Shown here: positions 1-64,000 of the stretch, one piece after another | Position numbering within the stretch: the stretch's first letter is position 1 | How the letters are laid out: every line of letters starts with the position of its first letter | Assembly: GCF_004345665.1 (NCBI RefSeq) | Contig: NZ_SLWR01000016.1 | Coordinates: 62,001-126,000, forward strand | DNA from: Kribbella antiqua | Lineage (GTDB): Bacteria > Actinomycetota > Actinomycetes > Propionibacteriales > Kribbellaceae | DNA length: 64,000 bases | Direction of reading: 5' to 3' | Program-made: the position numbers and the translations under genes | Notes under the pieces: generated by a model | What the model was told of the DNA's origin: nothing | Databases searched by the model: none | What the model saw: only the letters and a program-made list of their open reading frames with translations

Positions 1-9
1 AATGCGCAT
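1..9 (-). CDS. Start of a gene running off the left edge
   Basis: Only the first three codons (ATG CGC ATT on the minus strand) are inside the window, so no product can be named. The call rests on an AGGAGG ribosome binding site (plus-strand CCTCCT at 20-25) about ten bases before the ATG, and on a regulatory-looking upstream region with two palindromic sites. Confidence 0.55.
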
Positions 10-70
10 GGTGTCCGAACCTCCTGTCGGGCGCGGCATGGCCGCTTGCACCGTCGGGCACACCCAGGAT

Positions 71-90
71 GTGCACTGAGCACAGTGCAC
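71..90. promoter_or_regulatory. Perfect palindrome GTGCACTG-N4-CAGTGCAC
   Basis: Two 8-base arms separated by AGCA form a perfect dyad about 60 bases upstream of the gene that begins at position 9 on the minus strand. The symmetry and position fit a repressor or activator operator for that gene. The binding protein is unknown. Confidence 0.5.
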
Positions 91-137
91 GCCGTCCGGC
101 ACTGACCGTGTAACGCGGCGACACGGATCGTGGTCAC

Positions 138-153
138 TGTGACCTGAATCACA
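138..153. promoter_or_regulatory. CRP/GlxR-like site TGTGA-N6-TCACA
   Basis: The sequence TGTGACCTGAATCACA exactly matches the cyclic-AMP receptor protein half-site arrangement TGTGA-N6-TCACA, which actinobacterial Crp/GlxR proteins also use. It overlaps a second dyad (GGTCACTGTGACC, 132-144). It lies about 130 bases upstream of the minus-strand gene at the left edge, its likely target. The 3' end of the ridA-like gene lies on its other side. Confidence 0.5.
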
Positions 154-262
154 GCGACCCTCCAACCGGAGTACTGGATAAGGCTTCGCTCCGCGGCCGG
201 AGGTGCCGGGCGCCCCCGATTCCTAGGCTCTAGTTGGCCGCTTCGGCGGTCAGTACACAGCT

Positions 263-670
263 TCAGTCGAGGACTGCGGTCGCTTCGATCTCGACCAGGT
301 GCTCGGGGACGTCCAGAGCCGCGACGCCGATCAGGGTGGTCGGCGGCACCGGAGTGACCCCCAGCGTCGCGGCCGCCCGGGAGATGCCCGCCAGGAGCGG
401 GGTCATCTTGTCGGCAGTCCAGTCGACGACATAGAAGGTCAGTTTCGCGACGTCGTCGAAGGAACCGCCGGCCGCGTCCAGTGCGGCGGCGATGTTGAGG
501 TAGCACCGCTCAACTTGCGCGGCGAGGTCGCCCTCGCCGACCGTGACGCCTTCCGCGTCCCAGGCGACCTGCCCGGCGATGAAGACCAGCTTCGAACCGG
601 ACGCGATCGCCACTTGCCGGTAGACATCGATTTTCGGCAGTTCATCGGGATTCTTCAGGGTGATGGTCAT
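263..670 (-). CDS. RidA/YjgF/YER057c family protein
   Basis: This 135-residue protein has the full-length RidA fold: the N-terminal part contains the strand LVFIAGQVAWD, and the C-terminal part ends GVAALDVPEHLVEIEATAVLD-like. Classical RidA hydrolyses reactive enamine/imine intermediates of PLP enzymes using a conserved Arg before the VAAL strand. Here that segment reads VPPTTLIGVAAL with no Arg, so deaminase activity is doubtful and it probably belongs to another Rid subgroup. A strong AAGGAGG site lies 8 bases before the ATG. It is divergent from the HxlR-family gene, which may regulate it. Confidence 0.85.
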   Translation of the reverse strand: MTITLKNPDELPKIDVYRQVAIASGSKLVFIAGQVAWDAEGVTVGEGDLAAQVERCYLNIAAALDAAGGSFDDVAKLTFYVVDWTADKMTPLLAGISRAAATLGVTPVPPTTLIGVAALDVPEHLVEIEATAVLD

Positions 671-719
671 GCTGTCCGCCTCCTTGTCCAGGCTCCTGTA
701 AGCCCGTGTTCGTCAAACC

Positions 720-733
720 AGACCACGTGGTCT
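720..733. promoter_or_regulatory. 14-bp perfect palindrome between ridA-like gene and hxlR-type gene
   Basis: AGACCACGTGGTCT is a perfect dyad centred in the 139-base divergent intergenic region (671-809). It is a good candidate operator for the adjacent HxlR-family regulator, acting on the Rid gene, on itself, or both. This is inference from position and symmetry only. Confidence 0.45.
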
Positions 734-809
734 CTTGTAGTTACTCAGGAACTGTAGGAGAGTGTGCGTTGGTATGGAAGAACGCACTTTTCCGTGACTG
801 GGGAACCTG

Positions 810-1190
810 ATGGTGACCAAGCAGTTCAGCGGCTCGGCCGAGGATGCCGACCTGCGGCGCGCCGATTCCCTGGCGCGGGAGATCTTCTCCGACGTTGCCA
901 ACAAGTGGGCACTGTTGATCATCGAAGCCCTGGGGGAGGGCACCCTGCGCTTCAGCGAGCTGCGCAGCCGGGTCGAGGGCATCAGCCACAAGATGCTCAC
1001 CCAGAACCTGCGCATGCTGGAGCGCAACGGCCTTGCCGAGCGGACCGTCTACCCCACCGTCCCGCCCCGGGTCGAGTACACGCTCACCGAAGCGGGCCAC
1101 GGACTGCGGGCAACGGTCGACGGGATGTGCGATTGGACCTACCGGTACTTCCGGCACATCGAGACCGCCCGGCGGCGCTTCGAAGCCTGA
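810..1190 (+). CDS. HxlR-family winged-helix transcriptional regulator
   Basis: The 126-residue product has the HxlR signature: an N-terminal helix ending in FSDVANKWALLIIEAL, then LRFSELRSRVEGISHKMLTQ (recognition helix) and the wing around RTVYPTVPPRVEYTLTEAG. Members are small dimeric repressors or activators responding to aldehydes, redox signals or small ligands. It is divergent from the Rid-family gene, and a 14-bp palindrome lies between the two, so local control is likely. The start is the ATG at 810; a GTG follows immediately and cannot be excluded. Confidence 0.9.
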   Translation: MVTKQFSGSAEDADLRRADSLAREIFSDVANKWALLIIEALGEGTLRFSELRSRVEGISHKMLTQNLRMLERNGLAERTVYPTVPPRVEYTLTEAGHGLRATVDGMCDWTYRYFRHIETARRRFEA

Positions 1191-1199
1191 CGGTGGTGA

Positions 1200-1580
1200 A
1201 TGCGGAGCGATGACATGGAGTCGTTGGAGCGCCTGCGCACACTCTGCCTGGCTCTGCCGGAGGTGACCGAGCGGCTGAGCCACGGCGAGCCGACGTGGTT
1301 CGTGCGGGGGAAGAAGACGTTCGTGATGTTCGCCGACCAGCATCATGACGAACGGGTCGGCTTCTGGTGTGCAGCGGCTCCCGGGGTGCAGGAGGCGCTG
1401 GTGGCCGAGGACCCGGAGCATTTCTTCCGGCCGCCGTACGTCGGTCATCGCGGTTGGCTCGGCGTCTACCTGGACGTGGAACTCGTCGACTGGGAGCACC
1501 TCGAGGACCTGGTCGAGGGCGCCTATCGCCAGATCGCTCCCAAGACACTGATCGCCCAGCTGGATGAGGACCACCGATAG
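1200..1580 (+). CDS. MmcQ/YjbR family protein
   Basis: A 126-residue protein of the MmcQ/YjbR family, whose fold resembles a CyaY/double-wing domain and whose function is poorly defined. Typical features are the leading LPEVTERLSHGEPTWFVRGK segment, KTFVMFADQHH and the C-terminal GHRGWLGVYLD...LVEGAYRQIAPK part. It follows the HxlR gene by 9 bases and probably shares its transcript. An ATG at 1215 would give a slightly shorter product and is an equally reasonable start. Confidence 0.85.
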   Translation: MRSDDMESLERLRTLCLALPEVTERLSHGEPTWFVRGKKTFVMFADQHHDERVGFWCAAAPGVQEALVAEDPEHFFRPPYVGHRGWLGVYLDVELVDWEHLEDLVEGAYRQIAPKTLIAQLDEDHR

Positions 1581-1589
1581 GGTGACGCG

Positions 1590-3056
1590 GTGGGCAAGGG
1601 TGAAGTGAGGCTGGCGGTCGGGCAGCGACTGGCTATTGCGTTGGCGTTCGGCAGTTCAGCCGCTGTCATGGTGCTGGAGCTGGTGTCGCTGCGGCTGGTG
1701 GCGCCGTACATCGGGCTGACGCTGGAAACGAACACTGCGGTCATCGGCGTCGCGCTGGCGGCGATTGCGACCGGTGCGGCTCTGGGCGGGCGGTACGCGG
1801 ACGCCGTGCCGCCGCAGAAGACGCTGGGGCCGCTGATGCTGTTCGGTGGTGCGCTGGTGATGCTGATCCTCCCGGTCGTCCGCTGGACCGGTGAGGCAGT
1901 GCGTGGCGGCGGCAGCAACCTGGTGTTCCTCGTCCTCGCTGTCGCATTGTTCGTGCCTGCATCGCTGCTGGCGGCTGTGACGCCGATGGTGACCAAGCTG
2001 CGGCTGGAGACGCTGGCGGAGACCGGAACGGTTGTCGGCCGGCTGTCTGCCTACGCCACGGTCGGTGGGATCGCAGGCACCGTCCTGACCGGGTTCGTCT
2101 TCGTGGCGAACGTCCCGGTCAGCACGATCGTGCTCACCCTCGGCGGCCTCCTGGTCGTCGTCGGTGTGGTGCTGACCGTCGTACTGCGTGGTGCTCAAGC
2201 GGCTGTGAAGCCGGTAGCCCTCGCAATGATCGGCACAGCGCTCACAGTCGTCGCACCGCGCCCGTGTGAGGTCGAGACGGCGTACCACTGCGCGCGCGTA
2301 GCCAAGGACCCCAGCCGGGAGAACGGCCGCACGCTGTACCTGGACCAGTTGCGGCACTCGTACGTCGACCTGAAGGACCCGACGTACCTCGAGTTCGACT
2401 ACATCAAGAACTTCGCCGCCGCGATCAACGGCCAGTACGACGGCAACCAGCCGCTCGAGGCGCTGCACATCGGCGGTGGCGGCCTCACCATGCCGCGCTA
2501 CCTCATCGCGACCCGGCCGGGCAGTCACCAGAAGGTGTACGAGATCGACGCCGGCGTGGTCGAGCTGGACAAGGCTGAGCTGGGTGTGCGGACCGGGCCG
2601 GACCTGGACGTCACGGTCCGCGACGGCCGGCTCGGCGTACGCGCGGAGCCGACGGACAGCCGCGATGTCGTCATCATGGACGCGTTCAGCGGCGTGTCCG
2701 TGCCCTGGCACCTGACCACACAGGAGCTGATCGCCGACATCCGCCGGGTCCTCAAGAGCGACGGCCTCTACCTGATCAACGTGATCGACTTCGGTGGCGC
2801 CAAGTTCGCCAAGGCAGAGATCAAGACGTTGCAGACCGACTTCCCGCACGTCGCCGTGATCGCGAAGCAGGACGAGAGCGGCGGCAACTTCGTGCTGGCC
2901 GCCGCGGACCAGCCGATCAACTCCGACGCCATCGCGGCCCGTCTCGGGCCGGGCATGGAAATCCGCGACGACCTGCGGGATTTCGTCGGCGACGCCCCGG
3001 TCCTCACCGACGACTACGCACCCGTCGACCAGCTACTGACGCCGTACACGAGCTGA
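1590..3056 (+). CDS. Membrane-fused spermidine synthase homologue
   Basis: The 488-residue protein has an MFS-like N-terminal half with about seven hydrophobic segments (residues 10-225) and a C-terminal spermidine-synthase/methyltransferase Rossmann domain. The latter includes [27 protein letters not shown] and [18 protein letters not shown]. The family is annotated as fused MFS/spermidine synthase, but aminopropyl transfer is unproven for most members. Start is GTG at 1590, 9 bases after the MmcQ-like gene. The membrane half may position the enzyme at the membrane or export a product. Confidence 0.85.
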
Positions 3057-3108
3057 GACAACCACCCCCGGAGTTGTGCTGGACGGCTCGGGCTTGTTGC
3101 ATGTGGTC

Positions 3109-4731
3109 ATGCACCCACGCGCAGGCCAGCCCGCACAGCCCGAGGACCTCGTCGACGTCGACGCGCTGCTCAAGGCGTACGACGACATCACCCCGGACGT
3201 GGACAACCCCGCCCAGAAGGTCGTCTTCGGTACGTCGGGCCACCGGGGCTCGAGCCTGGACGGCGCCTTCAACGAGGCGCACATCCTGGCCATCACCCAG
3301 GCCATCTGCGAGTACCGCGCCGGTGAGGGCACCAGCGGACCGCTCCTGGTCGGCCGGGACAGTCACGGCCTCTCCGAGCCGGCCTGGCGGACTGTGCTCG
3401 AGGTGCTCGCGGGCAACGACGTACAGACGCTGGTGGACAGCGACGACCGGCTCACGCCCACCCCTGGCGTGTCGCACGCGATCCTGCGGCTCAACCGCGG
3501 TGCCGGCGCTGGTGCGGACGGCATCGTCATCACCCCGTCGCACAACCCGCCCCGCGACGGCGGCATCAAGTACAACCCGCCGCACGGCGGTCCGGCCGAC
3601 TCCGACGCGACCGGCTGGATCGCGGCCCGGGCCAACGAGCTGATCGCGGGCGGCAACCGTGAGGTACGGCGGAAGCCGTTCGAGCAGGCCCGGTCCCACG
3701 CGGGGGAGTACGACTTCCTCGGCCACTACGTCGACGACCTGCCCTCGGTGCTGAACCTGGACGCGATCCGCTCGGCCGGAGTGAAGATTGGCGCCGACCC
3801 GCTCGGCGGCGCGAGCGTCGACTACTGGGCTGCGATCGCGGACCGGCACCAGCTCGACCTGAACGTGGTCAATCCGACGATCGACCCGGCCTGGTCGTTC
3901 ATGACGCTGGACCACGACGGCAAGATCCGGATGGACTGCTCCTCGCCGTACGCGATGGCCTCGCTGGTCGCGCAGCGGGACCGGTACGACGTGGCCACCG
4001 GCAACGACGCGGACGCGGACCGGCACGGCATCGTCACCCCGGACGCCGGGCTGATGAACCCGAACCACTACCTCGCCGTCGCCATCTCCTACCTGTTCGC
4101 CAACCGCCAGTGGGGCCCGGACGTCGCGGTCGGCAAGACGCTGGTGTCGTCGTCGCTGATCGACCGGGTGGTCGCGGACCTGGGCCGGCGGCTCTGGGAG
4201 GTGCCGGTCGGCTTCAAGTGGTTCGTGCCCGGGCTGATCGACGGATCGGTCGGTTTCGGCGGCGAGGAGTCGGCCGGAGCGAGCTTCCTGCGCTTCGACG
4301 GGACGGTGTGGACGACGGATAAGGACGGCATCCTGCTGGCGCTGCTGGCGAGCGAGATCACCGCAGTCACCGGTGAGACGCCGTCGCAGGCTCACGCGAA
4401 GCTGGTAGAGCGTTTCGGCGCATCGGCGTACTCGCGGGTGGACGCACCGGCCACTCGTGAGGAGAAGGCGAGGCTGTCGGCTCTGTCCGCGGACGCGGTG
4501 ACGGCGACCGAGCTGGCCGGCGAGCCGATCGTGGACCGGCTGACCAGTGCCCCGGGCAACGGAGCTGCTATCGGCGGACTGAAGGTGACGACCGAGTCGG
4601 CCTGGTTCGCGGCTCGCCCGTCCGGGACTGAGGACCTCTACAAGATCTACGGCGAGTCCTTCAAGGGGAATGACCACCTGGAGCAGGTGTTCGTCCAGGC
4701 TCGCGATGTGGTCTCGAAGGCCCTCGGCTAA
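3109..4731 (+). CDS. pgm: Phosphoglucomutase (alpha-D-glucose phosphate-specific)
   Basis: A 540-residue alpha-phosphohexomutase interconverting glucose-1-phosphate and glucose-6-phosphate in glycogen and cell-wall sugar metabolism. All four active-site loops are visible: the phosphoserine loop TPSHNPP, the Mg-binding loop [10 protein letters not shown], the sugar loop GGEESAGAS and the phosphate-binding loop [13 protein letters not shown]. The ATG at 3109 begins the usual MHPRAGQPA sequence. An upstream in-frame GTG at 3076 gives an 11-residue extension that is probably not used. It converges with the DUF3037 gene, overlapping it by four bases. Confidence 0.95.
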
Positions 4732-5111
4732 CGGACGAAGGCGTCCAGCAACCGGTCCAGCTCCGCGGCGGGGTCGTTGGTGATCCCACTGTGGATCGGT
4801 CCGGGGTGTACGACGGTACTGCGGGGAGCGGCCAGCCAGCGGAAGCGCTCACCGATGCCGGTCGCCGCAGCCGGGCCGCCGACGGGGTCACCGGCGCAGA
4901 TTGCGCGGATGTGGTCCAGGGACGCACACACCACGTCGACGTCGACGGCGGGGTCGAGTGCCTTCAATCGCGCCTGATCCACGTCCCAGGCAGCGGCGAG
5001 GAAGTCCAGGGAGCGGCAGTAGAGCACGGCGCCGACGTTGATGAACTCGCCGCGCTGGATCCGTGGCGCTGCTCGCAGGATGACGTAATCGAAGGGGACC
5101 AGGGAGCTCAT
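4728..5111 (-). CDS. DUF3037 domain protein, partner of HipA-like kinase
   Basis: A 127-residue protein beginning [22 protein letters not shown], with [10 protein letters not shown], typical of DUF3037. The function is unknown. In actinobacteria such genes commonly follow a HipA-like kinase, as here: the kinase gene ends at 5188, 76 bases upstream. An in-frame ATG at 5198 would overlap the kinase end and add 29 residues (MHDDRAERG...) of atypical composition. The conserved start points to 5111. Confidence 0.85.
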
Positions 5112-5187
5112 CGACGTCCTCGCTTCGCTCCGGGCGCCGATGAGGCGCGAATCAGCTGTGCCGTCTTGATGCCCTCGCTCCGCTCGG

Positions 5188-5925
5188 TCATCGTGCACCT
5201 CCTGGCAGCCAAGCAGAGCGATCCGAGAGCCGCGCGGTCAGATGACCGAGGTATCGCTCGCGATCTCCGTCCTCGATCCACTCGTCGGGGACGAGACCGA
5301 TGACCTCGGTGAGCAAGTCTGGAGTGATCGACGACGCCAGCTCGTCGTCCACCGCTGCGACGGATGGTGTGGCGACCGAGAAGACGTGGTCGGAGGCGTC
5401 GTACGGGAGAGAGGCGAACTTCTCCGCGGACATCCAGGAGTGGTGGAAGTACAACGCGGCGCCGTGGTCGATCAGCCAGAGGTTCTTGTGCCAGACCAGC
5501 ATGTTGGTGTTGCGCCAGGACCGGTCGACGTTGGCGACGTACGCGTCCAGCCAGAGGATGCGGGCCATGCCTTCGTCGCCCGGGCCGCCGCTCGAGCCGT
5601 CGTACCCGAAGGAGCCGGGGAGGAAGTCGACGGCGAGGTTCAGGCCGGCGCTGCGCAGCAGCAGTTCCTGGATCTCGAAGTCCGGCTCCGACTTGCCGAT
5701 CGCCGGGTCGAGCTGCATCAGCTTCAGCTCCGGCACGCGCAGGCCGAGCCGGCGGAACAGTTCGCCGACGATCACCTCGGCGACGAGCGCTTTCGGGCCC
5801 TGGCCGGCGCCGTGGAACTTGAGTACGTAGGTGCCGAGATCGTTGCCCTCGACAACACCAGGCAGCGAGCCGCCTTCGCGCAACGGCAGCACGTAGCGGG
5901 TGGCGGTGATGGTCGGCAGGCTCAC
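5188..5925 (-). CDS. HipA-family kinase-like protein
   Basis: A 245-residue protein with the HipA-like kinase fold. The N-terminal sequence TATRYVLPLREGGSLPGVVE and TYVLKFHGAG supply the nucleotide-binding lobe. ARILWLDAYVANVDRSWRNT supplies the catalytic Asp-Asn loop, and LIDHGAALYF the metal-binding Asp. It is shorter than HipA toxin and lacks the HipB-type antitoxin beside it, pairing with DUF3037 instead. The GTG at 5925 starts the recognisable MSLPTITATRY sequence. A longer in-frame extension to 6051 would overlap the divergent ligase gene and looks spurious. Confidence 0.8.
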   Translation of the reverse strand: MSLPTITATRYVLPLREGGSLPGVVEGNDLGTYVLKFHGAGQGPKALVAEVIVGELFRRLGLRVPELKLMQLDPAIGKSEPDFEIQELLLRSAGLNLAVDFLPGSFGYDGSSGGPGDEGMARILWLDAYVANVDRSWRNTNMLVWHKNLWLIDHGAALYFHHSWMSAEKFASLPYDASDHVFSVATPSVAAVDDELASSITPDLLTEVIGLVPDEWIEDGDRERYLGHLTARLSDRSAWLPGGAR

Positions 5926-5981
5926 GTCGCAGAGCCTAGTCAGCCCGTTTCTGGCCTCGAACGCCCGGGTACCGGCCAAAA

Positions 5982-7037
5982 GTGAAGCACCCTTCCTTCG
6001 GAGTCGAAGAAGAGCTCCTGCTTGTATCCGCCACCGGTGATCCACTCCCACGCAGCAAAGCGGTCGTGGAGGACCTCAAGGACCTGGACGTCGCCCTGGA
6101 ACTGACCAGGGCGATGGTGGAGATCAACACTCCGGTGTGCCAGACCTCCTCCGAGCTGCGCGCCCATCTGACCGACATGCGCTCCAAGCTCGCGAAGGCA
6201 GCCGCTGAGGAGGGTGCACGGCTGTTGGCGATCGCAGTACCTCCACACGGCAAGGCAGCCCAGTCGATCACCAACAAGCGGCGCTACCTGGAGCTGGCGG
6301 CGCGGTGGGGCCTGCTGGCGCGGGAGCAAGGTGTGTGCGGTTGCCACGTGCATGTCGACGTACACGACAAGGAGACGGCTGTGCGGGTCAGCAACCACCT
6401 GCGGCCGTGGCTGCCGACTCTGCTGGCGCTCACCGCGAACTCACCGATCTATCTGGAGCAGGACACAGGCTTTGCGAGCTGGCGGTGGCTGATGGCGACA
6501 CGCTGGCCGTGTGCTGGCCCACCGCCGTACCTGGAGTCGGTGGAGCACTACGAGGCGCTGGTGGCGATGCACATGGCTGCCGGCACGCTGCTGGATGAGC
6601 AGATGGTCTATTGGGACGTCCGGCCGTCCACACACCTGCCGACAGTGGAGGTGCGGGTCAGCGACATCCCGCTCACAGTGGACGAGACCGTACTGCTTGC
6701 CACGCTCATCCGCGCGCTGGTGATGACAGCACTGGACCAGGGCACCCAAGGCCCGACGCTGGAGCCTGAAGTACTGCGAGCGGCCTACTGGCTGGCTGCA
6801 CGCGACGGACTCACCGGCAACGCGCTGGACGTCCTCAAGGCCGAGCCGATGCCCATGACCAAGGCAGTCGAAGGACTACGCCAGTACGTCGAACCGGCGC
6901 TGCAGGAACTGGGTGACTCAGCCATGGTTGACGACGCCATCCAGCGGGTACTAGCCACCGGCAACGGAGCCGTCCGCCAACGCAAGGCCTTCCGTGAGGG
7001 CGCAAACCTCATCGCCCTCACGGAAGTCAAACCCTAG
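5982..7037 (+). CDS. YbdK-type carboxylate-amine ligase (GCS2 family)
   Basis: The 351-residue product belongs to the glutamate-cysteine ligase type 2 family, which uses ATP to join a carboxylate to an amine. Conserved segments seen are FGVEEELLLV at the N-terminus, RAMVEINTPVCQT, GCHVHVDVHDKE (metal binding), ASWRWLMATRWPCAGPPPYL and YWDVRPSTHLPTVEVRVSD. The real substrate of this subgroup is usually unknown; it resembles YbdK more than EgtA. Start is GTG at 5982. The stop overlaps the convergent phosphodiesterase gene by four bases. Confidence 0.9.
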   Translation: MKHPSFGVEEELLLVSATGDPLPRSKAVVEDLKDLDVALELTRAMVEINTPVCQTSSELRAHLTDMRSKLAKAAAEEGARLLAIAVPPHGKAAQSITNKRRYLELAARWGLLAREQGVCGCHVHVDVHDKETAVRVSNHLRPWLPTLLALTANSPIYLEQDTGFASWRWLMATRWPCAGPPPYLESVEHYEALVAMHMAAGTLLDEQMVYWDVRPSTHLPTVEVRVSDIPLTVDETVLLATLIRALVMTALDQGTQGPTLEPEVLRAAYWLAARDGLTGNALDVLKAEPMPMTKAVEGLRQYVEPALQELGDSAMVDDAIQRVLATGNGAVRQRKAFREGANLIALTEVKP

Positions 7038-8809
7038 CTGCGGAGGAAGTCCTCCAAGCCGTGCAGATCGTCCGTGTTGATGTGGTCGACCCCAGCCGCG
7101 GCCAGCTCGCTCCACAGCGCCTCCCGCGCCGCACCCGGCGCGTCCGGCGTCGCCCAGAACCGCACCCGGTAGCCGGCGTGGTGAGCCGTTACCACGATGT
7201 CGTGCAGCTTGCTGCGCTCCGCCGCCGGCATCGGGCCGATACCGTTCCAGGTGAAGTTGTTCGTCCAGTTGTCGCTCACCAGCGGCATGAGTGACGCCGG
7301 CATCCCCGACTGCAGATCGCCGAGCCGTCCGTCGTACCCGGCATACCGGACCTTCTGACCCTTGAGTACGTCGAGGGGCCGGTTGCCGCTGATCACCGAC
7401 GTCACCGCACCCGTCAGCACGCGTCCGTCGACGAACACCGTGCTGATGCCGCGGTACTTCTCCAGTTCCTTGTCGACAGCGGCGTACGTCGAAGGGCCGT
7501 CGCTCTTGATGTCGATGAGCAGCTGGAAGTCCCGGCCGTGCTTGTAGACCTGGCCGTGGTTCTCACGCACCCGATCGGCCAGCGGCTTCAGGTAGAGGCT
7601 CTCGAGGTTCCGGCCCGGCTTGGCGTCTGCCAGGTCGTGCGCGACCCGCAGTTCGCCGTCGACCAGCCACACGTCTGCCTCGACGCTGTTGAAACCGCGG
7701 TCCAGCGCGTCCTGCAGCGGACGCCGGTGCTCGTAGTCGTTGTGCGCGTGCGCCGACGGCAGCGCCTGTACGGCGGGAGCGTTGTACGCGCGTGGAAGCT
7801 TGAAGCCGTCGGTGCGTACGACGGAACGCAGCCGGTCCGGGTAGTCGGTGATGATCCCGTCGACGCCCTTGTCGATCAGCGACTGCATGGTCGCCGGGTC
7901 GTCGACCGTCCACGGCACCACCTTCATCCCGGCCGCGTGCGCGGACTTGACCATGTCGGCGGTGACGTACGGCCGGTAGGTCGGGTCGGTGACCTTGCCG
8001 TCCTGCGGGAAGCCGTGCACCGGTGAGATGGCCGACGCGCCGAACGACTTGGTCGCCTTCACCAGGTCGCCGCCGAAGTCGTCGATGTCCAGGCCACCCA
8101 GCCACGGCGACTTGCCTGGCTGACCGACCTGCAGGAAGTCGTAGTTCGTCAGCGCGACCAGCGGCAGCTCCGGCGCGACCTCGCGCATCCGCATGAGTGC
8201 GCCCCAGTCGAAGCTCTGGATCGTCACCTGCCGGGCGATGTGTGCCTGACGGATCTCCCGCGCGACCACCTGCACGAACTGTTCGCGCGGCGCGGTCTCG
8301 GAGGGTGCGCCGGCTTCGACCTTCGTCTCGATGTTCAGCTTGGCGCCGTACGCGTGGTAGCGGTGCACGAGCGCGAAGATGTCCCGCAGCTCCGGCATCC
8401 GGGCGCCGGGGTCGGGCTGCTGACCGGGGAAGTTCGGCAGCGTCTGCGAACCGCAGTCGAGTTGCTTGACCTGCTTCAGCGACAGCGTGTTGATGAACTT
8501 GCCGACGTACGGGTATTCGGGGTCGTTCGGCGTGTACGGCGCGGTGTCCTTGCACTTGGTGCCGGAGACCTTGCGGTCGTGGGTGACGACGGCGTACCCG
8601 TCCTGAGTGATCTGGACGTCCAGCTCCAGCGTGCTGACACCGAGCTCGAGGCCGTGCGAGAACGACGCGATCGTGCTCTCGACGGTCAGCCCGAGACCAC
8701 CGCGGTGAGCCTGGATGTCGAAGTCGCCACGGGCCGCGGCGGCCGGCGCGGCGGGCAGCAGAGTGGCGACGAGGGCAAGCGGGAGGAGCGCGCGGGCAAG
8801 GCGGCGCAT
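7034..8809 (-). CDS. Secreted glycerophosphodiester phosphodiesterase, two catalytic-type domains
   Basis: A 591-residue secreted protein. A signal peptide (MRRLARALLPLALVATLLP then AAPAAAA) is followed by a GDPD domain (residues about 28-330) with the QAHRGGLGLTVESTIASF active-site strand and ETKVEAG. A second PI-PLC/GDPD-like domain (about 345-590) carries SAHAHNDYEHRRPL and SVEADVWLVDGELRVAHDL. Domain 1 would release alcohol plus glycerol-3-phosphate from phosphodiesters. The GGAAAGG site before 8809 and the signal peptide favour this start over the ATG 29 codons upstream. Confidence 0.9.
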   Translation of the reverse strand: MRRLARALLPLALVATLLPAAPAAAARGDFDIQAHRGGLGLTVESTIASFSHGLELGVSTLELDVQITQDGYAVVTHDRKVSGTKCKDTAPYTPNDPEYPYVGKFINTLSLKQVKQLDCGSQTLPNFPGQQPDPGARMPELRDIFALVHRYHAYGAKLNIETKVEAGAPSETAPREQFVQVVAREIRQAHIARQVTIQSFDWGALMRMREVAPELPLVALTNYDFLQVGQPGKSPWLGGLDIDDFGGDLVKATKSFGASAISPVHGFPQDGKVTDPTYRPYVTADMVKSAHAAGMKVVPWTVDDPATMQSLIDKGVDGIITDYPDRLRSVVRTDGFKLPRAYNAPAVQALPSAHAHNDYEHRRPLQDALDRGFNSVEADVWLVDGELRVAHDLADAKPGRNLESLYLKPLADRVRENHGQVYKHGRDFQLLIDIKSDGPSTYAAVDKELEKYRGISTVFVDGRVLTGAVTSVISGNRPLDVLKGQKVRYAGYDGRLGDLQSGMPASLMPLVSDNWTNNFTWNGIGPMPAAERSKLHDIVVTAHHAGYRVRFWATPDAPGAAREALWSELAAAGVDHINTDDLHGLEDFLRS

Positions 8810-8932
8810 GAGGGAAACCTTTCCAACGGTATGGGCGGACGCACCCGAGGCTGGCTGCCCCAGGGATACCTGTGCCTTCGTGAAGGTAGCCGACAAAAGG
8901 CCGACCGGTGACCGCCGCGTGTCGCCGGACGG

Positions 8933-9655
8933 CTACGGAGTGGAGGTGATTCGCCGGGTGGACTGGGTCTCGGCCGCGATCGTGCCGTTCTTGAAGGCCG
9001 GATCCAGCGTCCCCTCGTCCCGCCGGGTCAGCGTGAGGTTGATCGGGCAGGTCGTCGTTGGCTTGACGCCAGGTGTCGGTGTCGCCATGGACGGCGTGAT
9101 CGAGCCGGCCGGGATCGTCACCGAGGTCCGTCCGCCCTCCAGTTGCAGGCTTCCCGTGGTGACACACTCGCCGGCCCAGCTCAGGATCGCCCCTGCCTGC
9201 GACGGCTCACTGGTGAACCGTACGTCGATGGCCTGGCGGCGCGAGTACGTCGTACCGCTGGCCGGCGCCGTCAGGCGGACCCGTGCCGGCAGGGCGATGG
9301 TCGACTTGGGCGCGGAGGTGTCGTCGCCGGATCGCTCCAGGTCGAAGGTGATTTCGGTGCCTGGAGCAACCACTCCGTCGAGCCGGTTGCGGTAGTCGGT
9401 CGCGCCGGCGGAGCGGCGGTGCTTGAGCTGAACGGTCTTACCGGCGCCCGAGGCGGTGATGTCCTCGCCGTCGCCGAGCTCGACGAAGGTGAGGGTCCCG
9501 ACGCGGAGGGACGCGGTGACGTCGGCCGCGTCGGTGTCCTCCGGCAGCGAGACGAGCAGGTCAGCGGTGATCCCGCTGGTGCGGATGTCCTTCGAATCCA
9601 CCGTCGAGCATCCGGCCAGGACGAGCACGACAGCGAGGGCGGTGATTCGCTTCAT
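8933..9655 (-). CDS. Putative lipoprotein of unknown function
   Basis: A 240-residue protein with a lipoprotein signal: a KR start, a hydrophobic core and lipobox LAGC with the Cys at residue 16. The mature part is rich in Thr, Ser and Asp, has two further Cys residues (AGECVTT and TTTCPIN) that could form a disulfide, and looks like a beta-sandwich. No family was recognised. It sits between the phosphodiesterase and the FtsX-type exporter on the same strand, so membrane anchoring outside the cell is the only role that can be proposed. Confidence 0.75.
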   Translation of the reverse strand: MKRITALAVVLVLAGCSTVDSKDIRTSGITADLLVSLPEDTDAADVTASLRVGTLTFVELGDGEDITASGAGKTVQLKHRRSAGATDYRNRLDGVVAPGTEITFDLERSGDDTSAPKSTIALPARVRLTAPASGTTYSRRQAIDVRFTSEPSQAGAILSWAGECVTTGSLQLEGGRTSVTIPAGSITPSMATPTPGVKPTTTCPINLTLTRRDEGTLDPAFKNGTIAAETQSTRRITSTP

Positions 9656-9701
9656 AGGTCGGGAAGCTACAACCCCAAAGGCTCAGCTCTCCTGCGTACA
9701 A

Positions 9702-12359
9702 CTACTCATACTGCAGTGCCTCCAATGGATTCAGACGCGCCGCGCGGCGGGCCGGCCAGATAGCGGCGAAGATGCCGACGACGACCGAGACGACGGCGAA
9801 GATCACCAGCTGACCGGCCGGGACGGTGAAGGTGATCTCGTCCAGCCGGGCCGCCAGCAAGCCCGCGAGGACCAGCCCCAGGACGATGCCGATCACCGCG
9901 CCGATCAAGGCCGTGATCACACTTTCCTGGCGGATCATCCGTTTCACCTGGCCTCTGGTCAGGCCGATCGCGCGCAGCATGCCGAGTTCGCGAGTACGCT
10001 CGAAAACCGTCAGCACGAGCGTGTTCACGATGCCGAACAGGCTGACCAGGACCGACAGCGCGAGCAGGACGTAGAGCACGTTCAGCAGGCCCTTGATGCT
10101 GTCCGTCTGCGCCTTCTTGAACTGGTCCCGGGTCATCGCCTTCGCGTTCGGGAAGGTCTGCAGCGCTGTGCTGAGCGCGGCCGTGTTCTCCGGGGTGACA
10201 CCGCCGCCCATGTTCAGGAAGGTGTAGATGTTCTGCGGTTGCGGGTTCTCGCTGTCGAACGTGGCGGTCGCGATCGTCACGTTCCCGAACGGCGACCCAC
10301 CCGCGGGCGGGCGGAAGATCCCGCGCACCTGGAACTGCAGCACCTTGCCGGTCACCATCTCCAGGCCGAGCGTCGACCCCACCGAGAGGCCGTGGTCGCC
10401 GGCGTACTCGTCGTCGACGATCGCGCCGTTCGGATCCAGCTGGCCAAGCGACGCTTGCGAGCCGTCTCGCCAGTCGAACCTGAGCAGCTCCGGGGCCGTC
10501 TTGTCGATCGCCGTGATCGAGATCGTCTTGTCGAACGCCCTCGCCTGACCACCGCGGACGCTGGTCACCTCAGACACACCTGGCACTTGGGCCGCTGCGG
10601 CAGCCACACTCGGTGGCAGCGGGCTGAAGTTGTTCTGCGCGGTGATCGCGTAGTCGGCGCTGAAGATCCCGTCGACCGCGTCCTCGAAGGGCTTGATCAG
10701 CCCTGCGCCCAAGGTGGCGACGAGCGTGACCAGGGCAAGCCCGATCATCAACGCCGCCGCGGTCGACGCCGTGCGTTGTGGATCGCGGCGGCTGTTCTGC
10801 CCGCCGATCTCGACCGCCGGCCGATCCGGCAGCACGCGGGGGAACTCCGGATGCTGGCCGAACAGCCGCCGGATCGCCCAGTACGGCAGCAGGATGAACG
10901 GCCAGATCAGCGCGGTCAGTACGACGACCGACCAGCGCGCGATCGGGTCCGACACAGCCGCCAGCGGACGCACCAGCCGGTTCGAGAAGGATGCGATCCC
11001 GATAAACAGCAGCAGCACCCCAAGACCGAGCAGAGACAGCAGCGTGCTCGTCTTCAAACCGTCGACGAACAACCCGACCAGTGCGGCGGCGATCCCTGCC
11101 AGCGCGAGCAACGCAGCACCCACAGGACGGAACCGATGCAACCGCCCAGGCTGCAGCGTCGCCCCCTCCCGTACTGCGGCAATCGGCGGTACGCGCGTCG
11201 CACGCCAAGCCGGCCGGAGACTCGCCACCACGGTCACGACGGTGCCGACGATGATCGCCACCACGATCGTCCGGGTCTCGAACACCAGCCCGTTGTTCGG
11301 CAGCGTGAACCCGACGGCGTCGAACAGATTGAACAGGCCGGTCGCGATCGCCAATCCAAGGAACAACCCGGCCACAGCTGAGACGAACCCGGTCACCACC
11401 GCCTCGAGCACGACCGTGCCGAGGATCTGGCGGCGGGACGCCCCGAGCGTGCGGAGCGTGGCGAACTCGCGGGTCCGCTGGGCGATCGTGATCGACAGCG
11501 AGTTCGCGATCACGAACGAGCCGACGAACAACGCGATCCCGCCGAAGACCAGCAAGAACGTCTGCAGGAAGTTCAGGAACTCGGTCGTCCCCTCCGCATC
11601 CTCGGCTGCCTGGTCCTCCGCGGTCCGGACCTGGGTGGCCGGCGGCAGGATCTGCTGGACGGACGCGATCAGTTGCTGCTTGTCGACGTCCTTCTTGGCC
11701 GCGATCAGGATCTGGTCCAGCTTGCCGGTCTTGCCGAACAGTTGCTGCGCCGTACCGAGCTCGAACCCGGCCAGCGTCGCGCCACCGATGGACGACACCG
11801 CACCGAACTCGACCAGCCCGGAGACCCGCATCCGCTCAGCCGCACCGCGTGCCTGTATGCCGATCTCGTCGCCGGCCTTGAAGCCCTTCTCCGCAGCGGT
11901 GTGCGTATCGATCACGACCTCGCCGGCCGCGGGCCAGGCGCCCTTCACCAGCGAGAGCGTGTTGAACTGCGGCAGCGCCGGATCGACGCTGAAGCCGAGG
12001 TTCGGCGCGCCGCCGAAAACGATCGCTTTGCCGTCGCGGCCGATCAGCTGCGCCTCGCCGAAGACCCCACCGCCGGCCGCGCCGACCTGCGGCAGCTCGC
12101 GAACCTTCGGCAGCAGGTCCTGCGAGAACGCCGGTGCCGTCGTGGTGCCGTCGTCGGCCGGGTCGAACGCGGACTTCCCGGTGATCGCGGCGTCGGTGTT
12201 CTTGTAGTTCTCGGTGAAGATCGAATCGAACGCCGACGTGATCGAGTCGGTGAGCACGTAGGTGCCCGAGATCAGCGAAACTCCCAGTACGACGCCGATC
12301 GCGGTCAGCGCGGTACGGAGCTTGCGAGCCAGCAGGCCCTGCAGAGCGAACCGGATCAC
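9702..12359 (-). CDS. FtsX/MacB-type ABC transporter permease, two FtsX domains
   Basis: An 885-residue permease with an N-terminal membrane segment (ALTAIGVVLGVSLISGTYVL), a large extracellular MacB-like domain (to about 255), an FtsX core of membrane helices (about 255-390), a middle set of helices, a second extracellular part and a C-terminal FtsX core ending ARRAARLNPLEALQYE. This layout is usual for actinobacterial antimicrobial-peptide or lipid exporters of the LolCE/MacB superfamily. Its ATG overlaps the stop of the ATPase gene by four bases (12356-12359), so the two are co-translated. Confidence 0.92.
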   Translation of the reverse strand: MIRFALQGLLARKLRTALTAIGVVLGVSLISGTYVLTDSITSAFDSIFTENYKNTDAAITGKSAFDPADDGTTTAPAFSQDLLPKVRELPQVGAAGGGVFGEAQLIGRDGKAIVFGGAPNLGFSVDPALPQFNTLSLVKGAWPAAGEVVIDTHTAAEKGFKAGDEIGIQARGAAERMRVSGLVEFGAVSSIGGATLAGFELGTAQQLFGKTGKLDQILIAAKKDVDKQQLIASVQQILPPATQVRTAEDQAAEDAEGTTEFLNFLQTFLLVFGGIALFVGSFVIANSLSITIAQRTREFATLRTLGASRRQILGTVVLEAVVTGFVSAVAGLFLGLAIATGLFNLFDAVGFTLPNNGLVFETRTIVVAIIVGTVVTVVASLRPAWRATRVPPIAAVREGATLQPGRLHRFRPVGAALLALAGIAAALVGLFVDGLKTSTLLSLLGLGVLLLFIGIASFSNRLVRPLAAVSDPIARWSVVVLTALIWPFILLPYWAIRRLFGQHPEFPRVLPDRPAVEIGGQNSRRDPQRTASTAAALMIGLALVTLVATLGAGLIKPFEDAVDGIFSADYAITAQNNFSPLPPSVAAAAAQVPGVSEVTSVRGGQARAFDKTISITAIDKTAPELLRFDWRDGSQASLGQLDPNGAIVDDEYAGDHGLSVGSTLGLEMVTGKVLQFQVRGIFRPPAGGSPFGNVTIATATFDSENPQPQNIYTFLNMGGGVTPENTAALSTALQTFPNAKAMTRDQFKKAQTDSIKGLLNVLYVLLALSVLVSLFGIVNTLVLTVFERTRELGMLRAIGLTRGQVKRMIRQESVITALIGAVIGIVLGLVLAGLLAARLDEITFTVPAGQLVIFAVVSVVVGIFAAIWPARRAARLNPLEALQYE

Positions 12360-13108
12360 TGCAGATCCAGCGTGTCGATGATCTGGAGGATCTCGTGCTG
12401 GCTGGAGCGACCGGTTTCCTTCACGATCTCGCCGTCGGCCAAGTAGAGCACCCGGTCCGCCATCGCGGCGGCCTTCGCGTCATGCGTGACCATCACCGTG
12501 GTCTGGCCGTACTCCTCGACCGAGCCACGCATCAGGTCGAGGATTTCGCCGCTGGTCCGGGAGTCCAGGTTGCCGGTCGGTTCGTCGGCGAACACGACAG
12601 TCGGCCGCGACACCAGCGCCCGCGCGATCGCGACCCGCTGCTGCTGACCACCGGACAACTCGGCCGGCCGGTGCTCGAGCCGATCGCTCAGCCCGACCCG
12701 CCCGATCAGCTCGTCGAAGAACTGCTGGTCCGGTTTCTCACCGGCGATGGTCAGCGGCAGTACGACGTTGTCCCGTGCGGTGAGCATCGGCAGCAGGTTG
12801 AAGAACTGGAAGATGAAGCCGATGTGCTTGCGGCGCAGCTTGGTCAGCGCGTCGTCGCCGAGCGTGGTGATCTCGGTCCCGGCGATCTGTACCGACCCCG
12901 ACGTCGGCCGGTCCAGCCCGGCCAGGATGTGCATCAGCGTCGATTTGCCCGACCCGGATGGCCCCATCACCGCCGTCAGCTGTCCGGGCTCGATCTGCAC
13001 ATTCACCCCACGTAGCGCGTGGACAGCTGTGTCGCCCTCGCCGTACACCCGGACGATCCCCTCCGCGTGCACTACCTCGGCAGTCGTAGTCCCCACCATG
13101 CCGACCAT
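12356..13108 (-). CDS. LolD/MacB-type ABC transporter ATPase
   Basis: The 250-residue ATP-binding subunit has Walker A GPSGSGKST, Q-loop FQFFNLLPM, signature LSGGQQQRVAIARAL, Walker B VVFADEPTGNLD and switch His in VTHDAKAA. It energises the FtsX-type permease encoded immediately downstream with a four-base overlap. It is a typical two-gene exporter. No sensor or regulator pair adjoins it directly; the LuxR-type gene upstream reads in the same direction. Confidence 0.95.
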   Translation of the reverse strand: MVGMVGTTTAEVVHAEGIVRVYGEGDTAVHALRGVNVQIEPGQLTAVMGPSGSGKSTLMHILAGLDRPTSGSVQIAGTEITTLGDDALTKLRRKHIGFIFQFFNLLPMLTARDNVVLPLTIAGEKPDQQFFDELIGRVGLSDRLEHRPAELSGGQQQRVAIARALVSRPTVVFADEPTGNLDSRTSGEILDLMRGSVEEYGQTTVMVTHDAKAAAMADRVLYLADGEIVKETGRSSQHEILQIIDTLDLQ

Positions 13109-13186
13109 CGCCCCTCCCTGGCGGTCAGCGGCCCCCAGCCGTATTTTTGTTTCTCCCGAGTGTGCTCGTGTTCGGGCGATATCGAT

Positions 13187-13201
13187 AGGGGGATAACCCC
13201 T
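13187..13201. terminator. Short GC hairpin after the LuxR-type gene
   Basis: AGGGG-GATAA-CCCCT is a perfect 5-bp-arm dyad just beyond the stop of the minus-strand LuxR-type gene and upstream of the ATPase gene. It could be a weak terminator or an operator. No U-tract follows, so this is a tentative call. Confidence 0.3.
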
Positions 13202-13210
13202 GGATCACCC

Positions 13211-14185
13211 TTAGACCCAGCCCCTTCGGGCAGCGTGGAAGCCGAGCTGGAGACGGGTGTCAGCGGAGACGAGGTCCATCAGAGCGCGGACGCGGCGCTG
13301 GACCGTGCGCATGGAAAGGCCCAGCTGGTTGGCCACAGCCTGGTCGGTGAGGCCGGCCAGGAGCAGGCCCAGAATGCGGGCGTCCAGCTCGGGCAGACCG
13401 TCGGACGAACCCTCCACCATGCCGTCTGTGCCCAGTACGAGCGGCAGGCCGTCGCGCCAGACGCGGTCGAACAGAGCGAGCAGTGCATCGAGCATGCCGC
13501 TGCTGTGAACGATCAGCGCGCCGATACTGCCTCCTGAGCCGGAGAGCAGCGGCACCAGCGCTATCCGGCGGTCCACGATCAGCATCCGGATCGGCAGCTC
13601 CTGCACCACCCGGACCTCCTCACCCGCCTGTAGTGAGTCAGACGCGGCAGCGAAGAACCCAGGGCGGTCGAACGCGCTCCGCTCGATCACCACGCGGTAG
13701 CGCACCCCACGGGTGACCGCGGCGTCTTCCTCCTTGTTCTCCTCGGGTGGTACCACCGCGATCTCCGCCTTGACGAAGCCGAGGACCTCCTCGCGTGCGG
13801 ACATCTGCAGCTGCGCGAACCGCTGCCCGACGGCCTTGGCCCCGCGTACGACGTCCACGACGTCGCCCACTTCACGGTCGGTGTCAGTACCGCGGTAGAC
13901 CTCGGCCAGCGACTCGATCTCGCGCTGAGCCCGGCGCAGCTCCTCCTCACGCTGCACGGCCAGTGCGGCGAGTGCGACCGATGGGGGAGACGCGACGTAC
14001 CGGTCCGTGCCGCCGCTGGAGCGTGCGGCCAGGCCGAGCGTCTCCAGCGCCGCCAGTGCGCGCGCGGCCTCCACCGGGTGACAGCCGAGCCGCCCCGCCA
14101 GCCCGGCGGCGTCGTACGACGGCACCTCGATCAGGGCGCGGTAGGCGAGTTCCTCGGGGTCATCCAGTCCCAGCACGTCGAGCAC
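13211..14185 (-). CDS. TrmB-like/LuxR-type transcriptional regulator
   Basis: A 324-residue regulator. The N-terminal winged helix (residues 10-65, YRALIEVPSYDAAGLAGRLG...AARALAALETLGL) resembles TrmB domains. Residues about 75-95 form an Arg/Glu-rich helix, then comes a phospholipase-D-like/ligand region, and the C-terminus (about 262-324) is a LuxR-type helix-turn-helix (ILGLLLAGLTDQAVANQLGLSMRTVQRR). Such regulators in actinobacteria often neighbour subtilase genes. Here the divergent subtilase has lost its 5' end, and only about 32 bases separate the ATG from the remnant, so the native promoter may be altered. Confidence 0.85.
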   Translation of the reverse strand: MLDVLGLDDPEELAYRALIEVPSYDAAGLAGRLGCHPVEAARALAALETLGLAARSSGGTDRYVASPPSVALAALAVQREEELRRAQREIESLAEVYRGTDTDREVGDVVDVVRGAKAVGQRFAQLQMSAREEVLGFVKAEIAVVPPEENKEEDAAVTRGVRYRVVIERSAFDRPGFFAAASDSLQAGEEVRVVQELPIRMLIVDRRIALVPLLSGSGGSIGALIVHSSGMLDALLALFDRVWRDGLPLVLGTDGMVEGSSDGLPELDARILGLLLAGLTDQAVANQLGLSMRTVQRRVRALMDLVSADTRLQLGFHAARRGWV

Positions 14186-14217
14186 GATGCCTCCCAGCTG
14201 ACGGTTGTGTGGCGGCC

Positions 14218-16507
14218 GGGACCCTTGACCGGAGCGTCCCGTACGTCGGCGGCCCGCAGGCCTGGCAAGCGGGCTACGACGGAACCGGTACGACCGTCGC
14301 CGTCCTCGACACCGGTGTCGACGCGGAGCACCCGGACTTGGCCGGCGCGGTCAAGGCCGAGCAGAACTTCACCGACAGCCCCGACGCCGTCGACCACGAC
14401 GGCCACGGCACGCACACGTCGTCCACGGTCGCCGGCCGCGGCGTCGCCTCGAACGGCAAGATCAAGGGTGTTGCTCCGGGCGCCGAGTTGCTCTCGGCAA
14501 AGGTCCTGAACGACTACGGCCAGGGCGACCTGTCCTGGATCATCGCCGGTATGGAGTGGGCCGTTGCCCAGGGCGCCGACGTGATCAGCATGAGCATCGG
14601 TACGTCGGAACCCGTCGACTGCACCGACCCGATGGCGGCCGCCGTCGACCGGATCAGCGCATCGTCGGGTGTCCTGTTCGTCGTTGCGGCCGGCAACCTC
14701 TACGGCCCGGCCGAGACGATCAGCAGCCCGGGCTGTGCCGCGTCCGCGTTGACCGTTGCCGCGACCGATCTCACTCAGACCACCGCGGACTTCTCCAGCC
14801 GCGGGCCGGTCATGAGCAACCACGCGGTCAAGCCCGACATCGCGGCGCCTGGCGTGGACATCACCGCGGCGCGGGCCGGCGGTCGCGGCGATTCGGCGTA
14901 CATCGACATGAGCGGGACCTCGATGGCGACGCCGCATGTCGCGGGCGCGGCGGCGATCCTCAAGCAGAAGCATCCTGAGTTGAGGGGTGCCGAGCTGAAG
15001 GCGATCCTGCAGAACTCGGTGCGGTCGGCAAGCACCGCCGGGGTCTACGAGCAGGGAGTCGGCGAGCTCAGCGTGTCCAACGCGATCACGCAGCAGGTGA
15101 CCGGACCGGCGACGACCGACCTCGGGACCTTCGCCTGGCCGCATACGGCGGCAGATAAGACGACAAAGCAACTGACCTATCGCAACACTGGGAAAGAGCC
15201 GGTGACGCTGAAGTTCGCCGTCGATGCCCGCGGCAACAACGGGAAGACGTTGCCACGTGCACTCATCAGCTTTGGCTCGAGCTCGCTGACGATCCCGGCC
15301 GGTGGGACCGCTTCGCTGCCGCTGGTCGTCGATCCCACGGTCTCCGTGGATTACGGCCTGTACGGCGCGATCAGCGCACGGGTGGTTGCTACCAGCAACG
15401 ACGGACGCACGGTCGTCACCCCGGTCGGCTTGTACCTCGAGCCGCAGTACGTCGACGTCACCTTCAAGCTGATCGACCGCAACGGGAAGCCCGCCTCGTC
15501 GATCACCGCGCTGGACGTGTTCGACACCGACAGCATCGCCGCCCAACGGATCGGGTTCGAGGGCGCGGATCAGACGCTGCATCTGCGGGCCGGCACGTAC
15601 TCGCTCGCCGCGATCATCGCTACCGGCGACGCCGACGGATTGGTCGAGTCGTACGCCTTTCTCGGCGACCCCGAGATCACCCTGACGAAGAACCTCACGA
15701 TCACGTATGACGCTCGTACGGCGGCCGAGGCCAAGGTGACGACGCAACGGCCGACCGAACGCAAGGGCGGCAGCCTGACCTACGGGCGGGTGATCGACAA
15801 CTGGATCTTGGCCTCCAGCCGCAGCTTCGGCACCCGGATCAAGTCGATCTACCTCGGGACGACGGGGAAGGCGAAGCGCGGGACGTTCGAGGTGGTCGAG
15901 GGCTGGCAGTTCGCGTCACCGGCCGCAGCCAAGTCGCCGTACCTGTACAGCCTCGCTTTCACGCATGAGCAGCAGATCAAGGGGAAGCCGGAGCATCGGG
16001 TCCGCGATCGCGAGCTGGCGACAATCGATGCGACGTGTGTCGCAGATGGTCGGGCACTCGGATGCGATGAGCTGGCCGTTCGCGACGCTGATGACGTCGA
16101 CTGCGACGTCGTACCAGGCTGGGAGCCGGCACGCGGAGAGCTGGTACAAGGCGGGGCTGCGGCCGGGGATGGTGACGGATCAGACGACCGGGCTGAAGTA
16201 CGCACCGGCGGCGCGGGAGGGGAACTCGGTCTGGAGCAACTTCCCCGCGTGGTCGGACAGTCAGCCGGGGCACTTCGCGCGGCAGGGGTTCCTGGATCTG
16301 GGGAACACCGAGCTGCTGGCTGATGGGGTGTCGCTGGGGCAGTACGGGTTCTACGGGCAGGGCTTCTGGGATGTGCTGGCCGCTTCGACGAACCTGGAGC
16401 TGGTCTACAACCTGTTCCGGTGGCAGCGCGGCAACTACTCGTGGGAGTCGCCGTCGACCGCCGAAAGCGGTGTGGATCAGCCCCCGCAGGGGAATCAATC
16501 CTGGTAA
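14218..16507 (+). pseudogene. Decayed secreted subtilase (peptidase S8): 5' truncated and frameshifted
   Basis: The reading frame from about 14218 (TLDRSVPYVGG) encodes an S8 catalytic domain with the full triad: Asp in VAVLDTGVDAEHPDL, His in DGHGTHTSSTVAG, Ser in SGTSMATPHVAGAA, plus oxyanion Asn in VVAAGN. A C-terminal beta-rich region follows. The signal peptide and propeptide that should precede TLDRSVP are absent, and no start or RBS is visible. Near 16030 the homology jumps to the +1 neighbouring frame, which carries ESWYKAGLRPGMVTDQTTG to the stop at 16507. The protein therefore cannot be made in secreted form. Confidence 0.8.
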
Positions 16508-16753
16508 GAAAACTTCCAGGACTGTGATGAGACTGGGAAGTATGTGGCGCCGGACCGGGAAGCGCCTCACGGCGCGTGGCCGCTCGTAGCGGCTTAATTT
16601 GGGACCCGGGGCTTGCACCGGCCCGACACCTCGAACAGTGTAGCGGGTGTCAAAACCCCTTGTCCTGTTGGCTTCCCGGCCTTCAAGACGCCATAGCATC
16701 CAAGCTCCCGACGCGCAACCACCAATGCCGAGCGCCGCGCAATCGTCAAGCGA

Positions 16754-17359
16754 CTACCAGAGTTGCCCGGCGCGTTCGGCCCGCGCCGCGGTCTGCAGCT
16801 GATCCGCCATCTCGACCAGCTTCGACGCCGACAGCACCTGGTCGTGCCCGTCGTCGGCCAGGTGCGCCCGCCCGGTCGCGACGATCCGCGCGAACGCCGC
16901 CGCCCGGTCCAATGTGGTCGCGAAGTCCCCGGTCGCGACACCTCGCAGTACGGCGTCGACCATGTCGCGCACCTCGGCCGGACCAGGCGGCTCAGCGACT
17001 CCAGCGACCACCGCGTGCACTTCGGCGTACTTGCGTCCGGTCGCGAACTCGCGGGAGACCTCTTCGGAGTTGGAGTGCACCCAGGAGCGGAGCAGGTACA
17101 GCCGCCAGAGCGAGCCGGGCAGGGAGTCGGCCGGTGCGTCGGACCAGAGCTCCGCGAGCTCGTCGAGGCCGTAGTCGTCGGCCAGCTTCACCACCCGCGC
17201 GTGCACCTCGGTGTCCTCCGACGAGCGGACCCCGCGGACCAGCAGCTCGGCGGTCCGGTGCGCGACCTCGGTCACAGTCGCCGGGTCGGCAGCACCAGGC
17301 AACGACTCGAACAACTTGTTCCCCGGCATGATCGGCCGGCGCGGATTGGAGCTGGTCAC
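16754..17359 (-). CDS. Conserved hypothetical protein, mostly helical
   Basis: A 201-residue protein (GTG start at 17359; ATG at 17329 or an upstream ATG at 17395 are alternatives). It is predicted almost wholly helical, with SEDTEVHARVVKLADDYGLDELAELW and GSLWRLYLLRSWVHSNSEEV, and no signal peptide or membrane helix. Helix-pair composition resembles small actinobacterial cytoplasmic proteins of unknown function; no family was identified. It is divergent from the gene at 17428, with a short shared promoter region. Confidence 0.7.
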   Translation of the reverse strand: MTSSNPRRPIMPGNKLFESLPGAADPATVTEVAHRTAELLVRGVRSSEDTEVHARVVKLADDYGLDELAELWSDAPADSLPGSLWRLYLLRSWVHSNSEEVSREFATGRKYAEVHAVVAGVAEPPGPAEVRDMVDAVLRGVATGDFATTLDRAAAFARIVATGRAHLADDGHDQVLSASKLVEMADQLQTAARAERAGQLW

Positions 17360-17427
17360 ACGCTCAATCCTGCCTGACGCAGCCAACGATCGCATGCCGA
17401 CCCGGTGTAGTCAGTAGGCTCGAGTAC

Positions 17428-17817
17428 ATGGCGGGTGCGACGGGTGGGAAAGGCAAGCTGGCCAAGAACCTGGTCAAGTACGGCGTGCGGTACGGGCCGC
17501 TGGCGGTGGAGGCGATCAAGCATGGTCGCGAGCCGGCGCAACAGGCGGTCCAGGCGGCGCTGGCGAAGCGCACGGCCCGGAAGAAGGCGCTCGAACATGC
17601 TCTCACCGTCCGCGACGGGTCTTTGCTCAAGGTGATCAAGGACGGTCAGGCGATCTTCTTCGTCTTCAGCGGCGACGCGATCGTCACCACCTACCCGCCG
17701 GTCCCGGCGAACACCTACCCGGAGCTGCTCCGGCACGCCGACCTGGACAAACGCGACCCCGCCGCCGTCCTCGCCGCCCGCAAACCCAAACTCATCCCCA
17801 CCCTCCGCCGCCGCTGA
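17428..17817 (+). CDS. Conserved hypothetical protein, basic N-terminus
   Basis: This 129-residue protein begins with a glycine- and lysine-rich segment (MAGATGGKGKLAKNLVKYG), then a basic helical region (AALAKRTARKKALEHALTV) and a C-terminal beta part (GQAIFFVFSGDAIVTTYPP). The length and positive charge suggest a nucleic-acid or membrane-surface association, but no family is recognised. It lies divergent from the helical hypothetical gene and 101 bases before the ACT/GNAT gene. Confidence 0.75.
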   Translation: MAGATGGKGKLAKNLVKYGVRYGPLAVEAIKHGREPAQQAVQAALAKRTARKKALEHALTVRDGSLLKVIKDGQAIFFVFSGDAIVTTYPPVPANTYPELLRHADLDKRDPAAVLAARKPKLIPTLRRR

Positions 17818-17918
17818 CAGCCAAAGCCGACATCTTGACGCGGGCGTAACATTGCGGACCCGGTGAGGCAACAGGCGGACCGCAGTCTGGAAGGACGCTT
17901 ACGAGGGAGGGCGTCCGC

Positions 17919-19034
17919 ATGCTCTGGAAGATCAGGACTGAACTCGCCGACCGGCCCGGTGCGCTGGCCGAACTCGCTGCACGGTGTGGTGCGGACGACA
18001 TCAATATTCTGAGCCTGGAAGTGTTCACCGCCGAGACCGGCGCTGTCGACGAGCTGGTGGTCTCCACCGGCGTCGGCTGGACCGCTGACGGCCTGGTCGC
18101 CCTCGCCGCCGAGGCAGGCTGTTCCAGTACGACGGTCCGCCCCTGCCAGGCCGACGTACTGAGTGACGCCCCGACGCGGTACCTGCGCGCCGTACTGCGG
18201 CTGATCGACGACCCGGTGTCCGTCGACGACGAGCTGGGCAATCTGCAGGGCTTCGAGGAGTACACCCCGGCCGAGTGGGCCCGGGCCGACGTACTGGTGG
18301 AGATCGCCGGCCGGCTGGCTGAGCGGGTCCAAGGTCACGTGATCGAGGGCCCGCGCCCCGGCAGCGCCGTACCGGACCTGCGGCCGGCCACTGTCGACGA
18401 TGCGGAGGCTGTCGTCGCCATGCATGAGCGGTGCTCGTACGAGAGCCGCACCCGGCGCTACCACGTGCCGATGCCAAGGCTGACCACCCGGACCGCGCGG
18501 CACCTGTCCGCACCGGCCGGTGGCGTCTCGATCGTCGCGGCGGTCGGTGACGCCGTCATCGGGATGGCGACGGCCGCTCCGTGGGAGGAGCTCGGCAGTA
18601 CGGCGATGGAGGTCGCCGTACTGGTGGAAGACGGCTGGCAGCGGCAAGGGCTGGGGTCGCAGCTGCTGCGCCGGCTGATCAGCGAGGCCCGGGCGCTGGG
18701 GGCCGACCGGGCGATCTGCATGGTGCAGCCGGAGAACGTTGCGATGCTCCGCACGATCGAGGGTCTGCGGATGCGGACCCGGGTGGTCCAGGACGGTGAC
18801 AGCCTGATGGTGACGGTCGCGCTGTCCGACCAGAGCCTGTCGCATGCGGTGGATCGGACCCCGGTGCAATATCGTCAGACACGTGCCATCCCTGCCCACC
18901 GGTCGCAACCCACACGGTCTTCTGGTCAACCTGCCCGCGAGCACGCGCTCGCCGCTCTTCCAGCTCTTCAGCCGCTTTCTGATCGCGCTGGGGCTGTTGA
19001 CCCTGATGGTGCTCATCGTGGTGGTCGACCGTGA
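17919..19034 (+). CDS. ACT-domain/GNAT acetyltransferase fusion
   Basis: The 371-residue product starts with an ACT-like domain (TELADRPGALAELAARCGADDINILSLEVF) and continues with a GNAT fold (about residues 147-305) including the acetyl-CoA loop DGWQRQGLGSQLLRRLISEA. It probably acetylates a small molecule or protein under amino-acid control. The final 60 or so residues, after LMVTVALSDQSL, look like out-of-frame translation of the next gene: they overlap the channel coding region by about 150 bases and are Arg/Pro/Ala rich. The natural C-terminus may have been lost by stop-codon loss. Confidence 0.8.
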   Translation: MLWKIRTELADRPGALAELAARCGADDINILSLEVFTAETGAVDELVVSTGVGWTADGLVALAAEAGCSSTTVRPCQADVLSDAPTRYLRAVLRLIDDPVSVDDELGNLQGFEEYTPAEWARADVLVEIAGRLAERVQGHVIEGPRPGSAVPDLRPATVDDAEAVVAMHERCSYESRTRRYHVPMPRLTTRTARHLSAPAGGVSIVAAVGDAVIGMATAAPWEELGSTAMEVAVLVEDGWQRQGLGSQLLRRLISEARALGADRAICMVQPENVAMLRTIEGLRMRTRVVQDGDSLMVTVALSDQSLSHAVDRTPVQYRQTRAIPAHRSQPTRSSGQPAREHALAALPALQPLSDRAGAVDPDGAHRGGRP

Positions 19035-19956
19035 CGGCTACAAGGACAGTTACGACGGTCATGTCGACCTGATCGACAGCGTCTATTACGCGACGGTCAC
19101 GCTCACCACGACCGGGTACGGCGACATCACTCCGGTGACGTCGACGGCCCGGCTGGTGAACGCCTTCATCGTCACGCCACTGCGGATAGCGTTCCTGGTG
19201 GTGCTGGTTGGCACGACACTGCAAGTCCTGGCCAACGAGAGTCGCCGCGTCATGCGCGACACACGATGGAGGAAGCGCATGAAAGACCACACCGTCGTCG
19301 TCGGCTACGGCACCAAGGGCCGTTCCGCGGTCCAGACGCTACTCAGCAACGGGGTGAAGCGCGACCGCATCGTGGTGATCGACCCGCGGGCCACGGCGAT
19401 CGGTGACGCGGGCAACGATCAGATGGCCGCATTCCACGGCGACGCGACGAACCGGACGGTGCTGCGCCGCGCCGAGGTGATGACGGCGAGCGAAGTGATC
19501 GTGACCACGGACCGGGACGACTCGGCCGTCCTGGTCACCCTCGCCGTCCGCCAGCTGAACCCGAACGCGCACATCATCGTCGCGGTCCGGGAAGAGGACA
19601 ACGTCCCATTGCTCCGGCAGAGCGGCGCCGACGCGGTCGTCACGTCGTCGGAGGCGGTCGGCCGGCTGCTCGGCCTGTCCGCGGTCAGCCCGAACCTCGG
19701 CGAGGTGATGGAAGACCTGCTGACGTACGGCGAGGGCCTCGAGGTCGCCGAACGCCCCGTCCTCGGCCGCGAGGTCGGGAAGCCCCCAGCGGCGCTGCCG
19801 GACCGCGTCGTCTCCGTCGTACGAGACGGAAAAGTCCACCGATATTACGACTCGAACGTCTCGGTCCTTGCCGCGGGCGACAAACTGATCGTCGTCCGCC
19901 CGGCCAAGGAAACCCCGTGGGCCGAGCGGCCGGGCGCCGACGAAGAGGACGAGTAG
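18883..19956 (+). CDS. Potassium channel with RCK/TrkA-N regulatory domain
   Basis: A 357-residue channel: one membrane helix ([17 protein letters not shown]), a pore loop with selectivity filter TTTGYGDIT, a second helix ([16 protein letters not shown]), then a cytoplasmic RCK domain ([19 protein letters not shown] with GxGxxG) and a TrkA-C region. It would act as a gated K+ channel in the plasma membrane. GTG at 18883 is preferred because it is close to a possible -10 box (TGCAATAT) and fits a leaderless start. ATG at 18844 is possible but lies deeper in the upstream gene. Confidence 0.88.
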
Positions 19957-20357
19957 CCCTTCCGCTGGTGCGCCTGGCGTGCTTACAGTCGGACTGCCTG
20001 GGGGTACGTGAGGTATCTCGACGGCGTGGTCATCAACTGGGAGTCCTTCCTCGGTACGTCGACCACGTACGCCGGCCGGTACGACCAGGGCGAGACGACG
20101 ACGCACGAGGTCGGGCACTGGCTCAACCTCGAGCACACCTTCTTCGGCGGCTGCAACGCGAAGGGCGACTTCGTCGCCGACACCCGCCGGAGAAGACGCC
20201 GACGTCCGGATGCCCGGCAGGCAAGGACACCTGCAAGGCACCCGGCCTCGACCCGATCCACAACTACATGGACTACTCGTTCGACTCCTGCTACACCGAG
20301 TTCACGCCCGGCCAGTCCCAGCGCATGGCCGACGCCTGGCTCTTCTACCGGGCTTGA
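19957..20357 (+). pseudogene. Remnant of a pappalysin-like (M43) zinc metalloprotease
   Basis: Two frames together spell the C-terminal part of a secreted M43-type protease. [13 protein letters not shown] leads to the zinc motif [13 protein letters not shown] and GDFVADT in one frame. [39 protein letters not shown] then follows to the stop in the next frame. The frames join if one C is restored in the run at 20183-20185 (CACCC before GCCGG), so a single-base deletion is evident. The N-terminal signal and propeptide are missing, because homology begins only after the channel gene stop. Confidence 0.75.
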
Positions 20358-21493
20358 ACGGCAAACGGTACGGCGGCTTGGCGGGTGCTGACGGGTTCTG
20401 ACGGATGCACCCACAAGCCGTCGCGTTGGAGGCGGGGGAGGACTGACTCGCCGAACCAGTAGGCCTCTTCGAGGTGTGGGTAGCCGGAGAGGATGAACTC
20501 CTCGATGCCGAGGTCGGCGTACTCCTTGATGCGGTCAGCGACCTCGTCGTGGCTACCGACCAACGCCGTACCGGCGCCACCACGGGCCAGGCCGACGCCG
20601 GCCCAGAGGTTGGGGTAGATCTCGAGATCTTCGGGCCGGCCGCCGTGCAGGGCGAGCATGCGCTTCTGGCCTTCGGATTCGCTGCGGCGGAGGCTCTCCT
20701 GGACCTTCGCGATCGTCTCCGGGGGCAGCGCGTCGAGCAGCCGCGCGGCCTCGCGCCATGCGTCGTCGGAGGTGTCGCGAGTGATGACATGCAGGCGGAT
20801 GCCGAACCGGACCGCCCGGCCCGCCTCGTCGGCCAGTTTGCGAATCCAGGCGATCTTCTCGGCCACTGCGGCGGGCGGCTCGCCCCAGGTCAGGTAGACA
20901 TCGCTTTGCCCCGCTGCGACCGGACCAGCCGCGGCCGATGAGCCACCGAAGTAGATCGGCGGAGTCGGATCCGGCACCGACACCAGCCGCGCCTGCTCGA
21001 CCCGCAGATGCTTGCCGTTGAAGTCGAACGGGTCCCCGTGTGCCCACAGCTTCCGCACGATGGTCAGGAACTCGTCGGTCCGCTCGTACCGCTCGTCCTT
21101 GCTCAGGAAGTCGCCGAACGCCTTCTGCTCGGCGGGCTCGCCACCCGTCACCACGTTGAGCAGCAATCGCCCACCCGACTGGTTCTGGAACGTCGCGGCC
21201 ATCTGCGCAGCCAGCGTCGGTGCCAGCAGGCCCGGCCGGAACGCGACCAGGAACTTCAGCCGATCGGTTGAATCGAGCAACGATGCCGTCGACAACCAAG
21301 CGTCGTCACACCACAATCCGGTCGGCGTCAGGGCGCCGACGAAGCCGAGCTCCTCGGCCGCGGTGACGATCTGCCGCAGATAGCGCGTGGTGACGCGGCG
21401 GTCCCGGTGCACCACCTCTGCGCCGTGGCCGCCGCCGGTGATGTTCCGCGAGTCTCCGGACGTGGGCAGGAACCAGTGGAAAGTCAGAGTCAT
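20345..21493 (-). CDS. ssuD: FMN-dependent alkanesulfonate monooxygenase-like enzyme (LLM class)
   Basis: A 382-residue luciferase-like monooxygenase matching SsuD in length and in the segments [48 protein letters not shown] and [13 protein letters not shown]. SsuD cleaves alkanesulfonates to aldehyde and sulfite with reduced FMN. The ATG at 21493 overlaps the stop of the transporter gene (ATGA), so the pair is co-translated. The symbol is by similarity: pairing with an MHS transporter instead of SsuABC and without an adjacent SsuE reductase leaves the substrate open. Confidence 0.82.
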
Positions 21494-22806
21494 CGGGTAG
21501 CTCCATCCAGTACGCGTGGGGTTTCGTCGAGATCGCGGCCGAGGGTCTCCGGGAGTGCGCGCGCCGACAGCAGACTCATCACAGCGATGAGCACGTTGTA
21601 CGTCGCCAGCCACCACAGGTCGCCACCGCCGAGACTCACCAGCCAGGCCGCGATCAACGGCGTCAGCCCGGACGCGACGATGCCGGACAACTGATACAGC
21701 GCACCGAGCGCCGTATACCGCACCCGTGTGCTGAACAGCTCAGCCCAGAAGGCGGCCAGCGGTCCATAGATCACTCCATCCAGTACGCCGACCCCGACCG
21801 CCAGCGCGATGAACACGCTCACGGATGTCCCGTGCTGGACTAACGCCGCTGCCGGGAAAGCGAACAGCAACGCGGCCCACGTTCCGGCGCGATACACCGG
21901 CTTCCGTCCGAAGCGATCGGACAGTCCGCCGGCGATCGGAACGAGGATCACGCCGATCAGCGCACCGACGACGATTCCGTTCAGCGCGTAACTGCGGGGC
22001 AGATCGAGGTCGTTGGCGACGTACGACAGGAGGTAGACCGAGAACAGGTTGAAGGTGAAGCCCTCGATGTAGCGGGTGCCCATGCCGAGCAGCAGCGAGC
22101 GCGGGTGCTGCTTCAGCAGGTCGACGAACGGGATGCTGGAGACCTCCTTGCGCTCGCGGACTTTTGCGAACGCGGGTGTCTCCATCACCGACAGCCGGAT
22201 ATAGGCGCCGATGGCAAGCAATACCGCGCTGACCAGGAAGCAGATCCGCCAGCCCCACGCGAGGAACGCATCGTCCGGCAGCAGTCCGGCCAGAGAGAAC
22301 GCGGCCGACGCCAGGAACAGTCCACCTGGTACGCCGATGTGCGCGAAGCTCCCGAAGAAGCCACGCCGGGTCTTCGGTGCGTACTCGACCGCGAGCAGGA
22401 CCGCGCCGCCGTACTCACCGCCGACGCCGATGCCTTGCAGGATGCGCAGGACGACGAGCAGTACGGGCGCCCAGACGCCGATGGTGTCGTAGCTCGGGAG
22501 CAGTCCGATGAGCGTCGTGCCGAGGCCCATGATGACCAGGGTGAGCAGCAGCATCTGCTTGCGGCCGATGCGGTCGCCGAAGTGGCCGAACAGCAGGCCG
22601 CCGACCGGGCGGGCCAGGAAGCCGACCGCGAAGGTGGCGAAGGACGCGAACTGGGCGGCGGGGCCGCTGAGGTCGGAGAAGAAGAGTTTGTTGAAGACCA
22701 GGCCGGCGGCGGTGCCGTAGAGGAAGAAGTCGTACCACTCGATGGTCGCCCCGACGCAGGCCGCGATCGCGACCTTCCGAGCCGAGGGCGGCGGCTTGTC
22801 TGTCAT
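21490..22806 (-). CDS. MHS-family (ProP/ShiA-like) major facilitator transporter
   Basis: A 438-residue, 12-helix MFS protein of the metabolite:H+ symporter family, with IEWYDFFLYGTAAG near the N-terminus, the loop-2 motif GHFGDRIGRKQML and GGEYGGAVLLAVEYAPKTRRGFFG. Members take up organic acids, osmolytes or aromatic acids. Translational coupling to the SsuD-like enzyme implies the imported substrate is a sulfonated or related compound. The start ATG lies in the divergent region shared with the LacI gene. Confidence 0.9.
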   Translation of the reverse strand: MTDKPPPSARKVAIAACVGATIEWYDFFLYGTAAGLVFNKLFFSDLSGPAAQFASFATFAVGFLARPVGGLLFGHFGDRIGRKQMLLLTLVIMGLGTTLIGLLPSYDTIGVWAPVLLVVLRILQGIGVGGEYGGAVLLAVEYAPKTRRGFFGSFAHIGVPGGLFLASAAFSLAGLLPDDAFLAWGWRICFLVSAVLLAIGAYIRLSVMETPAFAKVRERKEVSSIPFVDLLKQHPRSLLLGMGTRYIEGFTFNLFSVYLLSYVANDLDLPRSYALNGIVVGALIGVILVPIAGGLSDRFGRKPVYRAGTWAALLFAFPAAALVQHGTSVSVFIALAVGVGVLDGVIYGPLAAFWAELFSTRVRYTALGALYQLSGIVASGLTPLIAAWLVSLGGGDLWWLATYNVLIAVMSLLSARALPETLGRDLDETPRVLDGATR

Positions 22807-22819
22807 GGAATGGGCTCCC

Positions 22820-22858
22820 GGATATCTCGACTAAGTCAATGAGAGTAGTTGGATATCC
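22820..22858. repeat. Spaced GGATATC repeats upstream of the MHS transporter
   Basis: GGATATC at 22820-22826 and the palindromic GGATATCC at 22851-22858 flank a TTGACT-like element (minus strand) just upstream of the transporter ATG. The paired sites, about three turns apart, may form an operator for the transporter/ssuD operon. Confidence 0.35.
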
Positions 22859-22905
22859 GTCGGGTCACGGTCCGGTTTCACCATGCGGTCGTCGCCTACC
22901 CGGTG

Positions 22906-22934
22906 TTGACGCGGTCTGGATGTCGTCTTAATGT
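22906..22934 (+). promoter_or_regulatory. Sigma-70-type promoter of the LacI-family gene
   Basis: A TTGACG -35 box (22906-22911) and a TAATGT -10 box (22929-22934) are separated by exactly 17 bases. This is the best promoter match in the window. The start point would fall near 22941, at the operator, giving a short leader before the GTG at 22977. Confidence 0.65.
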
Positions 22935-22940
22935 CGCCGT

Positions 22941-22966
22941 TGTAAACGATTACAAGAACGATTACA
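22941..22966. promoter_or_regulatory. LacI-family operator with a repeated half-site
   Basis: TGTAAACGATTACA (22941-22954) is a near-perfect dyad centred on CG, the hallmark of LacI/GalR operators. The 10-base half AACGATTACA is repeated 12 bases on (22957-22966), running into the AGGAGG ribosome binding site. Occupation would cover the transcription start and the leader, so autoregulation is likely, with control of the operon downstream also possible. Confidence 0.7.
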
Positions 22967-22976
22967 GGAGGCGGGC

Positions 22977-23966
22977 GTGAGTCGTCCGACGATCGCTGGA
23001 GTGGCCCGGGCAGCCGGGGTCTCGGTGGCGTCGGTGTCGCGCGTGCTGAACGGTCTGCCGGCCACCGAGGAGATGGTCGAGCGGGTGCAGCGGGCCGTCG
23101 AGGAGCTCGGCTACGTGCCGGATGCCCGGGCCAGGTCGCTGAAGGTCGGCCGGACGTTCCAGCTCACGCTGGCCGTCGCGGACGTCGGTAACCCGGTCTA
23201 CGTGACGATGATGCGCGCGGTCGAGGAAGTGGTGTCAGCGGCGGGCTATCGGCTGGTGGTGACGACGACCGGGCCGGATGTGGTGGACGAGGTCGCGCTG
23301 GTTCGGGGGATGGCGCGAGGGTACGCCGACGGCCTGGTGATCAGCCCGCTGCGCGTCGACGAAGACCTGATCAAGTCGATCCGCGAGTGCGAGGTCCCGG
23401 TGGTCGTCGCCGGAAACGTCCCCCCCAAAGCAGGTGTCGACACCGTCCGCGCGAACTCCCCGAAAGGCATTCTGTTGGCGGTTGAGCACCTGACTGCCAA
23501 GGGTCGTCAGGAGATCGCCTTCGTGAATGGACCTGCGGACACGGTGCCCGGCACAGCTCGTGCGAAAGGCTTCGCCGAAGCCATGAAGGAGTTCAAGCTG
23601 CGGTCGGCAGGTGAGATCGAAGCCGCCGACTTCACCTTCGCGGCTGGACGGGAAGCGGGCAAGAAGCTGTTCAAGAAGAGCCGTCCCGGCGCGGTGATCT
23701 GTGCCAACGATCTGCTTGCCGTTGGGGTGATGCACGAACTCGCCGCCTACGGGCTGAGCGTTCCACAAGATGTTGCTGTGGTTGGGATGGATGACAGTGA
23801 ACTGGCTGAGCAGAGTTTTCCGCCGTTGACGAGTGTGAATCTGGGGTCGGCGGAGCGGGGGCGGCGGGCGGCTGAGTTGCTGTTGGCAAGGATTGACGAC
23901 CCGGCCCGGAGTCCGCGGCGGATCGTCGTACAGCCGTCTCTGAGTGTGCGGAGGTCCACCCCATGA
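22977..23966 (+). CDS. LacI-family transcriptional regulator of the ribosyl/ABC operon
   Basis: A 329-residue LacI/GalR repressor: an N-terminal helix-turn-helix (TIAGVARAAGVSVASVSRVLNG with hinge helix ARSLKVGRT) and a periplasmic-binding-like effector domain (FQLTLAVADVGNPVYVTMMRAVEE..., GMDDSELAEQSFPPLTSV). The GTG is preceded by AGGAGG. Its operator and promoter lie directly upstream, and the ABC/ADP-ribosylglycohydrolase operon follows on the same strand, so this is very probably its sensor for the imported sugar or nucleoside. Confidence 0.93.
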   Translation: MSRPTIAGVARAAGVSVASVSRVLNGLPATEEMVERVQRAVEELGYVPDARARSLKVGRTFQLTLAVADVGNPVYVTMMRAVEEVVSAAGYRLVVTTTGPDVVDEVALVRGMARGYADGLVISPLRVDEDLIKSIRECEVPVVVAGNVPPKAGVDTVRANSPKGILLAVEHLTAKGRQEIAFVNGPADTVPGTARAKGFAEAMKEFKLRSAGEIEAADFTFAAGREAGKKLFKKSRPGAVICANDLLAVGVMHELAAYGLSVPQDVAVVGMDDSELAEQSFPPLTSVNLGSAERGRRAAELLLARIDDPARSPRRIVVQPSLSVRRSTP

Positions 23967-23978
23967 CCGTGTTGAATG

Positions 23979-23995
23979 CCGCGCCTCCGGCGCGG
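23979..23995 (+). terminator. GC hairpin after the LacI-family gene
   Basis: CCGCGCC-TCC-GGCGCGG is a perfect 7-bp stem with a 3-base loop, 12 bases beyond the regulator's stop. It lacks a U-tract but is placed to terminate or attenuate transcription between regulator and transporter genes. Confidence 0.45.
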
Positions 23996-24000
23996 GGGTC

Positions 24001-24081
24001 ATGGGGCCTTGGCTCCCGCCCTTCCCTCGTCTCTCCAGTCGCTTCGCTCCCTGCGTTCCTCAGTCCAGGGCGGGAGGCCCC

Positions 24082-24083
<2 letters not shown>
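24001..24083 (+). promoter_or_regulatory. Inverted repeat that encloses the RBS and start codon of the first permease gene
   Basis: ATGGGGCCT (24001-24009) and CCCGCCCT (24015-24022) are complementary to AGGGCGGG (24067-24074) and AGGCCCCAT (24075-24083), a 17-bp stem with one 5-base bulge. The right arm contains the GGGAGG ribosome binding site and the AUG itself, so pairing would block translation of the whole ABC operon's first gene. Control by an RNA or protein factor is inference. Confidence 0.5.
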
Positions 24084-25001
<918 letters not shown>

Positions 25002-25005
<4 letters not shown>

Positions 25006-25835
25006 GAACACGTCCCACTGCAAGGGTTCTGCAGTACGTCGCCGTCGTTTGCTACCTGGTGTTTCTCGGCTTTCCGTTGCTCTGGCTGATCTCCAGTTCG
25101 CTGAAGTCGCCGCAGGAGTTCGCCAGCATCACGCCGACGATCCTGCCGAAGAACGTCGATTTCTCCAACTACAGCGACGCTCTGAGCGAGCAAGGTCTGG
25201 TCCGCGGGCTGATGAACAGCCTGCAGATCTCGATCGCCAGCACGATCCTGGTGCTGATCGTCTCGCTGCCCGTGTCGTACGCGTTGGCCCGGTTCCGCAG
25301 CCGGCTGCGGCCGATCACGAACGGCTGGATCCTGGTCAGCCAGGTGTTCCCCGTGATCCTGATCGTCATCCCGCTGTTCATGATCCTGCGGCCGCTGCAC
25401 CTGACCAACACGATCCCTGGGGTGGTGATCGTCTATATGGTCTGGTCGATGCCATTCGCGTTGTGGATGCTGCAGGGGTACGTCGCCGCCGTACCGCGCG
25501 AGCTGGAAGAGGCCGCATCCGTCGACGGCGCCGGTCGGCTTCGCACGATCGTGTCGATCGTGATGCCGCTGCTGCGGCCGGGGTTGATCGCGACCGCGAT
25601 GTTCACCTTCATCTCGGCGTGGAACGAGTTCTTCTTCGCTCTGGTCCTGCTGCAGGACCCGGACCTCAAGACGCTGCCGCTCGTACTCGCGCGCTTCGTC
25701 GGAGCTGAAGGTCAGGTCCAGTTCGGCCCACTGGCAGCAGCGTCAGTCCTAGCCACAGTCCCCAGCCTGGTGTTCTTCGCCTTCCTTCAGCGCCGGTTGA
25801 CGTCCGGCCTGCTGAGCGGCGCAGTCAAGGGTTAG
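25002..25835 (+). CDS. Carbohydrate ABC transporter permease 2 (MalG type)
   Basis: A 277-residue partner permease with six predicted helices, beginning VLQYVAVVCYLVFLGFPLLWLISSSLK. The EAA loop is LEEAASVDGAGRLRTIVSIVMPLLRPG. The start overlaps the preceding gene (ATGA), giving one-to-one synthesis of the two membrane subunits. The solute-binding protein gene starts 20 bases after its stop. Confidence 0.93.
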
Positions 25836-25855
25836 AAATCCCCTGAGGAGATGCA

Positions 25856-27142
25856 ATGAAGAAAGTAATGACCGCGCTGCTCGCGGCAAGCGCCCTGGTG
25901 ACACTTGCGGCGTGCGGTGGCAACAGTGACGACAACGGATCCGGCGGCTCCGGCTCGTCGACCGAGAAGGTGACGCTGAAGTTCCAGAGCCTCGCCTTCC
26001 AGAAGACGACCGTCGCCGCGACCAAGAAGATCGTCGCAGACTGGAATGCGGCCAACCCGAACATCCAGGTCGAGTACGTCCAGGGCAGCTGGGACTCGGT
26101 CCACGACCAACTGGTGACCCAGTTCCAGGGCGGTACGGCGCCGGACATCATCCACGACGAGTCCGCCGACATCACCGGGTTCATCAACCAGGGCTACCTC
26201 GCCGACCTCTCGCCGTACCTGAGCCAGGAGACCAAGGACGCCGTGTCGCAAGGCGTCTGGGACACTGTCTCCAGCGACGGCAAGGTCTACGCCGCGCCGA
26301 CCCTGCTCCAGTCGTACGTCGTCTTCGCCAACACCGCGCTGCTCAAGCAGGCCGGCATCACGGCGACCGGTGACTCGCTCAGCTGGGACGACCTGGCCGC
26401 CGACGCGAAGAAGCTGACCGCGAACGGCAAGTACGGCCTGGGCTGGGGGCTGAAGAGCCCGACCGCGACCGTGCTGAACCTGGGCATGAACTTCGACGGG
26501 CAGTTCTTCGAGGGCTCCGGGCGGGACGCCAAGGCGAAGATCGGTGACGCCGAGCTCGCGGTGCCGAAGCGGATCCACGACATGGCCTACACGGACAAGT
26601 CGATCGACCCGACCTCGCTGACCCAGAGCGGTTCCGACGTACTGCCCGGGTTCTACGCCGGCAAGTACGCGATGGTTGTCGGTGGCAACTACGCCGCGCA
26701 GCAGATCCTGGAGGAGGCGCCGAAGGGCTTCCAGTGGGAGGTGCTGCCGCCGTTGAAGGGCACCAGCAGCAAGCAAGCGGCGAACCCGCAGACGCTGTCG
26801 GTGCCGGCCGAGGGCAAGCACATCGAGCAGGCGGCGAAGTTCATCGACTACTACATGAAGGCCGAGAACCTGGCCGCGGTCGGTCAGGGCGACTGGCTGA
26901 TCCCGACCACGCAGGCGGCCCGGGACGCGATCCTGAAGGCGACCGGCGGCAAGAACGGCTGGCAGCAGACGCTGGTCAGCGGCAACGAGCTGACCAAGGC
27001 GCCGTTCCAGAGCGTGGAGAACTACCCGAAGTGGAAGGACCAGATCGCGACGCCGGCACTCCAGGAGTACCTGGCGAACAAGACCGATCTCGCCACGCTG
27101 GGCAAGAAGCTGAACGACGGATGGGGCCAGGTCAACAGCTGA
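25856..27142 (+). CDS. ABC transporter solute-binding lipoprotein
   Basis: A 428-residue extracellular binding protein with a lipobox (LAAC, Cys at residue 20) after a short hydrophobic signal. It is then a family 1 sugar-binding fold: VTLKFQSLAFQKTTVA, QLVTQFQGGTAPDIIHDESADI and GKYAMVVGGNYAAQQI. A GAGGAG site precedes the ATG. It would deliver the substrate to the two permeases just upstream. The stop overlaps the next gene start (TGATG). The ligand is unknown; the operon content suggests a ribosyl or other N-glycosyl compound. Confidence 0.93.
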   Translation: MKKVMTALLAASALVTLAACGGNSDDNGSGGSGSSTEKVTLKFQSLAFQKTTVAATKKIVADWNAANPNIQVEYVQGSWDSVHDQLVTQFQGGTAPDIIHDESADITGFINQGYLADLSPYLSQETKDAVSQGVWDTVSSDGKVYAAPTLLQSYVVFANTALLKQAGITATGDSLSWDDLAADAKKLTANGKYGLGWGLKSPTATVLNLGMNFDGQFFEGSGRDAKAKIGDAELAVPKRIHDMAYTDKSIDPTSLTQSGSDVLPGFYAGKYAMVVGGNYAAQQILEEAPKGFQWEVLPPLKGTSSKQAANPQTLSVPAEGKHIEQAAKFIDYYMKAENLAAVGQGDWLIPTTQAARDAILKATGGKNGWQQTLVSGNELTKAPFQSVENYPKWKDQIATPALQEYLANKTDLATLGKKLNDGWGQVNS

Positions 27143-28290
27143 TGCCAGAAAAGGCCGGCACTGTGTTGGAAGATAAGGCAACAGGCGTCCTCGTCGGCTC
27201 CGCGGTCGGTGATGCGATCGGCGGTGCCGTCGAGGGCTGGACCCCGGAGGCGATCCGGGAGCGGCACGGCGGCTGGGTGACCGGCATCGTCGGTCCCTGG
27301 TACGACGACTGGCGTACCGCCCGGCCGATCGCGCCGTACCACAAGGGCGACGGGCACATCACCGACGACACCTTGATGACGCACGCACTGGTCGAGGTGT
27401 ACGACGAGCGCCGTACTCACCTGGACGCGTACGCGATCGCGGACCTGCTGGTGCCGAAGATGCTGAACGGGCGCCGGTGGGTGCCCGAGCTGGAGACGGA
27501 CGCGCTGCTGCTGCACCGGGTGTTCCTGGCCGAGAAGTGGCTGGTCACCCGGTTGCACTACGGGCATGTCGATCCGCGCGAGGCCGGGGTCGGCAACATC
27601 GTCAACTGCGGTGCGGCGATGTACATGGCGCCGGTCGGGATCGCCAACGCGGGCGATCCCGCCGGGGCCTATGCCGAGGCGATCGACGTCGCCGGTGCGC
27701 ATCAGTCGAGCTACGGGCGGGAGGCGGCCGGCGTGTTCGCGGCCGCCGTCGCCGCCGCGATGACGCCGGGGGCCACCGCGGCGTCAGCCGTGGAAGCGGC
27801 CGTCAAGCTGGCCAAGGACGGCACTCGGAGGGCCGTCGAGGCGGTGGTCGCGGCTGCGGACGGGATCACCGAGTGGGAGCAGGCGATTCCCCTGCTCCGC
27901 AAGGCGATCGAGCCGTACGATCTGGTCGGGCCGGACTACCGCGACCAGTCGCTGGACGCCCGGCGGCCGAGCCGGACCAAGGCGATCGAGGAGCTGCCGG
28001 TGGCGCTCGGGTTCGTGCTCGTCTCCGAGGGCGACGTACGACGGGCTGTGCTCGGCGGCACGAACTACGGCCGGGACGCCGACTCGATCGCGTCGATGGC
28101 CGGCGCGATCACCGGTGCGCTCAGCGGCCTGAACGGCGTACCGGCGGACTGGGCGTCGGACGTCGCCGCGGCGAGCAAGACCAACCTGGAGCGGCCGGGA
28201 CGCGTGATGGCGTCGGTGGCCACGGACATCCGCGCGGCCGATGCCGAGCGGTGGGCCAGGAGAACGGCCGCGTTCGACGCATCGGTCTGA
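27142..28290 (+). CDS. ADP-ribosylglycohydrolase-family protein 1
   Basis: A 382-residue DraG/ARH-family protein. The dinuclear-metal motifs are present: GHITDDTLMTH (TDDT at residues 74-77) and NYGRDADSIASMAGAITGAL (about 308-327), with the N-terminal VGSAVGDAIGGAVEGW helix. Family members cleave N- or O-glycosidic bonds to ribose, including ADP-ribose on proteins. Its place in a sugar-import operon next to a ribokinase argues for a small-molecule ribosyl substrate. The ATG at 27142 overlaps the binding-protein stop; the frame extends upstream but only antisense-like. Confidence 0.9.
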   Translation: MPEKAGTVLEDKATGVLVGSAVGDAIGGAVEGWTPEAIRERHGGWVTGIVGPWYDDWRTARPIAPYHKGDGHITDDTLMTHALVEVYDERRTHLDAYAIADLLVPKMLNGRRWVPELETDALLLHRVFLAEKWLVTRLHYGHVDPREAGVGNIVNCGAAMYMAPVGIANAGDPAGAYAEAIDVAGAHQSSYGREAAGVFAAAVAAAMTPGATAASAVEAAVKLAKDGTRRAVEAVVAAADGITEWEQAIPLLRKAIEPYDLVGPDYRDQSLDARRPSRTKAIEELPVALGFVLVSEGDVRRAVLGGTNYGRDADSIASMAGAITGALSGLNGVPADWASDVAAASKTNLERPGRVMASVATDIRAADAERWARRTAAFDASV

Positions 28291-28329
28291 GACGTTTCGC
28301 CGGATGCGACAGGGGAAGGAAGAAGCCCG

Positions 28330-29625
28330 ATGAGAATGACCTGGGTGCAGCCGGAGGACTTGCTGCCGCACCAACTGGTCCAATCCCGCTCCGAAGGCGT
28401 CGACGTCGCCGATGTCGAGGAGCGCTGGCTGGCAGCCGGCGGTACGACGGAAGCGCCGGTGTCGGGCGCATCGGACAAACCGGCCCCGCCGGAACTGCGC
28501 GTTCTGGCGAATGAGCTGCTCGACGAGTTGGACCGGCGGGCGGGGGAGTGGCAGGAGCCGGCGATCCCGACGCTGCCGGTTTCCGAGGCCAAGGACTTCG
28601 AGCAGCGGACGCTCAATGCCTGGCTGGGCCGCGCCGCCGGGAACCTGCTCGGCAAGCCGGTGGAGAAGATCCCGCGCGAGGGCATCCGGGCGATCCTCGA
28701 GAGTTCTGGGCAGTGGCCGCTGACGCAGTACATCACCGCGGTCGGCGTACCGGATCAAATCCAAGAGCGCTGGCCGTGGAATCGCCGGTCGAAGCCGACC
28801 AGCCTGCGCGAGAACATCGACGGGATGCCCGAGGACGACGACCTCAACTTCGCGATCCTCGCGCTCCAGCTGATGGAGCGCCACGGCGACGCACTGACCA
28901 CCGAGGACGTCGCACAAGCCTGGCTCAACGACCTGCCGGCCGGTCGCGTCTTCACCGCCGAGCGAGTTGCCTACCGCAACCTTCTCGACGGTGTCGAGCC
29001 GTCCCGCGCTGCCGTCGTACGGAACCCGTTCCGCGAGTGGATCGGCGCGCAGATCCGGACCGACGCGTACGGATGGACACATCCGGGTGACCGTACGGCG
29101 GCCGCCCGGCTCGCGCTCGTCGACGCCCGCTTGAGCCACACCGGCGCAGGTGTCGACGGCGCCCTGTGGGTGGCCGCGATGTCAGCTGCGTCGATGGTGC
29201 TGGACGATCCGCGCGAGGTAGCCGTCGCCGGACTGGACGTGGTCGCGGCTGAGGGCGCAATTGCACAAGCGGTTCGCTTCGGGCTGGCGCTTGCAGACCA
29301 GGAGCTGGACGACGCGCTCGACGTCTTGCACGGCGAGTACGGTCACCTGCACTGGGTGCATGCGGTGAACAACTCCGCACTCACGGCGTACGCACTGACG
29401 GCTCCGGACTTCGCCACCGCGATCGGTCGCGCGGTGATGGGCGGATGGGACACCGACTCGGTCGGCGCCACGGTCGGTGCGGTGTTTGGCGCGGTGCGCG
29501 GGGTTCCGGCAGAGTGGTCCACACCACTGGACAACCGGATGGCCACGAGCCTGCCGGGAATGAACCAGATCGCGATCAGCGAGCTGGCAGCGAGGACCGT
29601 GGAGGTGGCGCGGGGTGGAGCCTGA
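28330..29625 (+). CDS. ADP-ribosylglycohydrolase-family protein 2 (divergent motif)
   Basis: A 431-residue second family member. It has an extra N-terminal region (residues 1-80, MTWVQPEDLLPHQLVQSRSE...), then AWLGRAAGNLLGKPVEK, the altered first metal motif MPEDDDLNFAILALQLM (EDDDLN in place of TDDT) and a second motif GGWDTDSVGATVGAVFGA. It is only distantly similar to protein 1, so the two probably act on different bonds or as different subunits. The GGAAGGAAG site is 8 bases before the ATG. It overlaps the kinase gene by 11 bases. Confidence 0.88.
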   Translation: MRMTWVQPEDLLPHQLVQSRSEGVDVADVEERWLAAGGTTEAPVSGASDKPAPPELRVLANELLDELDRRAGEWQEPAIPTLPVSEAKDFEQRTLNAWLGRAAGNLLGKPVEKIPREGIRAILESSGQWPLTQYITAVGVPDQIQERWPWNRRSKPTSLRENIDGMPEDDDLNFAILALQLMERHGDALTTEDVAQAWLNDLPAGRVFTAERVAYRNLLDGVEPSRAAVVRNPFREWIGAQIRTDAYGWTHPGDRTAAARLALVDARLSHTGAGVDGALWVAAMSAASMVLDDPREVAVAGLDVVAAEGAIAQAVRFGLALADQELDDALDVLHGEYGHLHWVHAVNNSALTAYALTAPDFATAIGRAVMGGWDTDSVGATVGAVFGAVRGVPAEWSTPLDNRMATSLPGMNQIAISELAARTVEVARGGA

Positions 29626-30523
29626 CGTCCTGGACGTTGTCGTCGTCGGCAGTGCGAACGTCGACCTGGTCCTTCCGGTCCAGCGGATACCGCGCCCGGG
29701 CGAGACGGTGCTCGCGGCCGGGATGACGCGCGGCCCGGGCGGCAAGGGAGCCAACCAGGCGGTCGCGGCGGCTCGCGCGGGAGCACGAACTGCAATCGTT
29801 GCCTCACTCGGTGTGGACGACTCCGGCGACCTCCTCCGCGATGCTCTCGCCAGCTCGGATGTCGACCTCTCGCTGGTCGCGTCGACGACAACTCCGACCG
29901 GTACGGCGATCATCACGGTGGACGCCGGCGGTGAGAACTCGATCGTGGTCGCGCCCGGCGCGAACGGCGAGCTCACCCTGTCCGAGCCCGCGGCCCGGGC
30001 CATCGGCGGAGCGAAGATCGTCCTTTCCCAGTTGGAGATTCCGTTCGCCACGGTCCACGCGGCCGCGTCGGCGAGTTCGTACTTCATCCTCAACGCGGCG
30101 CCGGCGGCCGAGCTGACCGACGAGCTCCTCGCGAACGTCGACCTGCTCGTGGTGAACGAGACCGAGGCCGAGGCGATCGCCGGCAGCGACCGGTCGGCGT
30201 TGCTCAAGCGAGTGCCGGCCGCGGTGGTCACCCTCGGCGCCGCCGGCGCGGTGATCCTGACCCGTGGCGGTGACGAGATCGCGGTCGCCGGAGTGCCCGT
30301 GGACGCGGTCGACACCACGGCCGCCGGCGACACATTCTGCGGGGTGCTGGCGGCAACATTGGCTGCCGTGTCAGCTACCGACTCGATGACTGAAACCGAC
30401 CTGCGAAACGCGGTCCGACGCGCTACCGTTGCTGCTTCATTGAGTGTTCAGGCCGCGGGGGCGATTCCCTCGGTGCCTCACGGGGATGCAATCGACGCGC
30501 GTTATGCGGAGGTGTACCTGTGA
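29615..30523 (+). CDS. Ribokinase-like PfkB sugar kinase
   Basis: A 302-residue PfkB kinase with the N-terminal [20 protein letters not shown] and [16 protein letters not shown] substrate motifs and the C-terminal [23 protein letters not shown]/anion-hole motif with the catalytic Asp. It resembles RbsK and would phosphorylate the sugar released by the glycohydrolases. The GTG start overlaps the previous gene by 11 bases, and the stop overlaps the next ATG/GTG by four. Substrate assignment to ribose is by family resemblance only. Confidence 0.92.
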
Positions 30524-32505
30524 ATCCGCTCGAGCCGCGGCCCATCGATCTCCCTGCCAGGGTTGATCTCGGGCTCCGGGTTGACGTCTCCTTCCTGGAC
30601 GACGCCAAGATTCTCGGCGCGCCGGACGACCCGGCCGACTTGCCACGCTGGCGCGGCAAGCTCGCGGAGTGGCTGGCCAGCGCGTACGAGCGGATGCCGT
30701 ACGACGGCTCGCAGTACGAGGTGCCCGGTCGTGAGTGGACCCAGACGGCGTACTCGGTGGCGCTCGTCTGGCTCTGGGACGACCAGCTGTACGACGTGGC
30801 GACAGGCAGGTTCACGCCGGAGAAGTTCGTCCAGCACGGGATCGACGACTTCGGTGGGTACGACGCGGTCGTGTTGTGGCACGCGTATCCGGTGATCGGG
30901 ATCGACTCGCGCAACCAGTTCGACTTCTACCGGGACGTGCCGAAGCTACGGGAGCTGGTCGACGACCTGCACCGGCTCGGGCTGAAGGTGTTCTTCGACT
31001 ACAACCCGTGGGACGTCGGCACCCGCCGGTCGGCGCGGTCCGACGCGGACGAGTTCGCTGCGCTGGTGACCGACTACGACGTTGACGGCGTCTTCCTCGA
31101 CACCTTGAAGGAAGGCGATCCCACCTTCACCCGGGCGCTGCGCAAGGCGAATCCGGCGATCGCCTTCGAGGGCGAGTCACGGTTGCCGATGGCAAGGATC
31201 CAGGACCACGCGCTGTCCTGGGCGCAGTGGTTCGCCGACACGTTGGCGCCCGGTGTGCTGCGGGCGCACCTGTTCGAGCGCCGGCACATGATGCACCACA
31301 CCCGCCGCTGGAACCGGGACCACAGCGACGAGCTGCAGTCCGCCTGGGTGAACGGCGTCGGCATGCTGGTCTGGGAGTCGGTCTTCTCGGCCTGGGTGGG
31401 CTGGAACGCGCGCGACCGCGCGACGCTGCGCCGGATGGTCGCCGCGCAGCGGGCGTTCGCGCCGGTGCTGATCAACGGTGACTGGATCCAGTTGACGCCG
31501 GAGATTCCGGACAAGGCCCGCGAGCACGGCGTCTACGGGTCGCGGTTCGACCTCGCCGACATCACCTTCTGGACGCTGATCAACCGCGACGAGGAGGACT
31601 TCGAAGGCATCGTGCTGCGCTCGGAGGACCAGGTCGGGGACTGGTACGACGTGACGTCCGGCGTCCCGATCACCGCCGACGACGACGGCGTACACCTGGT
31701 CGTTCCAGGTCGTGGTGTCACCGGGATCGTCCGGGTCGGCGCGACCGCGGGTGCGTCCTGCCGGGCGACGGCCCGCCGGTTGGGCACGATGCCGCGGCCC
31801 CACGTCAAGGACTCGGCCTTCCCCATGGCCCCGGCTGAGCGGGTGTCCGTCCCGGCGGTTAGCGGTGCTGAGATCGGTCCGGCTGTCGTCGTACCGGCGG
31901 GGGAGCGGGCGTTGACGGTCCGGCATCGGCGACGCGAGACCGGGCTGTACGACCAGGCGCCGTACGTGGAGGAGTGGAAGCCGCTGCCGCCACGGCTGCA
32001 CGACATCCAGACGCTTCGCCGCGAGGTGGTGCTGGAAGGGATTTCGGTCGCGGTCAACGAGGTGACGAACGCGCAGTACGCCGAGTTCCTCGCGGCGACC
32101 GGCTATCGCCCACGCATCACCAACCGGTTCCTGAAGCACTGGGTGGATGGCGCGCCCGTAGCCGGGACCGAGGACCATCCGGTGACGTACGTCGATCTGC
32201 CGGACGCGCGGGCGTACGCTGACTGGCGTGGCGGCCGGCTGCCGACCGAGGACGAGTGGCAGGTCGCGGCCGGCCTGGAGGGCTTCAGCCGGTTGGAGCC
32301 GCTGGTGTGGAACCTGACCGAGAGCGAGCACCGGGACGGACGCAGCCGGTTCTGCATTCTCAAGGGCGGGTCGCATTATGTTGCCGAGGGCTCCGATTGG
32401 TACGCCGACGGCGGACCGAAGGAACCCGAGGTCAGCTTCAAGCTGGTGCTGACAGGTGGTGGCCTCGATCGCTCCGAGACCATCGGTTTCAGGGTTGCAG
32501 GATGA
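30520..32505 (+). CDS. Glycosidase-like TIM barrel fused to a formylglycine-enzyme-fold domain
   Basis: A 661-residue two-part protein. The N-terminal half (about 60-400) looks like a (beta/alpha)8 glycosidase: [49 protein letters not shown] and [10 protein letters not shown] supply candidate acid/base residues. A beta sandwich-like linker follows. The C-terminal part (about 510-661) is an FGE/SUMF1 fold: [54 protein letters not shown] and GFRVAG. The copper-binding Cys normally in GFRCA is Val, so it is not a sulfatase activator and may bind carbohydrate. No signal peptide is seen; it overlaps both neighbours by four bases. Confidence 0.8.
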
Positions 32506-33689
32506 GGGCTGCTCCTCTTGAGGGTGTGAAGGTGCTGGAGGCGGCGACGCTGTTCGCGGGGCCGCTGGCGGCGACGTTCCTCGGGGACTTCGGGGCCGAT
32601 GTCACCAAGATCGAGCATCCGACCCGGCCGGATGCCGCGCGGACGCACGGTGCGTCGAAAGACGGGGTCGGGCTGTGGTTCAAGACGCTCGGCCGGAACA
32701 AGCGGCTGGCGACGCTCGATCTGTCGCGTGGTCGTGACGTCTTCCTCGAGCTGGTGCGTCAGAACGACGTACTGGTGGAGAACTTCCGGCCGGGGACGCT
32801 GGAGCGTTGGGGGCTGGGGCCGGATGTGCTGTTGGAGGCCAACCCTCGACTGGTGATCGCCCGGGTGACTGCCTTCGGGCAGGTCGGACCGTGGTCGAGC
32901 CGGCCTGGGTTCGGGTCGCTGGCCGAGGCGATGAGTGGGTTCGCGGCGGTGACCGGTGAGCCGGATGGTCCGCCGACGCTACCGCCGTTCGGCCTTGCCG
33001 ACGGCATCACGGCGCTGGCGACGGCGTATGCCGTGATGGTCGCGCTGCGGGAACGGGATCGGTCGGGTCAGGGGCAGGTGATCGACATGGCGATCATCGA
33101 GCCGATCCTGATGATGCTCGGCGGTGGGATCACGGCGTACCAGCAGACCGGGTATGTGCAGCCGCGGCTCGGGAACCGTTCGTCGAACAATGCTCCGCGC
33201 AACGTCTACCGAACCGCCGACGGCCGGTGGGTCGCGGTGTCGACCAGCTCGCAGAGCATCGCCGAGCGGGTGATGATCCTGGTCGGCCGGCCGGAGCTGG
33301 TCGAGGAGCCGTGGTTCCGGACCGGTCGCGAGCGCGCGCAGCACGCCGACGTACTGGACGACGCGGTCGGGTCGTGGATCGGGGAGCGGTCGCTCGACGA
33401 GGTGATGGCGGCGTTCGAGAAGGCCGAGGCCGCGGTCGGGCCGGTGCATGACATCCGGGGGATCATGACCGATCCGCAGTACGCCGCTTTGCACACGATC
33501 GTGGCGGTGGACGACGAGGAACTGGGGGGACCAGTGCAGATGCAGAACGTGTTGTTCCGGCTGTCGGAGTCGCCGGGGTCGATCCGGTGGGCCGGGCGAC
33601 CGCACGGCGCCGACACCGACTCCGTGCTTGCGGAGATCGGCATCACACCTGAGCAGCTCGCGGCGTTGCGCGAAGCCGGCGTGGTCTAA
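32502..33689 (+). CDS. Family III CoA-transferase (CaiB/BaiF type)
   Basis: A 395-residue CoA-transferase. It has [23 protein letters not shown], the [13 protein letters not shown] motif, and the catalytic-type Asp in [16 protein letters not shown] (about residue 167, matching Asp169 of formyl-CoA transferase). It moves CoA from one acyl-CoA to a free carboxylate. It overlaps the fusion gene by four bases and abuts the CitE-like lyase gene, which is consistent with activating a 3-hydroxy acid for cleavage. The exact acid is not evident from sequence. Confidence 0.9.
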
Positions 33690-34520
33690 GTGCTGACCGC
33701 GCTTTATGTTCCGGCGAATCGGCCGGATCGGTTTGCGAAGGCCGTTGCCGCAGGCCCCGATGTGGTGGTGTTCGACCTCGAGGACGCCGTACCGGTGGAT
33801 GACAAGGTGGATGCGCGCGGGTGGGCGGTGGCGTGGATCGCTGCCAATGCGTCCGGGCCGGTCGAGGTCCGGGTGAACGCGCCGGGGACGCCGTGGATCG
33901 AGGACGACCTGGCCGCGGTGGCCGCCGTACCGTCGATCCGGATCCGGTTGCCGAAGGTGGAGAGCGCGGCCGACGTGCACGCCGTACTGGATCAGGTGCC
34001 GACGGCAAAGATCACCGCGTTGATCGAGTCACCGCTCGGGCTGGAGAGAGCTTTCGAGATCGCTTCCGCTCGTGGTGTGGTCGCGGTCGCCCTCGGAGAG
34101 GCGGACCTGACCAGCTCGCTCGGCGTGGACGGGCCGGAGGGACTGGCCTGGGCCCGTGGGCGACTGGTGTCGGCGTCCCGCGCGGCTGGGTTGGGCGCTC
34201 CGATGATGTCGGTCTTCCCTCACGTCAACGATCTCGACGGGCTGCGCCAGACGTGTCTGGAGGGCCGGGCGCTCGGTTTCGTCGGCCGTACGGCGATCCA
34301 CCCGCGACAGCTGTCCACCATTGTCGAATGCTTCACCCCGACTGCCACGCAGATCGCCGACGCCGAGGCCTTACTTGCCGCGGTCGACAAAGCCGACGTC
34401 GCCCTCGGCGGGGTGATCGTGCTGCCGGACGGCCGCATGGTCGACCCCGCCATGCTCGGCCGCGCCCGGGAACTCACCACCCTGATGCAAGAGATCGAGT
34501 CCCGCCAGCCCCAGCCCTAA
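33690..34520 (+). CDS. CitE-like CoA ester lyase (HpcH/HpaI family)
   Basis: A 276-residue TIM-barrel lyase with LYVPANRPDRFAKAVAAG, VVVFDLEDAVPVDDKV, VRVNAPGTPW, LPKVES, the metal Glu in ALIESPLGLERAF and GEADLTSSLGVDG. Relatives cleave malyl-, citramalyl- or citryl-CoA to acetyl-CoA and an oxoacid. The GTG start follows the CoA-transferase TAA without a gap. It is the last gene of the operon: 230 bases with no gene follow. Confidence 0.9.
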   Translation: MLTALYVPANRPDRFAKAVAAGPDVVVFDLEDAVPVDDKVDARGWAVAWIAANASGPVEVRVNAPGTPWIEDDLAAVAAVPSIRIRLPKVESAADVHAVLDQVPTAKITALIESPLGLERAFEIASARGVVAVALGEADLTSSLGVDGPEGLAWARGRLVSASRAAGLGAPMMSVFPHVNDLDGLRQTCLEGRALGFVGRTAIHPRQLSTIVECFTPTATQIADAEALLAAVDKADVALGGVIVLPDGRMVDPAMLGRARELTTLMQEIESRQPQP

Positions 34521-34751
34521 CCGCGCCACCCGCCCCACGCCCCGAGCCGCAGGGGACATTTGGACAGGATGTGTCTGCGTTTGGCAGGCGGATCTACGCT
34601 CACACGACCGGCCGTCACCTGGCCAGTGGGGGCATAAGTCCTGTCGATCTGCACACAGTCCCCGGGTGGCGCCGCCCCGGTCTGGTTCGGGGAGGGCGGG
34701 GTGCGGAGGTGCTGCGGGGTGACGAGGGGGATGCAGGCTAAGGTTTTAGGC

Positions 34752-36347
34752 ATGTTGCCGCGCAGTGTTGATGCTGTGGTGATCGGGTCGGGGCCCAATG
34801 GGCTGGTGAGCGCGATCGCGCTTGCTGACGCGGGTTGGGACGTCCTGGTGCTGGAGGCCGCCGACACCTTCGGCGGTGCGGTGCGGTCCACCGAGAGCGA
34901 CGGCTGGATCAGCGACCGTTTCAGCTCGAACTACCCACTCGGCGTGGCCTCGCCAGTACTGCGCGCACTCGAACTCGAGAAGTTCGGCCTCCGCTGGGCC
35001 TACGCTCCACTGCCACTCGTGCACCTGCTCGACTCCGAAGAGGGTACGTCTGCCGCGATCCACCCGGACCCCGAGGCCACCGCCAAGTCGGTCGGCGCCG
35101 ACCACCCGGGCGACGGCGAAGCGTGGCTGCGGCTCTACCAGCAGTACGTCGCCATCCGCGAGCCGCTGCTGAAGGCGCTGCTCACCTCCTGGCCGCCGGT
35201 CGGGCCGGGGATCAAGCTGGTCCGCAAGCTCGGGTCGGCGGGGGAGTTGCTGCGGTTCGCCCGGTTCATGGCGATGCCGATGCACCGGATGGGCAAGGAA
35301 CTGTTCGAGGGACCCGGCGGCCCCGCACTGCTCGCGGGCAACTCGCTGCATGCCGACGCGCCGCTGTCCGGCGCGGTCAGCGGCACGATGGGCTGGCTGC
35401 TCGCCATGCTCGCCCAGGACGTCGGCTACCCCGTGGTGGAAGGCGGATCCGGCGGCCTGTCGGGTGCGCTGGTCCGCCGGGCCGAGCGTGCCGGTGCGTT
35501 GCTCGTCTCCGGTACGCCGGTCGCCGCGATCGAGGTCTCGTCCGGCCGGGTGACCGGCGTACGAACGGCTTCCGGGGAGACCGTGGTCGTCGGGCGTGCG
35601 GTGATCGCGGATGTGTCCGCGCCGGCGCTGTACGGCGAGCTGTTGCCGAACGCAACGATTCCGGCGGGGCTGCGGCGGGATCTGGACGAGCGGTTCGAGT
35701 GGGACTACCCGACGGTGAAGCTGAACTACCGGCTCAGCGGGCCGATCCCGTGGCGATCCACCGACGCGCGGACGGCTGGCGTCGTACATCTGGGTGGGAC
35801 CGCGGACGAGCTCGTCCACCTCAGCGCCGATCTCGACACCGGCCGGTTGCCGTCGCAGCCGTTCCTGCTGATCGGGCAGACGACCAAGTCGGATCCGACC
35901 CGGTCGCCGGAGGGGACCGAGGCGGTGTGGACGTACTCGCACCTGCCCCGGGGCATCGCGGACGACGAGTCGGCGGAGAAACTGGCGCACCGGATGGAGC
36001 GTGCGATCGAGCGGTACGCGCCGGGCTTCAGCGACCTCATCATCGACCGCGACCTGCAGCGGCCGAGCGACCTCGAGTCGGGCAACGCGGCCCTCGGCCT
36101 CGGCGCCGTCGGCGGCGGCACCATGCAGCTGCAACAGCAGCTGATCTTCCGCCCGACCATCGGCCTCGGCAGCCCGCGGACCTTCGTCTCGGGCCTCTAC
36201 CTCGGCAGCTCGGCGATCCACCCCGGCGGCGGCGTCCACGGCGCCTGCGGTCACTTGGCCGCCCGCACCGCCCTCCGCGACGCCTCCCTGATCGGCCCCC
36301 TCACCCGCACGCTCCCCACCGCCGCGCTCCGCCACCTGCAACGTTAG
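34752..36347 (+). CDS. FAD-dependent oxidoreductase (phytoene desaturase/amine oxidase superfamily)
   Basis: A 531-residue flavoprotein with a Rossmann dinucleotide-binding motif VIGSGPNGLVSAIALADAGWDVLVLEA at the N-terminus, GGSGGLSGALVRRAE mid-protein and C-terminal GLYLGSSAIHPGGGVHGACGHLAA. These are typical of CrtI/amine-oxidase-like enzymes; the substrate is unknown. The preferred ATG is at 34752; an in-frame start 17 codons earlier adds a Cys/Arg-rich stretch. A TAAGGT box just before the ATG could give a leaderless message. No carotenoid genes are nearby. Confidence 0.85.
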   Translation: MLPRSVDAVVIGSGPNGLVSAIALADAGWDVLVLEAADTFGGAVRSTESDGWISDRFSSNYPLGVASPVLRALELEKFGLRWAYAPLPLVHLLDSEEGTSAAIHPDPEATAKSVGADHPGDGEAWLRLYQQYVAIREPLLKALLTSWPPVGPGIKLVRKLGSAGELLRFARFMAMPMHRMGKELFEGPGGPALLAGNSLHADAPLSGAVSGTMGWLLAMLAQDVGYPVVEGGSGGLSGALVRRAERAGALLVSGTPVAAIEVSSGRVTGVRTASGETVVVGRAVIADVSAPALYGELLPNATIPAGLRRDLDERFEWDYPTVKLNYRLSGPIPWRSTDARTAGVVHLGGTADELVHLSADLDTGRLPSQPFLLIGQTTKSDPTRSPEGTEAVWTYSHLPRGIADDESAEKLAHRMERAIERYAPGFSDLIIDRDLQRPSDLESGNAALGLGAVGGGTMQLQQQLIFRPTIGLGSPRTFVSGLYLGSSAIHPGGGVHGACGHLAARTALRDASLIGPLTRTLPTAALRHLQR

Positions 36348-36383
36348 GCGCTGCGGTAGCCGTCCCGGGCAACATGGGCTGCC

Positions 36384-37040
36384 TCAGCGGGCGACTCGGC
36401 CTGTTTCGTAGGCCCACATGACGATCTCGACGCGGTTTCGGGCGCCGAGCTTGGTCATGATGCTGGTCAGGTGGGTCTTGACGGTGCTGAGGCTGACGTG
36501 GAGTTCGTCGGCGATCTCGGCATTGGTCCGGCCGCGGGCCACTGTGGTCAGGACTTGCTCCTCCCTGTCCGTGAGCGGTTCGACCGGCTGGATCGGCGTA
36601 CGCGCGGAATGGGAGTCGGAAAAGGCGGCGAGCAGCCGGGCGGTGATGCGCGGGGCGATGAGTGCGTCGCCGTTGGCGGCGGCGTGGATCGCCTGGATCA
36701 GCAGGTCGGGTCCGGCGTCCTTGAGCAGGAATCCCCGGGCGCCTGCCTTCAGTGCGCCGTACACGTATTCGTCGACGTCGAAGGTGGTGATCACGACGAT
36801 CGCGAGCGGGTGGTCGACGCCGGGGCCGGCGAGCTCGCGCGTCGCCGCGATCCCGTCCATGCCGGGCATGCGGATGTCGAACAGGCACACGTCCGGGCGC
36901 AGCCTCCGGGCGAGCGCAACCGCTTCGAGACCGTCGGCCGCCTGACCGACGACGTCGATACCCGGTTGTGCGTCGAGGATCATCGCGAGCCCGGTGCGGA
37001 TGAGGTCCTGGTCGTCGGCGACGAGCACCCGGATGGTCAT
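36384..37040 (-). CDS. NarL/LuxR-family response regulator
   Basis: A 218-residue response regulator: receiver domain with Asp55 in LFDIRMPGMDG and acidic pocket DDQ, conserved Thr in VITTF and Lys in FLLKD, then a LuxR-type HTH (LTDREEQVLTTVARGRTNAEIADELHVSLSTVKTHL). Its start overlaps the stop of the sensor kinase gene by four bases. The pair probably controls the divergent MMPL exporter. Confidence 0.95.
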   Translation of the reverse strand: MTIRVLVADDQDLIRTGLAMILDAQPGIDVVGQAADGLEAVALARRLRPDVCLFDIRMPGMDGIAATRELAGPGVDHPLAIVVITTFDVDEYVYGALKAGARGFLLKDAGPDLLIQAIHAAANGDALIAPRITARLLAAFSDSHSARTPIQPVEPLTDREEQVLTTVARGRTNAEIADELHVSLSTVKTHLTSIMTKLGARNRVEIVMWAYETGRVAR

Positions 37041-38179
37041 CTGACCGCCTTGGGCAGCATTGCCTCGGCCGTCCAGCCCCGGCCGGGATCGGGACCTGCG
37101 GTGAAGGTGCCGCCGAGAAGCGACGCTCGTTCGGTCATCCCCACCAGGCCGTAACCCAGCGGGTTCCGTGGGGTCAGCCCGGCGTCTCCGTCGTCGGAGA
37201 CGGTCAGGCGCACGCAGTCGTGGTCGCCGGTCACGCGGACGTCGATGCGGGTCGCATGGCGCGCATGGCGTACGGCGTTCGTGATCGACTCCTGGGCGAT
37301 CCGGTAAATCGCCGCCCCGACCGATGACCCGAGGTTCTCCAGATCGCCCGACAGCACGAGCTCGACCCGCGGCCCGTCACCGATACTGCGGGCCAGCCGC
37401 TCGAGGTCGGCCAGCCCGGGTTGCGGCCGCAGCGCGGCTGCTCCGTTGTCGCGCAGACCACCGACCATGCTGCGCATCTCGGCGAGCGTACGCGAGGCCT
37501 CTTCCTCGATGACGACGAGGGCGTCCAGCGCGGCCTCGGGGTGGGAGGCGGCAACGACGCGGCCGGCTTGCGCCCGGATCGCGATGGCCGAGACATGATG
37601 AGCGACCGTGTCGTGCAGTTCCCGGGCCAGCTGCTCGCGCTCCCGGAGCCTCACCTGGTCCAGCTCTCGCGCCCGGGACGTCGTAAAGGAACGGACCGCC
37701 GCGCCGAGCGGCGCCGGGAACAACAGGAACAGGGTGCCGCCCACGGCATCGCCCACCCCGGAGGAGTCGCTCAGGAGGCCCAGGATCAACGCGGCCACGA
37801 TGATCGCCAAGCCGATCCCGACCTCACGGCCGGATCCCCAGCGAACCAGCGAATACGGCAACAGCACGACGCATACGTTGGTGTACAGGCCCACGGGTTC
37901 GCCCGTACCGATGAGGCTCGCGATGTCGACCAGGATCACCAACCCGAACGTGACAGCCACCACCGCGAGAGGATGCGTACGCCGCCACAGCAGTGCGCCG
38001 ATGACGACGACCGCGAGTACGAGCGCGACCGGCCTCCAGACAACGTCCTCGCGGAAGATGGTTTCGAAGATCGCCGTCGGCAGGAGCAGGGCGATGAGCG
38101 CCCAGTCCCGCCACACGCGCTGGGGTGGCTTCGGGGCGCGCGGTTCGGCCCAGAGTGCGCGGGTGGCGTTTCTCAACAT
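37037..38179 (-). CDS. HisKA_3-type sensor histidine kinase
   Basis: A 380-residue sensor kinase with about four to five N-terminal membrane helices (ALIALLLPTAIFE, RPVALVLAVVVIGALLW, VVAVTFGLVILVDIA, GIGLAIIVAALILGLL, LFLLFPAPLGAAVRS), the phosphoacceptor in REQLARELHDTVAHHVSAIAI and a C-terminal HATPase (IDVRVTGDHDCVRLTVSDDG...NPLGYGLVGMTERASLLGG). It lacks a large extracellular sensor, as in intramembrane-sensing LiaS/DesK types. The ATG at 38179 is preferred; the longer frame would run into the promoter of the divergent MMPL gene. Confidence 0.9.
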   Translation of the reverse strand: MLRNATRALWAEPRAPKPPQRVWRDWALIALLLPTAIFETIFREDVVWRPVALVLAVVVIGALLWRRTHPLAVVAVTFGLVILVDIASLIGTGEPVGLYTNVCVVLLPYSLVRWGSGREVGIGLAIIVAALILGLLSDSSGVGDAVGGTLFLLFPAPLGAAVRSFTTSRARELDQVRLREREQLARELHDTVAHHVSAIAIRAQAGRVVAASHPEAALDALVVIEEEASRTLAEMRSMVGGLRDNGAAALRPQPGLADLERLARSIGDGPRVELVLSGDLENLGSSVGAAIYRIAQESITNAVRHARHATRIDVRVTGDHDCVRLTVSDDGDAGLTPRNPLGYGLVGMTERASLLGGTFTAGPDPGRGWTAEAMLPKAVR

Positions 38180-38337
38180 GACCACAGCGTAGATATCCCG
38201 GCCGCCCGGCGTATCGGCCCAAAGTACGGGTCGCCGGTCAGCCGGTCGGCCGAGGAAAGTCCGCCCCTTCTTCCGAGGTGCCTTCCGGGTCGTCTCGACA
38301 CGATGAAGGCCTCGTCGAACGCTGGAGGGGATCAAGG

Positions 38338-40515
38338 ATGCTGTCGAATTCGCTGTACCGGTTGGGACGGTTCGCCGCCCGTCGATCATGGTCTGTCATC
38401 GGAGCGTGGCTCGTTGTATCTGTGCTCGTGGTCGCCACCTCGAGTGCATTCGGTCAGAAACTCGAGGAGTCCTTCGGGGCGCCAGGAGTCGACTCCCAGA
38501 AGGCGACCGACTTGCTGTCGGCCGCCGGGTCGGACCGGGCGGGCCTCACCGCACAGGTGGTCGTGACACCTCGCGATGACCGCGCCACGTTCTCCAACTC
38601 ACCCGAGGCTCGAGCTGCCTTGTCGCAGCTTCGGTCGGCTGCGGCTGAGCTCCCGCACGTGCTCGGGACCACCGAAGCCGTTTCACCCGACGGCCGCGTC
38701 GGACTCATCCGGCTGCAGTATCCGGTACTCGAAGACTTGGACCCGGCTGATCTCGCGAACCTGAAGGCGTTTGCGGAGCAGGCATCGCCGCTACGGATCG
38801 AGCTGGGCGGCGATCTGTTCTTCGCGTTCGAGGAGCCGGAGGCGGAAATCGGCGAGGCGATCGGCCTGGTCGCCGCGATCGTCATCCTGCTGCTGGCGTT
38901 CGGGTCTGTCATCGCGATGGGTCTGCCGATCGGGATGGCGCTGTTCGGCCTTGCCCTCGGCATCAGTTCGATGTCCCTCGTCACGTACCTGATCGACATC
39001 CCGAGCTGGGCTCCGGTGCTCGGGAGCATGGTCGGCCTCGGGGTGGGCATCGACTACGCCCTGATCCTCGTCACCCGGTACCGCGAGTTCCTCGGGCGAG
39101 GGATGAGCGTCGAGGAGTCGGTCGGGCGGGCTGTCGCCAGTGCGGGTAGGGCCGTGGTGTTCGCGGGTGGCACGGTGGTCATCGCGATCCTGGGACTGGC
39201 GGTGGCCGGCGTACCATTCATGACCGCTGGCGGTGTTGCCATCTCGCTCATCGTGCTGATCATGGTGCTCGCCTCGATCACCTTGCTCCCGGCCTTCCTG
39301 GGTCTTGCCGGGCACCGGATCAACCGGTTCGGACTCCGCCGCAAGCGTGCTCATGCGGGATTGGGCTGGCAGCGTTGGGCTCAGCACGTCTCCAAGTACG
39401 CCGCTGCGTACGCCATCGGCGCGACCGTCGCACTCCTGGCGCTCGCGGCACCGGTGCTGGCGCTCCGGGTCGGCACTCCCGACGAGGGCACGCTGCCCGA
39501 GAACCGAACGGAACGCCGAGCCTATGATCTCGTCGCCGACGGCTTCGGTCCTGGGATCAACGGTCCCTTGGTCATCGCCGTCGACATCTCTCAGGACGCG
39601 AGCGTGGTCCAGCCTCTCGTGAACGCGGTCAAGGCCGACAAGGGTATCGCCGCCGTCACGCCTGCCGAGGTGAACGCCGGCGTCGCGACCGTGATCGCGT
39701 TCCCGACCACCGGGCCGCAGGACGATGCCACGATGGACACGGTCAAGCGGCTCCGCACGGAGGTGTTCCCGGCCGTCATCGGCCAGAGCCCGGCGAAGGC
39801 TCACATCGGTGGGCAGACGGCGACCTTGGCCGACGTCGGTGACCGGGTCAACGACCGGCTGCCGGTGTTCATCGGCGCGGTGATCCTGTTGTCGCTGCTG
39901 CTCCTGACCGTGGTCTTCCGGTCGGTGCTCGTGCCACTCAAGGCAGCGTTGCTGAACCTGCTGAGCATCGGCGCCTCGTTCGGGGTGATGGTGATGGTGT
40001 TCCAGTGGGGCTGGGGCGCCGGGCTGATCGGGCTGGAGTCGACGGTACCGATCCTGCCCTTCATCCCGATGTTCATGTTCGCGATTCTCTTCGGTCTCTC
40101 GATGGATTACGAAGTGTTCCTGCTCTCGCGCATTCGGGAGGAGTACCTGAGCACCGGCGACACCACCGGCTCGGTCATCCGCGGCATCGCGACCACCGGG
40201 CGGGTGATCACCTCCGCCGCGCTGATCATGATCTCGGTCTTCCTGAGCTTCGCCGTCAGCGACGATCCGACCACCAAGATGTTCGGGCTCGGCCTGGCCA
40301 CCGCTGTCTTCGTCGACGCGACCATCGTGCGCCTGGTCCTGGTACCGGCCGCGATGAAGCTGATGGGCACCGCCAACTGGTGGCTCCCCGCCTGGCTCGA
40401 CCGCCTGCTGCCCGGCCGCTTGCTGCCCGGCGATGGCGGGGTCGAGGACCCTGCCGGTGCTCTGGCGCCGGCAGGTGCGGGCCAGCCGCTAGGGTCGGGG
40501 TGTGCGACTGGATGA
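38338..40515 (+). CDS. MMPL/RND-family exporter
   Basis: A 725-residue MMPL transporter with two membrane halves. Helix 1 (WSVIGAWLVVSVLVVATSS) is followed by an extracellular domain, then five helices with GLGVGIDYALILVTRYREFL. A second set repeats this with FAILFGLSMDYEVFLLSRIREEYL, the proton-relay Asp-Tyr motif. Substrates are usually lipids, antibiotics or siderophores. A GGAGGGG site precedes the ATG, and the gene is divergent from the two-component pair that likely controls it. The C-terminus overlaps the next gene by 14 bases. Confidence 0.92.
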   Translation: MLSNSLYRLGRFAARRSWSVIGAWLVVSVLVVATSSAFGQKLEESFGAPGVDSQKATDLLSAAGSDRAGLTAQVVVTPRDDRATFSNSPEARAALSQLRSAAAELPHVLGTTEAVSPDGRVGLIRLQYPVLEDLDPADLANLKAFAEQASPLRIELGGDLFFAFEEPEAEIGEAIGLVAAIVILLLAFGSVIAMGLPIGMALFGLALGISSMSLVTYLIDIPSWAPVLGSMVGLGVGIDYALILVTRYREFLGRGMSVEESVGRAVASAGRAVVFAGGTVVIAILGLAVAGVPFMTAGGVAISLIVLIMVLASITLLPAFLGLAGHRINRFGLRRKRAHAGLGWQRWAQHVSKYAAAYAIGATVALLALAAPVLALRVGTPDEGTLPENRTERRAYDLVADGFGPGINGPLVIAVDISQDASVVQPLVNAVKADKGIAAVTPAEVNAGVATVIAFPTTGPQDDATMDTVKRLRTEVFPAVIGQSPAKAHIGGQTATLADVGDRVNDRLPVFIGAVILLSLLLLTVVFRSVLVPLKAALLNLLSIGASFGVMVMVFQWGWGAGLIGLESTVPILPFIPMFMFAILFGLSMDYEVFLLSRIREEYLSTGDTTGSVIRGIATTGRVITSAALIMISVFLSFAVSDDPTTKMFGLGLATAVFVDATIVRLVLVPAAMKLMGTANWWLPAWLDRLLPGRLLPGDGGVEDPAGALAPAGAGQPLGSGCATG

Positions 40516-40909
40516 GGCCGGGTGCCGGGCCAGGGTGGCTGCCGCGCGGGTGGGGCGGTTGGCGACCGTGGGTGCTGATCTGCGGCCTCACGTCGTACCG
40601 GTGACTTATGCGGTACACGGTGACGAGGTGTTCATCGGGATCGATCAGAAGCCGAAGACCACGACCGAGCTGAAGCGGTTGCGGAACATCGAGGCGAACG
40701 AGCGGGTTGCGATCCTGGTCGACGAGTACGACGAAGACTGGACGCACCTGTGGTGGGTGCGGGTCGACGGCGTCGCGCGAGTTCTCCCGGCGGCGCCGGC
40801 GGCCGTTGAGTTGCTGGTGGCGAAGTATCGGCAGTACGACGCTGATCCGCCGCGCGGGCCGGTGATCGCCGTACGTGTGGATGGATGGTCGGGGTGGTCT
40901 TACGCATGA
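40502..40909 (+). CDS. PPOX-class flavin/F420-dependent protein (TIGR03668 type)
   Basis: A 135-residue split-barrel protein: ARVGRLATVGADLRPHVVPVTYAV, the conserved FIGIDQKPKTTTELKRLRNI segment, VAILVDEYDEDWTHLWWVRV and a C-terminal GWSGWSYA. Relatives bind F420 or FMN and act as small reductases. It starts GTG inside the MMPL end (14-base overlap), and its stop overlaps the sigma-factor ATG. The cluster gives no strong hint of its substrate. Confidence 0.88.
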   Translation: MRLDEAGCRARVAAARVGRLATVGADLRPHVVPVTYAVHGDEVFIGIDQKPKTTTELKRLRNIEANERVAILVDEYDEDWTHLWWVRVDGVARVLPAAPAAVELLVAKYRQYDADPPRGPVIAVRVDGWSGWSYA

Positions 40910-42144
40910 ATGAGGTTGAACGGCTGCTGCGGGAGCTTGCGCCGCAGGTGCTGGGGTTTCTGGCTCGGCGGCATGGGCAGTTCGACCTCTGCGAGGACGC
41001 CGTACAGGAGGCATTGCTCGCGGCGGCGACGCAGTGGCCGGTGGACGGCGTACCGGCGAATCCGCGCGGGTGGCTGATCACGGTCGCGACGCGGCGGCTG
41101 ACCGACCAGTTCCGGAGTGAGAACGCGCGGCGCCGGCGGGAGGACACGGTCGCAGCGATGGCCGGGCCGGAGGAGTTGGTTGCTCCTGGCGCCGATGTAG
41201 ACGCGGCGCCGGACGCCGATGACACGTTGACCTTGCTCTTCCTGTGCTGTCATCCTGCCGTCACGCCCGCCTCACAGGTCGCGCTCACCCTGCGCGCAGT
41301 CGGTGGTTTGACGACGGCCGAGATCGCCCGCGCCTTTATGGTGCCGGAGGCAACGATGGCGCCCCGGATCAGCCGGGCGAAGAAGAGCATCAAGGCGGCC
41401 GGCAGCCGGTTCGCGATGCCGCCGGAGGAGGAGCGCGCCGACCGGCTGCGGGTCGTGCTGCAGGTGCTGTACCTGATCTTCAACGAGGGTTACACCGCGA
41501 GCTCGGGCGACTCCTTGCAGCGTGTGGAGCTGACCGCAGAGGCGATCCGGCTGACCCGGATGCTGCACGAACTGTTGCCCGACGACGGTGAAGTCGCGGG
41601 TCTGCTGGCGTTGATGCTGCTGACCGACTCCCGTCGTACGGCGCGAACGACCGCGGACGGCGGCTTGATCCCGATCGACGAGCAAGACCGGTCGCTGTGG
41701 GACCGCGGGCAGATCGCAGAAGGTGCTGCGCTGATTCTGCGGACACTCGCTCACGGCGCGGTCGGGCCGTATCAGGTGCAGGCCGCGATCGCTGCGGTCC
41801 ATGCGGAGTCGCCGAGCGCGGAGGAGACCGACTGGCCGCAAATCCTCGGCCTCTACCTGCTGCTGGAGAAGCTCGCGCCGAATCCGATGGTGACGCTCAA
41901 TCGCGCCATCGCGCTGGCCCAGGTCGAGGGTCCGCAGGCGGGGCTCGACCTGCTGGCCACGCTCGACGACGACAAGAACCTCACCGAGACGCATCGGTTG
42001 GACGCCGTACGGGCGCACTTGTTCGAGCGTGCCGGTGATCTCGTCCAGGCGCACTCGTTGTATTTGTCGGCGGCGCGTCGTACGACGAGCCTGCCGGAAC
42101 AGCGCTATCTGCAGGCGAAAGCCGCCGCCATCTCAGGGGAGTAG
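40906..42144 (+). CDS. ECF-family sigma factor with long helical C-terminal extension
   Basis: A 412-residue sigma factor (ATG at 40906, overlapping the PPOX-type gene by four bases). Region 2 is VLGFLARRHGQFDLCEDAVQEALL and WPVDGVPANPRGWLITVATRRLTDQ; region 4 is ALTLRAVGGLTTAEIARAFMVPEATMAPRISRAKK. The C-terminal half (about 180-412) is a TPR-like helical region (DUF6596 type, LYLLLEKLAPNPMVTLNRAIALA). This is the ECF42-like layout. The DGPF/YCII gene usually beside that group is not here. It converges with the methyltransferase. Confidence 0.92.
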   Translation: MNEVERLLRELAPQVLGFLARRHGQFDLCEDAVQEALLAAATQWPVDGVPANPRGWLITVATRRLTDQFRSENARRRREDTVAAMAGPEELVAPGADVDAAPDADDTLTLLFLCCHPAVTPASQVALTLRAVGGLTTAEIARAFMVPEATMAPRISRAKKSIKAAGSRFAMPPEEERADRLRVVLQVLYLIFNEGYTASSGDSLQRVELTAEAIRLTRMLHELLPDDGEVAGLLALMLLTDSRRTARTTADGGLIPIDEQDRSLWDRGQIAEGAALILRTLAHGAVGPYQVQAAIAAVHAESPSAEETDWPQILGLYLLLEKLAPNPMVTLNRAIALAQVEGPQAGLDLLATLDDDKNLTETHRLDAVRAHLFERAGDLVQAHSLYLSAARRTTSLPEQRYLQAKAAAISGE

Positions 42145-43203
42145 GCGGTAGAAGCGCAGGTAGTCGTTGCGGATCGGAAGGATCAGCACGTCCCGGAAGC
42201 CTGCCTCGGTGGCATACCGGCGGAGAGTCGACGGGCGCATCACCGCTCCCGTCGCCGCTGTCTGCGGGTCGCCCATCGCGTCGGGCAGGCAGGACAGGAC
42301 GCTCCAGCCGTAGTGGCGACGCTCGATCTCCGAGGCCGGCGCTGTGAACTCGTCCTCGACAAGCTCGTCGATCACCAGGACGGACCCACTCTCGGCCAGC
42401 ATCGTTTTCACGCTCTTCAGCACTTCGACCGGGCGGGACATGTCGTGCAGTGCCTCGATGATCGTGACCAGGTCGTAGTCGGTCTTTGACAGATCGCTGG
42501 CATCCGTTGTGCTGAAGGTCAGTCGATCGGCCAGGCCTGCTTCCTCGGCATGGTTGCGTGCTGCCGCGATGGCGTCCTGGTCGAGGTCGAACCCGTCGAC
42601 AGCGACCCGGGGATAGGCCTGAGCGATGGCAATCGCCGCCCAACCGGTGCCACAGGCAACATCGGCCAGCCGGGCCGGCGGGTCGCTGAGCAGCCTGCGG
42701 TCGAGCTCCGGGATCGCGGGCAGCCACTCCTTCGCCAGCAGGTTCAGGAACATCGGCCGGTTCCACTCCGCCCTGCCTTCTGGTTCCCAGGCCAGGGGAG
42801 GCGGTGCGCCGCCGGTCTTGAAGGCCTCGACCAGGTCCGGAAGCCGCCGCCCGGCGCGGGCGAGCTCCACGCCCTCGTGGGCCTGATAGCGGACGTCGTC
42901 CGGATCGGCCAGCACCGGGATGTACTCGGGCGGCAGGCTGTACCGCCTGGTGTGCGGCTCGGCGGTTGTGTTGTCGACGTCGAGCAGTCCGCTGGCGGCG
43001 TGATGCTCGAGCCATTCGCGGATGTAGCGCTCCGCCGTACCGGTGCGGTGGGCGAGCTCCGTCGAGGTGGCGGGGCCCTGCTCGGCGAGTGACTTGTACA
43101 GACCCAGGCGCTCGCCGAGGTAGACGGTGTAGAGCTCCAGGGCCGCGCCGGCGTCCCGGAGCAGCCGTTCGGCCAGTTGCTGGGTTCTGCCCTCGTCACC
43201 CAT
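42133..43203 (-). CDS. SAM-dependent methyltransferase with winged-helix N-terminus
   Basis: A 356-residue protein. The N-terminal helical part (LGLYKSLAEQGPATSTELAHRTGTAERYIREWLEHHAASGLL) resembles the winged-helix dimerisation domain of O-methyltransferases. The Rossmann core has LADVACGTGWAAIAIAQAYP, VDGFDLDQDAIAAAR and TTDASDL, and IIEALHDMSRPVEVL. The target is unknown. The ATG at 43203 opens the recognisable MGDEGRTQQL sequence. The reading frame continues upstream only as antisense of the acyl-CoA dehydrogenase gene. Its 3' end overlaps the sigma factor end by 12 bases. Confidence 0.85.
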   Translation of the reverse strand: MGDEGRTQQLAERLLRDAGAALELYTVYLGERLGLYKSLAEQGPATSTELAHRTGTAERYIREWLEHHAASGLLDVDNTTAEPHTRRYSLPPEYIPVLADPDDVRYQAHEGVELARAGRRLPDLVEAFKTGGAPPPLAWEPEGRAEWNRPMFLNLLAKEWLPAIPELDRRLLSDPPARLADVACGTGWAAIAIAQAYPRVAVDGFDLDQDAIAAARNHAEEAGLADRLTFSTTDASDLSKTDYDLVTIIEALHDMSRPVEVLKSVKTMLAESGSVLVIDELVEDEFTAPASEIERRHYGWSVLSCLPDAMGDPQTAATGAVMRPSTLRRYATEAGFRDVLILPIRNDYLRFYRLLP

Positions 43204-43275
43204 GCAGCGATCGTACGGCGGGGTGTGGGATGGGTCACGTGACCTGAGGTGTAACTTCGGTTTACAGTTGCGGGT

Positions 43276-44604
43276 ATGAGCGTTCAGGAGCGGACACAGC
43301 TTTCCGAGCGTCGGCGGGATGCGATCGGCGTCGGGGTGGCGTTGCTGAACCGGCTGGCCGGGTCGCGGGCGATCGACCGGCTCGGGTTGCGGAAGCAGAC
43401 CGAGCGGGTGGTGTTCGAGGCGACCAAGACCGGATTCCGGACGGCCGGCGCGTTGACCCGCCGGTTCACCGCGGCTTCGAAGCTGGCCGCGCCTTCCCGG
43501 CTGCCCGCTGCTCGCGGGACCGGGCGGTTCGACCTGACGCCGACCGAGGATCAGCAGATGGTCGTCGGGGTGGTCAAGGAGTTCGCCGCCGAGGTGCTGC
43601 GTCCTGCCGCGGCTGCTGCGGATGACGCGTGTACCACGGACGCGGGGGTGCTTTCGCAGTCCGCCGAGCTGGGGTTGAGCCTGATCGAGGTGCCGGAGGA
43701 GCTCGGCGGCATCGTCACCGAGCGCTCGGCGATGACGGGCGTACTGGTGGCCGAGGCGATGGCTCATGGAGACATGGGTCAGGCGGTTGCGTGCCTGGCG
43801 CCGGCGGCCGTGAGTACGGCGATCTCGTTGTGGGGCGATGAGACGCAGCAGGCGACGTACCTGCCGGCTTTCACCGGCTCGTCGGTGCCGGCGGCTGCGT
43901 TGGCTCTGCTCGAGCCGCGGCCCTTGTTCGATCCGTTCGTGTTGAAGACCAGGGCGACGCGGCAACAAACCGGGTACTTGCTGAACGGCGTGAAGTCGCT
44001 GGTGCCGCGTGGTTCCGAGGCGGAGCTGTTCGTGGTCGCCGCGCAACTGGAGTCTTCCGGGCCGGCGTTGTTCCTGGTCGAGTCCGATCATCCTGGTGTG
44101 ACGATCGAGGCCGAGCCGTCGATGGGATTGCGGGCGGCGTCGCTGAGCCGGGTTCTTTTCGAGGATGTTCCGGCTGTGCAACTGGGGACGCTGGAGGACT
44201 ATGCCGAGTGTGTGCGGTTGTCGCGGCTCGGGTGGTGTGCGTTGTCCCTTGGTACGGCTCGGGCGGTCTTGGACTACGTGACGCCGTACGTGAACTCTCG
44301 TACGGCGTTCGGGGAGCCGATCAGTCATCGGCAGTCGGTCGCCTTCATGGTCGCGAACATCGGGATCGAGCTGGAGGGCATGCGGCTGGTGACTTACCGG
44401 GCCGGATCGCGTGCGGAACAAGGGCTTCCGTTCGCCCGCGAGGTCGCGCTGGCCCGGCGGCTGTGCACGGACAAGGGCATGCAGATCGGCACGGACGGCG
44501 TACAACTGCTCGGCGGGCACGGGTTCGTGAAGGAGCATCCGGTCGAGCGGTGGTACCGCGATCTGCGAGCAATCGGCGTGATGGAAGGTGCGGTGCTGGT
44601 TTAG
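43276..44604 (+). CDS. Acyl-CoA dehydrogenase family protein 1
   Basis: A 442-residue acyl-CoA dehydrogenase-like protein: an N-terminal extension (residues 1-85) is followed by the helical domain with VVGVVKEFAAEVLRPAA, AELGLSLIEVPEELGG and GTARAVLDYVTPYVNSRTAFGEPISHRQSV, ending GGHGFVKEHPVERWYRDLRAIGVMEG. The typical flavin-binding strand and the IYEGT catalytic region are altered (MEGA at the end), so it may be a regulatory or specialised subunit paired with protein 2. Its stop codon shares a base with the left end of a hairpin element. Confidence 0.88.
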   Translation: MSVQERTQLSERRRDAIGVGVALLNRLAGSRAIDRLGLRKQTERVVFEATKTGFRTAGALTRRFTAASKLAAPSRLPAARGTGRFDLTPTEDQQMVVGVVKEFAAEVLRPAAAAADDACTTDAGVLSQSAELGLSLIEVPEELGGIVTERSAMTGVLVAEAMAHGDMGQAVACLAPAAVSTAISLWGDETQQATYLPAFTGSSVPAAALALLEPRPLFDPFVLKTRATRQQTGYLLNGVKSLVPRGSEAELFVVAAQLESSGPALFLVESDHPGVTIEAEPSMGLRAASLSRVLFEDVPAVQLGTLEDYAECVRLSRLGWCALSLGTARAVLDYVTPYVNSRTAFGEPISHRQSVAFMVANIGIELEGMRLVTYRAGSRAEQGLPFAREVALARRLCTDKGMQIGTDGVQLLGGHGFVKEHPVERWYRDLRAIGVMEGAVLV

Positions 44605-44766
44605 GGCGTGTCTCCTCATCTCGTGCGTGCTGCGCGGCACTCGGCGGCGCATCTCGCTGCACCGGACCGAAGGCCACGATGCTCCGCATCGAGACCTCCG
44701 CTCCGGCACACCGATATACACCACCGAGCACCTGCTCGCGACTGCACGAGATGAGGAGACACGCCC
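44604..44766. repeat. 163-bp hairpin element (MITE-like) between two acyl-CoA dehydrogenase genes
   Basis: The two ends are perfect 23-bp inverted repeats: 44604-44626 starts GGGCGTGTCTCC, 44744-44766 ends GGAGACACGCCC. The inner 43 bases of each arm pair with 32 matches, and the centre is GATGC-TCC-GCATC at 44678-44690, so the entire element folds on itself. It has no coding capacity. The left end shares the stop codon of the upstream gene; the right end supplies GGAG and stops 2 bases before the next ATG. No clear target-site duplication is seen (TTA / TGA flanks). Confidence 0.8.
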
Positions 44767-44768
44767 TG

Positions 44769-45968
44769 ATGATCAACCTCGAGACCCCGCGGAAGTTCCG
44801 GGCCTTCATCAACCAGGCGCATCAGGTGGCGGCGGAGATGCTGCGGCCGAACTCACGCCGCTACGACCTTGCCGAGCACGAGTATCCGGTCGAGCTCGAC
44901 ATGCTCGCTGCTCTCGTCGACGGTTTGGGAGCCTCGGGCAACGGCGCCGGTGCGGGTGCTTCCGGCGTACGTCGTACCGCATCAGCCGATGAGGTCGTCA
45001 ATGGGTCGAACCTGTCGTCGGTGTTGTCGATCATGGAGATGTGCTGGGGCGACGTCGGGCTGCTGCTGTCGATGCCGCGGCAGGGGCTCGGGAACTCGGC
45101 GATCGCTTCTGTTGCTTCGGATGAACAGCTTCGTCGGTTTGCTGGTGTTTGGGCCGGGATGGCGATCACGGAGCCCGGGTGTGGGTCGGATTCCGCGAAC
45201 ATCCAGACGACTGCGCGGCTCGACGGCGACCACTACGTGCTGGATGGCGAGAAGATCTTCGTGACCGCCGGCGGCCGGTGCGACGCGGTCGTGGTGTGGG
45301 CGACGCTGAACAAGTCACTCGGCCGGGCCGCGATCAAGTCCTTCGTCGTACCGAAGGACACGCCGGGTCTGACGGTCGAGCGGCTCGAGCACAAGCTGGG
45401 CATCCGCGCCTCCGACACGGCAACGATCCGCTTCGAGAACTGCCGCGTGCCCGCGGAGAATCTGCTGGGCTCGGCTTCTATCGACAGGGGCTTCGCCGGT
45501 GTCATGCAGACCTTCGACAACACGCGACCTCTAGTCGCAGCGATGGCCGTCGGCTGCGCTCGTGCTTCGCTCGAACTCACCCGCTCGCTGCTTGCTGAGG
45601 CTGGAGTCGATGTCGACTACGACCGTCCGGTCCACCTCCAGCCGGCGGCCGCGGCGTCGTACCTTGCCATGGAATCCGACTGGGAAGCTGCCTATTTGCT
45701 GACCCTGCAGGCCGCCTGGATGGCCGACAACGCCGCGCCCAACTCCCTCCAAGCCTCCATGGCCAAAGCCAAAGCCGGCCGCACCGCCAACGACATCACC
45801 CTCCGCTGCGTAGAACTAGCCGGCACCCTGGGCTACTCCGAACACGAACTCCTCGAAAAATGGGCCCGAGACTCCAAGATCCTGGACATCTTCGAAGGCA
45901 CCCAACAAATCCAGCAACTGATCGTCGCCAGACGGCTCCTGGGGAAGACCTCCGCCGAGCTGAAGTAG
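44769..45968 (+). CDS. Acyl-CoA dehydrogenase family protein 2
   Basis: A 399-residue acyl-CoA dehydrogenase. It has the flavin/substrate motif MAITEPGCGSDSANIQTTARLDGDHYVLDGEK, FVTAGGRCDAVVVWATL, GIRASDTATIRFENCRVPAENLLG and the C-terminal DSKILDIFEGTQQIQQLIVARRL with the catalytic-type Glu in FEGT. It retains the canonical active site that protein 1 lacks, so the two may form one enzyme. The ATG at 44769 follows the hairpin element, and the GGAG 14-11 bases upstream comes from that element's right arm. Integrase follows on the other strand 39 bases on. Confidence 0.93.
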   Translation: MINLETPRKFRAFINQAHQVAAEMLRPNSRRYDLAEHEYPVELDMLAALVDGLGASGNGAGAGASGVRRTASADEVVNGSNLSSVLSIMEMCWGDVGLLLSMPRQGLGNSAIASVASDEQLRRFAGVWAGMAITEPGCGSDSANIQTTARLDGDHYVLDGEKIFVTAGGRCDAVVVWATLNKSLGRAAIKSFVVPKDTPGLTVERLEHKLGIRASDTATIRFENCRVPAENLLGSASIDRGFAGVMQTFDNTRPLVAAMAVGCARASLELTRSLLAEAGVDVDYDRPVHLQPAAAASYLAMESDWEAAYLLTLQAAWMADNAAPNSLQASMAKAKAGRTANDITLRCVELAGTLGYSEHELLEKWARDSKILDIFEGTQQIQQLIVARRLLGKTSAELK

Positions 45969-46007
45969 CCTTGTCTGTAAGGGATTCCCGCGTCCTGCGT
46001 GGCAGTG

Positions 46008-47321
46008 TTAGATCAGGCCGGGACCGGCCTCAAGTTCCTCGTACGGGGCGCCTAGATCGGCCCTGCTCCGTGACTGCTCCGTCAGCCGCAGAGCGAGTCG
46101 CTCCAGGCGACGGTCGATTGCGTGCCGAGCACGGTCGTAGGACGACGGGAGCATATGGGTGTACATCTGTAGCGTGAACCCGGGGTCATGGTGACCGAGA
46201 TACTCGGACAGCTCTTTGATGTTGACCCCGTCCGCCAGGGTGATGCTGGCGAAGTAGTGGCGCAGCGCATGCAGACCGGTCGTACGGTCGGACTTGAAGC
46301 GTAGGCGACCTCGATTGTCCTTGACAGGCGGCGGGATGACGCCAGCCGCTACGAGCGCAGGTTTCCACACCACCAAGTCATACAGGCGGGCCCGGAGCTG
46401 TTTGCCGTCCGACCAGGTGAAGAGGAGGGCGTGATCCTGGATCTCGCCATCGAGCCGCTCCCACGGCAGCGAGATGGTCGTCGTGCCGAAACGCTCGATG
46501 TGCTCCTCGACCACCTTTCCCAGGTACGCCGACATGGGAACGATGCGTTCTTTGTCGTTCTTCGGGAGAGCGAAGACGAACTCCCTGCCGAGCCGCTTCA
46601 CCTGACGCCGAACCCTGATGACCTGCTCTTCGAAGTCGAAGTCGTCCACAGAGAGCCCGAAGATCTCGGCCTGACGCAAGCCGGCTGCCGATCCAATGAT
46701 CGGAATGAGCCTGAACTCCTCGGGATGCGCCTCGATGATGCGGTCGACCGTCTCGTCCGACCAGGCGACGACCTTCGAGAATCGTCTGGCCGGCTTCTTG
46801 ACGATCCTCGACTGGCCCGGATTGCGCTTGATGAGTTCGTCGGCGACCGCGAGTTCGAGGCACCCGTTGAGCACCAGGAACGCGCCGCGAGCGGTCGAGG
46901 GACCGTGCGCGCTGATGAGATCGGTCAGCCAGACGGCGATCTCTGACGGCACGATGCTCTTGACCATCCGCCGCCCGAACATCGGCTGGACATGTAGCCG
47001 CCACTTCGACTCGTACTGGATCTCACTGGCGGGGTCGACGGTCCGGGACCCGATCCACCGTGGCCAGAGCTCGTCGAGCCGTGCCTTGCCGGCGTTCGGA
47101 TCGAGATAGTCCCCACGATCCCGATCGGTCTCCATGCCCGTGGCGTACTGCACCGCTCTGACCTTCGTCTCGAAGGCCTTCGACCTCTCCTTCCCGTGCG
47201 GATCGATCCAGACACCCAGCCACCTCTTCCCCCGCCCCCACCGCTTCTCATCCCGCTCCCGCTTCACAGTGCCGTCGGCCTGCTTGACCGCTTTCGTCCA
47301 CTGATCCTTCGCAAACGCCAC
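46008..47321 (-). CDS. int: Tyrosine recombinase/integrase of an integrative element
   Basis: A 437-residue phage-type integrase: a basic N-terminal arm-binding segment (RERDEKRWGRGKRWLGVWID), a core-binding SAM-like domain, and the catalytic domain with the first Arg in AAGLRQAEIFG, a Lys-containing beta hairpin (ALPKNDKERIVPM), HxxR in GLHALRHYF, LGHHDP and the Tyr nucleophile in LQMYTHML. GTG at 47321 with GGGAGG six bases before it is the best start; a TTG/GTG pair upstream at 47351/47348 is possible. It marks the left end of the mobile region; no tRNA gene adjoins it. Confidence 0.92.
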   Translation of the reverse strand: MAFAKDQWTKAVKQADGTVKRERDEKRWGRGKRWLGVWIDPHGKERSKAFETKVRAVQYATGMETDRDRGDYLDPNAGKARLDELWPRWIGSRTVDPASEIQYESKWRLHVQPMFGRRMVKSIVPSEIAVWLTDLISAHGPSTARGAFLVLNGCLELAVADELIKRNPGQSRIVKKPARRFSKVVAWSDETVDRIIEAHPEEFRLIPIIGSAAGLRQAEIFGLSVDDFDFEEQVIRVRRQVKRLGREFVFALPKNDKERIVPMSAYLGKVVEEHIERFGTTTISLPWERLDGEIQDHALLFTWSDGKQLRARLYDLVVWKPALVAAGVIPPPVKDNRGRLRFKSDRTTGLHALRHYFASITLADGVNIKELSEYLGHHDPGFTLQMYTHMLPSSYDRARHAIDRRLERLALRLTEQSRSRADLGAPYEELEAGPGLI

Positions 47322-47455
47322 CTGCAACCTCCCAGTTCGTTGACCCACCAACCGTGGTCAACGCAGGGCGAGAGGAAGGATCGAACTGGCAGCCTGTGGA
47401 TAACTCGACGCCTTGTCGCCGCAGGAGCGGCCTGCGGCCCCAGCTCGCACAGAAA

Positions 47456-47471
47456 TCGAACAAATGTTCGA
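47456..47471. promoter_or_regulatory. SOS (LexA) box TCGAAC-N4-GTTCGA
   Basis: TCGAACAAATGTTCGA matches the actinobacterial/mycobacterial LexA consensus at all twelve defined bases. It sits 9 bases before a TATTCT -10 box (47480-47485), and so would cover the -35 region. The ATG at 47492 is 6 bases after the -10, implying a leaderless, DNA-damage-inducible transcript. Confidence 0.72.
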
Positions 47472-47491
47472 AGAAGTGGTATTCTGGATTC

Positions 47492-47845
47492 ATGCTTGGG
47501 CGGTTCACGGTGCGACCGGCCGACGACGGATCGGACAGATTCGGCGTCTGGGACGGCGCGGTCAACGGGTGGCGGGCGATCGGGATCGGCGACGAGACGG
47601 AGGCGCACCGGATAGCCAGCGATCTCGACGTCCAGTACGACGCTCACGGTCCACGCCCGGCAGACGCCGTACGGCGGGTGGAGCCGGCCCAGCCGGTGCA
47701 GCGGGCCCAGTGGCAGGACGGCGAACTCGACGTCTGGATCCGCGACAACGGCCAATGGCTCGGCCGCGTCCGCGACGAGAACGGCCGCGTCACCTGGATC
47801 CCCGGTACCGAACTCCGCCCAGCCGGCAACGCCGAGTCCGGCTGA
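47492..47845 (+). CDS. Small SOS-controlled hypothetical protein of the mobile element
   Basis: A 117-residue protein, MLGRFTVRPADDGSDRFGVWDGAVNGWR at the start, with WIRDNGQWLGRVRDENGRVTW near the C-terminus. The latter looks like a small beta-barrel repeat with tryptophans, so ligand or nucleic-acid contact is possible, but no family is recognised. It is the first gene next to the integrase and has its own perfect LexA-type box, so it is likely induced by DNA damage along with element excision. It could be an excision or maintenance factor (inference). Confidence 0.7.
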   Translation: MLGRFTVRPADDGSDRFGVWDGAVNGWRAIGIGDETEAHRIASDLDVQYDAHGPRPADAVRRVEPAQPVQRAQWQDGELDVWIRDNGQWLGRVRDENGRVTWIPGTELRPAGNAESG

Positions 47846-47939
47846 GGTAGGACACAATTGCGAGCACTGCCGCGCCCGGGGCCTATGCGCCGTCGACAAC
47901 CCCGCCCACCACAAGGCCCTTCCAGTTCACCGTCGTCCG

Positions 47940-47966
47940 GCTCAGCCAAGTTAATCCTCGCTGAGC
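47940..47966 (+). terminator. Hairpin with 7-bp stem after the SOS-controlled gene
   Basis: GCTCAGC and GCTGAGC pair perfectly around a 13-base loop, followed by TTT. It lies about 95 bases after the stop of the SOS-controlled gene and could end its transcript. It is weak, as the U-run is only three bases. Confidence 0.35.
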
Positions 47967-48073
47967 TTTGCCGCATCCGCGTCGTCGCGATCGCACGCTC
48001 GCACTGACCAATACACCGGTCGCCACATCGAGTTTTCGCAAGGCCGCTGCGACCAAAGTGCAGATCGACCGAA

Positions 48074-48256
48074 GCAGCGGCGGGTCGACTTCGCCGACGA
48101 CCAGGCCGCGTTTCGGCGAACGCCTCCAAAAGCGACGACGGTCCAGGGGAGTGGCTGCCGATCAACCGCGGCTACCGCTGCACCTACGTGCTTCGGTACG
48201 TACAGGTGGCACGCAAGTATGCGCTCCCAATCACCGCGGCCGATCGCGATGCCTGA
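48074..48256 (+). pseudogene. C-terminal remnant of an HNH/DUF1524 endonuclease
   Basis: Frames on the plus strand from about 48074 spell RVDFADDQAAF, then, after a frame jump near 48107, VSANASKSDDGPGEWLPINRGYRCTYVLRYVQVARKYALPITAAD to a stop at 48254-48256. This matches the conserved end of secreted HNH nucleases with DUF1524 (asparagine-lysine-trp-leu-pro pattern and the YRCTYV cysteine strand). The catalytic His-Asn-His region and the N-terminus are gone, so it is non-functional. Confidence 0.6.
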
Positions 48257-48456
48257 TCACCCATTCCTGCGCGTAGCCGCTCTAAGAGTCTTGGCGCCCG
48301 CAGTCCGCCCTCTCTGGCGAATGCGACGAGGCGGCGGGGTGGTGCGGGTCCGCTAACGGATCAGCTCGGGGATCGATCTAGCTGGAGAGGGGCGAGGAAC
48401 GCCTACGGCTGGAGCTTGGGTGGCCAGGTTGCGGGCGCACATACCGAGGGGGCGCG

Positions 48457-49200
48457 ATGGAGAGTTCACTGGCGACGTATGAGCGCCGTACTGGTTGGCC
48501 GCTGACTGTCGCGGCGGTGGTGTTTCTGGTCGTTTATGCCTGGCCGATCCTGGATCCAGGCATCTCGGCTGACCTGTCGCGCGCGTGCTCGGTGGCCAAC
48601 GTGACCATCTGGGCGATGTTCGCCATCGACTACGTCGTCCGGCTCGGCTTAGCAACCAGCAAGCCCCGCTTCGTCCGTGCCCACATCGGCGATCTGTTGG
48701 TCCTCGCGCTCCCGCTGCTGCGACCGTTGCGGGCCTTGCGCGTGGTGACGGCCATTGCACGAATAGACCGGGCGTCGGCGTCACTGCGAGTCCAGATATT
48801 GAGTTACGTCATCGGAGCAGTCGTCCTGCTCGCCCTGGTCGCCGCCGTTGCGGTGCTCGACGCCGAGCGAGGCAGCGCGGGTGCCAACATCACGTCGTTC
48901 AGCGATGCGTTGTGGTGGGCAGCCGCCACCATCACCACCGTCGGGTACGGCGACACCTTCCCGACGACAGCAGAGGGCCGGCTCGTCGCTGTGGCGCTGA
49001 TGATCGCCGGCATAGCACTACTCGGCACGATCACTGCCTCGTTGGCCGCCTGGTTCCTCGAGCACGTGCAGACCGTCGAGCAGGCCAGCTCAGAGAGCCA
49101 GGCTGAGCTGGCTGAGTTGACAGCTGAGGTCAGAGCACTGCGTGCGCAGCTGTCCACGAACGACAGAATGGGATCGTCGTCGCCCGAAACGACGGAGTAG
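48457..49200 (+). CDS. Voltage-gated-type potassium channel
   Basis: A 247-residue six-helix ion channel: S1-S4-like helices (LTVAAVVFLVVYAWPIL, ACSVANVTIWAMFAIDYVVRLG, LRPLRALRVVTAIARI with regularly spaced Arg), a pore helix and the selectivity filter TITTVGYGDTFPTT, then S6 (VAVALMIAGIALLGTITASLAAW) and a C-terminal coiled coil (ELAELTAEVRALRAQL). It is full length, in contrast to its decayed neighbours, and is probably accessory cargo of the mobile element. Confidence 0.88.
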   Translation: MESSLATYERRTGWPLTVAAVVFLVVYAWPILDPGISADLSRACSVANVTIWAMFAIDYVVRLGLATSKPRFVRAHIGDLLVLALPLLRPLRALRVVTAIARIDRASASLRVQILSYVIGAVVLLALVAAVAVLDAERGSAGANITSFSDALWWAAATITTVGYGDTFPTTAEGRLVAVALMIAGIALLGTITASLAAWFLEHVQTVEQASSESQAELAELTAEVRALRAQLSTNDRMGSSSPETTE

Positions 49201-49224
49201 ATGCGCCCAGCGGACAACAATCGA

Positions 49225-49626
49225 TCAACGGCTGTCCCGCGGGCGATCGCCTGTCTCCTGAGCCATAACGACCCGACCATTCATCACTGACTGTGAGAGC
49301 GGATGACCGACGCGCTGGCATGCCGGACCGAGCTCTCGGTCGATGGCGCCACCAGTGGGTGCGGGGCATCCAGGTGAGCTGGCCTTGAACCGCGGAAGCC
49401 GAAGCTGGCGGGGACGCCGAGGTTGCGTCCCGCCGAGTGGTGGAAGTTGGTCGATCGGTGGGGGCGGCTGCGGCCAGCTCCGCCGAGTCGCAACGTGGCG
49501 ATAGAGCCGATGGAGCGCTGCATGGAAGATCTGTGCGGTCGATTCATCGGAATCGAAGGCCGACCAGGGAAGGGCGATCGACAGGGTGACCGCGCGATAT
49601 CCGCCGCCGGTGAAGGAGTTGCACAT
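49225..49626 (-). CDS. Possible small protein of unknown function (weak)
   Basis: The minus strand has a 133-codon frame starting MCNSFTGGGYRAVTLSIALPWSAF with a Trp/His-rich middle and a Pro-rich tail. The first 55 residues look protein-like (SIALPWSAFDSDESTAQ, ALHRLYRHVATRR); the rest resembles random frame composition. No ribosome binding site stands out, and the gene would face the next gene's start. The 464-base gap 49201-49664 holds nothing stronger. Confidence 0.3.
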   Translation of the reverse strand: MCNSFTGGGYRAVTLSIALPWSAFDSDESTAQIFHAALHRLYRHVATRRSWPQPPPPIDQLPPLGGTQPRRPRQLRLPRFKASSPGCPAPTGGAIDRELGPACQRVGHPLSQSVMNGRVVMAQETGDRPRDSR

Positions 49627-49664
49627 CGGCGCGGTCCTCAACCCAGACCCACGGCTCCAGCAGT

Positions 49665-50087
49665 GTGACCTTCGCGCTGGTCGGTGGGTTGGTGGTCGGC
49701 GCCTTCTTCGGCGCGGGGATGACCTACAGCCTGAATAGACAGCGCCGCAGTGAACGACGTGCGCTCGGCAACGTCCGCCAACAGGATTGGAAGGCCGCAC
49801 GCCGGGCCGCTGCCCGCGGGGCCGTCCCGGCTGACCCCGCGGTCCGTGCAGCCGCCGCCCGGCTGGCGGTGGACCAGCTCAGCAGCCTTCGCCGGCGCCG
49901 CAAGCTGATCGTGATTGTGTTCGGTGTGAACCTGGTCATCGCCGTGGTTAACCTGTTTGTCAACCCGTCCTTGTGGTGCGCCGTACTGGCGATCTGTTGG
50001 ACACTGGGTGTGGCGGGGCAGTGGTACCTTCAACGCCGCCTCCGCCACCGAGTCAATCTCCTGACCGACGACACCCACGACGGTTAG
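49665..50087 (+). CDS. Small membrane protein, unknown function
   Basis: A 140-residue protein with an N-terminal hydrophobic segment (ALVGGLVVGAFFGAGMTY), a basic helical middle ([26 protein letters not shown]) and a C-terminal helix pair (LIVIVFGVNLVIAVVNLFV, WCAVLAICWTLGVAG) ending in Arg-rich residues. It starts GTG. Probably a three-helix inner-membrane protein; no family recognised. Similar small membrane genes are common in conjugative elements. Confidence 0.65.
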   Translation: MTFALVGGLVVGAFFGAGMTYSLNRQRRSERRALGNVRQQDWKAARRAAARGAVPADPAVRAAAARLAVDQLSSLRRRRKLIVIVFGVNLVIAVVNLFVNPSLWCAVLAICWTLGVAGQWYLQRRLRHRVNLLTDDTHDG

Positions 50088-50385
50088 CTTGCGCGCGCGG
50101 AGTCGTCGAGCAGGCGGACTGGTGGTCGGTTTGATGAGAGAAGGGGCTCAGATCTGCCAGGACGGCCATCCAGGCCACGCGAAGCGAGGACATGCCGGCC
50201 AACTTCAAATCCGCTGATAATCGGGTCGTCTGTAGCGATGCCACGCAGGTCGCGACGATGACAAAGTAGACGTATGCCGCGGTGTGTCGCCAAGCGGGCG
50301 CTCACACGTGATTGTGTCGTCGGCGCGCTGGGTGATCACCATCAGGCCGGTAGCAGCACAAGCAACGCTGGCCGAGCTAGAGCCC
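50088..50385. other. Gene-poor gap in the accessory region
   Basis: No convincing gene is seen here. Short minus-strand frames (for example from 50244) have the composition of noncoding sequence. This matches the decayed character of the 47.8-51.9 kb zone. Confidence 0.5.
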
Positions 50386-50921
50386 TCACCAGCCTGACTC
50401 GGGTCCGTGATAGGTAACGCCGTGCCGTCGGCAAGCATCTGCTAGAGCCTGATCAGCTGCCTGGAGTTGGGCACGATCGATGATCATGACCTCAGCGAAA
50501 TGGCGGAAGCCTGAAGGCGCCGGATCGGCGCGAGAATCGACCAGAACGAATGGGAACGGTCCACCTGATCTTGGCCCGATTGCCCACACAAGTTGACGTG
50601 CCCAGCGCTGGAACAACAGGTGCCGCAGGTCAGCCCAGGCCACGGCTTCGCGGCGATCGCCCCGGTACATCCACACCAAGTGCTTGCCGTCGTGACAAGC
50701 TGGCTTGTTGCGCACACCTTGGCCCACCACTGCGCACGGAGGAGCCCAGCGAGCGCGAGCGCGACGCCGAATACCACCAGGCCGAGGGTCTCGACCGCGA
50801 TCCCGACTGCGATGACGACAAGCCCGCTCGACGAGGGCACGACAGTTCCTCGCCAAGTCCCCCGTGCAGAGGCCGAGACAAGGTTCACACCAGGCCCGGC
50901 GTCGTCGCGTCGAGCGCTCAT
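50386..50921 (-). pseudogene. Frameshifted membrane/PH-like protein gene
   Basis: Reading from the ATG at 50921 (MSARRDDAGPGVNLVSAS) gives two membrane helices (GLVVIAVGIAVETLGLVVFGVALALAGLLRAQWW). Near 50700 the frame must change to continue as HDGKHLVWMYRGDRREAVAW, LVWAIGPRSGGPFPFVLVD and FAEVMIIDRAQLQ to the stop at 50386. The combined protein of about 178 residues would be a two-helix membrane protein with a cytoplasmic PH-like domain. One indel explains both halves; a sequencing error is possible. Confidence 0.55.
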
Positions 50922-51080
50922 GGAGCAACTATGCCGCCAGACCCGGACGGCTGCGCCGACGCGGCGAGTGCGGCAACCGGTTCCGCTCCCAGGCACATGC
51001 CTGCCATCATTCGGGAGTGAGCACAGACCGGCGCGCGGGATCGTTGTTGGCTGACGGTGCGGCCCGGCCACTGTTGGCGG

Positions 51081-51317
51081 GTGAGCCTGGCCATCCGGCT
51101 CGGGACAGTAGCGGCAATCCTCGCCACCGGCACGGTCGCCCTGATCTCCACCGCGATGCAAGACGACTACCCGATCAGTGACCCGCTCACGATGATCGCG
51201 CTGTACGCGGTGCTGTGGTGGTTGGGCATCGTCCGGCCCGCGGTCTGGATGTCACCCGACGAGCAATCGCCCGAGAGAACGTCGTTTCGGCCAAGCCCGG
51301 CTCCTTCGGAGTGGTGA
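51081..51317 (+). CDS. Small two-helix membrane protein
   Basis: A 78-residue product (GTG at 51081) with helices AIRLGTVAAILATGTVALIS and TMIALYAVLWWLGIVRPAVW, and a short acidic tail. Length and composition are coding-like, but no family is known. It is on the mobile element and may be a transfer-associated or host-interacting membrane peptide. Confidence 0.5.
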   Translation: MSLAIRLGTVAAILATGTVALISTAMQDDYPISDPLTMIALYAVLWWLGIVRPAVWMSPDEQSPERTSFRPSPAPSEW

Positions 51318-51816
51318 TCAGTCGGCGAGCTGGTCGCCCTTGCATCGCTTTGGCCTTGCACAAACCCAAGATCGCCCAGTGGGCCGGCCAGCGAACACGC
51401 GAGGACCGCGCGGCCGACCTGCTCACCTACTGGGCACAGACCCCGCCATCGAGCAATCGAGGCGAGGCCGCCGAGAACCTGTACACGGAGACCCCGGAAA
51501 GCCGGACCAGGGAGTGTTGTCGACATCGTGGCCGCCGCCGGGCTGGCTGTCGCCCTCACCATTCCGGCCCTACTCCTGGCCTGGCCCCACAACCCTCTAG
51601 TGGCTCTGGCTAGTCGCCGGGCTCGCCATGGTCATTGTTATCGCGCTGTTCGCCATGACTCGACAGGCAAGAAATGCGTTTCGGCGGGATCGCTGAGGCC
51701 CCACAGGGTCGGCTTCGGATTGGTGTCAGGGGATCGCGGGGCCCCGCTGCCCGGGATCGACTGATCAGTCTTCAGCTGCCGCCGACCCTGGCGCGGGAGC
51801 CTACGCCGGTGACGAC
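51318..51816. other. Decayed region with membrane-protein fragments
   Basis: No intact gene is evident. Plus-strand frames carry fragments such as AAAGLAVALTIPALLLAWPH (about 51530-51590) and, one frame over, WLVAGLAMVIVIALFAM to a stop at 51694-51696, which together would be a small two-helix protein broken by an indel. The remainder has no clear coding signal. Confidence 0.4.
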
Positions 51817-51840
51817 TCCCTGATGTTCGGATCCAGGTTC
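51817..51840 (+). repeat. Conserved intergenic motif, copy A
   Basis: Copy A of a 24-25-base motif with core ATCCAGGTTC, located 33 bases upstream of the first toprim-type gene. It aligns with copies at 52814, 53202 and 55273. Possible operator, promoter element or duplication scar. Confidence 0.6.
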
Positions 51841-51872
51841 CGCGCTGGCGGTGGCGAGGCGACCGTCGAGGT

Positions 51873-52783
51873 GTGAATGTTCCATCGGTGTCAAAGGCGG
51901 AGCGTCGACGGCTGTTGGAGGCGAACCTGGCCGCGACCCGGTTCTTCCGCAGGGAACTGTTGCGCGCAGATCGTGGTTGGGCGGCGCGGTACCTGGAGGC
52001 GCGAGGCGCAAGGCGCGTGTTGACTCCTGAGTCTCGGTGGGCACTCGGGTATGCGCCGGACTCGTGGTCGCGGCTTGTCGATCATTTGCGATCGCGTGGC
52101 TTCGAGTTCCAGACCCTCGAGCTGGCTGGTCTGGCGATGAGAACCGCTGAGGGGCAGATCGTCGATCGGTTTCGGGATCAGTTGATGCTGATGTCGCGGG
52201 ACGAGGGCTTGGACCCGGTCGGGTTCGTTGGTTTTCGGGACGGCGCGCGGCCGTTCTACACGACGACAGCGGTGACGCCGGTGCATCGTCGATCGAAGGT
52301 CCTGCTTGGCGTTGATGAGCAACTGGATCTGCTGTCCGGCGGTGCGATTCCTGTTCTCGTCGATGATCCGATGGACGCCGTCGCGGTCGAGAAGGTGAGC
52401 CGCCTCTCGCTTATAGGTGGGTCGGGATCCCATTGTGTGGTTCGTTGTTGTCGGCGGCGCAGGCGAGAATGCTCGGTCGTCATTCCGCCGCTGAGACAGT
52501 GATCGTCGTATTGAGTGACGCTCGCGAAGGGCAGCGCGCGGCCGCTGGGTATCTGGCTGATCTCTCGCGGTTCTTCAGGCGAGTCCATGCGGTCGAACTG
52601 CCGGCTGGTCAGACGCTGGCGGCGCTCCATCTGCCGGAGGACGGGGATCAGCAGTTGCAGGACGTGCTGCTCGCCACCCGACCGCTTGCCGACTATCGAT
52701 ATCCGTCGCAGCAGGCCACGACGGCGCACGCGCTGGAGCTGTTGTCAGATCCAGATCGTCCAGGGCCTTCACCTGATCTCTGA
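51873..52783 (+). pseudogene. DnaG-core/toprim protein copy 1, frameshifted and lacking catalytic acids
   Basis: Residues 1-180 in one frame (RRLLEANLAATRFFRRELLRA, ARYLEARGARRVL, LGYAPDSWSRLVDHLRSRGF, DRFRDQLMLMSRDEG, VLLGVDEQLDLL, IPVLVDDPMDAVAVEK) continue in another frame near 52410 (RWVGIPLCGSLLSAAQARML, VIVVLSDAREGQ, LADLSRFFRRVHAVELPAG) to 52783. It is homologous to copies 2 and 3 nearby. The toprim Glu is Asp (VDDPMDA for VEGxxDA), and the DxD motif is gone (LSDAREG), so it is degenerate besides being frameshifted. Confidence 0.7.
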
Positions 52784-52813
52784 TTCTGCGCGCACGTGGA
52801 CTGGACGGAGCAG

Positions 52814-52837
52814 TCCTGGATCCTCTCATCCAGGTTC
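52814..52837 (+). repeat. Conserved intergenic motif, copy B
   Basis: Copy B, ending CATCCAGGTTCT, 34 bases upstream of the ATG at 52871. It is the least similar copy in the middle, with the left TCCTGGAT and the right arm conserved. Confidence 0.55.
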
Positions 52838-52870
52838 TGTTCTTCGACTGCCGAGGTGATCGTCGAGATC

Positions 52871-53182
52871 ATGAGTGAAACGAGATCTGCGGGCGGCGAT
52901 ACCGATGAAGATCGGCCAGGAGCGGAGACGAAGCAACCACTGCCCGTCTGGTCCGTGCGTCGGGCTATCGAGTTGCTCGACGACGCCATAGATCGGATGG
53001 GTGAGCAGCTCGCGCGTTCGGCGGGACTCATGTCGGTCGGATCGAACAGGTCGTCCATCGACGAGTCGTCATCCGGCGCGAAGCAGCGCAGCTGGAGAGC
53101 CAACGCGGCGAGCTCAGCTTCGTCTGAGGCCGACGCTCTGCTGTATGAGTCATCGGCTTCGTACGAGCGGGAGATGCCGTGA
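52871..53182 (+). CDS. Hypothetical protein between toprim copies 1 and 2
   Basis: A 103-residue acidic, serine-rich protein (MSETRSAGGDTDEDRPGAETK..., then helix VWSVRRAIELLDDAIDRMGEQLARS, and a Ser-rich tail). No family is recognised. It begins soon after motif copy B and ends 19 bases before motif copy C, so it is framed by these motifs. An in-frame GTG upstream at 52796 would add 25 residues. It may be a small partner of the toprim proteins. Confidence 0.55.
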   Translation: MSETRSAGGDTDEDRPGAETKQPLPVWSVRRAIELLDDAIDRMGEQLARSAGLMSVGSNRSSIDESSSGAKQRSWRANAASSASSEADALLYESSASYEREMP

Positions 53183-53201
53183 CTGCGGAATGCCGCGGAT
53201 G

Positions 53202-53226
53202 TCCTTGATCTCGTGATCACGGTTCT
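53202..53226 (+). repeat. Conserved intergenic motif, copy C
   Basis: Copy C (starts TCCTTGAT, ends GGTTCT) differs from copy D at five of 25 positions. It lies 60 bases before the toprim copy 2 start. Confidence 0.55.
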
Positions 53227-53286
53227 GGCAAGGCCTTGGTGAGGAGATCTTCGAGGTCGTGAGGTTCTACGGCTTCGGAGGGATTC

Positions 53287-54201
53287 ATGAGTGACCCGGG
53301 TTTTGCTGTGTCGGTGGAGGAGCGGCGGCGGTTGCTGGAGGCAAACGTTGCGGCGAGTCAGTTCTTTCGCCGGGAGTTGCTTCGGGCAACGGGTGGATGG
53401 CCGCTGCGGTATCTGACCGATCAGGGTGCGAGAGAGGTTCTGAGTACCGAGTCCATTTGGAAGATCGGTTATGCGCCGGATTCGTGGACTCGGTTGGTTG
53501 ATCATCTGCGGGAGCAGGGTTTCAGCTACGGCACGCTGGTGCGGGCTGGGTTGGTGGAGTGGACCGATGAGGGTGAGGCAGTCGATCGGTATCGCGATCA
53601 GTTGATGTTGGTCGCTCGTGACCAACGTTCGGCGCCGGTCGGGTTCATTGGCATCGGACCAGACGGTCAGGCGAGGTCGGTGACTCCGACGACGGCGATT
53701 CATCGTCCGTCGAACGTGCTGGTTGGTGTGGACGAGCAGCGGGTGCTGCTCGGTGATGGTGCGGTGCCGATCATTGTTGACGATCCGATGGATGCGATCG
53801 CGATCTCAAAGGTCAGCCGCCAGGCTCGAGGTCGGTGGGCTGGGATCCCGGTGTGTGGTGCCGGGTTGTCGACGGCGCAGGCGAGGATTCTGAGCGGGGC
53901 CAGTGTTACCGACACTGCCGTGGTCGTGCTGTCCGGTGGTGATGCGGAGCGACGGCAGACCGCTGGGTATCTGCTGGATCTGGCGTTCTTCTTCGATCGT
54001 GTGCGAGTCATCGGTCTGCCGCCGGGGCAGACGCCGGCGTCGCTGTATCTCACCAAGAACGGTCCTCAGCAGCTGCGCGAGGCGTTGGAGACATCGCGTC
54101 CGCTGGCTGACTACCGCTCCAGGCGGTACGTGGCCGTAACGCGTCGGTTGAGGACTCCGGATGCAGATCCAGATCCACCGGCCCGGGGACCGGGGCTGTG
54201 A
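53287..54201 (+). CDS. DnaG-core/toprim protein copy 2, degenerate active site
   Basis: A 304-residue protein with the same architecture as copies 1 and 3: a DnaG-type N-terminal core (RRRLLEANVAASQFFRRELL, IWKIGYAPDSWTRLVDHLREQGF, YRDQLMLVARDQR) and a toprim segment (AVPIIVDDPMDAIAISK, VVVLSGGDAERRQ). In toprim, Asp replaces the metal-binding Glu (VDDPMDA), and the DxD motif has become SGGD. It has no zinc finger and no helicase-binding domain. It is probably a catalytically inactive paralogue; it may bind copy 3 or DNA. It ends inside copy 3. Confidence 0.75.
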   Translation: MSDPGFAVSVEERRRLLEANVAASQFFRRELLRATGGWPLRYLTDQGAREVLSTESIWKIGYAPDSWTRLVDHLREQGFSYGTLVRAGLVEWTDEGEAVDRYRDQLMLVARDQRSAPVGFIGIGPDGQARSVTPTTAIHRPSNVLVGVDEQRVLLGDGAVPIIVDDPMDAIAISKVSRQARGRWAGIPVCGAGLSTAQARILSGASVTDTAVVVLSGGDAERRQTAGYLLDLAFFFDRVRVIGLPPGQTPASLYLTKNGPQQLREALETSRPLADYRSRRYVAVTRRLRTPDADPDPPARGPGL

Positions 54202-55279
54202 TGTGTCCGAGCACGCGCAACTCATCCGGGTGCACGAGGTCGCGGCAACGTTCTATCGGCGAGAACTCATCAACACACCCGACGGCTGGGCCGCTCAGCA
54301 CCTGAGGGATCGCAAGCTGGACGGCGTTCTCGCGCCAGGGTCGCCGTGGCGGGTGGGCTATGCCCCGGATGGGTGGTCGCGGCTGGTTGGCTACCTGCGG
54401 CGGCAGGGCTTCGACGACAAGGTTCTGCTGGATGCCGGACTGGCTTCGCCGACGAGGAACGGGTATCTCATCGACCGTTTCCGTGATCGGATCATGTTCG
54501 TTGCCTGTGACATCGACCTGCATCTGGTCGGGTTTGTCGGCAGAGCTCGCGGCGACCGGGTGCGCTACCTGAACACGCCGACCACGGCGATCTACAGGAA
54601 GTCGCATGCGTTGGTCGGTCTCGATGCGCAGCGCGATCGGCTTGCTTCGGGCGCCGTTCCGGTGATTGTCGAGGGAGTGCCGGATGCGCTCGCCGTTGGC
54701 CAGCTGGGTGCGAACTGGGCAGGGGTTTCGGTGTGCGGTACGGCGATCACGCGCCAACAGGCGCAGGTGGTCAGGCGGCACGCAACGACCGACGCGGTCA
54801 TCGTCGCGCTCGACGGTGACTTCGCTGGCAAGACGGGTGCTGTCCGGAGTCTCGACGCCTTGTCCGCGGTGTTCGACCAGGTGCTCGTCGCGGACCTGCC
54901 GGCCACACTGGATCCGGCATCCGTCTTCGAGAAAGATCCGGACCGTCTGCTAGCTGCCTTGAGTGCGCCGCGTCCGCTGGTCGACCTGGCGATCGAGATG
55001 GAGCTGGCGCGCTGGGATCGCGTCCGCGATCACATCAGTGGGCAGGTGAACGCCGTACGAGCCGTGGCGCCACTCGTCTCACGACTTCCAGCCAACCGTG
55101 TCGCCAGCGAGATCGCCAGATTGTCGAGGGCGCTGCGACTGGACTCGGACATCGTGTCGCGCGAGGTACTCGCGGCTGTCGGCCTGCGGACCGAGCAACG
55201 GCAAGTTCGGCGTCGGGCCAGCCGGAGCGCTGATGCCGCGGATGCAGCAGCCGATCCGGACTGTTCCTGGAGTCCTTGA
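54161..55279 (+). CDS. DnaG-core/toprim protein copy 3, catalytic residues intact
   Basis: A 372-residue primase-like protein. The DnaG core (FYRRELINTPDGWAAQHLRD, WRVGYAPDGWSRLVGYLRRQGF, LIDRFRDRIMFVACDID) and the TPTTAIYRKSHALVGLD strand are followed by toprim with VIVEGVPDALAVGQL (catalytic Glu) and VIVALDGDFAGKTGAV (DxD). A C-terminal helical region (about 265-372) could bind a helicase. No zinc finger is present. It overlaps copy 2 by 41 bases. The element probably uses it for replication or lagging-strand priming after transfer. Confidence 0.82.
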   Translation: MQIQIHRPGDRGCDVSEHAQLIRVHEVAATFYRRELINTPDGWAAQHLRDRKLDGVLAPGSPWRVGYAPDGWSRLVGYLRRQGFDDKVLLDAGLASPTRNGYLIDRFRDRIMFVACDIDLHLVGFVGRARGDRVRYLNTPTTAIYRKSHALVGLDAQRDRLASGAVPVIVEGVPDALAVGQLGANWAGVSVCGTAITRQQAQVVRRHATTDAVIVALDGDFAGKTGAVRSLDALSAVFDQVLVADLPATLDPASVFEKDPDRLLAALSAPRPLVDLAIEMELARWDRVRDHISGQVNAVRAVAPLVSRLPANRVASEIARLSRALRLDSDIVSREVLAAVGLRTEQRQVRRRASRSADAADAAADPDCSWSP

Positions 55280-55297
55280 TTTCGGAATCCAGGTTCT
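55273..55297 (+). repeat. Conserved intergenic motif, copy D
   Basis: Copy D (TCCTTGAT...GAATCCAGGTTCT) overlaps the stop codon of toprim copy 3 (TGA at 55277-55279). It lies 89 bases before the likely start of the next gene (55387). Confidence 0.55.
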
Positions 55298-55386
55298 TGC
55301 CCGTGGCAATGGCCAGCAGATTTGTGTCACCGCAGTACGACGAGGGGCACCTGGCAGCTCCTCCTTCCCCGAGACGGAGTCAATCG

Positions 55387-56112
55387 ATGGACGTTGAGCT
55401 GGAGGAACTCATCGCCGAGGCGGACAATTCGAACTGGGCCGGTGAGCCGTCGCGGCGACTCGCCGACGGGATCGAGGCGCAGATCGTCGCCCCGTTGTCG
55501 AGCCGCCTGACGGTCGCGCTCGGGCGTGACGAGGCGGCGCAGCTGGCCAGGACGATCGCGTGGGAACGCTGTCGTGAGCTTGCCGTCCGCCGCCCGGAGG
55601 CAGGGGTGTCCTGGGGCTATCTGGCGAATCTGGTCCGCTGGCGGCTGATCGACGTGCTGCGGGCTGAGGTCACGCGGCGGCAGCGTCACCCGCTGACCGA
55701 CCGACTCCCAGAGCGTGAGGCTCCGCAGGTCCTGCCGCTCGGGCCGTGCTTGGAGCGGATCGCGCTCGAGCTGGATCGCGTCGGTCTGCCGGCGTCGGCG
55801 GCGCGACGGTTCATCCGAGTAGCGGCGGATGGTCCGCCGTTCTACCGCTCGGCGATCGTCAACCGGCTCCGGCTGGCCGGCGCACTGCGCTCCCAGGCCG
55901 AGGGCTTCGTGTGGTTGGTGCGGGGCGGTGCCGCCAACCGCTCCGCGCTGGCCCGGTTGGCCACCGGGGAAAGTCCGACAGAGGTCTTCAAGGATCCCGT
56001 CGTACGACGCTGGGTCCTAGCGGCCGCAGGGCTTGACCTCAGCTTTTCGGGCGGAGACACCGGCCTGTTACGGCGGCGGGCAGCGCGATGGGAGCTGGCC
56101 CGAACCGCCTGA
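55387..56112 (+). CDS. Sigma-70-region-2-like protein of the mobile element
   Basis: A 241-residue protein (ATG at 55387; TTG/ATG upstream possible). The N-terminal half has DEAAQLARTIAWERCRELAVR and SWGYLANLVRWRLIDVLRAEVTRRQRH, patterned like sigma-factor region 2. The middle (LGPCLERIALELDRVGLPASAARRFIRV) and C-terminal part (FVWLVRGGAANRSALARLATGE) are helical, with no clear region 4. It could be an element-specific transcription factor acting on the motif seen four times upstream (inference). Family membership is not certain. Confidence 0.6.
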   Translation: MDVELEELIAEADNSNWAGEPSRRLADGIEAQIVAPLSSRLTVALGRDEAAQLARTIAWERCRELAVRRPEAGVSWGYLANLVRWRLIDVLRAEVTRRQRHPLTDRLPEREAPQVLPLGPCLERIALELDRVGLPASAARRFIRVAADGPPFYRSAIVNRLRLAGALRSQAEGFVWLVRGGAANRSALARLATGESPTEVFKDPVVRRWVLAAAGLDLSFSGGDTGLLRRRAARWELARTA

Positions 56113-56147
56113 CGAAAAGTCCCCCGACGTCATCCGTTGAGCGCGGC

Positions 56148-56309
56148 ATGACTGAACGACAGCGACACAACTGGCTGGTCCGCTACTACCGCGCCCAGCT
56201 CAGGTTCAACCTGCATGTCCTCACGGCGCTGCGGATTCTGCCGCCGCCGATCGCGGCCTGGCTGTTCGCCTGGCTGCGCCGTACCGAGACACCGAGAAGA
56301 GGAAACTGA
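56148..56309 (+). CDS. Small protein of 53 residues, transfer operon
   Basis: A 53-residue product (MTERQRHNWLVRYYRAQLRFNLHVL...PPPIAAWLFAWLRRTE) starts at 56148, with a basic N-terminus and a C-terminal amphipathic or single membrane helix. It is two bases from the VirB8-like gene, so it probably belongs to the transfer operon. No family is recognised. Confidence 0.55.
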   Translation: MTERQRHNWLVRYYRAQLRFNLHVLTALRILPPPIAAWLFAWLRRTETPRRGN

Positions 56310-56311
56310 AC

Positions 56312-56905
56312 GTGAAGCAGCTTCTGCGATCGCACGTGATGATCCCGATCGTCATCCTGCTCGGGATCATTGCCTTGATCCTGGGGTTGATCGCCCGCTG
56401 GCATGACTCACCCGAACAGGCCACGCCCACCGACGGGCAGAGCGCGTCGACCGAGGAGCCGGCACGGCTGGATGCCTGGGCGCGGCCCACGACGACAGAT
56501 CCGAGGGAGATGGCGATCGCCTATGCCCGGGCGATCTGGACCTACGACACGTCGGTCCACAGCTACTTCGAGTGGCAGGACGCGGTCAGCGTCTTCGCTG
56601 ATCCAACCGGTGACAGTCCCCGCGTCGCCAAGAGCCTGCTGCCGATGTGGTCGGAGTGGAAACAGCTGGAGCTGCACAAGGCTCGTGCCAGCGTCGAAAG
56701 CGTCACCGCCGAGACCACTCCGGAGCTGACAGCCATGCAACACAACGGGCAGGCGCCGAATGGTTGGACGGGGTACGTCGTACGTGGCAAGCAGACGGCT
56801 GTTCTCGACACCGAAACGAAGGTCGTTGACCGGCAGGCAGCGGTCGGCATCGTGTGCTCCTCGATCTGCAAGTTCTGGTCCGCGACCGCGCAAGTGTCCC
56901 CGTGA
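56312..56905 (+). CDS. VirB8-like bitopic T4SS protein
   Basis: A 197-residue protein with a single N-terminal membrane helix (VMIPIVILLGIIALILGLIARW), a linker and an extracellular NTF2/VirB8-like domain (DPREMAIAYARAIWTYDTSVHSYFEW..., YVVRGKQTAVLDTET). In conjugative type IV systems the VirB8-type subunit scaffolds the inner-membrane complex. The fold assignment is by layout and position. The stop overlaps the next start (GTGA). Confidence 0.65.
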   Translation: MKQLLRSHVMIPIVILLGIIALILGLIARWHDSPEQATPTDGQSASTEEPARLDAWARPTTTDPREMAIAYARAIWTYDTSVHSYFEWQDAVSVFADPTGDSPRVAKSLLPMWSEWKQLELHKARASVESVTAETTPELTAMQHNGQAPNGWTGYVVRGKQTAVLDTETKVVDRQAAVGIVCSSICKFWSATAQVSP

Positions 56906-57426
56906 TCGGCAAGGTGGCCCTCGCCGGCGCGCTCCTGGCCGGCGGGGTCTGCCTGATCCCGCCGCTCGCCCTAGCCAATGCCGGCGCTGACGCACCCGTG
57001 GCTCAGGCTCAGGCGCCGTACGACGACAAGACGCAGCTGCCTGGTGCGGCAGCAGCGGTGCAGCGGGCGCACGAGCTGGTCGGCAGCTACGGCTACTACC
57101 AGCTGTGCGCTCGCCTGGCCGCGAACATCTGGGGCCGCCCACGCGCCGGCTACTTCTCGGCGGCCGAACAGTGGCGCCAGATGGTTGCCACCGGCAATGC
57201 GCACCGCGGCGACCGTCAGCCACCGGTCGGCGCGCTGCTGTTCTGGGCGACCGGCGGACCGTACGGCCATGTCGCGGTGTACGTCGGCAACGGCCGCATC
57301 GTCTCCAACGACATCAACGACGCGGTGCCCGGCGAAGGCGGCGTCTACCTGGTCGAGATCGGCCTCATCGAATCCAAGTGGAACGCGACCTATCTCGGCT
57401 GGGCCCCGCCCATCTACTCAACCTAA
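56902..57426 (+). CDS. Secreted CHAP/NlpC-type peptidoglycan hydrolase
   Basis: A 174-residue exported enzyme (GTG at 56902) with signal peptide VALAGALLAGGVCLIPPLALA. The catalytic Cys is in YQLCARLAANIWG, a CHAP/NlpC-type His in GPYGHVAVYVGNGRIV, and the acidic residue in VSNDIND. It would cut peptidoglycan locally so the conjugation channel can pass the wall, the role of VirB1-type proteins. It is coupled to the VirB8-like gene by overlap and precedes the pilin-like gene. Confidence 0.8.
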   Translation: MIGKVALAGALLAGGVCLIPPLALANAGADAPVAQAQAPYDDKTQLPGAAAAVQRAHELVGSYGYYQLCARLAANIWGRPRAGYFSAAEQWRQMVATGNAHRGDRQPPVGALLFWATGGPYGHVAVYVGNGRIVSNDINDAVPGEGGVYLVEIGLIESKWNATYLGWAPPIYST

Positions 57427-57437
57427 GGACCCCGCAC

Positions 57438-57731
57438 GTGCTCCGCTACATGATCATCCTGCAAGACCCAGGCATCACCCCGAACACCAACGGCCTGCCC
57501 GGGCTCGGCGCCTTCCGCCAATTGGTCGGCGCGTTGCTGACGTTCAGCCTCGTCGCCTGCGTGGCCGCGTTCGTCATCTCGGCCGCGGCCTGGGCGATGG
57601 GCAGCTTCAACAGCAACGCCCACTTCGCCGGCAAGGGCAAGACCGGATGCCTGGTCACCGCCGGCGCCGCGATCCTCATCGGCTCCGCCAACGGGCTGAT
57701 CCGATTCTTCAGCAGCATCGTCCTCAACTGA
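57438..57731 (+). CDS. VirB2/DUF6112-like two-helix membrane protein
   Basis: A 97-residue protein (GTG at 57438 after AAGGAC; ATG at 57450 possible) with two membrane helices (LVGALLTFSLVACVAAFVISAA and GCLVTAGAAILIGSANGLIRFF). The short basic loop between helices (AHFAGKGKTG) suits a pilin-like subunit or the DUF6112 family of actinobacterial T4SS proteins. It sits between the hydrolase and the VirB6-like gene. Confidence 0.7.
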   Translation: MLRYMIILQDPGITPNTNGLPGLGAFRQLVGALLTFSLVACVAAFVISAAAWAMGSFNSNAHFAGKGKTGCLVTAGAAILIGSANGLIRFFSSIVLN

Positions 57732-57747
57732 CCCAGGAGAACAACCA

Positions 57748-58944
57748 GTGGATTGGCCCGCCTGTCTCCTCAACCCAACCAGCTGCGCGGTGTCGTTCGG
57801 CACGGACTTCGCGACGGACTCGGCCTGGAACTCGTTCCTGCGCTGGATGGCCAGCGGCCTGACCGACGTCACGTCGTACGTCTTCCAGGCCTTCAGCCTC
57901 AGTACGGCGCCCCGCTTCGACCAGCAGTGGTGGACCGACAACCTCGCCTTAATGACCGCCGTGTCGCTGCCGCTGCTGGTCGCGGCGTTCGTGCTGCAGT
58001 GCATGTCCGCCGTCGTACGACGAGAACCCCGACGGCTCGGACACGCCCTGCTCGGCGCACTGCTCGGCACAGCCGGCGTGCCGCTCGCGGTCGCCGTGGT
58101 GGCGGGGTGCGGTCAGGCGGTCGACGAGATCTCCCTCGCGATCCTCGGCAACCAGGGAACCTACGACGGGTTGAAGCGGATGGTCGACATCAGCACACTG
58201 CTGACCGCCGGCACACTGGGTGGCTTCCTGCTCACTGCAGTCATCTACGGGCTGATCGCGTCGATCTCGCTGTACTTCGTGATGCTGATCCGCGAGGTGG
58301 CGATCGTCGCGTTTGTCGTGTTCGCGCCGATCGCGATGGCGAGCTGGACCTGGTCGGCGACCAGGCATTGGCTGCGGCGCTGGGTGGAGGTCGTCGGCGC
58401 GCTGCTGTTCTCCAAGATTGCGATGGCTGTCGTGTTCGCGGTCGGGATCTCGGCGACCGGCAACGCCGGCCGGACCGCCGAGCCATCGATCGGAACGTTC
58501 CTGACCGGGATCTTGCTGGTCTCGATGGCGGCGTTCGCGCCGATCGCAACCTTCTCGTTCCTGCATTGGGCCGGCGACCACGGAGCTACTGCGGCGCACT
58601 CGTTGCAGCTGGCGACGGCGGGACCTACCGCCGTGAAGGAGCGGTTCGATCAGGCTCAGCAGTGGGGTGCTCATCACTTCGGCGGATCCGGTGGCAACGA
58701 TCCCGATCCGGTCGTCGGCTCAAGGGACAGCGATGGCGATGAGAATGTCGTCGACTCGGTCAGCAACGGCTTCTCCGGCGGCGGTCCGTCGGACTCGACC
58801 AGCGGCGCAGCGGATTCCTCGGTGGCTGGAGGCGCGGGATCGACGGCGATCGCGGTGGCGACGAGTCAGGTCTCTGGTGACGGGTCGGGCGGTCCACGAT
58901 CGGACAACTCGGGGAACAGGGACTCGCGCGGGGGAGATGACTGA
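57748..58944 (+). CDS. VirB6/TrbL-like polytopic membrane protein
   Basis: A 398-residue protein with seven or so membrane helices (LMTAVSLPLLVAAFVLQCM, LGALLGTAGVPLAVAVVAG, LLTAGTLGGFLLTAVIYGLIAS, VAIVAFVVFAPIAMASW, ALLFSKIAMAVVFAVGIS, GILLVSMAAFAPIATFSFL) and a Gly/Ser/Asp-rich C-terminal tail. This is the usual VirB6/TrbL layout and would line the translocation channel. It begins GTG 16 bases after the pilin-like gene and overlaps the SCO6880-type gene by one base. Confidence 0.85.
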   Translation: MDWPACLLNPTSCAVSFGTDFATDSAWNSFLRWMASGLTDVTSYVFQAFSLSTAPRFDQQWWTDNLALMTAVSLPLLVAAFVLQCMSAVVRREPRRLGHALLGALLGTAGVPLAVAVVAGCGQAVDEISLAILGNQGTYDGLKRMVDISTLLTAGTLGGFLLTAVIYGLIASISLYFVMLIREVAIVAFVVFAPIAMASWTWSATRHWLRRWVEVVGALLFSKIAMAVVFAVGISATGNAGRTAEPSIGTFLTGILLVSMAAFAPIATFSFLHWAGDHGATAAHSLQLATAGPTAVKERFDQAQQWGAHHFGGSGGNDPDPVVGSRDSDGDENVVDSVSNGFSGGGPSDSTSGAADSSVAGGAGSTAIAVATSQVSGDGSGGPRSDNSGNRDSRGGDD

Positions 58945-60383
58945 TGACGACCTCGGAATCGATCTCGACCAGGTTCCCGCGGCCGCAGCGGAACGCCGTA
59001 CTGCTCGGCCTGCGACCGATTCAGATCGCGCTAGTGTGTACGGCGGTTCTGGCGTCGGCTCTGTCGATCTTCAGCCGCTGGACGCTGCCGGTGAAGTTCT
59101 CCGGCCTGCTCCTCGCGTTCCTGTGCGCAGCTGTCGCGTTTGGGCGAGCAGAGGGCCTGCCGGTGTGTCGGTGGCTGCTGCTACGTGGCGCGCACGTATT
59201 GCGATCGCTTCGCAAGCAGCAGTCGTTCCGGGCTCGGGTAGCGGAGCCGAAGCGTCATGGGTTGTTGCAGCTGCCGGGTGAGGGCGGTGCGTTGCGGATC
59301 CTGGAGACCGTGTCGTCGGTGGGCGTCGTCCACGATCCGGTGCGTCGGCGGTTGATCGCCGTAGCGAAGATCGAGGGCCCGGCGCATCTGCTGCAGAACA
59401 CCGATGAACAGGATCGGCGGGTGGCGGCGTACGGGCGTCTGATCGCTGGACTCTGCCACAGCAACCGGATCGCCCGGGCCCAGATCCTCGAGCGCACGCT
59501 GCCTGATCCCGGTGACGAGCTGGGGGAGTGGGCACGTAGGCGCAACGTCGACCCGACAACGCCAGCCGGAGCGATCTACTCCGATCTGCTCGAACGAGCG
59601 GCGCCTGCTGCCGCGCGGCACGAGACGCTGTTCAGCATCGCGGTGAACCTCGACGCCGTGTCGCGCGAGGTGCGCAAGCACGGCGGCGGGATCCTAGGCG
59701 CGACCGCGGTGCTGGAGTCCGAGGCACGCGCGTTCCAGACGTCTCTGGCCGCTGCCGGAGTGATGGGGCGCTGGCTCGGTGTCGGTGAACTCGCGATGAG
59801 CCTCCGCGTGGCCTTCGACCCTGCAGCGACTCGCACTGTCGCCAACCCGGATGAGCTCGACGCTGCCGATGCCGGTCCGCTGGCCGTGGATGCTGCCTGG
59901 GATCAGCTGCGGACCGACTCGTCGTTCCACCGGGTGTATGTGATCTCTGAATGGCCGCGGGTGCTCACGACGCCCTCGTTTCTCAGTCCATTGCTGCTGA
60001 AGCCGGGAATCCGCCGTACGTTCTCGCTAGTGCTGCAGCCGATCCCGATCGCCAAAGCGCTCCGCGACGCGCGCCGGCACCAGGTCGAACGGGTCACCGA
60101 TCGAGCCACCCGAGCCAAGATCGGGCAGCTCGAGACCGAAGAAGACCGCCAACTCGACGCGGACGTCGCCGCCCGCGAACGCGACCTCGCTGCAGGCCAC
60201 GGCGACGTCCGCTGGCTTGGCCTGGTCGTGGTCACGGCCGACACCGAGGAAGCCCTCGACGACGCCTGTACTGAAATCGAGATCGCCGCATCCCAAGCCC
60301 TGCTGGACATGCGGCGCCTCGTCGGCCAGCAGGTCGAGGGCTTCATGGCCGCGGCTCTCCCGTTCGGGGTCGGGCTCGGATGA
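58944..60383 (+). CDS. SCO6880-family T4SS protein (VirB3/VirB4-N type)
   Basis: A 479-residue protein. The N-terminus has two membrane helices (PIQIALVCTAVLASALSIF and KFSGLLLAFLCAAVAF), as in PrgI/VirB3 proteins. A soluble domain without Walker motifs follows, matching the N-terminal VirB4 region (LLQLPGEGGALRILETVSSVGVV..., VARERDLAAG). In actinobacteria the VirB4 function is split between this protein and the separate ATPase encoded next, which overlaps it by four bases. It anchors the ATPase at the membrane. Confidence 0.8.
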   Translation: MTTSESISTRFPRPQRNAVLLGLRPIQIALVCTAVLASALSIFSRWTLPVKFSGLLLAFLCAAVAFGRAEGLPVCRWLLLRGAHVLRSLRKQQSFRARVAEPKRHGLLQLPGEGGALRILETVSSVGVVHDPVRRRLIAVAKIEGPAHLLQNTDEQDRRVAAYGRLIAGLCHSNRIARAQILERTLPDPGDELGEWARRRNVDPTTPAGAIYSDLLERAAPAAARHETLFSIAVNLDAVSREVRKHGGGILGATAVLESEARAFQTSLAAAGVMGRWLGVGELAMSLRVAFDPAATRTVANPDELDAADAGPLAVDAAWDQLRTDSSFHRVYVISEWPRVLTTPSFLSPLLLKPGIRRTFSLVLQPIPIAKALRDARRHQVERVTDRATRAKIGQLETEEDRQLDADVAARERDLAAGHGDVRWLGLVVVTADTEEALDDACTEIEIAASQALLDMRRLVGQQVEGFMAAALPFGVGLG

Positions 60384-61813
60384 GGCAATCAGCCGCGTAC
60401 TACGAACTCGCCGAAACCGACCGCAAGACCCGCAAGGCGAACCGGAAAGCGGCGTACGGCGGCCGACCGCCAACGCCGGCCAAGACGGGCACCGAGCTTT
60501 CGGAAGCCGAGCCGGTCAAGAGCCGCCCGTACGACGCACGCCGCCGGCTGCCGCTGCTGGTCGATACCCACCGCGCGACCACGAAGATCCTCCGAGTCGC
60601 GTACCCGTTTCTCGCCGAGGGCGGACTTGGTGCTGACGGCACCTATATCGGAGCGGACGTCTTCAGCGGCGGATCGTTCGTCTACGACCCCTGGGTCCTC
60701 TACCAGGCCCGAGTCCTCACCAACCCGAACGTGCTCCTGGCCGGCGTCATCGGCAGCGGCAAGTCATCCACCGCGAAGGCCCTCATCACCCGATCCATTG
60801 CCCTCGGCCACAAGGCCTACGTCCCCTGCGATCCTAAGGGGGAGTGGACATCGGTCGCCGAGGCGATGGGTGGCGCGGCGATCAAGATCGGGCCCGGCCT
60901 GCCCACCAGGCTCAACCCACTCGACGCCGGTCGCCGCCCAAGCACTATCGGCCTGGACGAGTGGGACCGCATCGTCTGGTCACGCCGCCGCGCCCTGCTG
61001 GGAACACTGGCTGAGTCGACCCTCGGGCGGCCACTCGCCGCCGTCGAACACACCGTGCTCGACCTCGCGCTGCAGGCCGTCTCCAGCGTCGCGGAGTCGC
61101 CGACGATCCCCGACGTCGTCGTCGCCCTCTTCACGCCCGACTCGGCCTGGGCCGAACGAGCAGGGCTGAAGACGAGCAGCCTCACAACGGACGGCCGGGA
61201 GGTTGCGCACGCGATCAGACGGCTGGTACACGGTGACCTGTCCGGCATGTTCGACGGCCCATCGACCACAACCTTCGACCCCGCGCTGCCGATGGTCACA
61301 CTGGACTCGTCCTGGCTCGGCAGCGGCGGCAACGACGACGCACTCCGCCTCACCCTGGCCTGCGCATCCTCATGGATGGAAGCAGCAGTCGCCGACCCCG
61401 CCGGCGGCAACCGCTACATCGTCTACGACGAAGGCTGGCGCGTCATGCGCGACCCAGCACTGCTCCGTCGCATGCAGGAGCAATGGAAACTGTCACGCGC
61501 CTGGGGCGTCGCCAACGTCCTCATCGTCCACCGCCTATCCGACCTCGCCGCCGTCGGCGACCTCGGATCCGAAGCCCGCGCCCTGGCCGAAGGCCTCCTG
61601 GCTGACTGCTCAACCCGGATCATGCTGCGCCAAGAACCCGACCAGCTCGCCCGGACCGCCACGCTGCTCGGACTGACCGATGTCGAGATCGCGACCATCG
61701 CCAAACTCCCAAAGGGCCGGGCGCTATGGCGGCTGCCGAACCGATCCTTCGTCGTACAACTCGTCCGGCACGCCCGCGAGGTCCAACTGTTCGACACCGA
61801 CGCGCGGATGTGA
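60380..61813 (+). CDS. VirB4-like conjugation ATPase
   Basis: A 477-residue ATPase of the HerA/VirB4 clade, with Walker A GVIGSGKSSTAK, Walker B RYIVYDEGWRVM and downstream IMLRQEPDQLARTATLLGL and LPKGRALWRLPNRSFVVQLV. It powers pilus assembly and substrate transfer. The N-terminal region is short because the SCO6880-type protein supplies the rest. ATG at 60380 overlaps that gene (ATGA); the VirD4-like gene follows five bases after its stop. Confidence 0.88.
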   Translation: MRQSAAYYELAETDRKTRKANRKAAYGGRPPTPAKTGTELSEAEPVKSRPYDARRRLPLLVDTHRATTKILRVAYPFLAEGGLGADGTYIGADVFSGGSFVYDPWVLYQARVLTNPNVLLAGVIGSGKSSTAKALITRSIALGHKAYVPCDPKGEWTSVAEAMGGAAIKIGPGLPTRLNPLDAGRRPSTIGLDEWDRIVWSRRRALLGTLAESTLGRPLAAVEHTVLDLALQAVSSVAESPTIPDVVVALFTPDSAWAERAGLKTSSLTTDGREVAHAIRRLVHGDLSGMFDGPSTTTFDPALPMVTLDSSWLGSGGNDDALRLTLACASSWMEAAVADPAGGNRYIVYDEGWRVMRDPALLRRMQEQWKLSRAWGVANVLIVHRLSDLAAVGDLGSEARALAEGLLADCSTRIMLRQEPDQLARTATLLGLTDVEIATIAKLPKGRALWRLPNRSFVVQLVRHAREVQLFDTDARM

Positions 61814-61817
61814 CCCG

Positions 61818-63575
61818 ATGAACCAACCGAAGAATGCTCCGCCCCGCGATCTCACCGACATGATCTTCATCGGCGGGGGAGTGATCCTCGCCTGCGCTGG
61901 AGTCCTGTACCTGGCCGGCGGCCTCAGCAGCCTCCTGCTCACCGGGAAGTGGATCCGGTCGTCATGGGTCAACGCGCTCAAGGTCACGTTCGACCCACGC
62001 GATCCGGCGTCAGTCTTCGGCGTCGCTAGCCTCAATCCGCTGTTCTACTGGCTGGTGCTTCTCGCCCTGCTCGCGTTGCCTCTGCTCTGTCTGGTCATCG
62101 CAAGCCGACTCCGGCAGGGCAGGGCAGCGGGCATGACCAGCCGGATGAAGGCGGTCGCAGCGCGGCCCGGCCTGGCGACGCGTGCCGACGTCGAAGCGGC
62201 GGTCGGACGTCATCAGGTCGTACGCCGAGGCCGTTCAGCTCGGCCCCTTGCACCGGCACGCTCACCCGAGGCAGTCGGCACGCTGCTCGGTCGTTCCCGC
62301 GGGCGCGGGTGCTGGGCATCCGTCGAGGACTCCGTGATCGTGGTCGGCCCACCACGATCAGGCAAAGGCCTGCACCAGATCATCGGCGCCATCATCGACG
62401 CACCCGGCGCCGTCGTCACCACCTCAACCCGGCCGGACAACCTCGCCGCCACCCTCGAACTCCGCCGGGCCATCGGTCCAGTCGCTGTCTTCGATCCCCA
62501 AGGGCTCGGCAAAGCCGAGGGCATCCGCTGGTCCCCGGTGCGTGGCTGCGAGAATCCCACCACGGCCATGGTTCGCGCCAGTGGCCTCGCCGCCGGCGCC
62601 GGCTTCGCCAAGGGCAACGTGACCGATGGTGCCTTCTGGCACGGTCAAACCGAAATGGCGCTGCGCGGTCTGCTGCACGCCGCGGCCCTCGACGACACCG
62701 GCATCGCCCAGCTCTACCGCTGGGGCCTCGAACCAGCCTCCGCCATCGAGGCCGTTACCATTCTCAACCGCTCCATCGATGCCGCTGAAGGCTGGGGCGA
62801 CACCCTCGACGGCATCGTCCGCATGGACGGCCGAACCCGCGACGCCATCTGGGCCGGCGTCCGCTCCGCCCTGTCCGCGCTCGCGGATCCCGCCGTACGC
62901 AAGGCCTTCGATCCACCACCCGGTGAAGGCCTCGACCCCGCCACGTTCATCCGCGAACGCGGCACCATCTACCTACTCGGCACCGGCGCCGGAGCCAGCG
63001 CCACCTCAGCCTTCATCGCGGCCCTGCTCGAAGACATCACCGAGTCAGCCCGCCAACTCGCCGCCCACAACCCCGGCGGTCGCCTCGAACCACCACTCGC
63101 GCTAGTGCTCGACGAGATCGCCAACCTCTGCGCCGTACCATCCCTGCCCTCCCTCATGGCCGACGGCGGCGGCACCGGCATCACAACCCTCGTCGTCATC
63201 CAATCGCTTGCCCAAGCCCGAGAACGCTGGGGCGAACAAGCCGCCGCAGCCATGTGGGACGCCGCCACCCTCCGCCTCATCCTCGGCGGATCCGCCCAAC
63301 ACCGCGACCTTCAAGACCTCGCAGCCGTCTGCGGCGAACGAGACGAAGAAATCCGCAACTGGAGCCGCGGCGCCGACGGTGGCCGCGCCATCTCCACCAG
63401 CACCCGTCGCATCCCGATCCTCCCGCCGGATGTCATCCGCACCCTCCCCTTCGGCGCCGGCGTCCTCCTCGCCCGCACCGCCCCACCCATCCTCCTCAAC
63501 ATGACCCCCTGGACGGCCCGCCCCGACGCCGACCAAATCCGCCACAGCATCGAGCTCACCAGCAAATCCCAATGA
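61818..63575 (+). CDS. VirD4/TraG-like T4SS coupling ATPase
   Basis: A 585-residue coupling protein. Two N-terminal membrane helices (DMIFIGGGVILACAGVLYLAGGL and PLFYWLVLLALLALPLLCLVIA) anchor it, with Walker A VVGPPRSGKGLHQ, Walker B ALVLDEIANLC and the TraG/VirD4 C-terminal TAPPILLNMTPWTA. It links the relaxosome to the channel and pumps DNA. The start at 61818 is five bases after the VirB4-like stop. The matching relaxase is not in this window and should lie to the right. Confidence 0.9.
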   Translation: MNQPKNAPPRDLTDMIFIGGGVILACAGVLYLAGGLSSLLLTGKWIRSSWVNALKVTFDPRDPASVFGVASLNPLFYWLVLLALLALPLLCLVIASRLRQGRAAGMTSRMKAVAARPGLATRADVEAAVGRHQVVRRGRSARPLAPARSPEAVGTLLGRSRGRGCWASVEDSVIVVGPPRSGKGLHQIIGAIIDAPGAVVTTSTRPDNLAATLELRRAIGPVAVFDPQGLGKAEGIRWSPVRGCENPTTAMVRASGLAAGAGFAKGNVTDGAFWHGQTEMALRGLLHAAALDDTGIAQLYRWGLEPASAIEAVTILNRSIDAAEGWGDTLDGIVRMDGRTRDAIWAGVRSALSALADPAVRKAFDPPPGEGLDPATFIRERGTIYLLGTGAGASATSAFIAALLEDITESARQLAAHNPGGRLEPPLALVLDEIANLCAVPSLPSLMADGGGTGITTLVVIQSLAQARERWGEQAAAAMWDAATLRLILGGSAQHRDLQDLAAVCGERDEEIRNWSRGADGGRAISTSTRRIPILPPDVIRTLPFGAGVLLARTAPPILLNMTPWTARPDADQIRHSIELTSKSQ

Positions 63576-63946
63576 ATGAAGACGACCTAGCCAAAGCTCT
63601 CGCCCTAGCCGGCGCGAGCGATCCCTACATCGTGTGCTGGCGCGACCTAGACCCACAGTCCACAACCGAGGAACTAGAACGCCTAGCCGAATGGGTCGCC
63701 TGGGTCATCCACCGCTACCGCGTCGACCACAAAACCATCCCACCCTGCTGGCCAGAACACGGCGCCCTGGTCGAAGAACTCTCCGCCCTCCGCACCTACT
63801 GGGAATCCTGCTACCAAGACGACGCCAACCCCGCCGACCCCCTAGCCTTCCACCGCGACCTAACCCTCACCCTCCGCCGCCTCCGAGACTGGTCATCCCT
63901 CCTAGGCTGCACCCGAACCACCCACCGTCCCGAACTGGTCAGCTGA
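63572..63946 (+). CDS. DUF4913 domain protein
   Basis: A 124-residue protein: WRDLDPQSTTEELERLAEWVAWVIHRY followed by CWPEHGALVEELSALRTYWESCY and FHRDLTLTLRRLRDW. This is the DUF4913 pattern found next to actinobacterial conjugation genes; the function is unknown. The ATG overlaps the VirD4-like stop. It is the last gene in the window; 54 bases without a feature follow. Confidence 0.85.
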   Translation: MNEDDLAKALALAGASDPYIVCWRDLDPQSTTEELERLAEWVAWVIHRYRVDHKTIPPCWPEHGALVEELSALRTYWESCYQDDANPADPLAFHRDLTLTLRRLRDWSSLLGCTRTTHRPELVS

Positions 63947-64000
63947 CCAGGAGTCTCGCAGTCCGAAGTTGCCTGGAGCCTCCGGCAAGGTGCCGCCAGG

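Follow-up and report, generated by a model that had tools for sequence, protein, structure and literature searches.

The question raised by this locus is whether DnaG cores that lack catalytic residues, encoded next to a core that retains them on a mobile element, are decaying spares or working parts of a primase. The window, i.e., the whole 64,000-nucleotide stretch of Kribbella antiqua DNA analysed here, contains three DnaG-core genes without zinc finger at 51873-55279 (Table 1), embedded in a T4SS-type element with a tyrosine integrase and SCO6881/SCO6880/VirB4/VirD4-like genes (57748-63575). The integrase, VirD4-like and VirB4-like proteins by which T4SS-type integrative and conjugative elements of Actinobacteria are recognized were all present, and the set is encoded beside the T4SS genes, as are the Toprim primases of conjugative elements. 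The integrase probably marks the element's left end, with acyl-CoA dehydrogenase genes on its far side, and the integrase with its two flanking genes was matched also in L077 (genome G013). A search for relaxases of the TrwC type returned matches on contigs C23 and C12 and none on C16.

Table 1 Features of the element in the window (E-values from profile searches; copies numbered 5' to 3')
Feature	Position	Strand	Evidence or remark
Tyrosine integrase	46008..47351	-	Phage_integrase 2.6e-16
24-bp conserved site, 5' of copy 1	51817..51840	+	
Copy 1, N-terminal part, frameshifted pseudo-primase	51873..52502	+	DNAG_N 1.4e-14; VDDPMDA motif
Copy 1, C-terminal part, other frame, without DxD	52433..52783	+	
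24-bp conserved site, 5' of small ORF	52814..52837	+	
Small ORF between copies 1 and 2	52796..53182	+	likely start 52871
24-bp conserved site, 5' of copy 2	53202..53225	+	
Copy 2, intact pseudo-primase of 304 aa lacking C-terminal helical part	53287..54201	+	DNAG_N 1.3e-11
Copy 3, catalytic DnaG-type primase core	54203..55279	+	DNAG_N 1.5e-23; Toprim_2 7.8e-12
24-bp conserved site overlapping copy 3 stop codon	55273..55296	+	
Gene downstream of copy 3	55276..56112	+	likely start near 55388
Conjugation operon: unknown, CHAP hydrolase, DUF6112, SCO6881-like, SCO6880-like, VirB4-like, VirD4-like coupling protein	56312..63575	+	

Pfam DNAG_N matched all three copies and no Pfam zinc-finger model matched any of them (E 0.01), in agreement with the first-pass annotation, which had described three zinc-finger-less DnaG cores; the single match of Zn_ribbon_DnaG in the whole genome (E 0.1) was the chromosomal dnaG on contig C9. 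Among the three, copy 3 alone was matched by a Toprim model. The position of the toprim Glu is occupied by D in copies 1 and 2 and by E in copy 3, and the Asp four residues past the Glu position is present in all three. The DxD position reads DGD in copy 3 and SGG in copy 2; for copy 1 it was read by eye as SDA from the C-terminal piece. Hence, the earlier assignment of Glu and DxD to copy 3, and of Asp for Glu without DxD to copies 1 and 2, holds in the alignment. With DNAG_N and a Toprim domain carrying both motifs, copy 3 has the composition of a DnaG-type primase; it has no N-terminal zinc-binding domain and reached 158.4 bits against the NCBIfam DnaG equivalog TIGR01391 (cut-off 283.6). 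Copies 1 and 2 lack the combination of catalytic Glu, DxD, and lysine typical of DnaG. The ORF of copy 3 spans 54161-55279, the likely true start being a GTG at 54203, one base past the stop of copy 2.

Copy 1 is divided over two ORFs in different frames, as reported before, and looks like the only broken member of the window's three, by a frameshift or by a sequencing error in the draft assembly. A programmed event is unlikely, since no slippery heptamer was seen in copy 1 by eye and the broken copy of L068 splits elsewhere. The small ORF separates copies 1 and 2, so that the description of the three genes as tandem does not apply in the strict sense. This ORF had no match in Pfam and PHROG searches, and weak homologues (26-59 bits) occupy the equivalent place in other elements.

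The AlphaFold2 model of copy 2 (pLDDT 91.2) matched the DnaG polymerase domain 3b39_B in Foldseek (E 5.6e-17) and 5w33 by VIA (Z 27.0 over 267 residues). According to this model, the alignment behind which consisted mostly of DnaG relatives, copy 2 has the fold of the DnaG polymerase domain; a different fold, the objection anticipated in the first-pass annotation, was not found when copy 2 was tested for it. A model built without alignment was poor (pLDDT 40.6) and was discarded.

Loci with a catalytic copy numbered 21 in 38 genomes of the genus. An adjacent pseudo-copy was present at 18 of these, 17 of which head the same T4SS operon. Two full operons carry the catalytic primase without a pseudo-copy (L073, L075), and in L046 none was found up to the contig end; hence, the partner is not obligatory everywhere. 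In the tree, 34 of 35 pseudo-copy rows formed a single clade (support 100/100; the tree was built without ORFs below 225 aa, L067, L077, L068_7110, the two pieces of L057, L038, and L044_9930). As this one clade extends across many elements, the loss of catalytic residues predates the divergence of these elements, and on sequence evidence the clade is old. Copies 1 and 2 were placed on different sub-branches (weakly for copy 1, 88/44), neither being a recent duplicate of copy 3, and the trees imply that the pseudo-gene doubled separately at least two times. By eye, the branching orders of doubled pseudo-genes resemble that of the catalytic gene.

A common origin of all pseudo-DnaG cores was ruled out for those of Micromonospora plasmids (AU p 0.00013; eight near-duplicate, fragment, or outgroup rows left out). 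The pseudo-copy of L074 (G009) sits on a long branch; it probably represents another, separate origin. Fourteen loci were taken from outside, with L095 and L097 dropped, their motif not being caught by the search pattern. Homologue surveys scored about five, five, and six candidates per genome, with genomes sampled from larger groups, and the viral collection contained no confirmed relative of the pseudo class or of the genus's catalytic class.

Among 32 pseudo rows (L074, L058, and window copy 1 left out), the retained fraction was 0.00 for R221, N232, K241, and D345, 0.03 for E265, 0.10 for D309, 0.28 for R146, and 0.48 for D311. These eight NTP/metal columns were kept less than the 71 remaining ones that the catalytic class conserves (mean of the latter 0.68; p 1.2e-4; statistics that ignore relatedness), and K, E, D, and D occurred together in 0 of 32 complete rows. 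Judged by these columns, NTP- and metal-binding residues are mostly gone from the pseudo-copies. The arginines of the ssDNA site were kept at 0.84 (R199) and 0.91 (R201), which places them 43rd and 48th from the bottom among 82 columns, no better than an average core column, and Trp165 of the same site was kept in 12 of 26 paired-type rows and in 0 of 6 solo-type rows (see below). Hence, ssDNA binding was not singled out by selection.

Pairwise dN/dS (pairs with 150 or more codons and an identity of 60% or higher) ranged from 0.10 to 0.47 for pseudo-copies (63 pairs) and from 0.13 to 0.32 for catalytic copies (31 pairs), values by which the pseudo-copies, copy 2 included, are estimated to have evolved under purifying selection after residue loss. 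The earlier scenario of local duplication followed by stepwise decay is not supported in view of this selection and the single old clade, and for copy 2 it is contradicted; the alternative raised alongside it, a catalytic copy accompanied by pseudo-copies that switched to a subunit or regulatory role, is supported as one option. That a working primase usually has one or two pseudo-genes as company, preserved by selection, suggests non-catalytic partners, not decaying spares. At 10 of 12 junctions, the catalytic start codon lies -4 to +6 nt from the pseudo-gene stop (at L071, starts at +1 and +22 are equally plausible), a spacing from which translational coupling of the last pseudo-gene and the primase is inferred.

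We give about even chances to the reading in which copies 1 and 2 are non-catalytic, ssDNA-binding partners of copy 3, made in fixed proportion to it and aiding template hold or choice in conjugation. In this reading, copy 3 is the element's own zinc-finger-less DnaG-type primase. Copies 1 and 2 come from a pseudo-primase family in which a single ancestor gave up NTP and metal binding; the fold of the DnaG polymerase domain was retained, and most members still have the ssDNA-site arginine pair. Putative translational coupling would set the proportion of pseudo- and catalytic copies, which may form a physical complex in which the pseudo-primases bind ssDNA, and the partner could help the primase to hold or choose its template as the element's ssDNA is converted to double strand. 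An extended version, considered less likely than not, is a multi-subunit DnaG-family primase with subunits in fixed proportion, in which one or two paralogous pseudo-subunits beside the catalytic one would replace the zinc-binding domain on the template, the single strand entering in conjugation, and pseudo-primases would later have been reused as XRE-PCC regulators.

A rather unlikely, still serious rival holds that the pseudo-primases are stand-alone DnaG-fold regulators that bind DNA or RNA and control element genes, perhaps via the 24-bp site, with no complex needed. It draws on six solo-type pseudo-genes (L040, L042, L055, L060, L062, L068) that belong to a sister branch, have no catalytic gene beside them, and come after two genes of constant order and strand, one for an XRE-type HTH protein and one for a PCC-domain protein; the L074 pseudo-copy, of probably separate origin, likewise lies behind the XRE homologue, and the 24-bp site precedes pseudo-genes in paired and XRE-PCC contexts alike. 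However, only a few nucleotides separate the last pseudo-gene from the catalytic gene in paired-type loci, Pfam gave neither an HTH nor any further DNA-binding domain for the window copies, and at L053 the XRE-PCC pair is not followed by a pseudo-gene within the stretch examined.

Loss of NTP and metal binding with retention of the fold would also fit a competitive inhibitor of priming, i.e., dominant-negative partners or decoys that damp priming by the element itself, the host, or a rival element, or that distract a primase-sensing host defence. The fixed upstream position and close spacing would be unusual for an inhibitor needing a variable dose, and we regard this as improbable; a PADLOC search with copy 2 gave no family at E 0.001, a result of little bearing on decoys. 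Much less credible still is the reading of copies 1 and 2 as duplicates of copy 3 in decay: the frameshift in copy 1 and broken copies in relatives (L044, catalytic; L066, pseudo; L068) would fit, but copy 2, like most relatives, has an open frame and evolves under purifying selection, and residue loss is common to one old clade. Just as little weight is given to another activity gained via altered residues, e.g., that of a nuclease or RNA-binding toprim protein, in favour of which 31 of 32 rows retain the ExxxD Asp and about half retain D311. Against it, 33 of 34 rows have another residue for the metal-binding Glu, no row retains D345, and only 3 retain D309.

DnaG-type primases are usually viewed as single-chain enzymes whose zinc-binding domain helps template choice, where necessary in trans. 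PriS and PriL, the primase subunits of archaea and eukaryotes, are to our knowledge not paralogues of each other. They resemble the proposed set as a catalytic plus a regulatory subunit, and are unrelated to DnaG (PMC5862659). In the passages of PMC5512222, TraC1 of RP4 and SogL of R64 are primases of conjugative elements that are transferred and prime post-transfer replication; like copy 3, they are DnaG-like Toprim primases of elements with T4SS-like transfer, but there they appear as solo or multidomain proteins, not as a catalytic copy with separate pseudo-copies. Twinkle (PMC9723800) likewise has a retained primase-type fold with catalysis lost (a pseudo-primase active site), yet this domain is fused to a helicase in one chain, whereas the window pseudo-copies have genes of their own next to that of an active primase. 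CCPol-MP of SCCmec (PMC7581432) is a mobile-element primase that needs a partner protein for ssDNA binding and priming; it is an A-family polymerase with an unrelated partner, whereas the partner in the window would be a dead paralogue.

Compared with the DnaG RNA polymerase domain (E. coli 3b39, M. tuberculosis 5w33, S. aureus 4edg), copy 2 has a similar fold and copy 3 shares a sequence match and catalytic residues; unlike DnaG, the window copies have no zinc-binding domain, copies 1 and 2 no NTP/metal residues, and copy 2 no C-terminal helical part. Searches of open-access papers turned up no description of a set of a catalytic DnaG primase with separate dead paralogues. A lineage with conserved dead paralogues beside a zinc-finger-less primase would allow the function of a primase's non-catalytic parts to be tested with two or three genes, and if the partner reading is true, replication primases would join the enzymes with pseudoenzyme partners.

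The 24-bp site was found upstream of most uncoupled genes of the set, its most constant positions being those fixed by the search pattern. Some copies are hairpin-like. As an RNA hairpin the site was rejected: there was no covarying pair in 60 distinct sites and the RNAalifold energy was almost nil, which makes a DNA site likelier. Rfam gave no above-threshold match, and its one sub-threshold match lay outside the array. The C-terminal residue is Pro in 15 of 21 catalytic copies and Leu in 24 of 30 pseudo-copies (five broken or cut pseudo-copies left out). These tails were dismissed as docking motifs, since the 24-bp site over the stop codon accounts for at least part of the catalytic -SP ending and the pseudo ending -CTG TGA, before a catalytic gene, is partly explained by that gene's start.

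The gene downstream of copy 3 had a single Pfam match (RsiG, 0.0038), below the RsiG cut-off, and by eye only looks like sigma region 2. A homologue was present at 20 of 20 other catalytic loci, that of L069 being weak (44 bits).

The window (C16:62001-126000) is part of an 8.1-Mb genome and carries an element whose left end is probably marked by a tyrosine integrase gene and whose conjugation operon comprises SCO6881-, SCO6880-, VirB4- and VirD4-like genes. The head of this operon is formed, in this order, by copy 1, a small ORF, copy 2, and copy 3. As the first-pass annotation had proposed, the three copies share a DnaG core without zinc finger: DNAG_N was matched by all of them and zinc-finger models by none, Toprim models were matched by copy 3 only, and the sole Zn_ribbon_DnaG match in the whole genome was the chromosomal dnaG. 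The frameshift in copy 1 was confirmed in the assembled sequence. The alignment also bore out the reading of the active sites, i.e., toprim Glu and DxD in copy 3 (where the DP aspartate is present too), and Asp in place of the Glu together with absence of the DxD in copies 1 and 2, in which the Asp four residues past the Glu position is retained. In PADLOC, copy 3 weakly matched the defence-RT models RT_UG29 (3.1e-12) and RTasDnaG-like (5.1e-8), likely via a common DnaG-like domain.

Coordinates of features in the window and in fetched loci (L numbers)
Feature	Location	Strand	Remark
Tyrosine integrase	46008-47351	minus	probable left end of element
Copy 1	51873-52783		frameshifted, frame broken within this range; DNAG_N
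Small ORF	52796-53182		between copies 1 and 2
Copy 2	53287-54201		pseudo-primase; DNAG_N
Copy 3	54203-55279		catalytic; DNAG_N and Toprim
24-bp sites	51817, 52814, 53202, 55273		24 bp each
XRE-PCC-pseudo-primase operon	L040 7263-10207	minus	
Other XRE-PCC-pseudo-primase operons	L042, L055, L060, L062, L068		pseudo-gene broken in L068
Dead DnaG core, Micromonospora NBC_00821	L194 2860-6810 (NZ_CP108881.1)		start of very large protein annotated helicase
Dead DnaG core, M. maris	L193 3001-3669 (NC_015409.1)		stretch annotated otherwise

Copy 2 was modelled with AlphaFold2 using a 40-row alignment (mean pLDDT 91.2, pTM 0.86). A different fold, named in the first-pass annotation as a ground for refutation, was not what the model gave: all of the first 20 Foldseek matches were DnaG (best E 5.6e-17), and VIA aligned 267 residues with 5w33 (Z 27.0, rmsd 2.7), the fold being partly suggested by DnaG relatives since they form most of the model's alignment. 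Copy 2 stops after the toprim part and is devoid of the C-terminal part (about 90 residues) present in copy 3.

In the collection searched, Kribbella alone represents its family, and 20 of its 38 genomes contained matches to copy 2 at an E-value of 1e-20 or better. The search of other elements recovered the tandem arrangement, with at least one pseudo-copy adjoining the catalytic gene in 18 loci from 13 species, out of 21 catalytic loci of the genus (window included), and none in L073, L075, and L046 (contig end). Gene order was mostly pseudo-pseudo-catalytic or pseudo-catalytic, and catalytic-pseudo in L064, L065, and L076. T4SS genes lie downstream in 17 of the 18 loci with a pseudo-copy; in L069, what follows is limited to part of the first gene downstream. 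At 10/12 pseudo-to-catalytic junctions a start codon for the catalytic gene was located -4 to +6 nt from the pseudo-gene stop (exceptions: L069 and L072; at L071, a start at +22 is equally plausible), and gaps between pseudo-genes were about 70-135 nt when the likely start was used. Broken copies were copy 1 of the window, the catalytic gene of L044 (interrupted by a stop), and pseudo-genes of L066 and L068. A chromosomal-type DnaG frame split into two overlapping frames, either by a real break or by a sequencing error, was observed at L057 7596-9513 (G017).

Residues were numbered as in E. coli by counting along the 1dd9 alignment from E265 as the anchor. The resulting positions of W165, R199, and R201 are consistent with the numbering in PMC5429622, according to which mutations of these residues affect DNA binding by E. 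coli DnaG, and the NTP-contacting residues in S. aureus DnaG include R146, R222, K230, and N233. All five of K241, E265, D309, D311, and D345 were found in 19/21 catalytic rows (DxN in 2/21), and K241, E265, D309, and D311 occurred together in 0/32 complete pseudo rows, 17 of which kept none of the five, 12 one, and 3 two. The toprim Glu may have gone first, because DGD is intact and Glu replaced by Asn in the pseudo rows of L064, L065, and L076; the L061 pseudo row, cut by a contig end, keeps the Glu. Retention was counted in another set of 32 pseudo rows. Nucleotide and metal binding were selectively stripped, as the retention of their columns was 0.00 (R221, N232, K241, D345), 0.03 (E265), 0.10 (D309), 0.28 (R146), and 0.48 (D311) versus a mean of 0.68 over the 71 remaining columns that are conserved among the catalytic copies. 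The K229 column varies, with K/R in 20/21 catalytic rows, R/K in 16/26 pseudo rows from beside a catalytic gene (paired-type), and Y in 6/6 from XRE-PCC operons (solo-type). R199 (0.84) and R201 (0.91) are kept, but at the level of ordinary core columns (ranks 43 and 48 of 82, counted from the lowest), and W165 (0.38) is often lost; judged by conservation, ssDNA binding by the pseudo-primases is therefore no more than possible.

Maximum likelihood united 34 of the 35 pseudo rows of a 61-row tree in one clade (support 100/100), with copies 1 and 2 on separate sub-branches; the stepwise decay proposed earlier was thus replaced by one old loss. The sole row outside this clade was L074 (7453-8565, plus strand, genome G009), a pseudo-primase behind an XRE homologue (HTH_31 0.00024, under the model cut-off); it probably represents a separate loss of catalytic residues, with the caveat of a long branch. 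Two or more doublings of the pseudo-gene follow from the trees (G006/G028 and G021/G022/G029/G032 groups). Nei-Gojobori dN/dS was 0.10-0.47 in 63 pseudo pairs versus 0.13-0.32 in 31 catalytic pairs, the pairs being non-independent and dS exceeding 1 in some. Decay as the general explanation of the pseudo-copies is very improbable, being contradicted for copy 2 and likely for copy 1 alone.

The likeliest role of the pseudo-primases, to which we give about an even chance, is that of non-catalytic partners of the adjoining primase, in which they would probably bind ssDNA. That they are independent regulators is rather unlikely; the main support for it is the second context, in which six solo-type pseudo-genes are preceded, on their own strand, by genes for an XRE-type HTH protein and a PCC-domain protein. 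At L053, no pseudo-gene followed the XRE and PCC genes within the fetched stretch, and a TrwC relaxase was present within the same stretch in L053 and L068; the XRE, PCC, and TrwC proteins had no match on the window's contig within C16:42001-165000. A function as inhibitor or decoy is doubtful, and a new activity of the pseudo-copies scarcely probable. The nearest systems in the literature covered are Toprim primases of conjugative elements (PMC5512222), Twinkle (PMC9723800), and CCPol-MP (PMC7581432). Searches of mainly open-access literature, with few subscription journals covered, turned up no description of a catalytic DnaG-type primase whose pseudo-primase paralogues are encoded by genes of their own, and the main text of a survey of actinobacterial ICEs (PMC3218068) does not contain "DnaG" or "toprim".

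Searches of 391 genomes of the order (E 1e-22) gave identities of 29-38% outside the genus, with a best E of 1.3e-35; many of these matches lie in open frames 1,800-2,000 aa long. Among 394 genomes of the class, 3 outside the genus matched the pseudo profile at 1e-35. Pseudo-copies may exist elsewhere, as both searches sampled genomes and scored few candidates in each. VEGxxD was found in 12/14 outside loci; in L095 and L097, which both have DGD, the motif search found none. Two Micromonospora plasmids carry DnaG cores lacking, by eye, the Glu and the lysine. Because these are separate from the genus pseudo clade in the tree, catalysis has been lost at least two times, probably three, among DnaG cores in the actinobacterial DNA of this sample.

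A 24-bp site (consensus approximately TCCTkGAt-N7-wTCCrGGTTC) was located upstream of pseudo-genes in both contexts (34/35; by eye, only a variant in L061), and likewise ahead of the small ORF, of the first gene downstream, and of some catalytic genes without a close preceding pseudo-gene. The 786 kb of loci contained 73 matches versus 10 in reversed sequence; 67 of the 73 were assigned to a gene (only same-strand genes considered), two of which look accidental by position (L045 -12353, L063 +962). The strict pattern had 2 matches in the whole own genome, both in this array (control pattern: 1). No covariation of base pairs was seen in the site, which is probably a regulatory DNA site.

Locus L077 (G013) matches the integrase together with both acyl-CoA dehydrogenase genes that flank it (window positions 43276-47351), so that the same integration site is perhaps used in another species. 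Within the own genome, a copy-1-like piece adjoins a VirD4-like fragment at L058 5583-6988 (G000:C17), a probable remnant of a second element. To the right of the window (L078), three adjoining genes at 3468-9576 (plus strand) possibly form a defence island, their products being an AbiJ_NTD5 protein (5e-14), a protein that weakly matches a PIN domain, and one with TPRs; a group II intron reverse transcriptase/maturase is encoded at 16779-18608 (plus strand).
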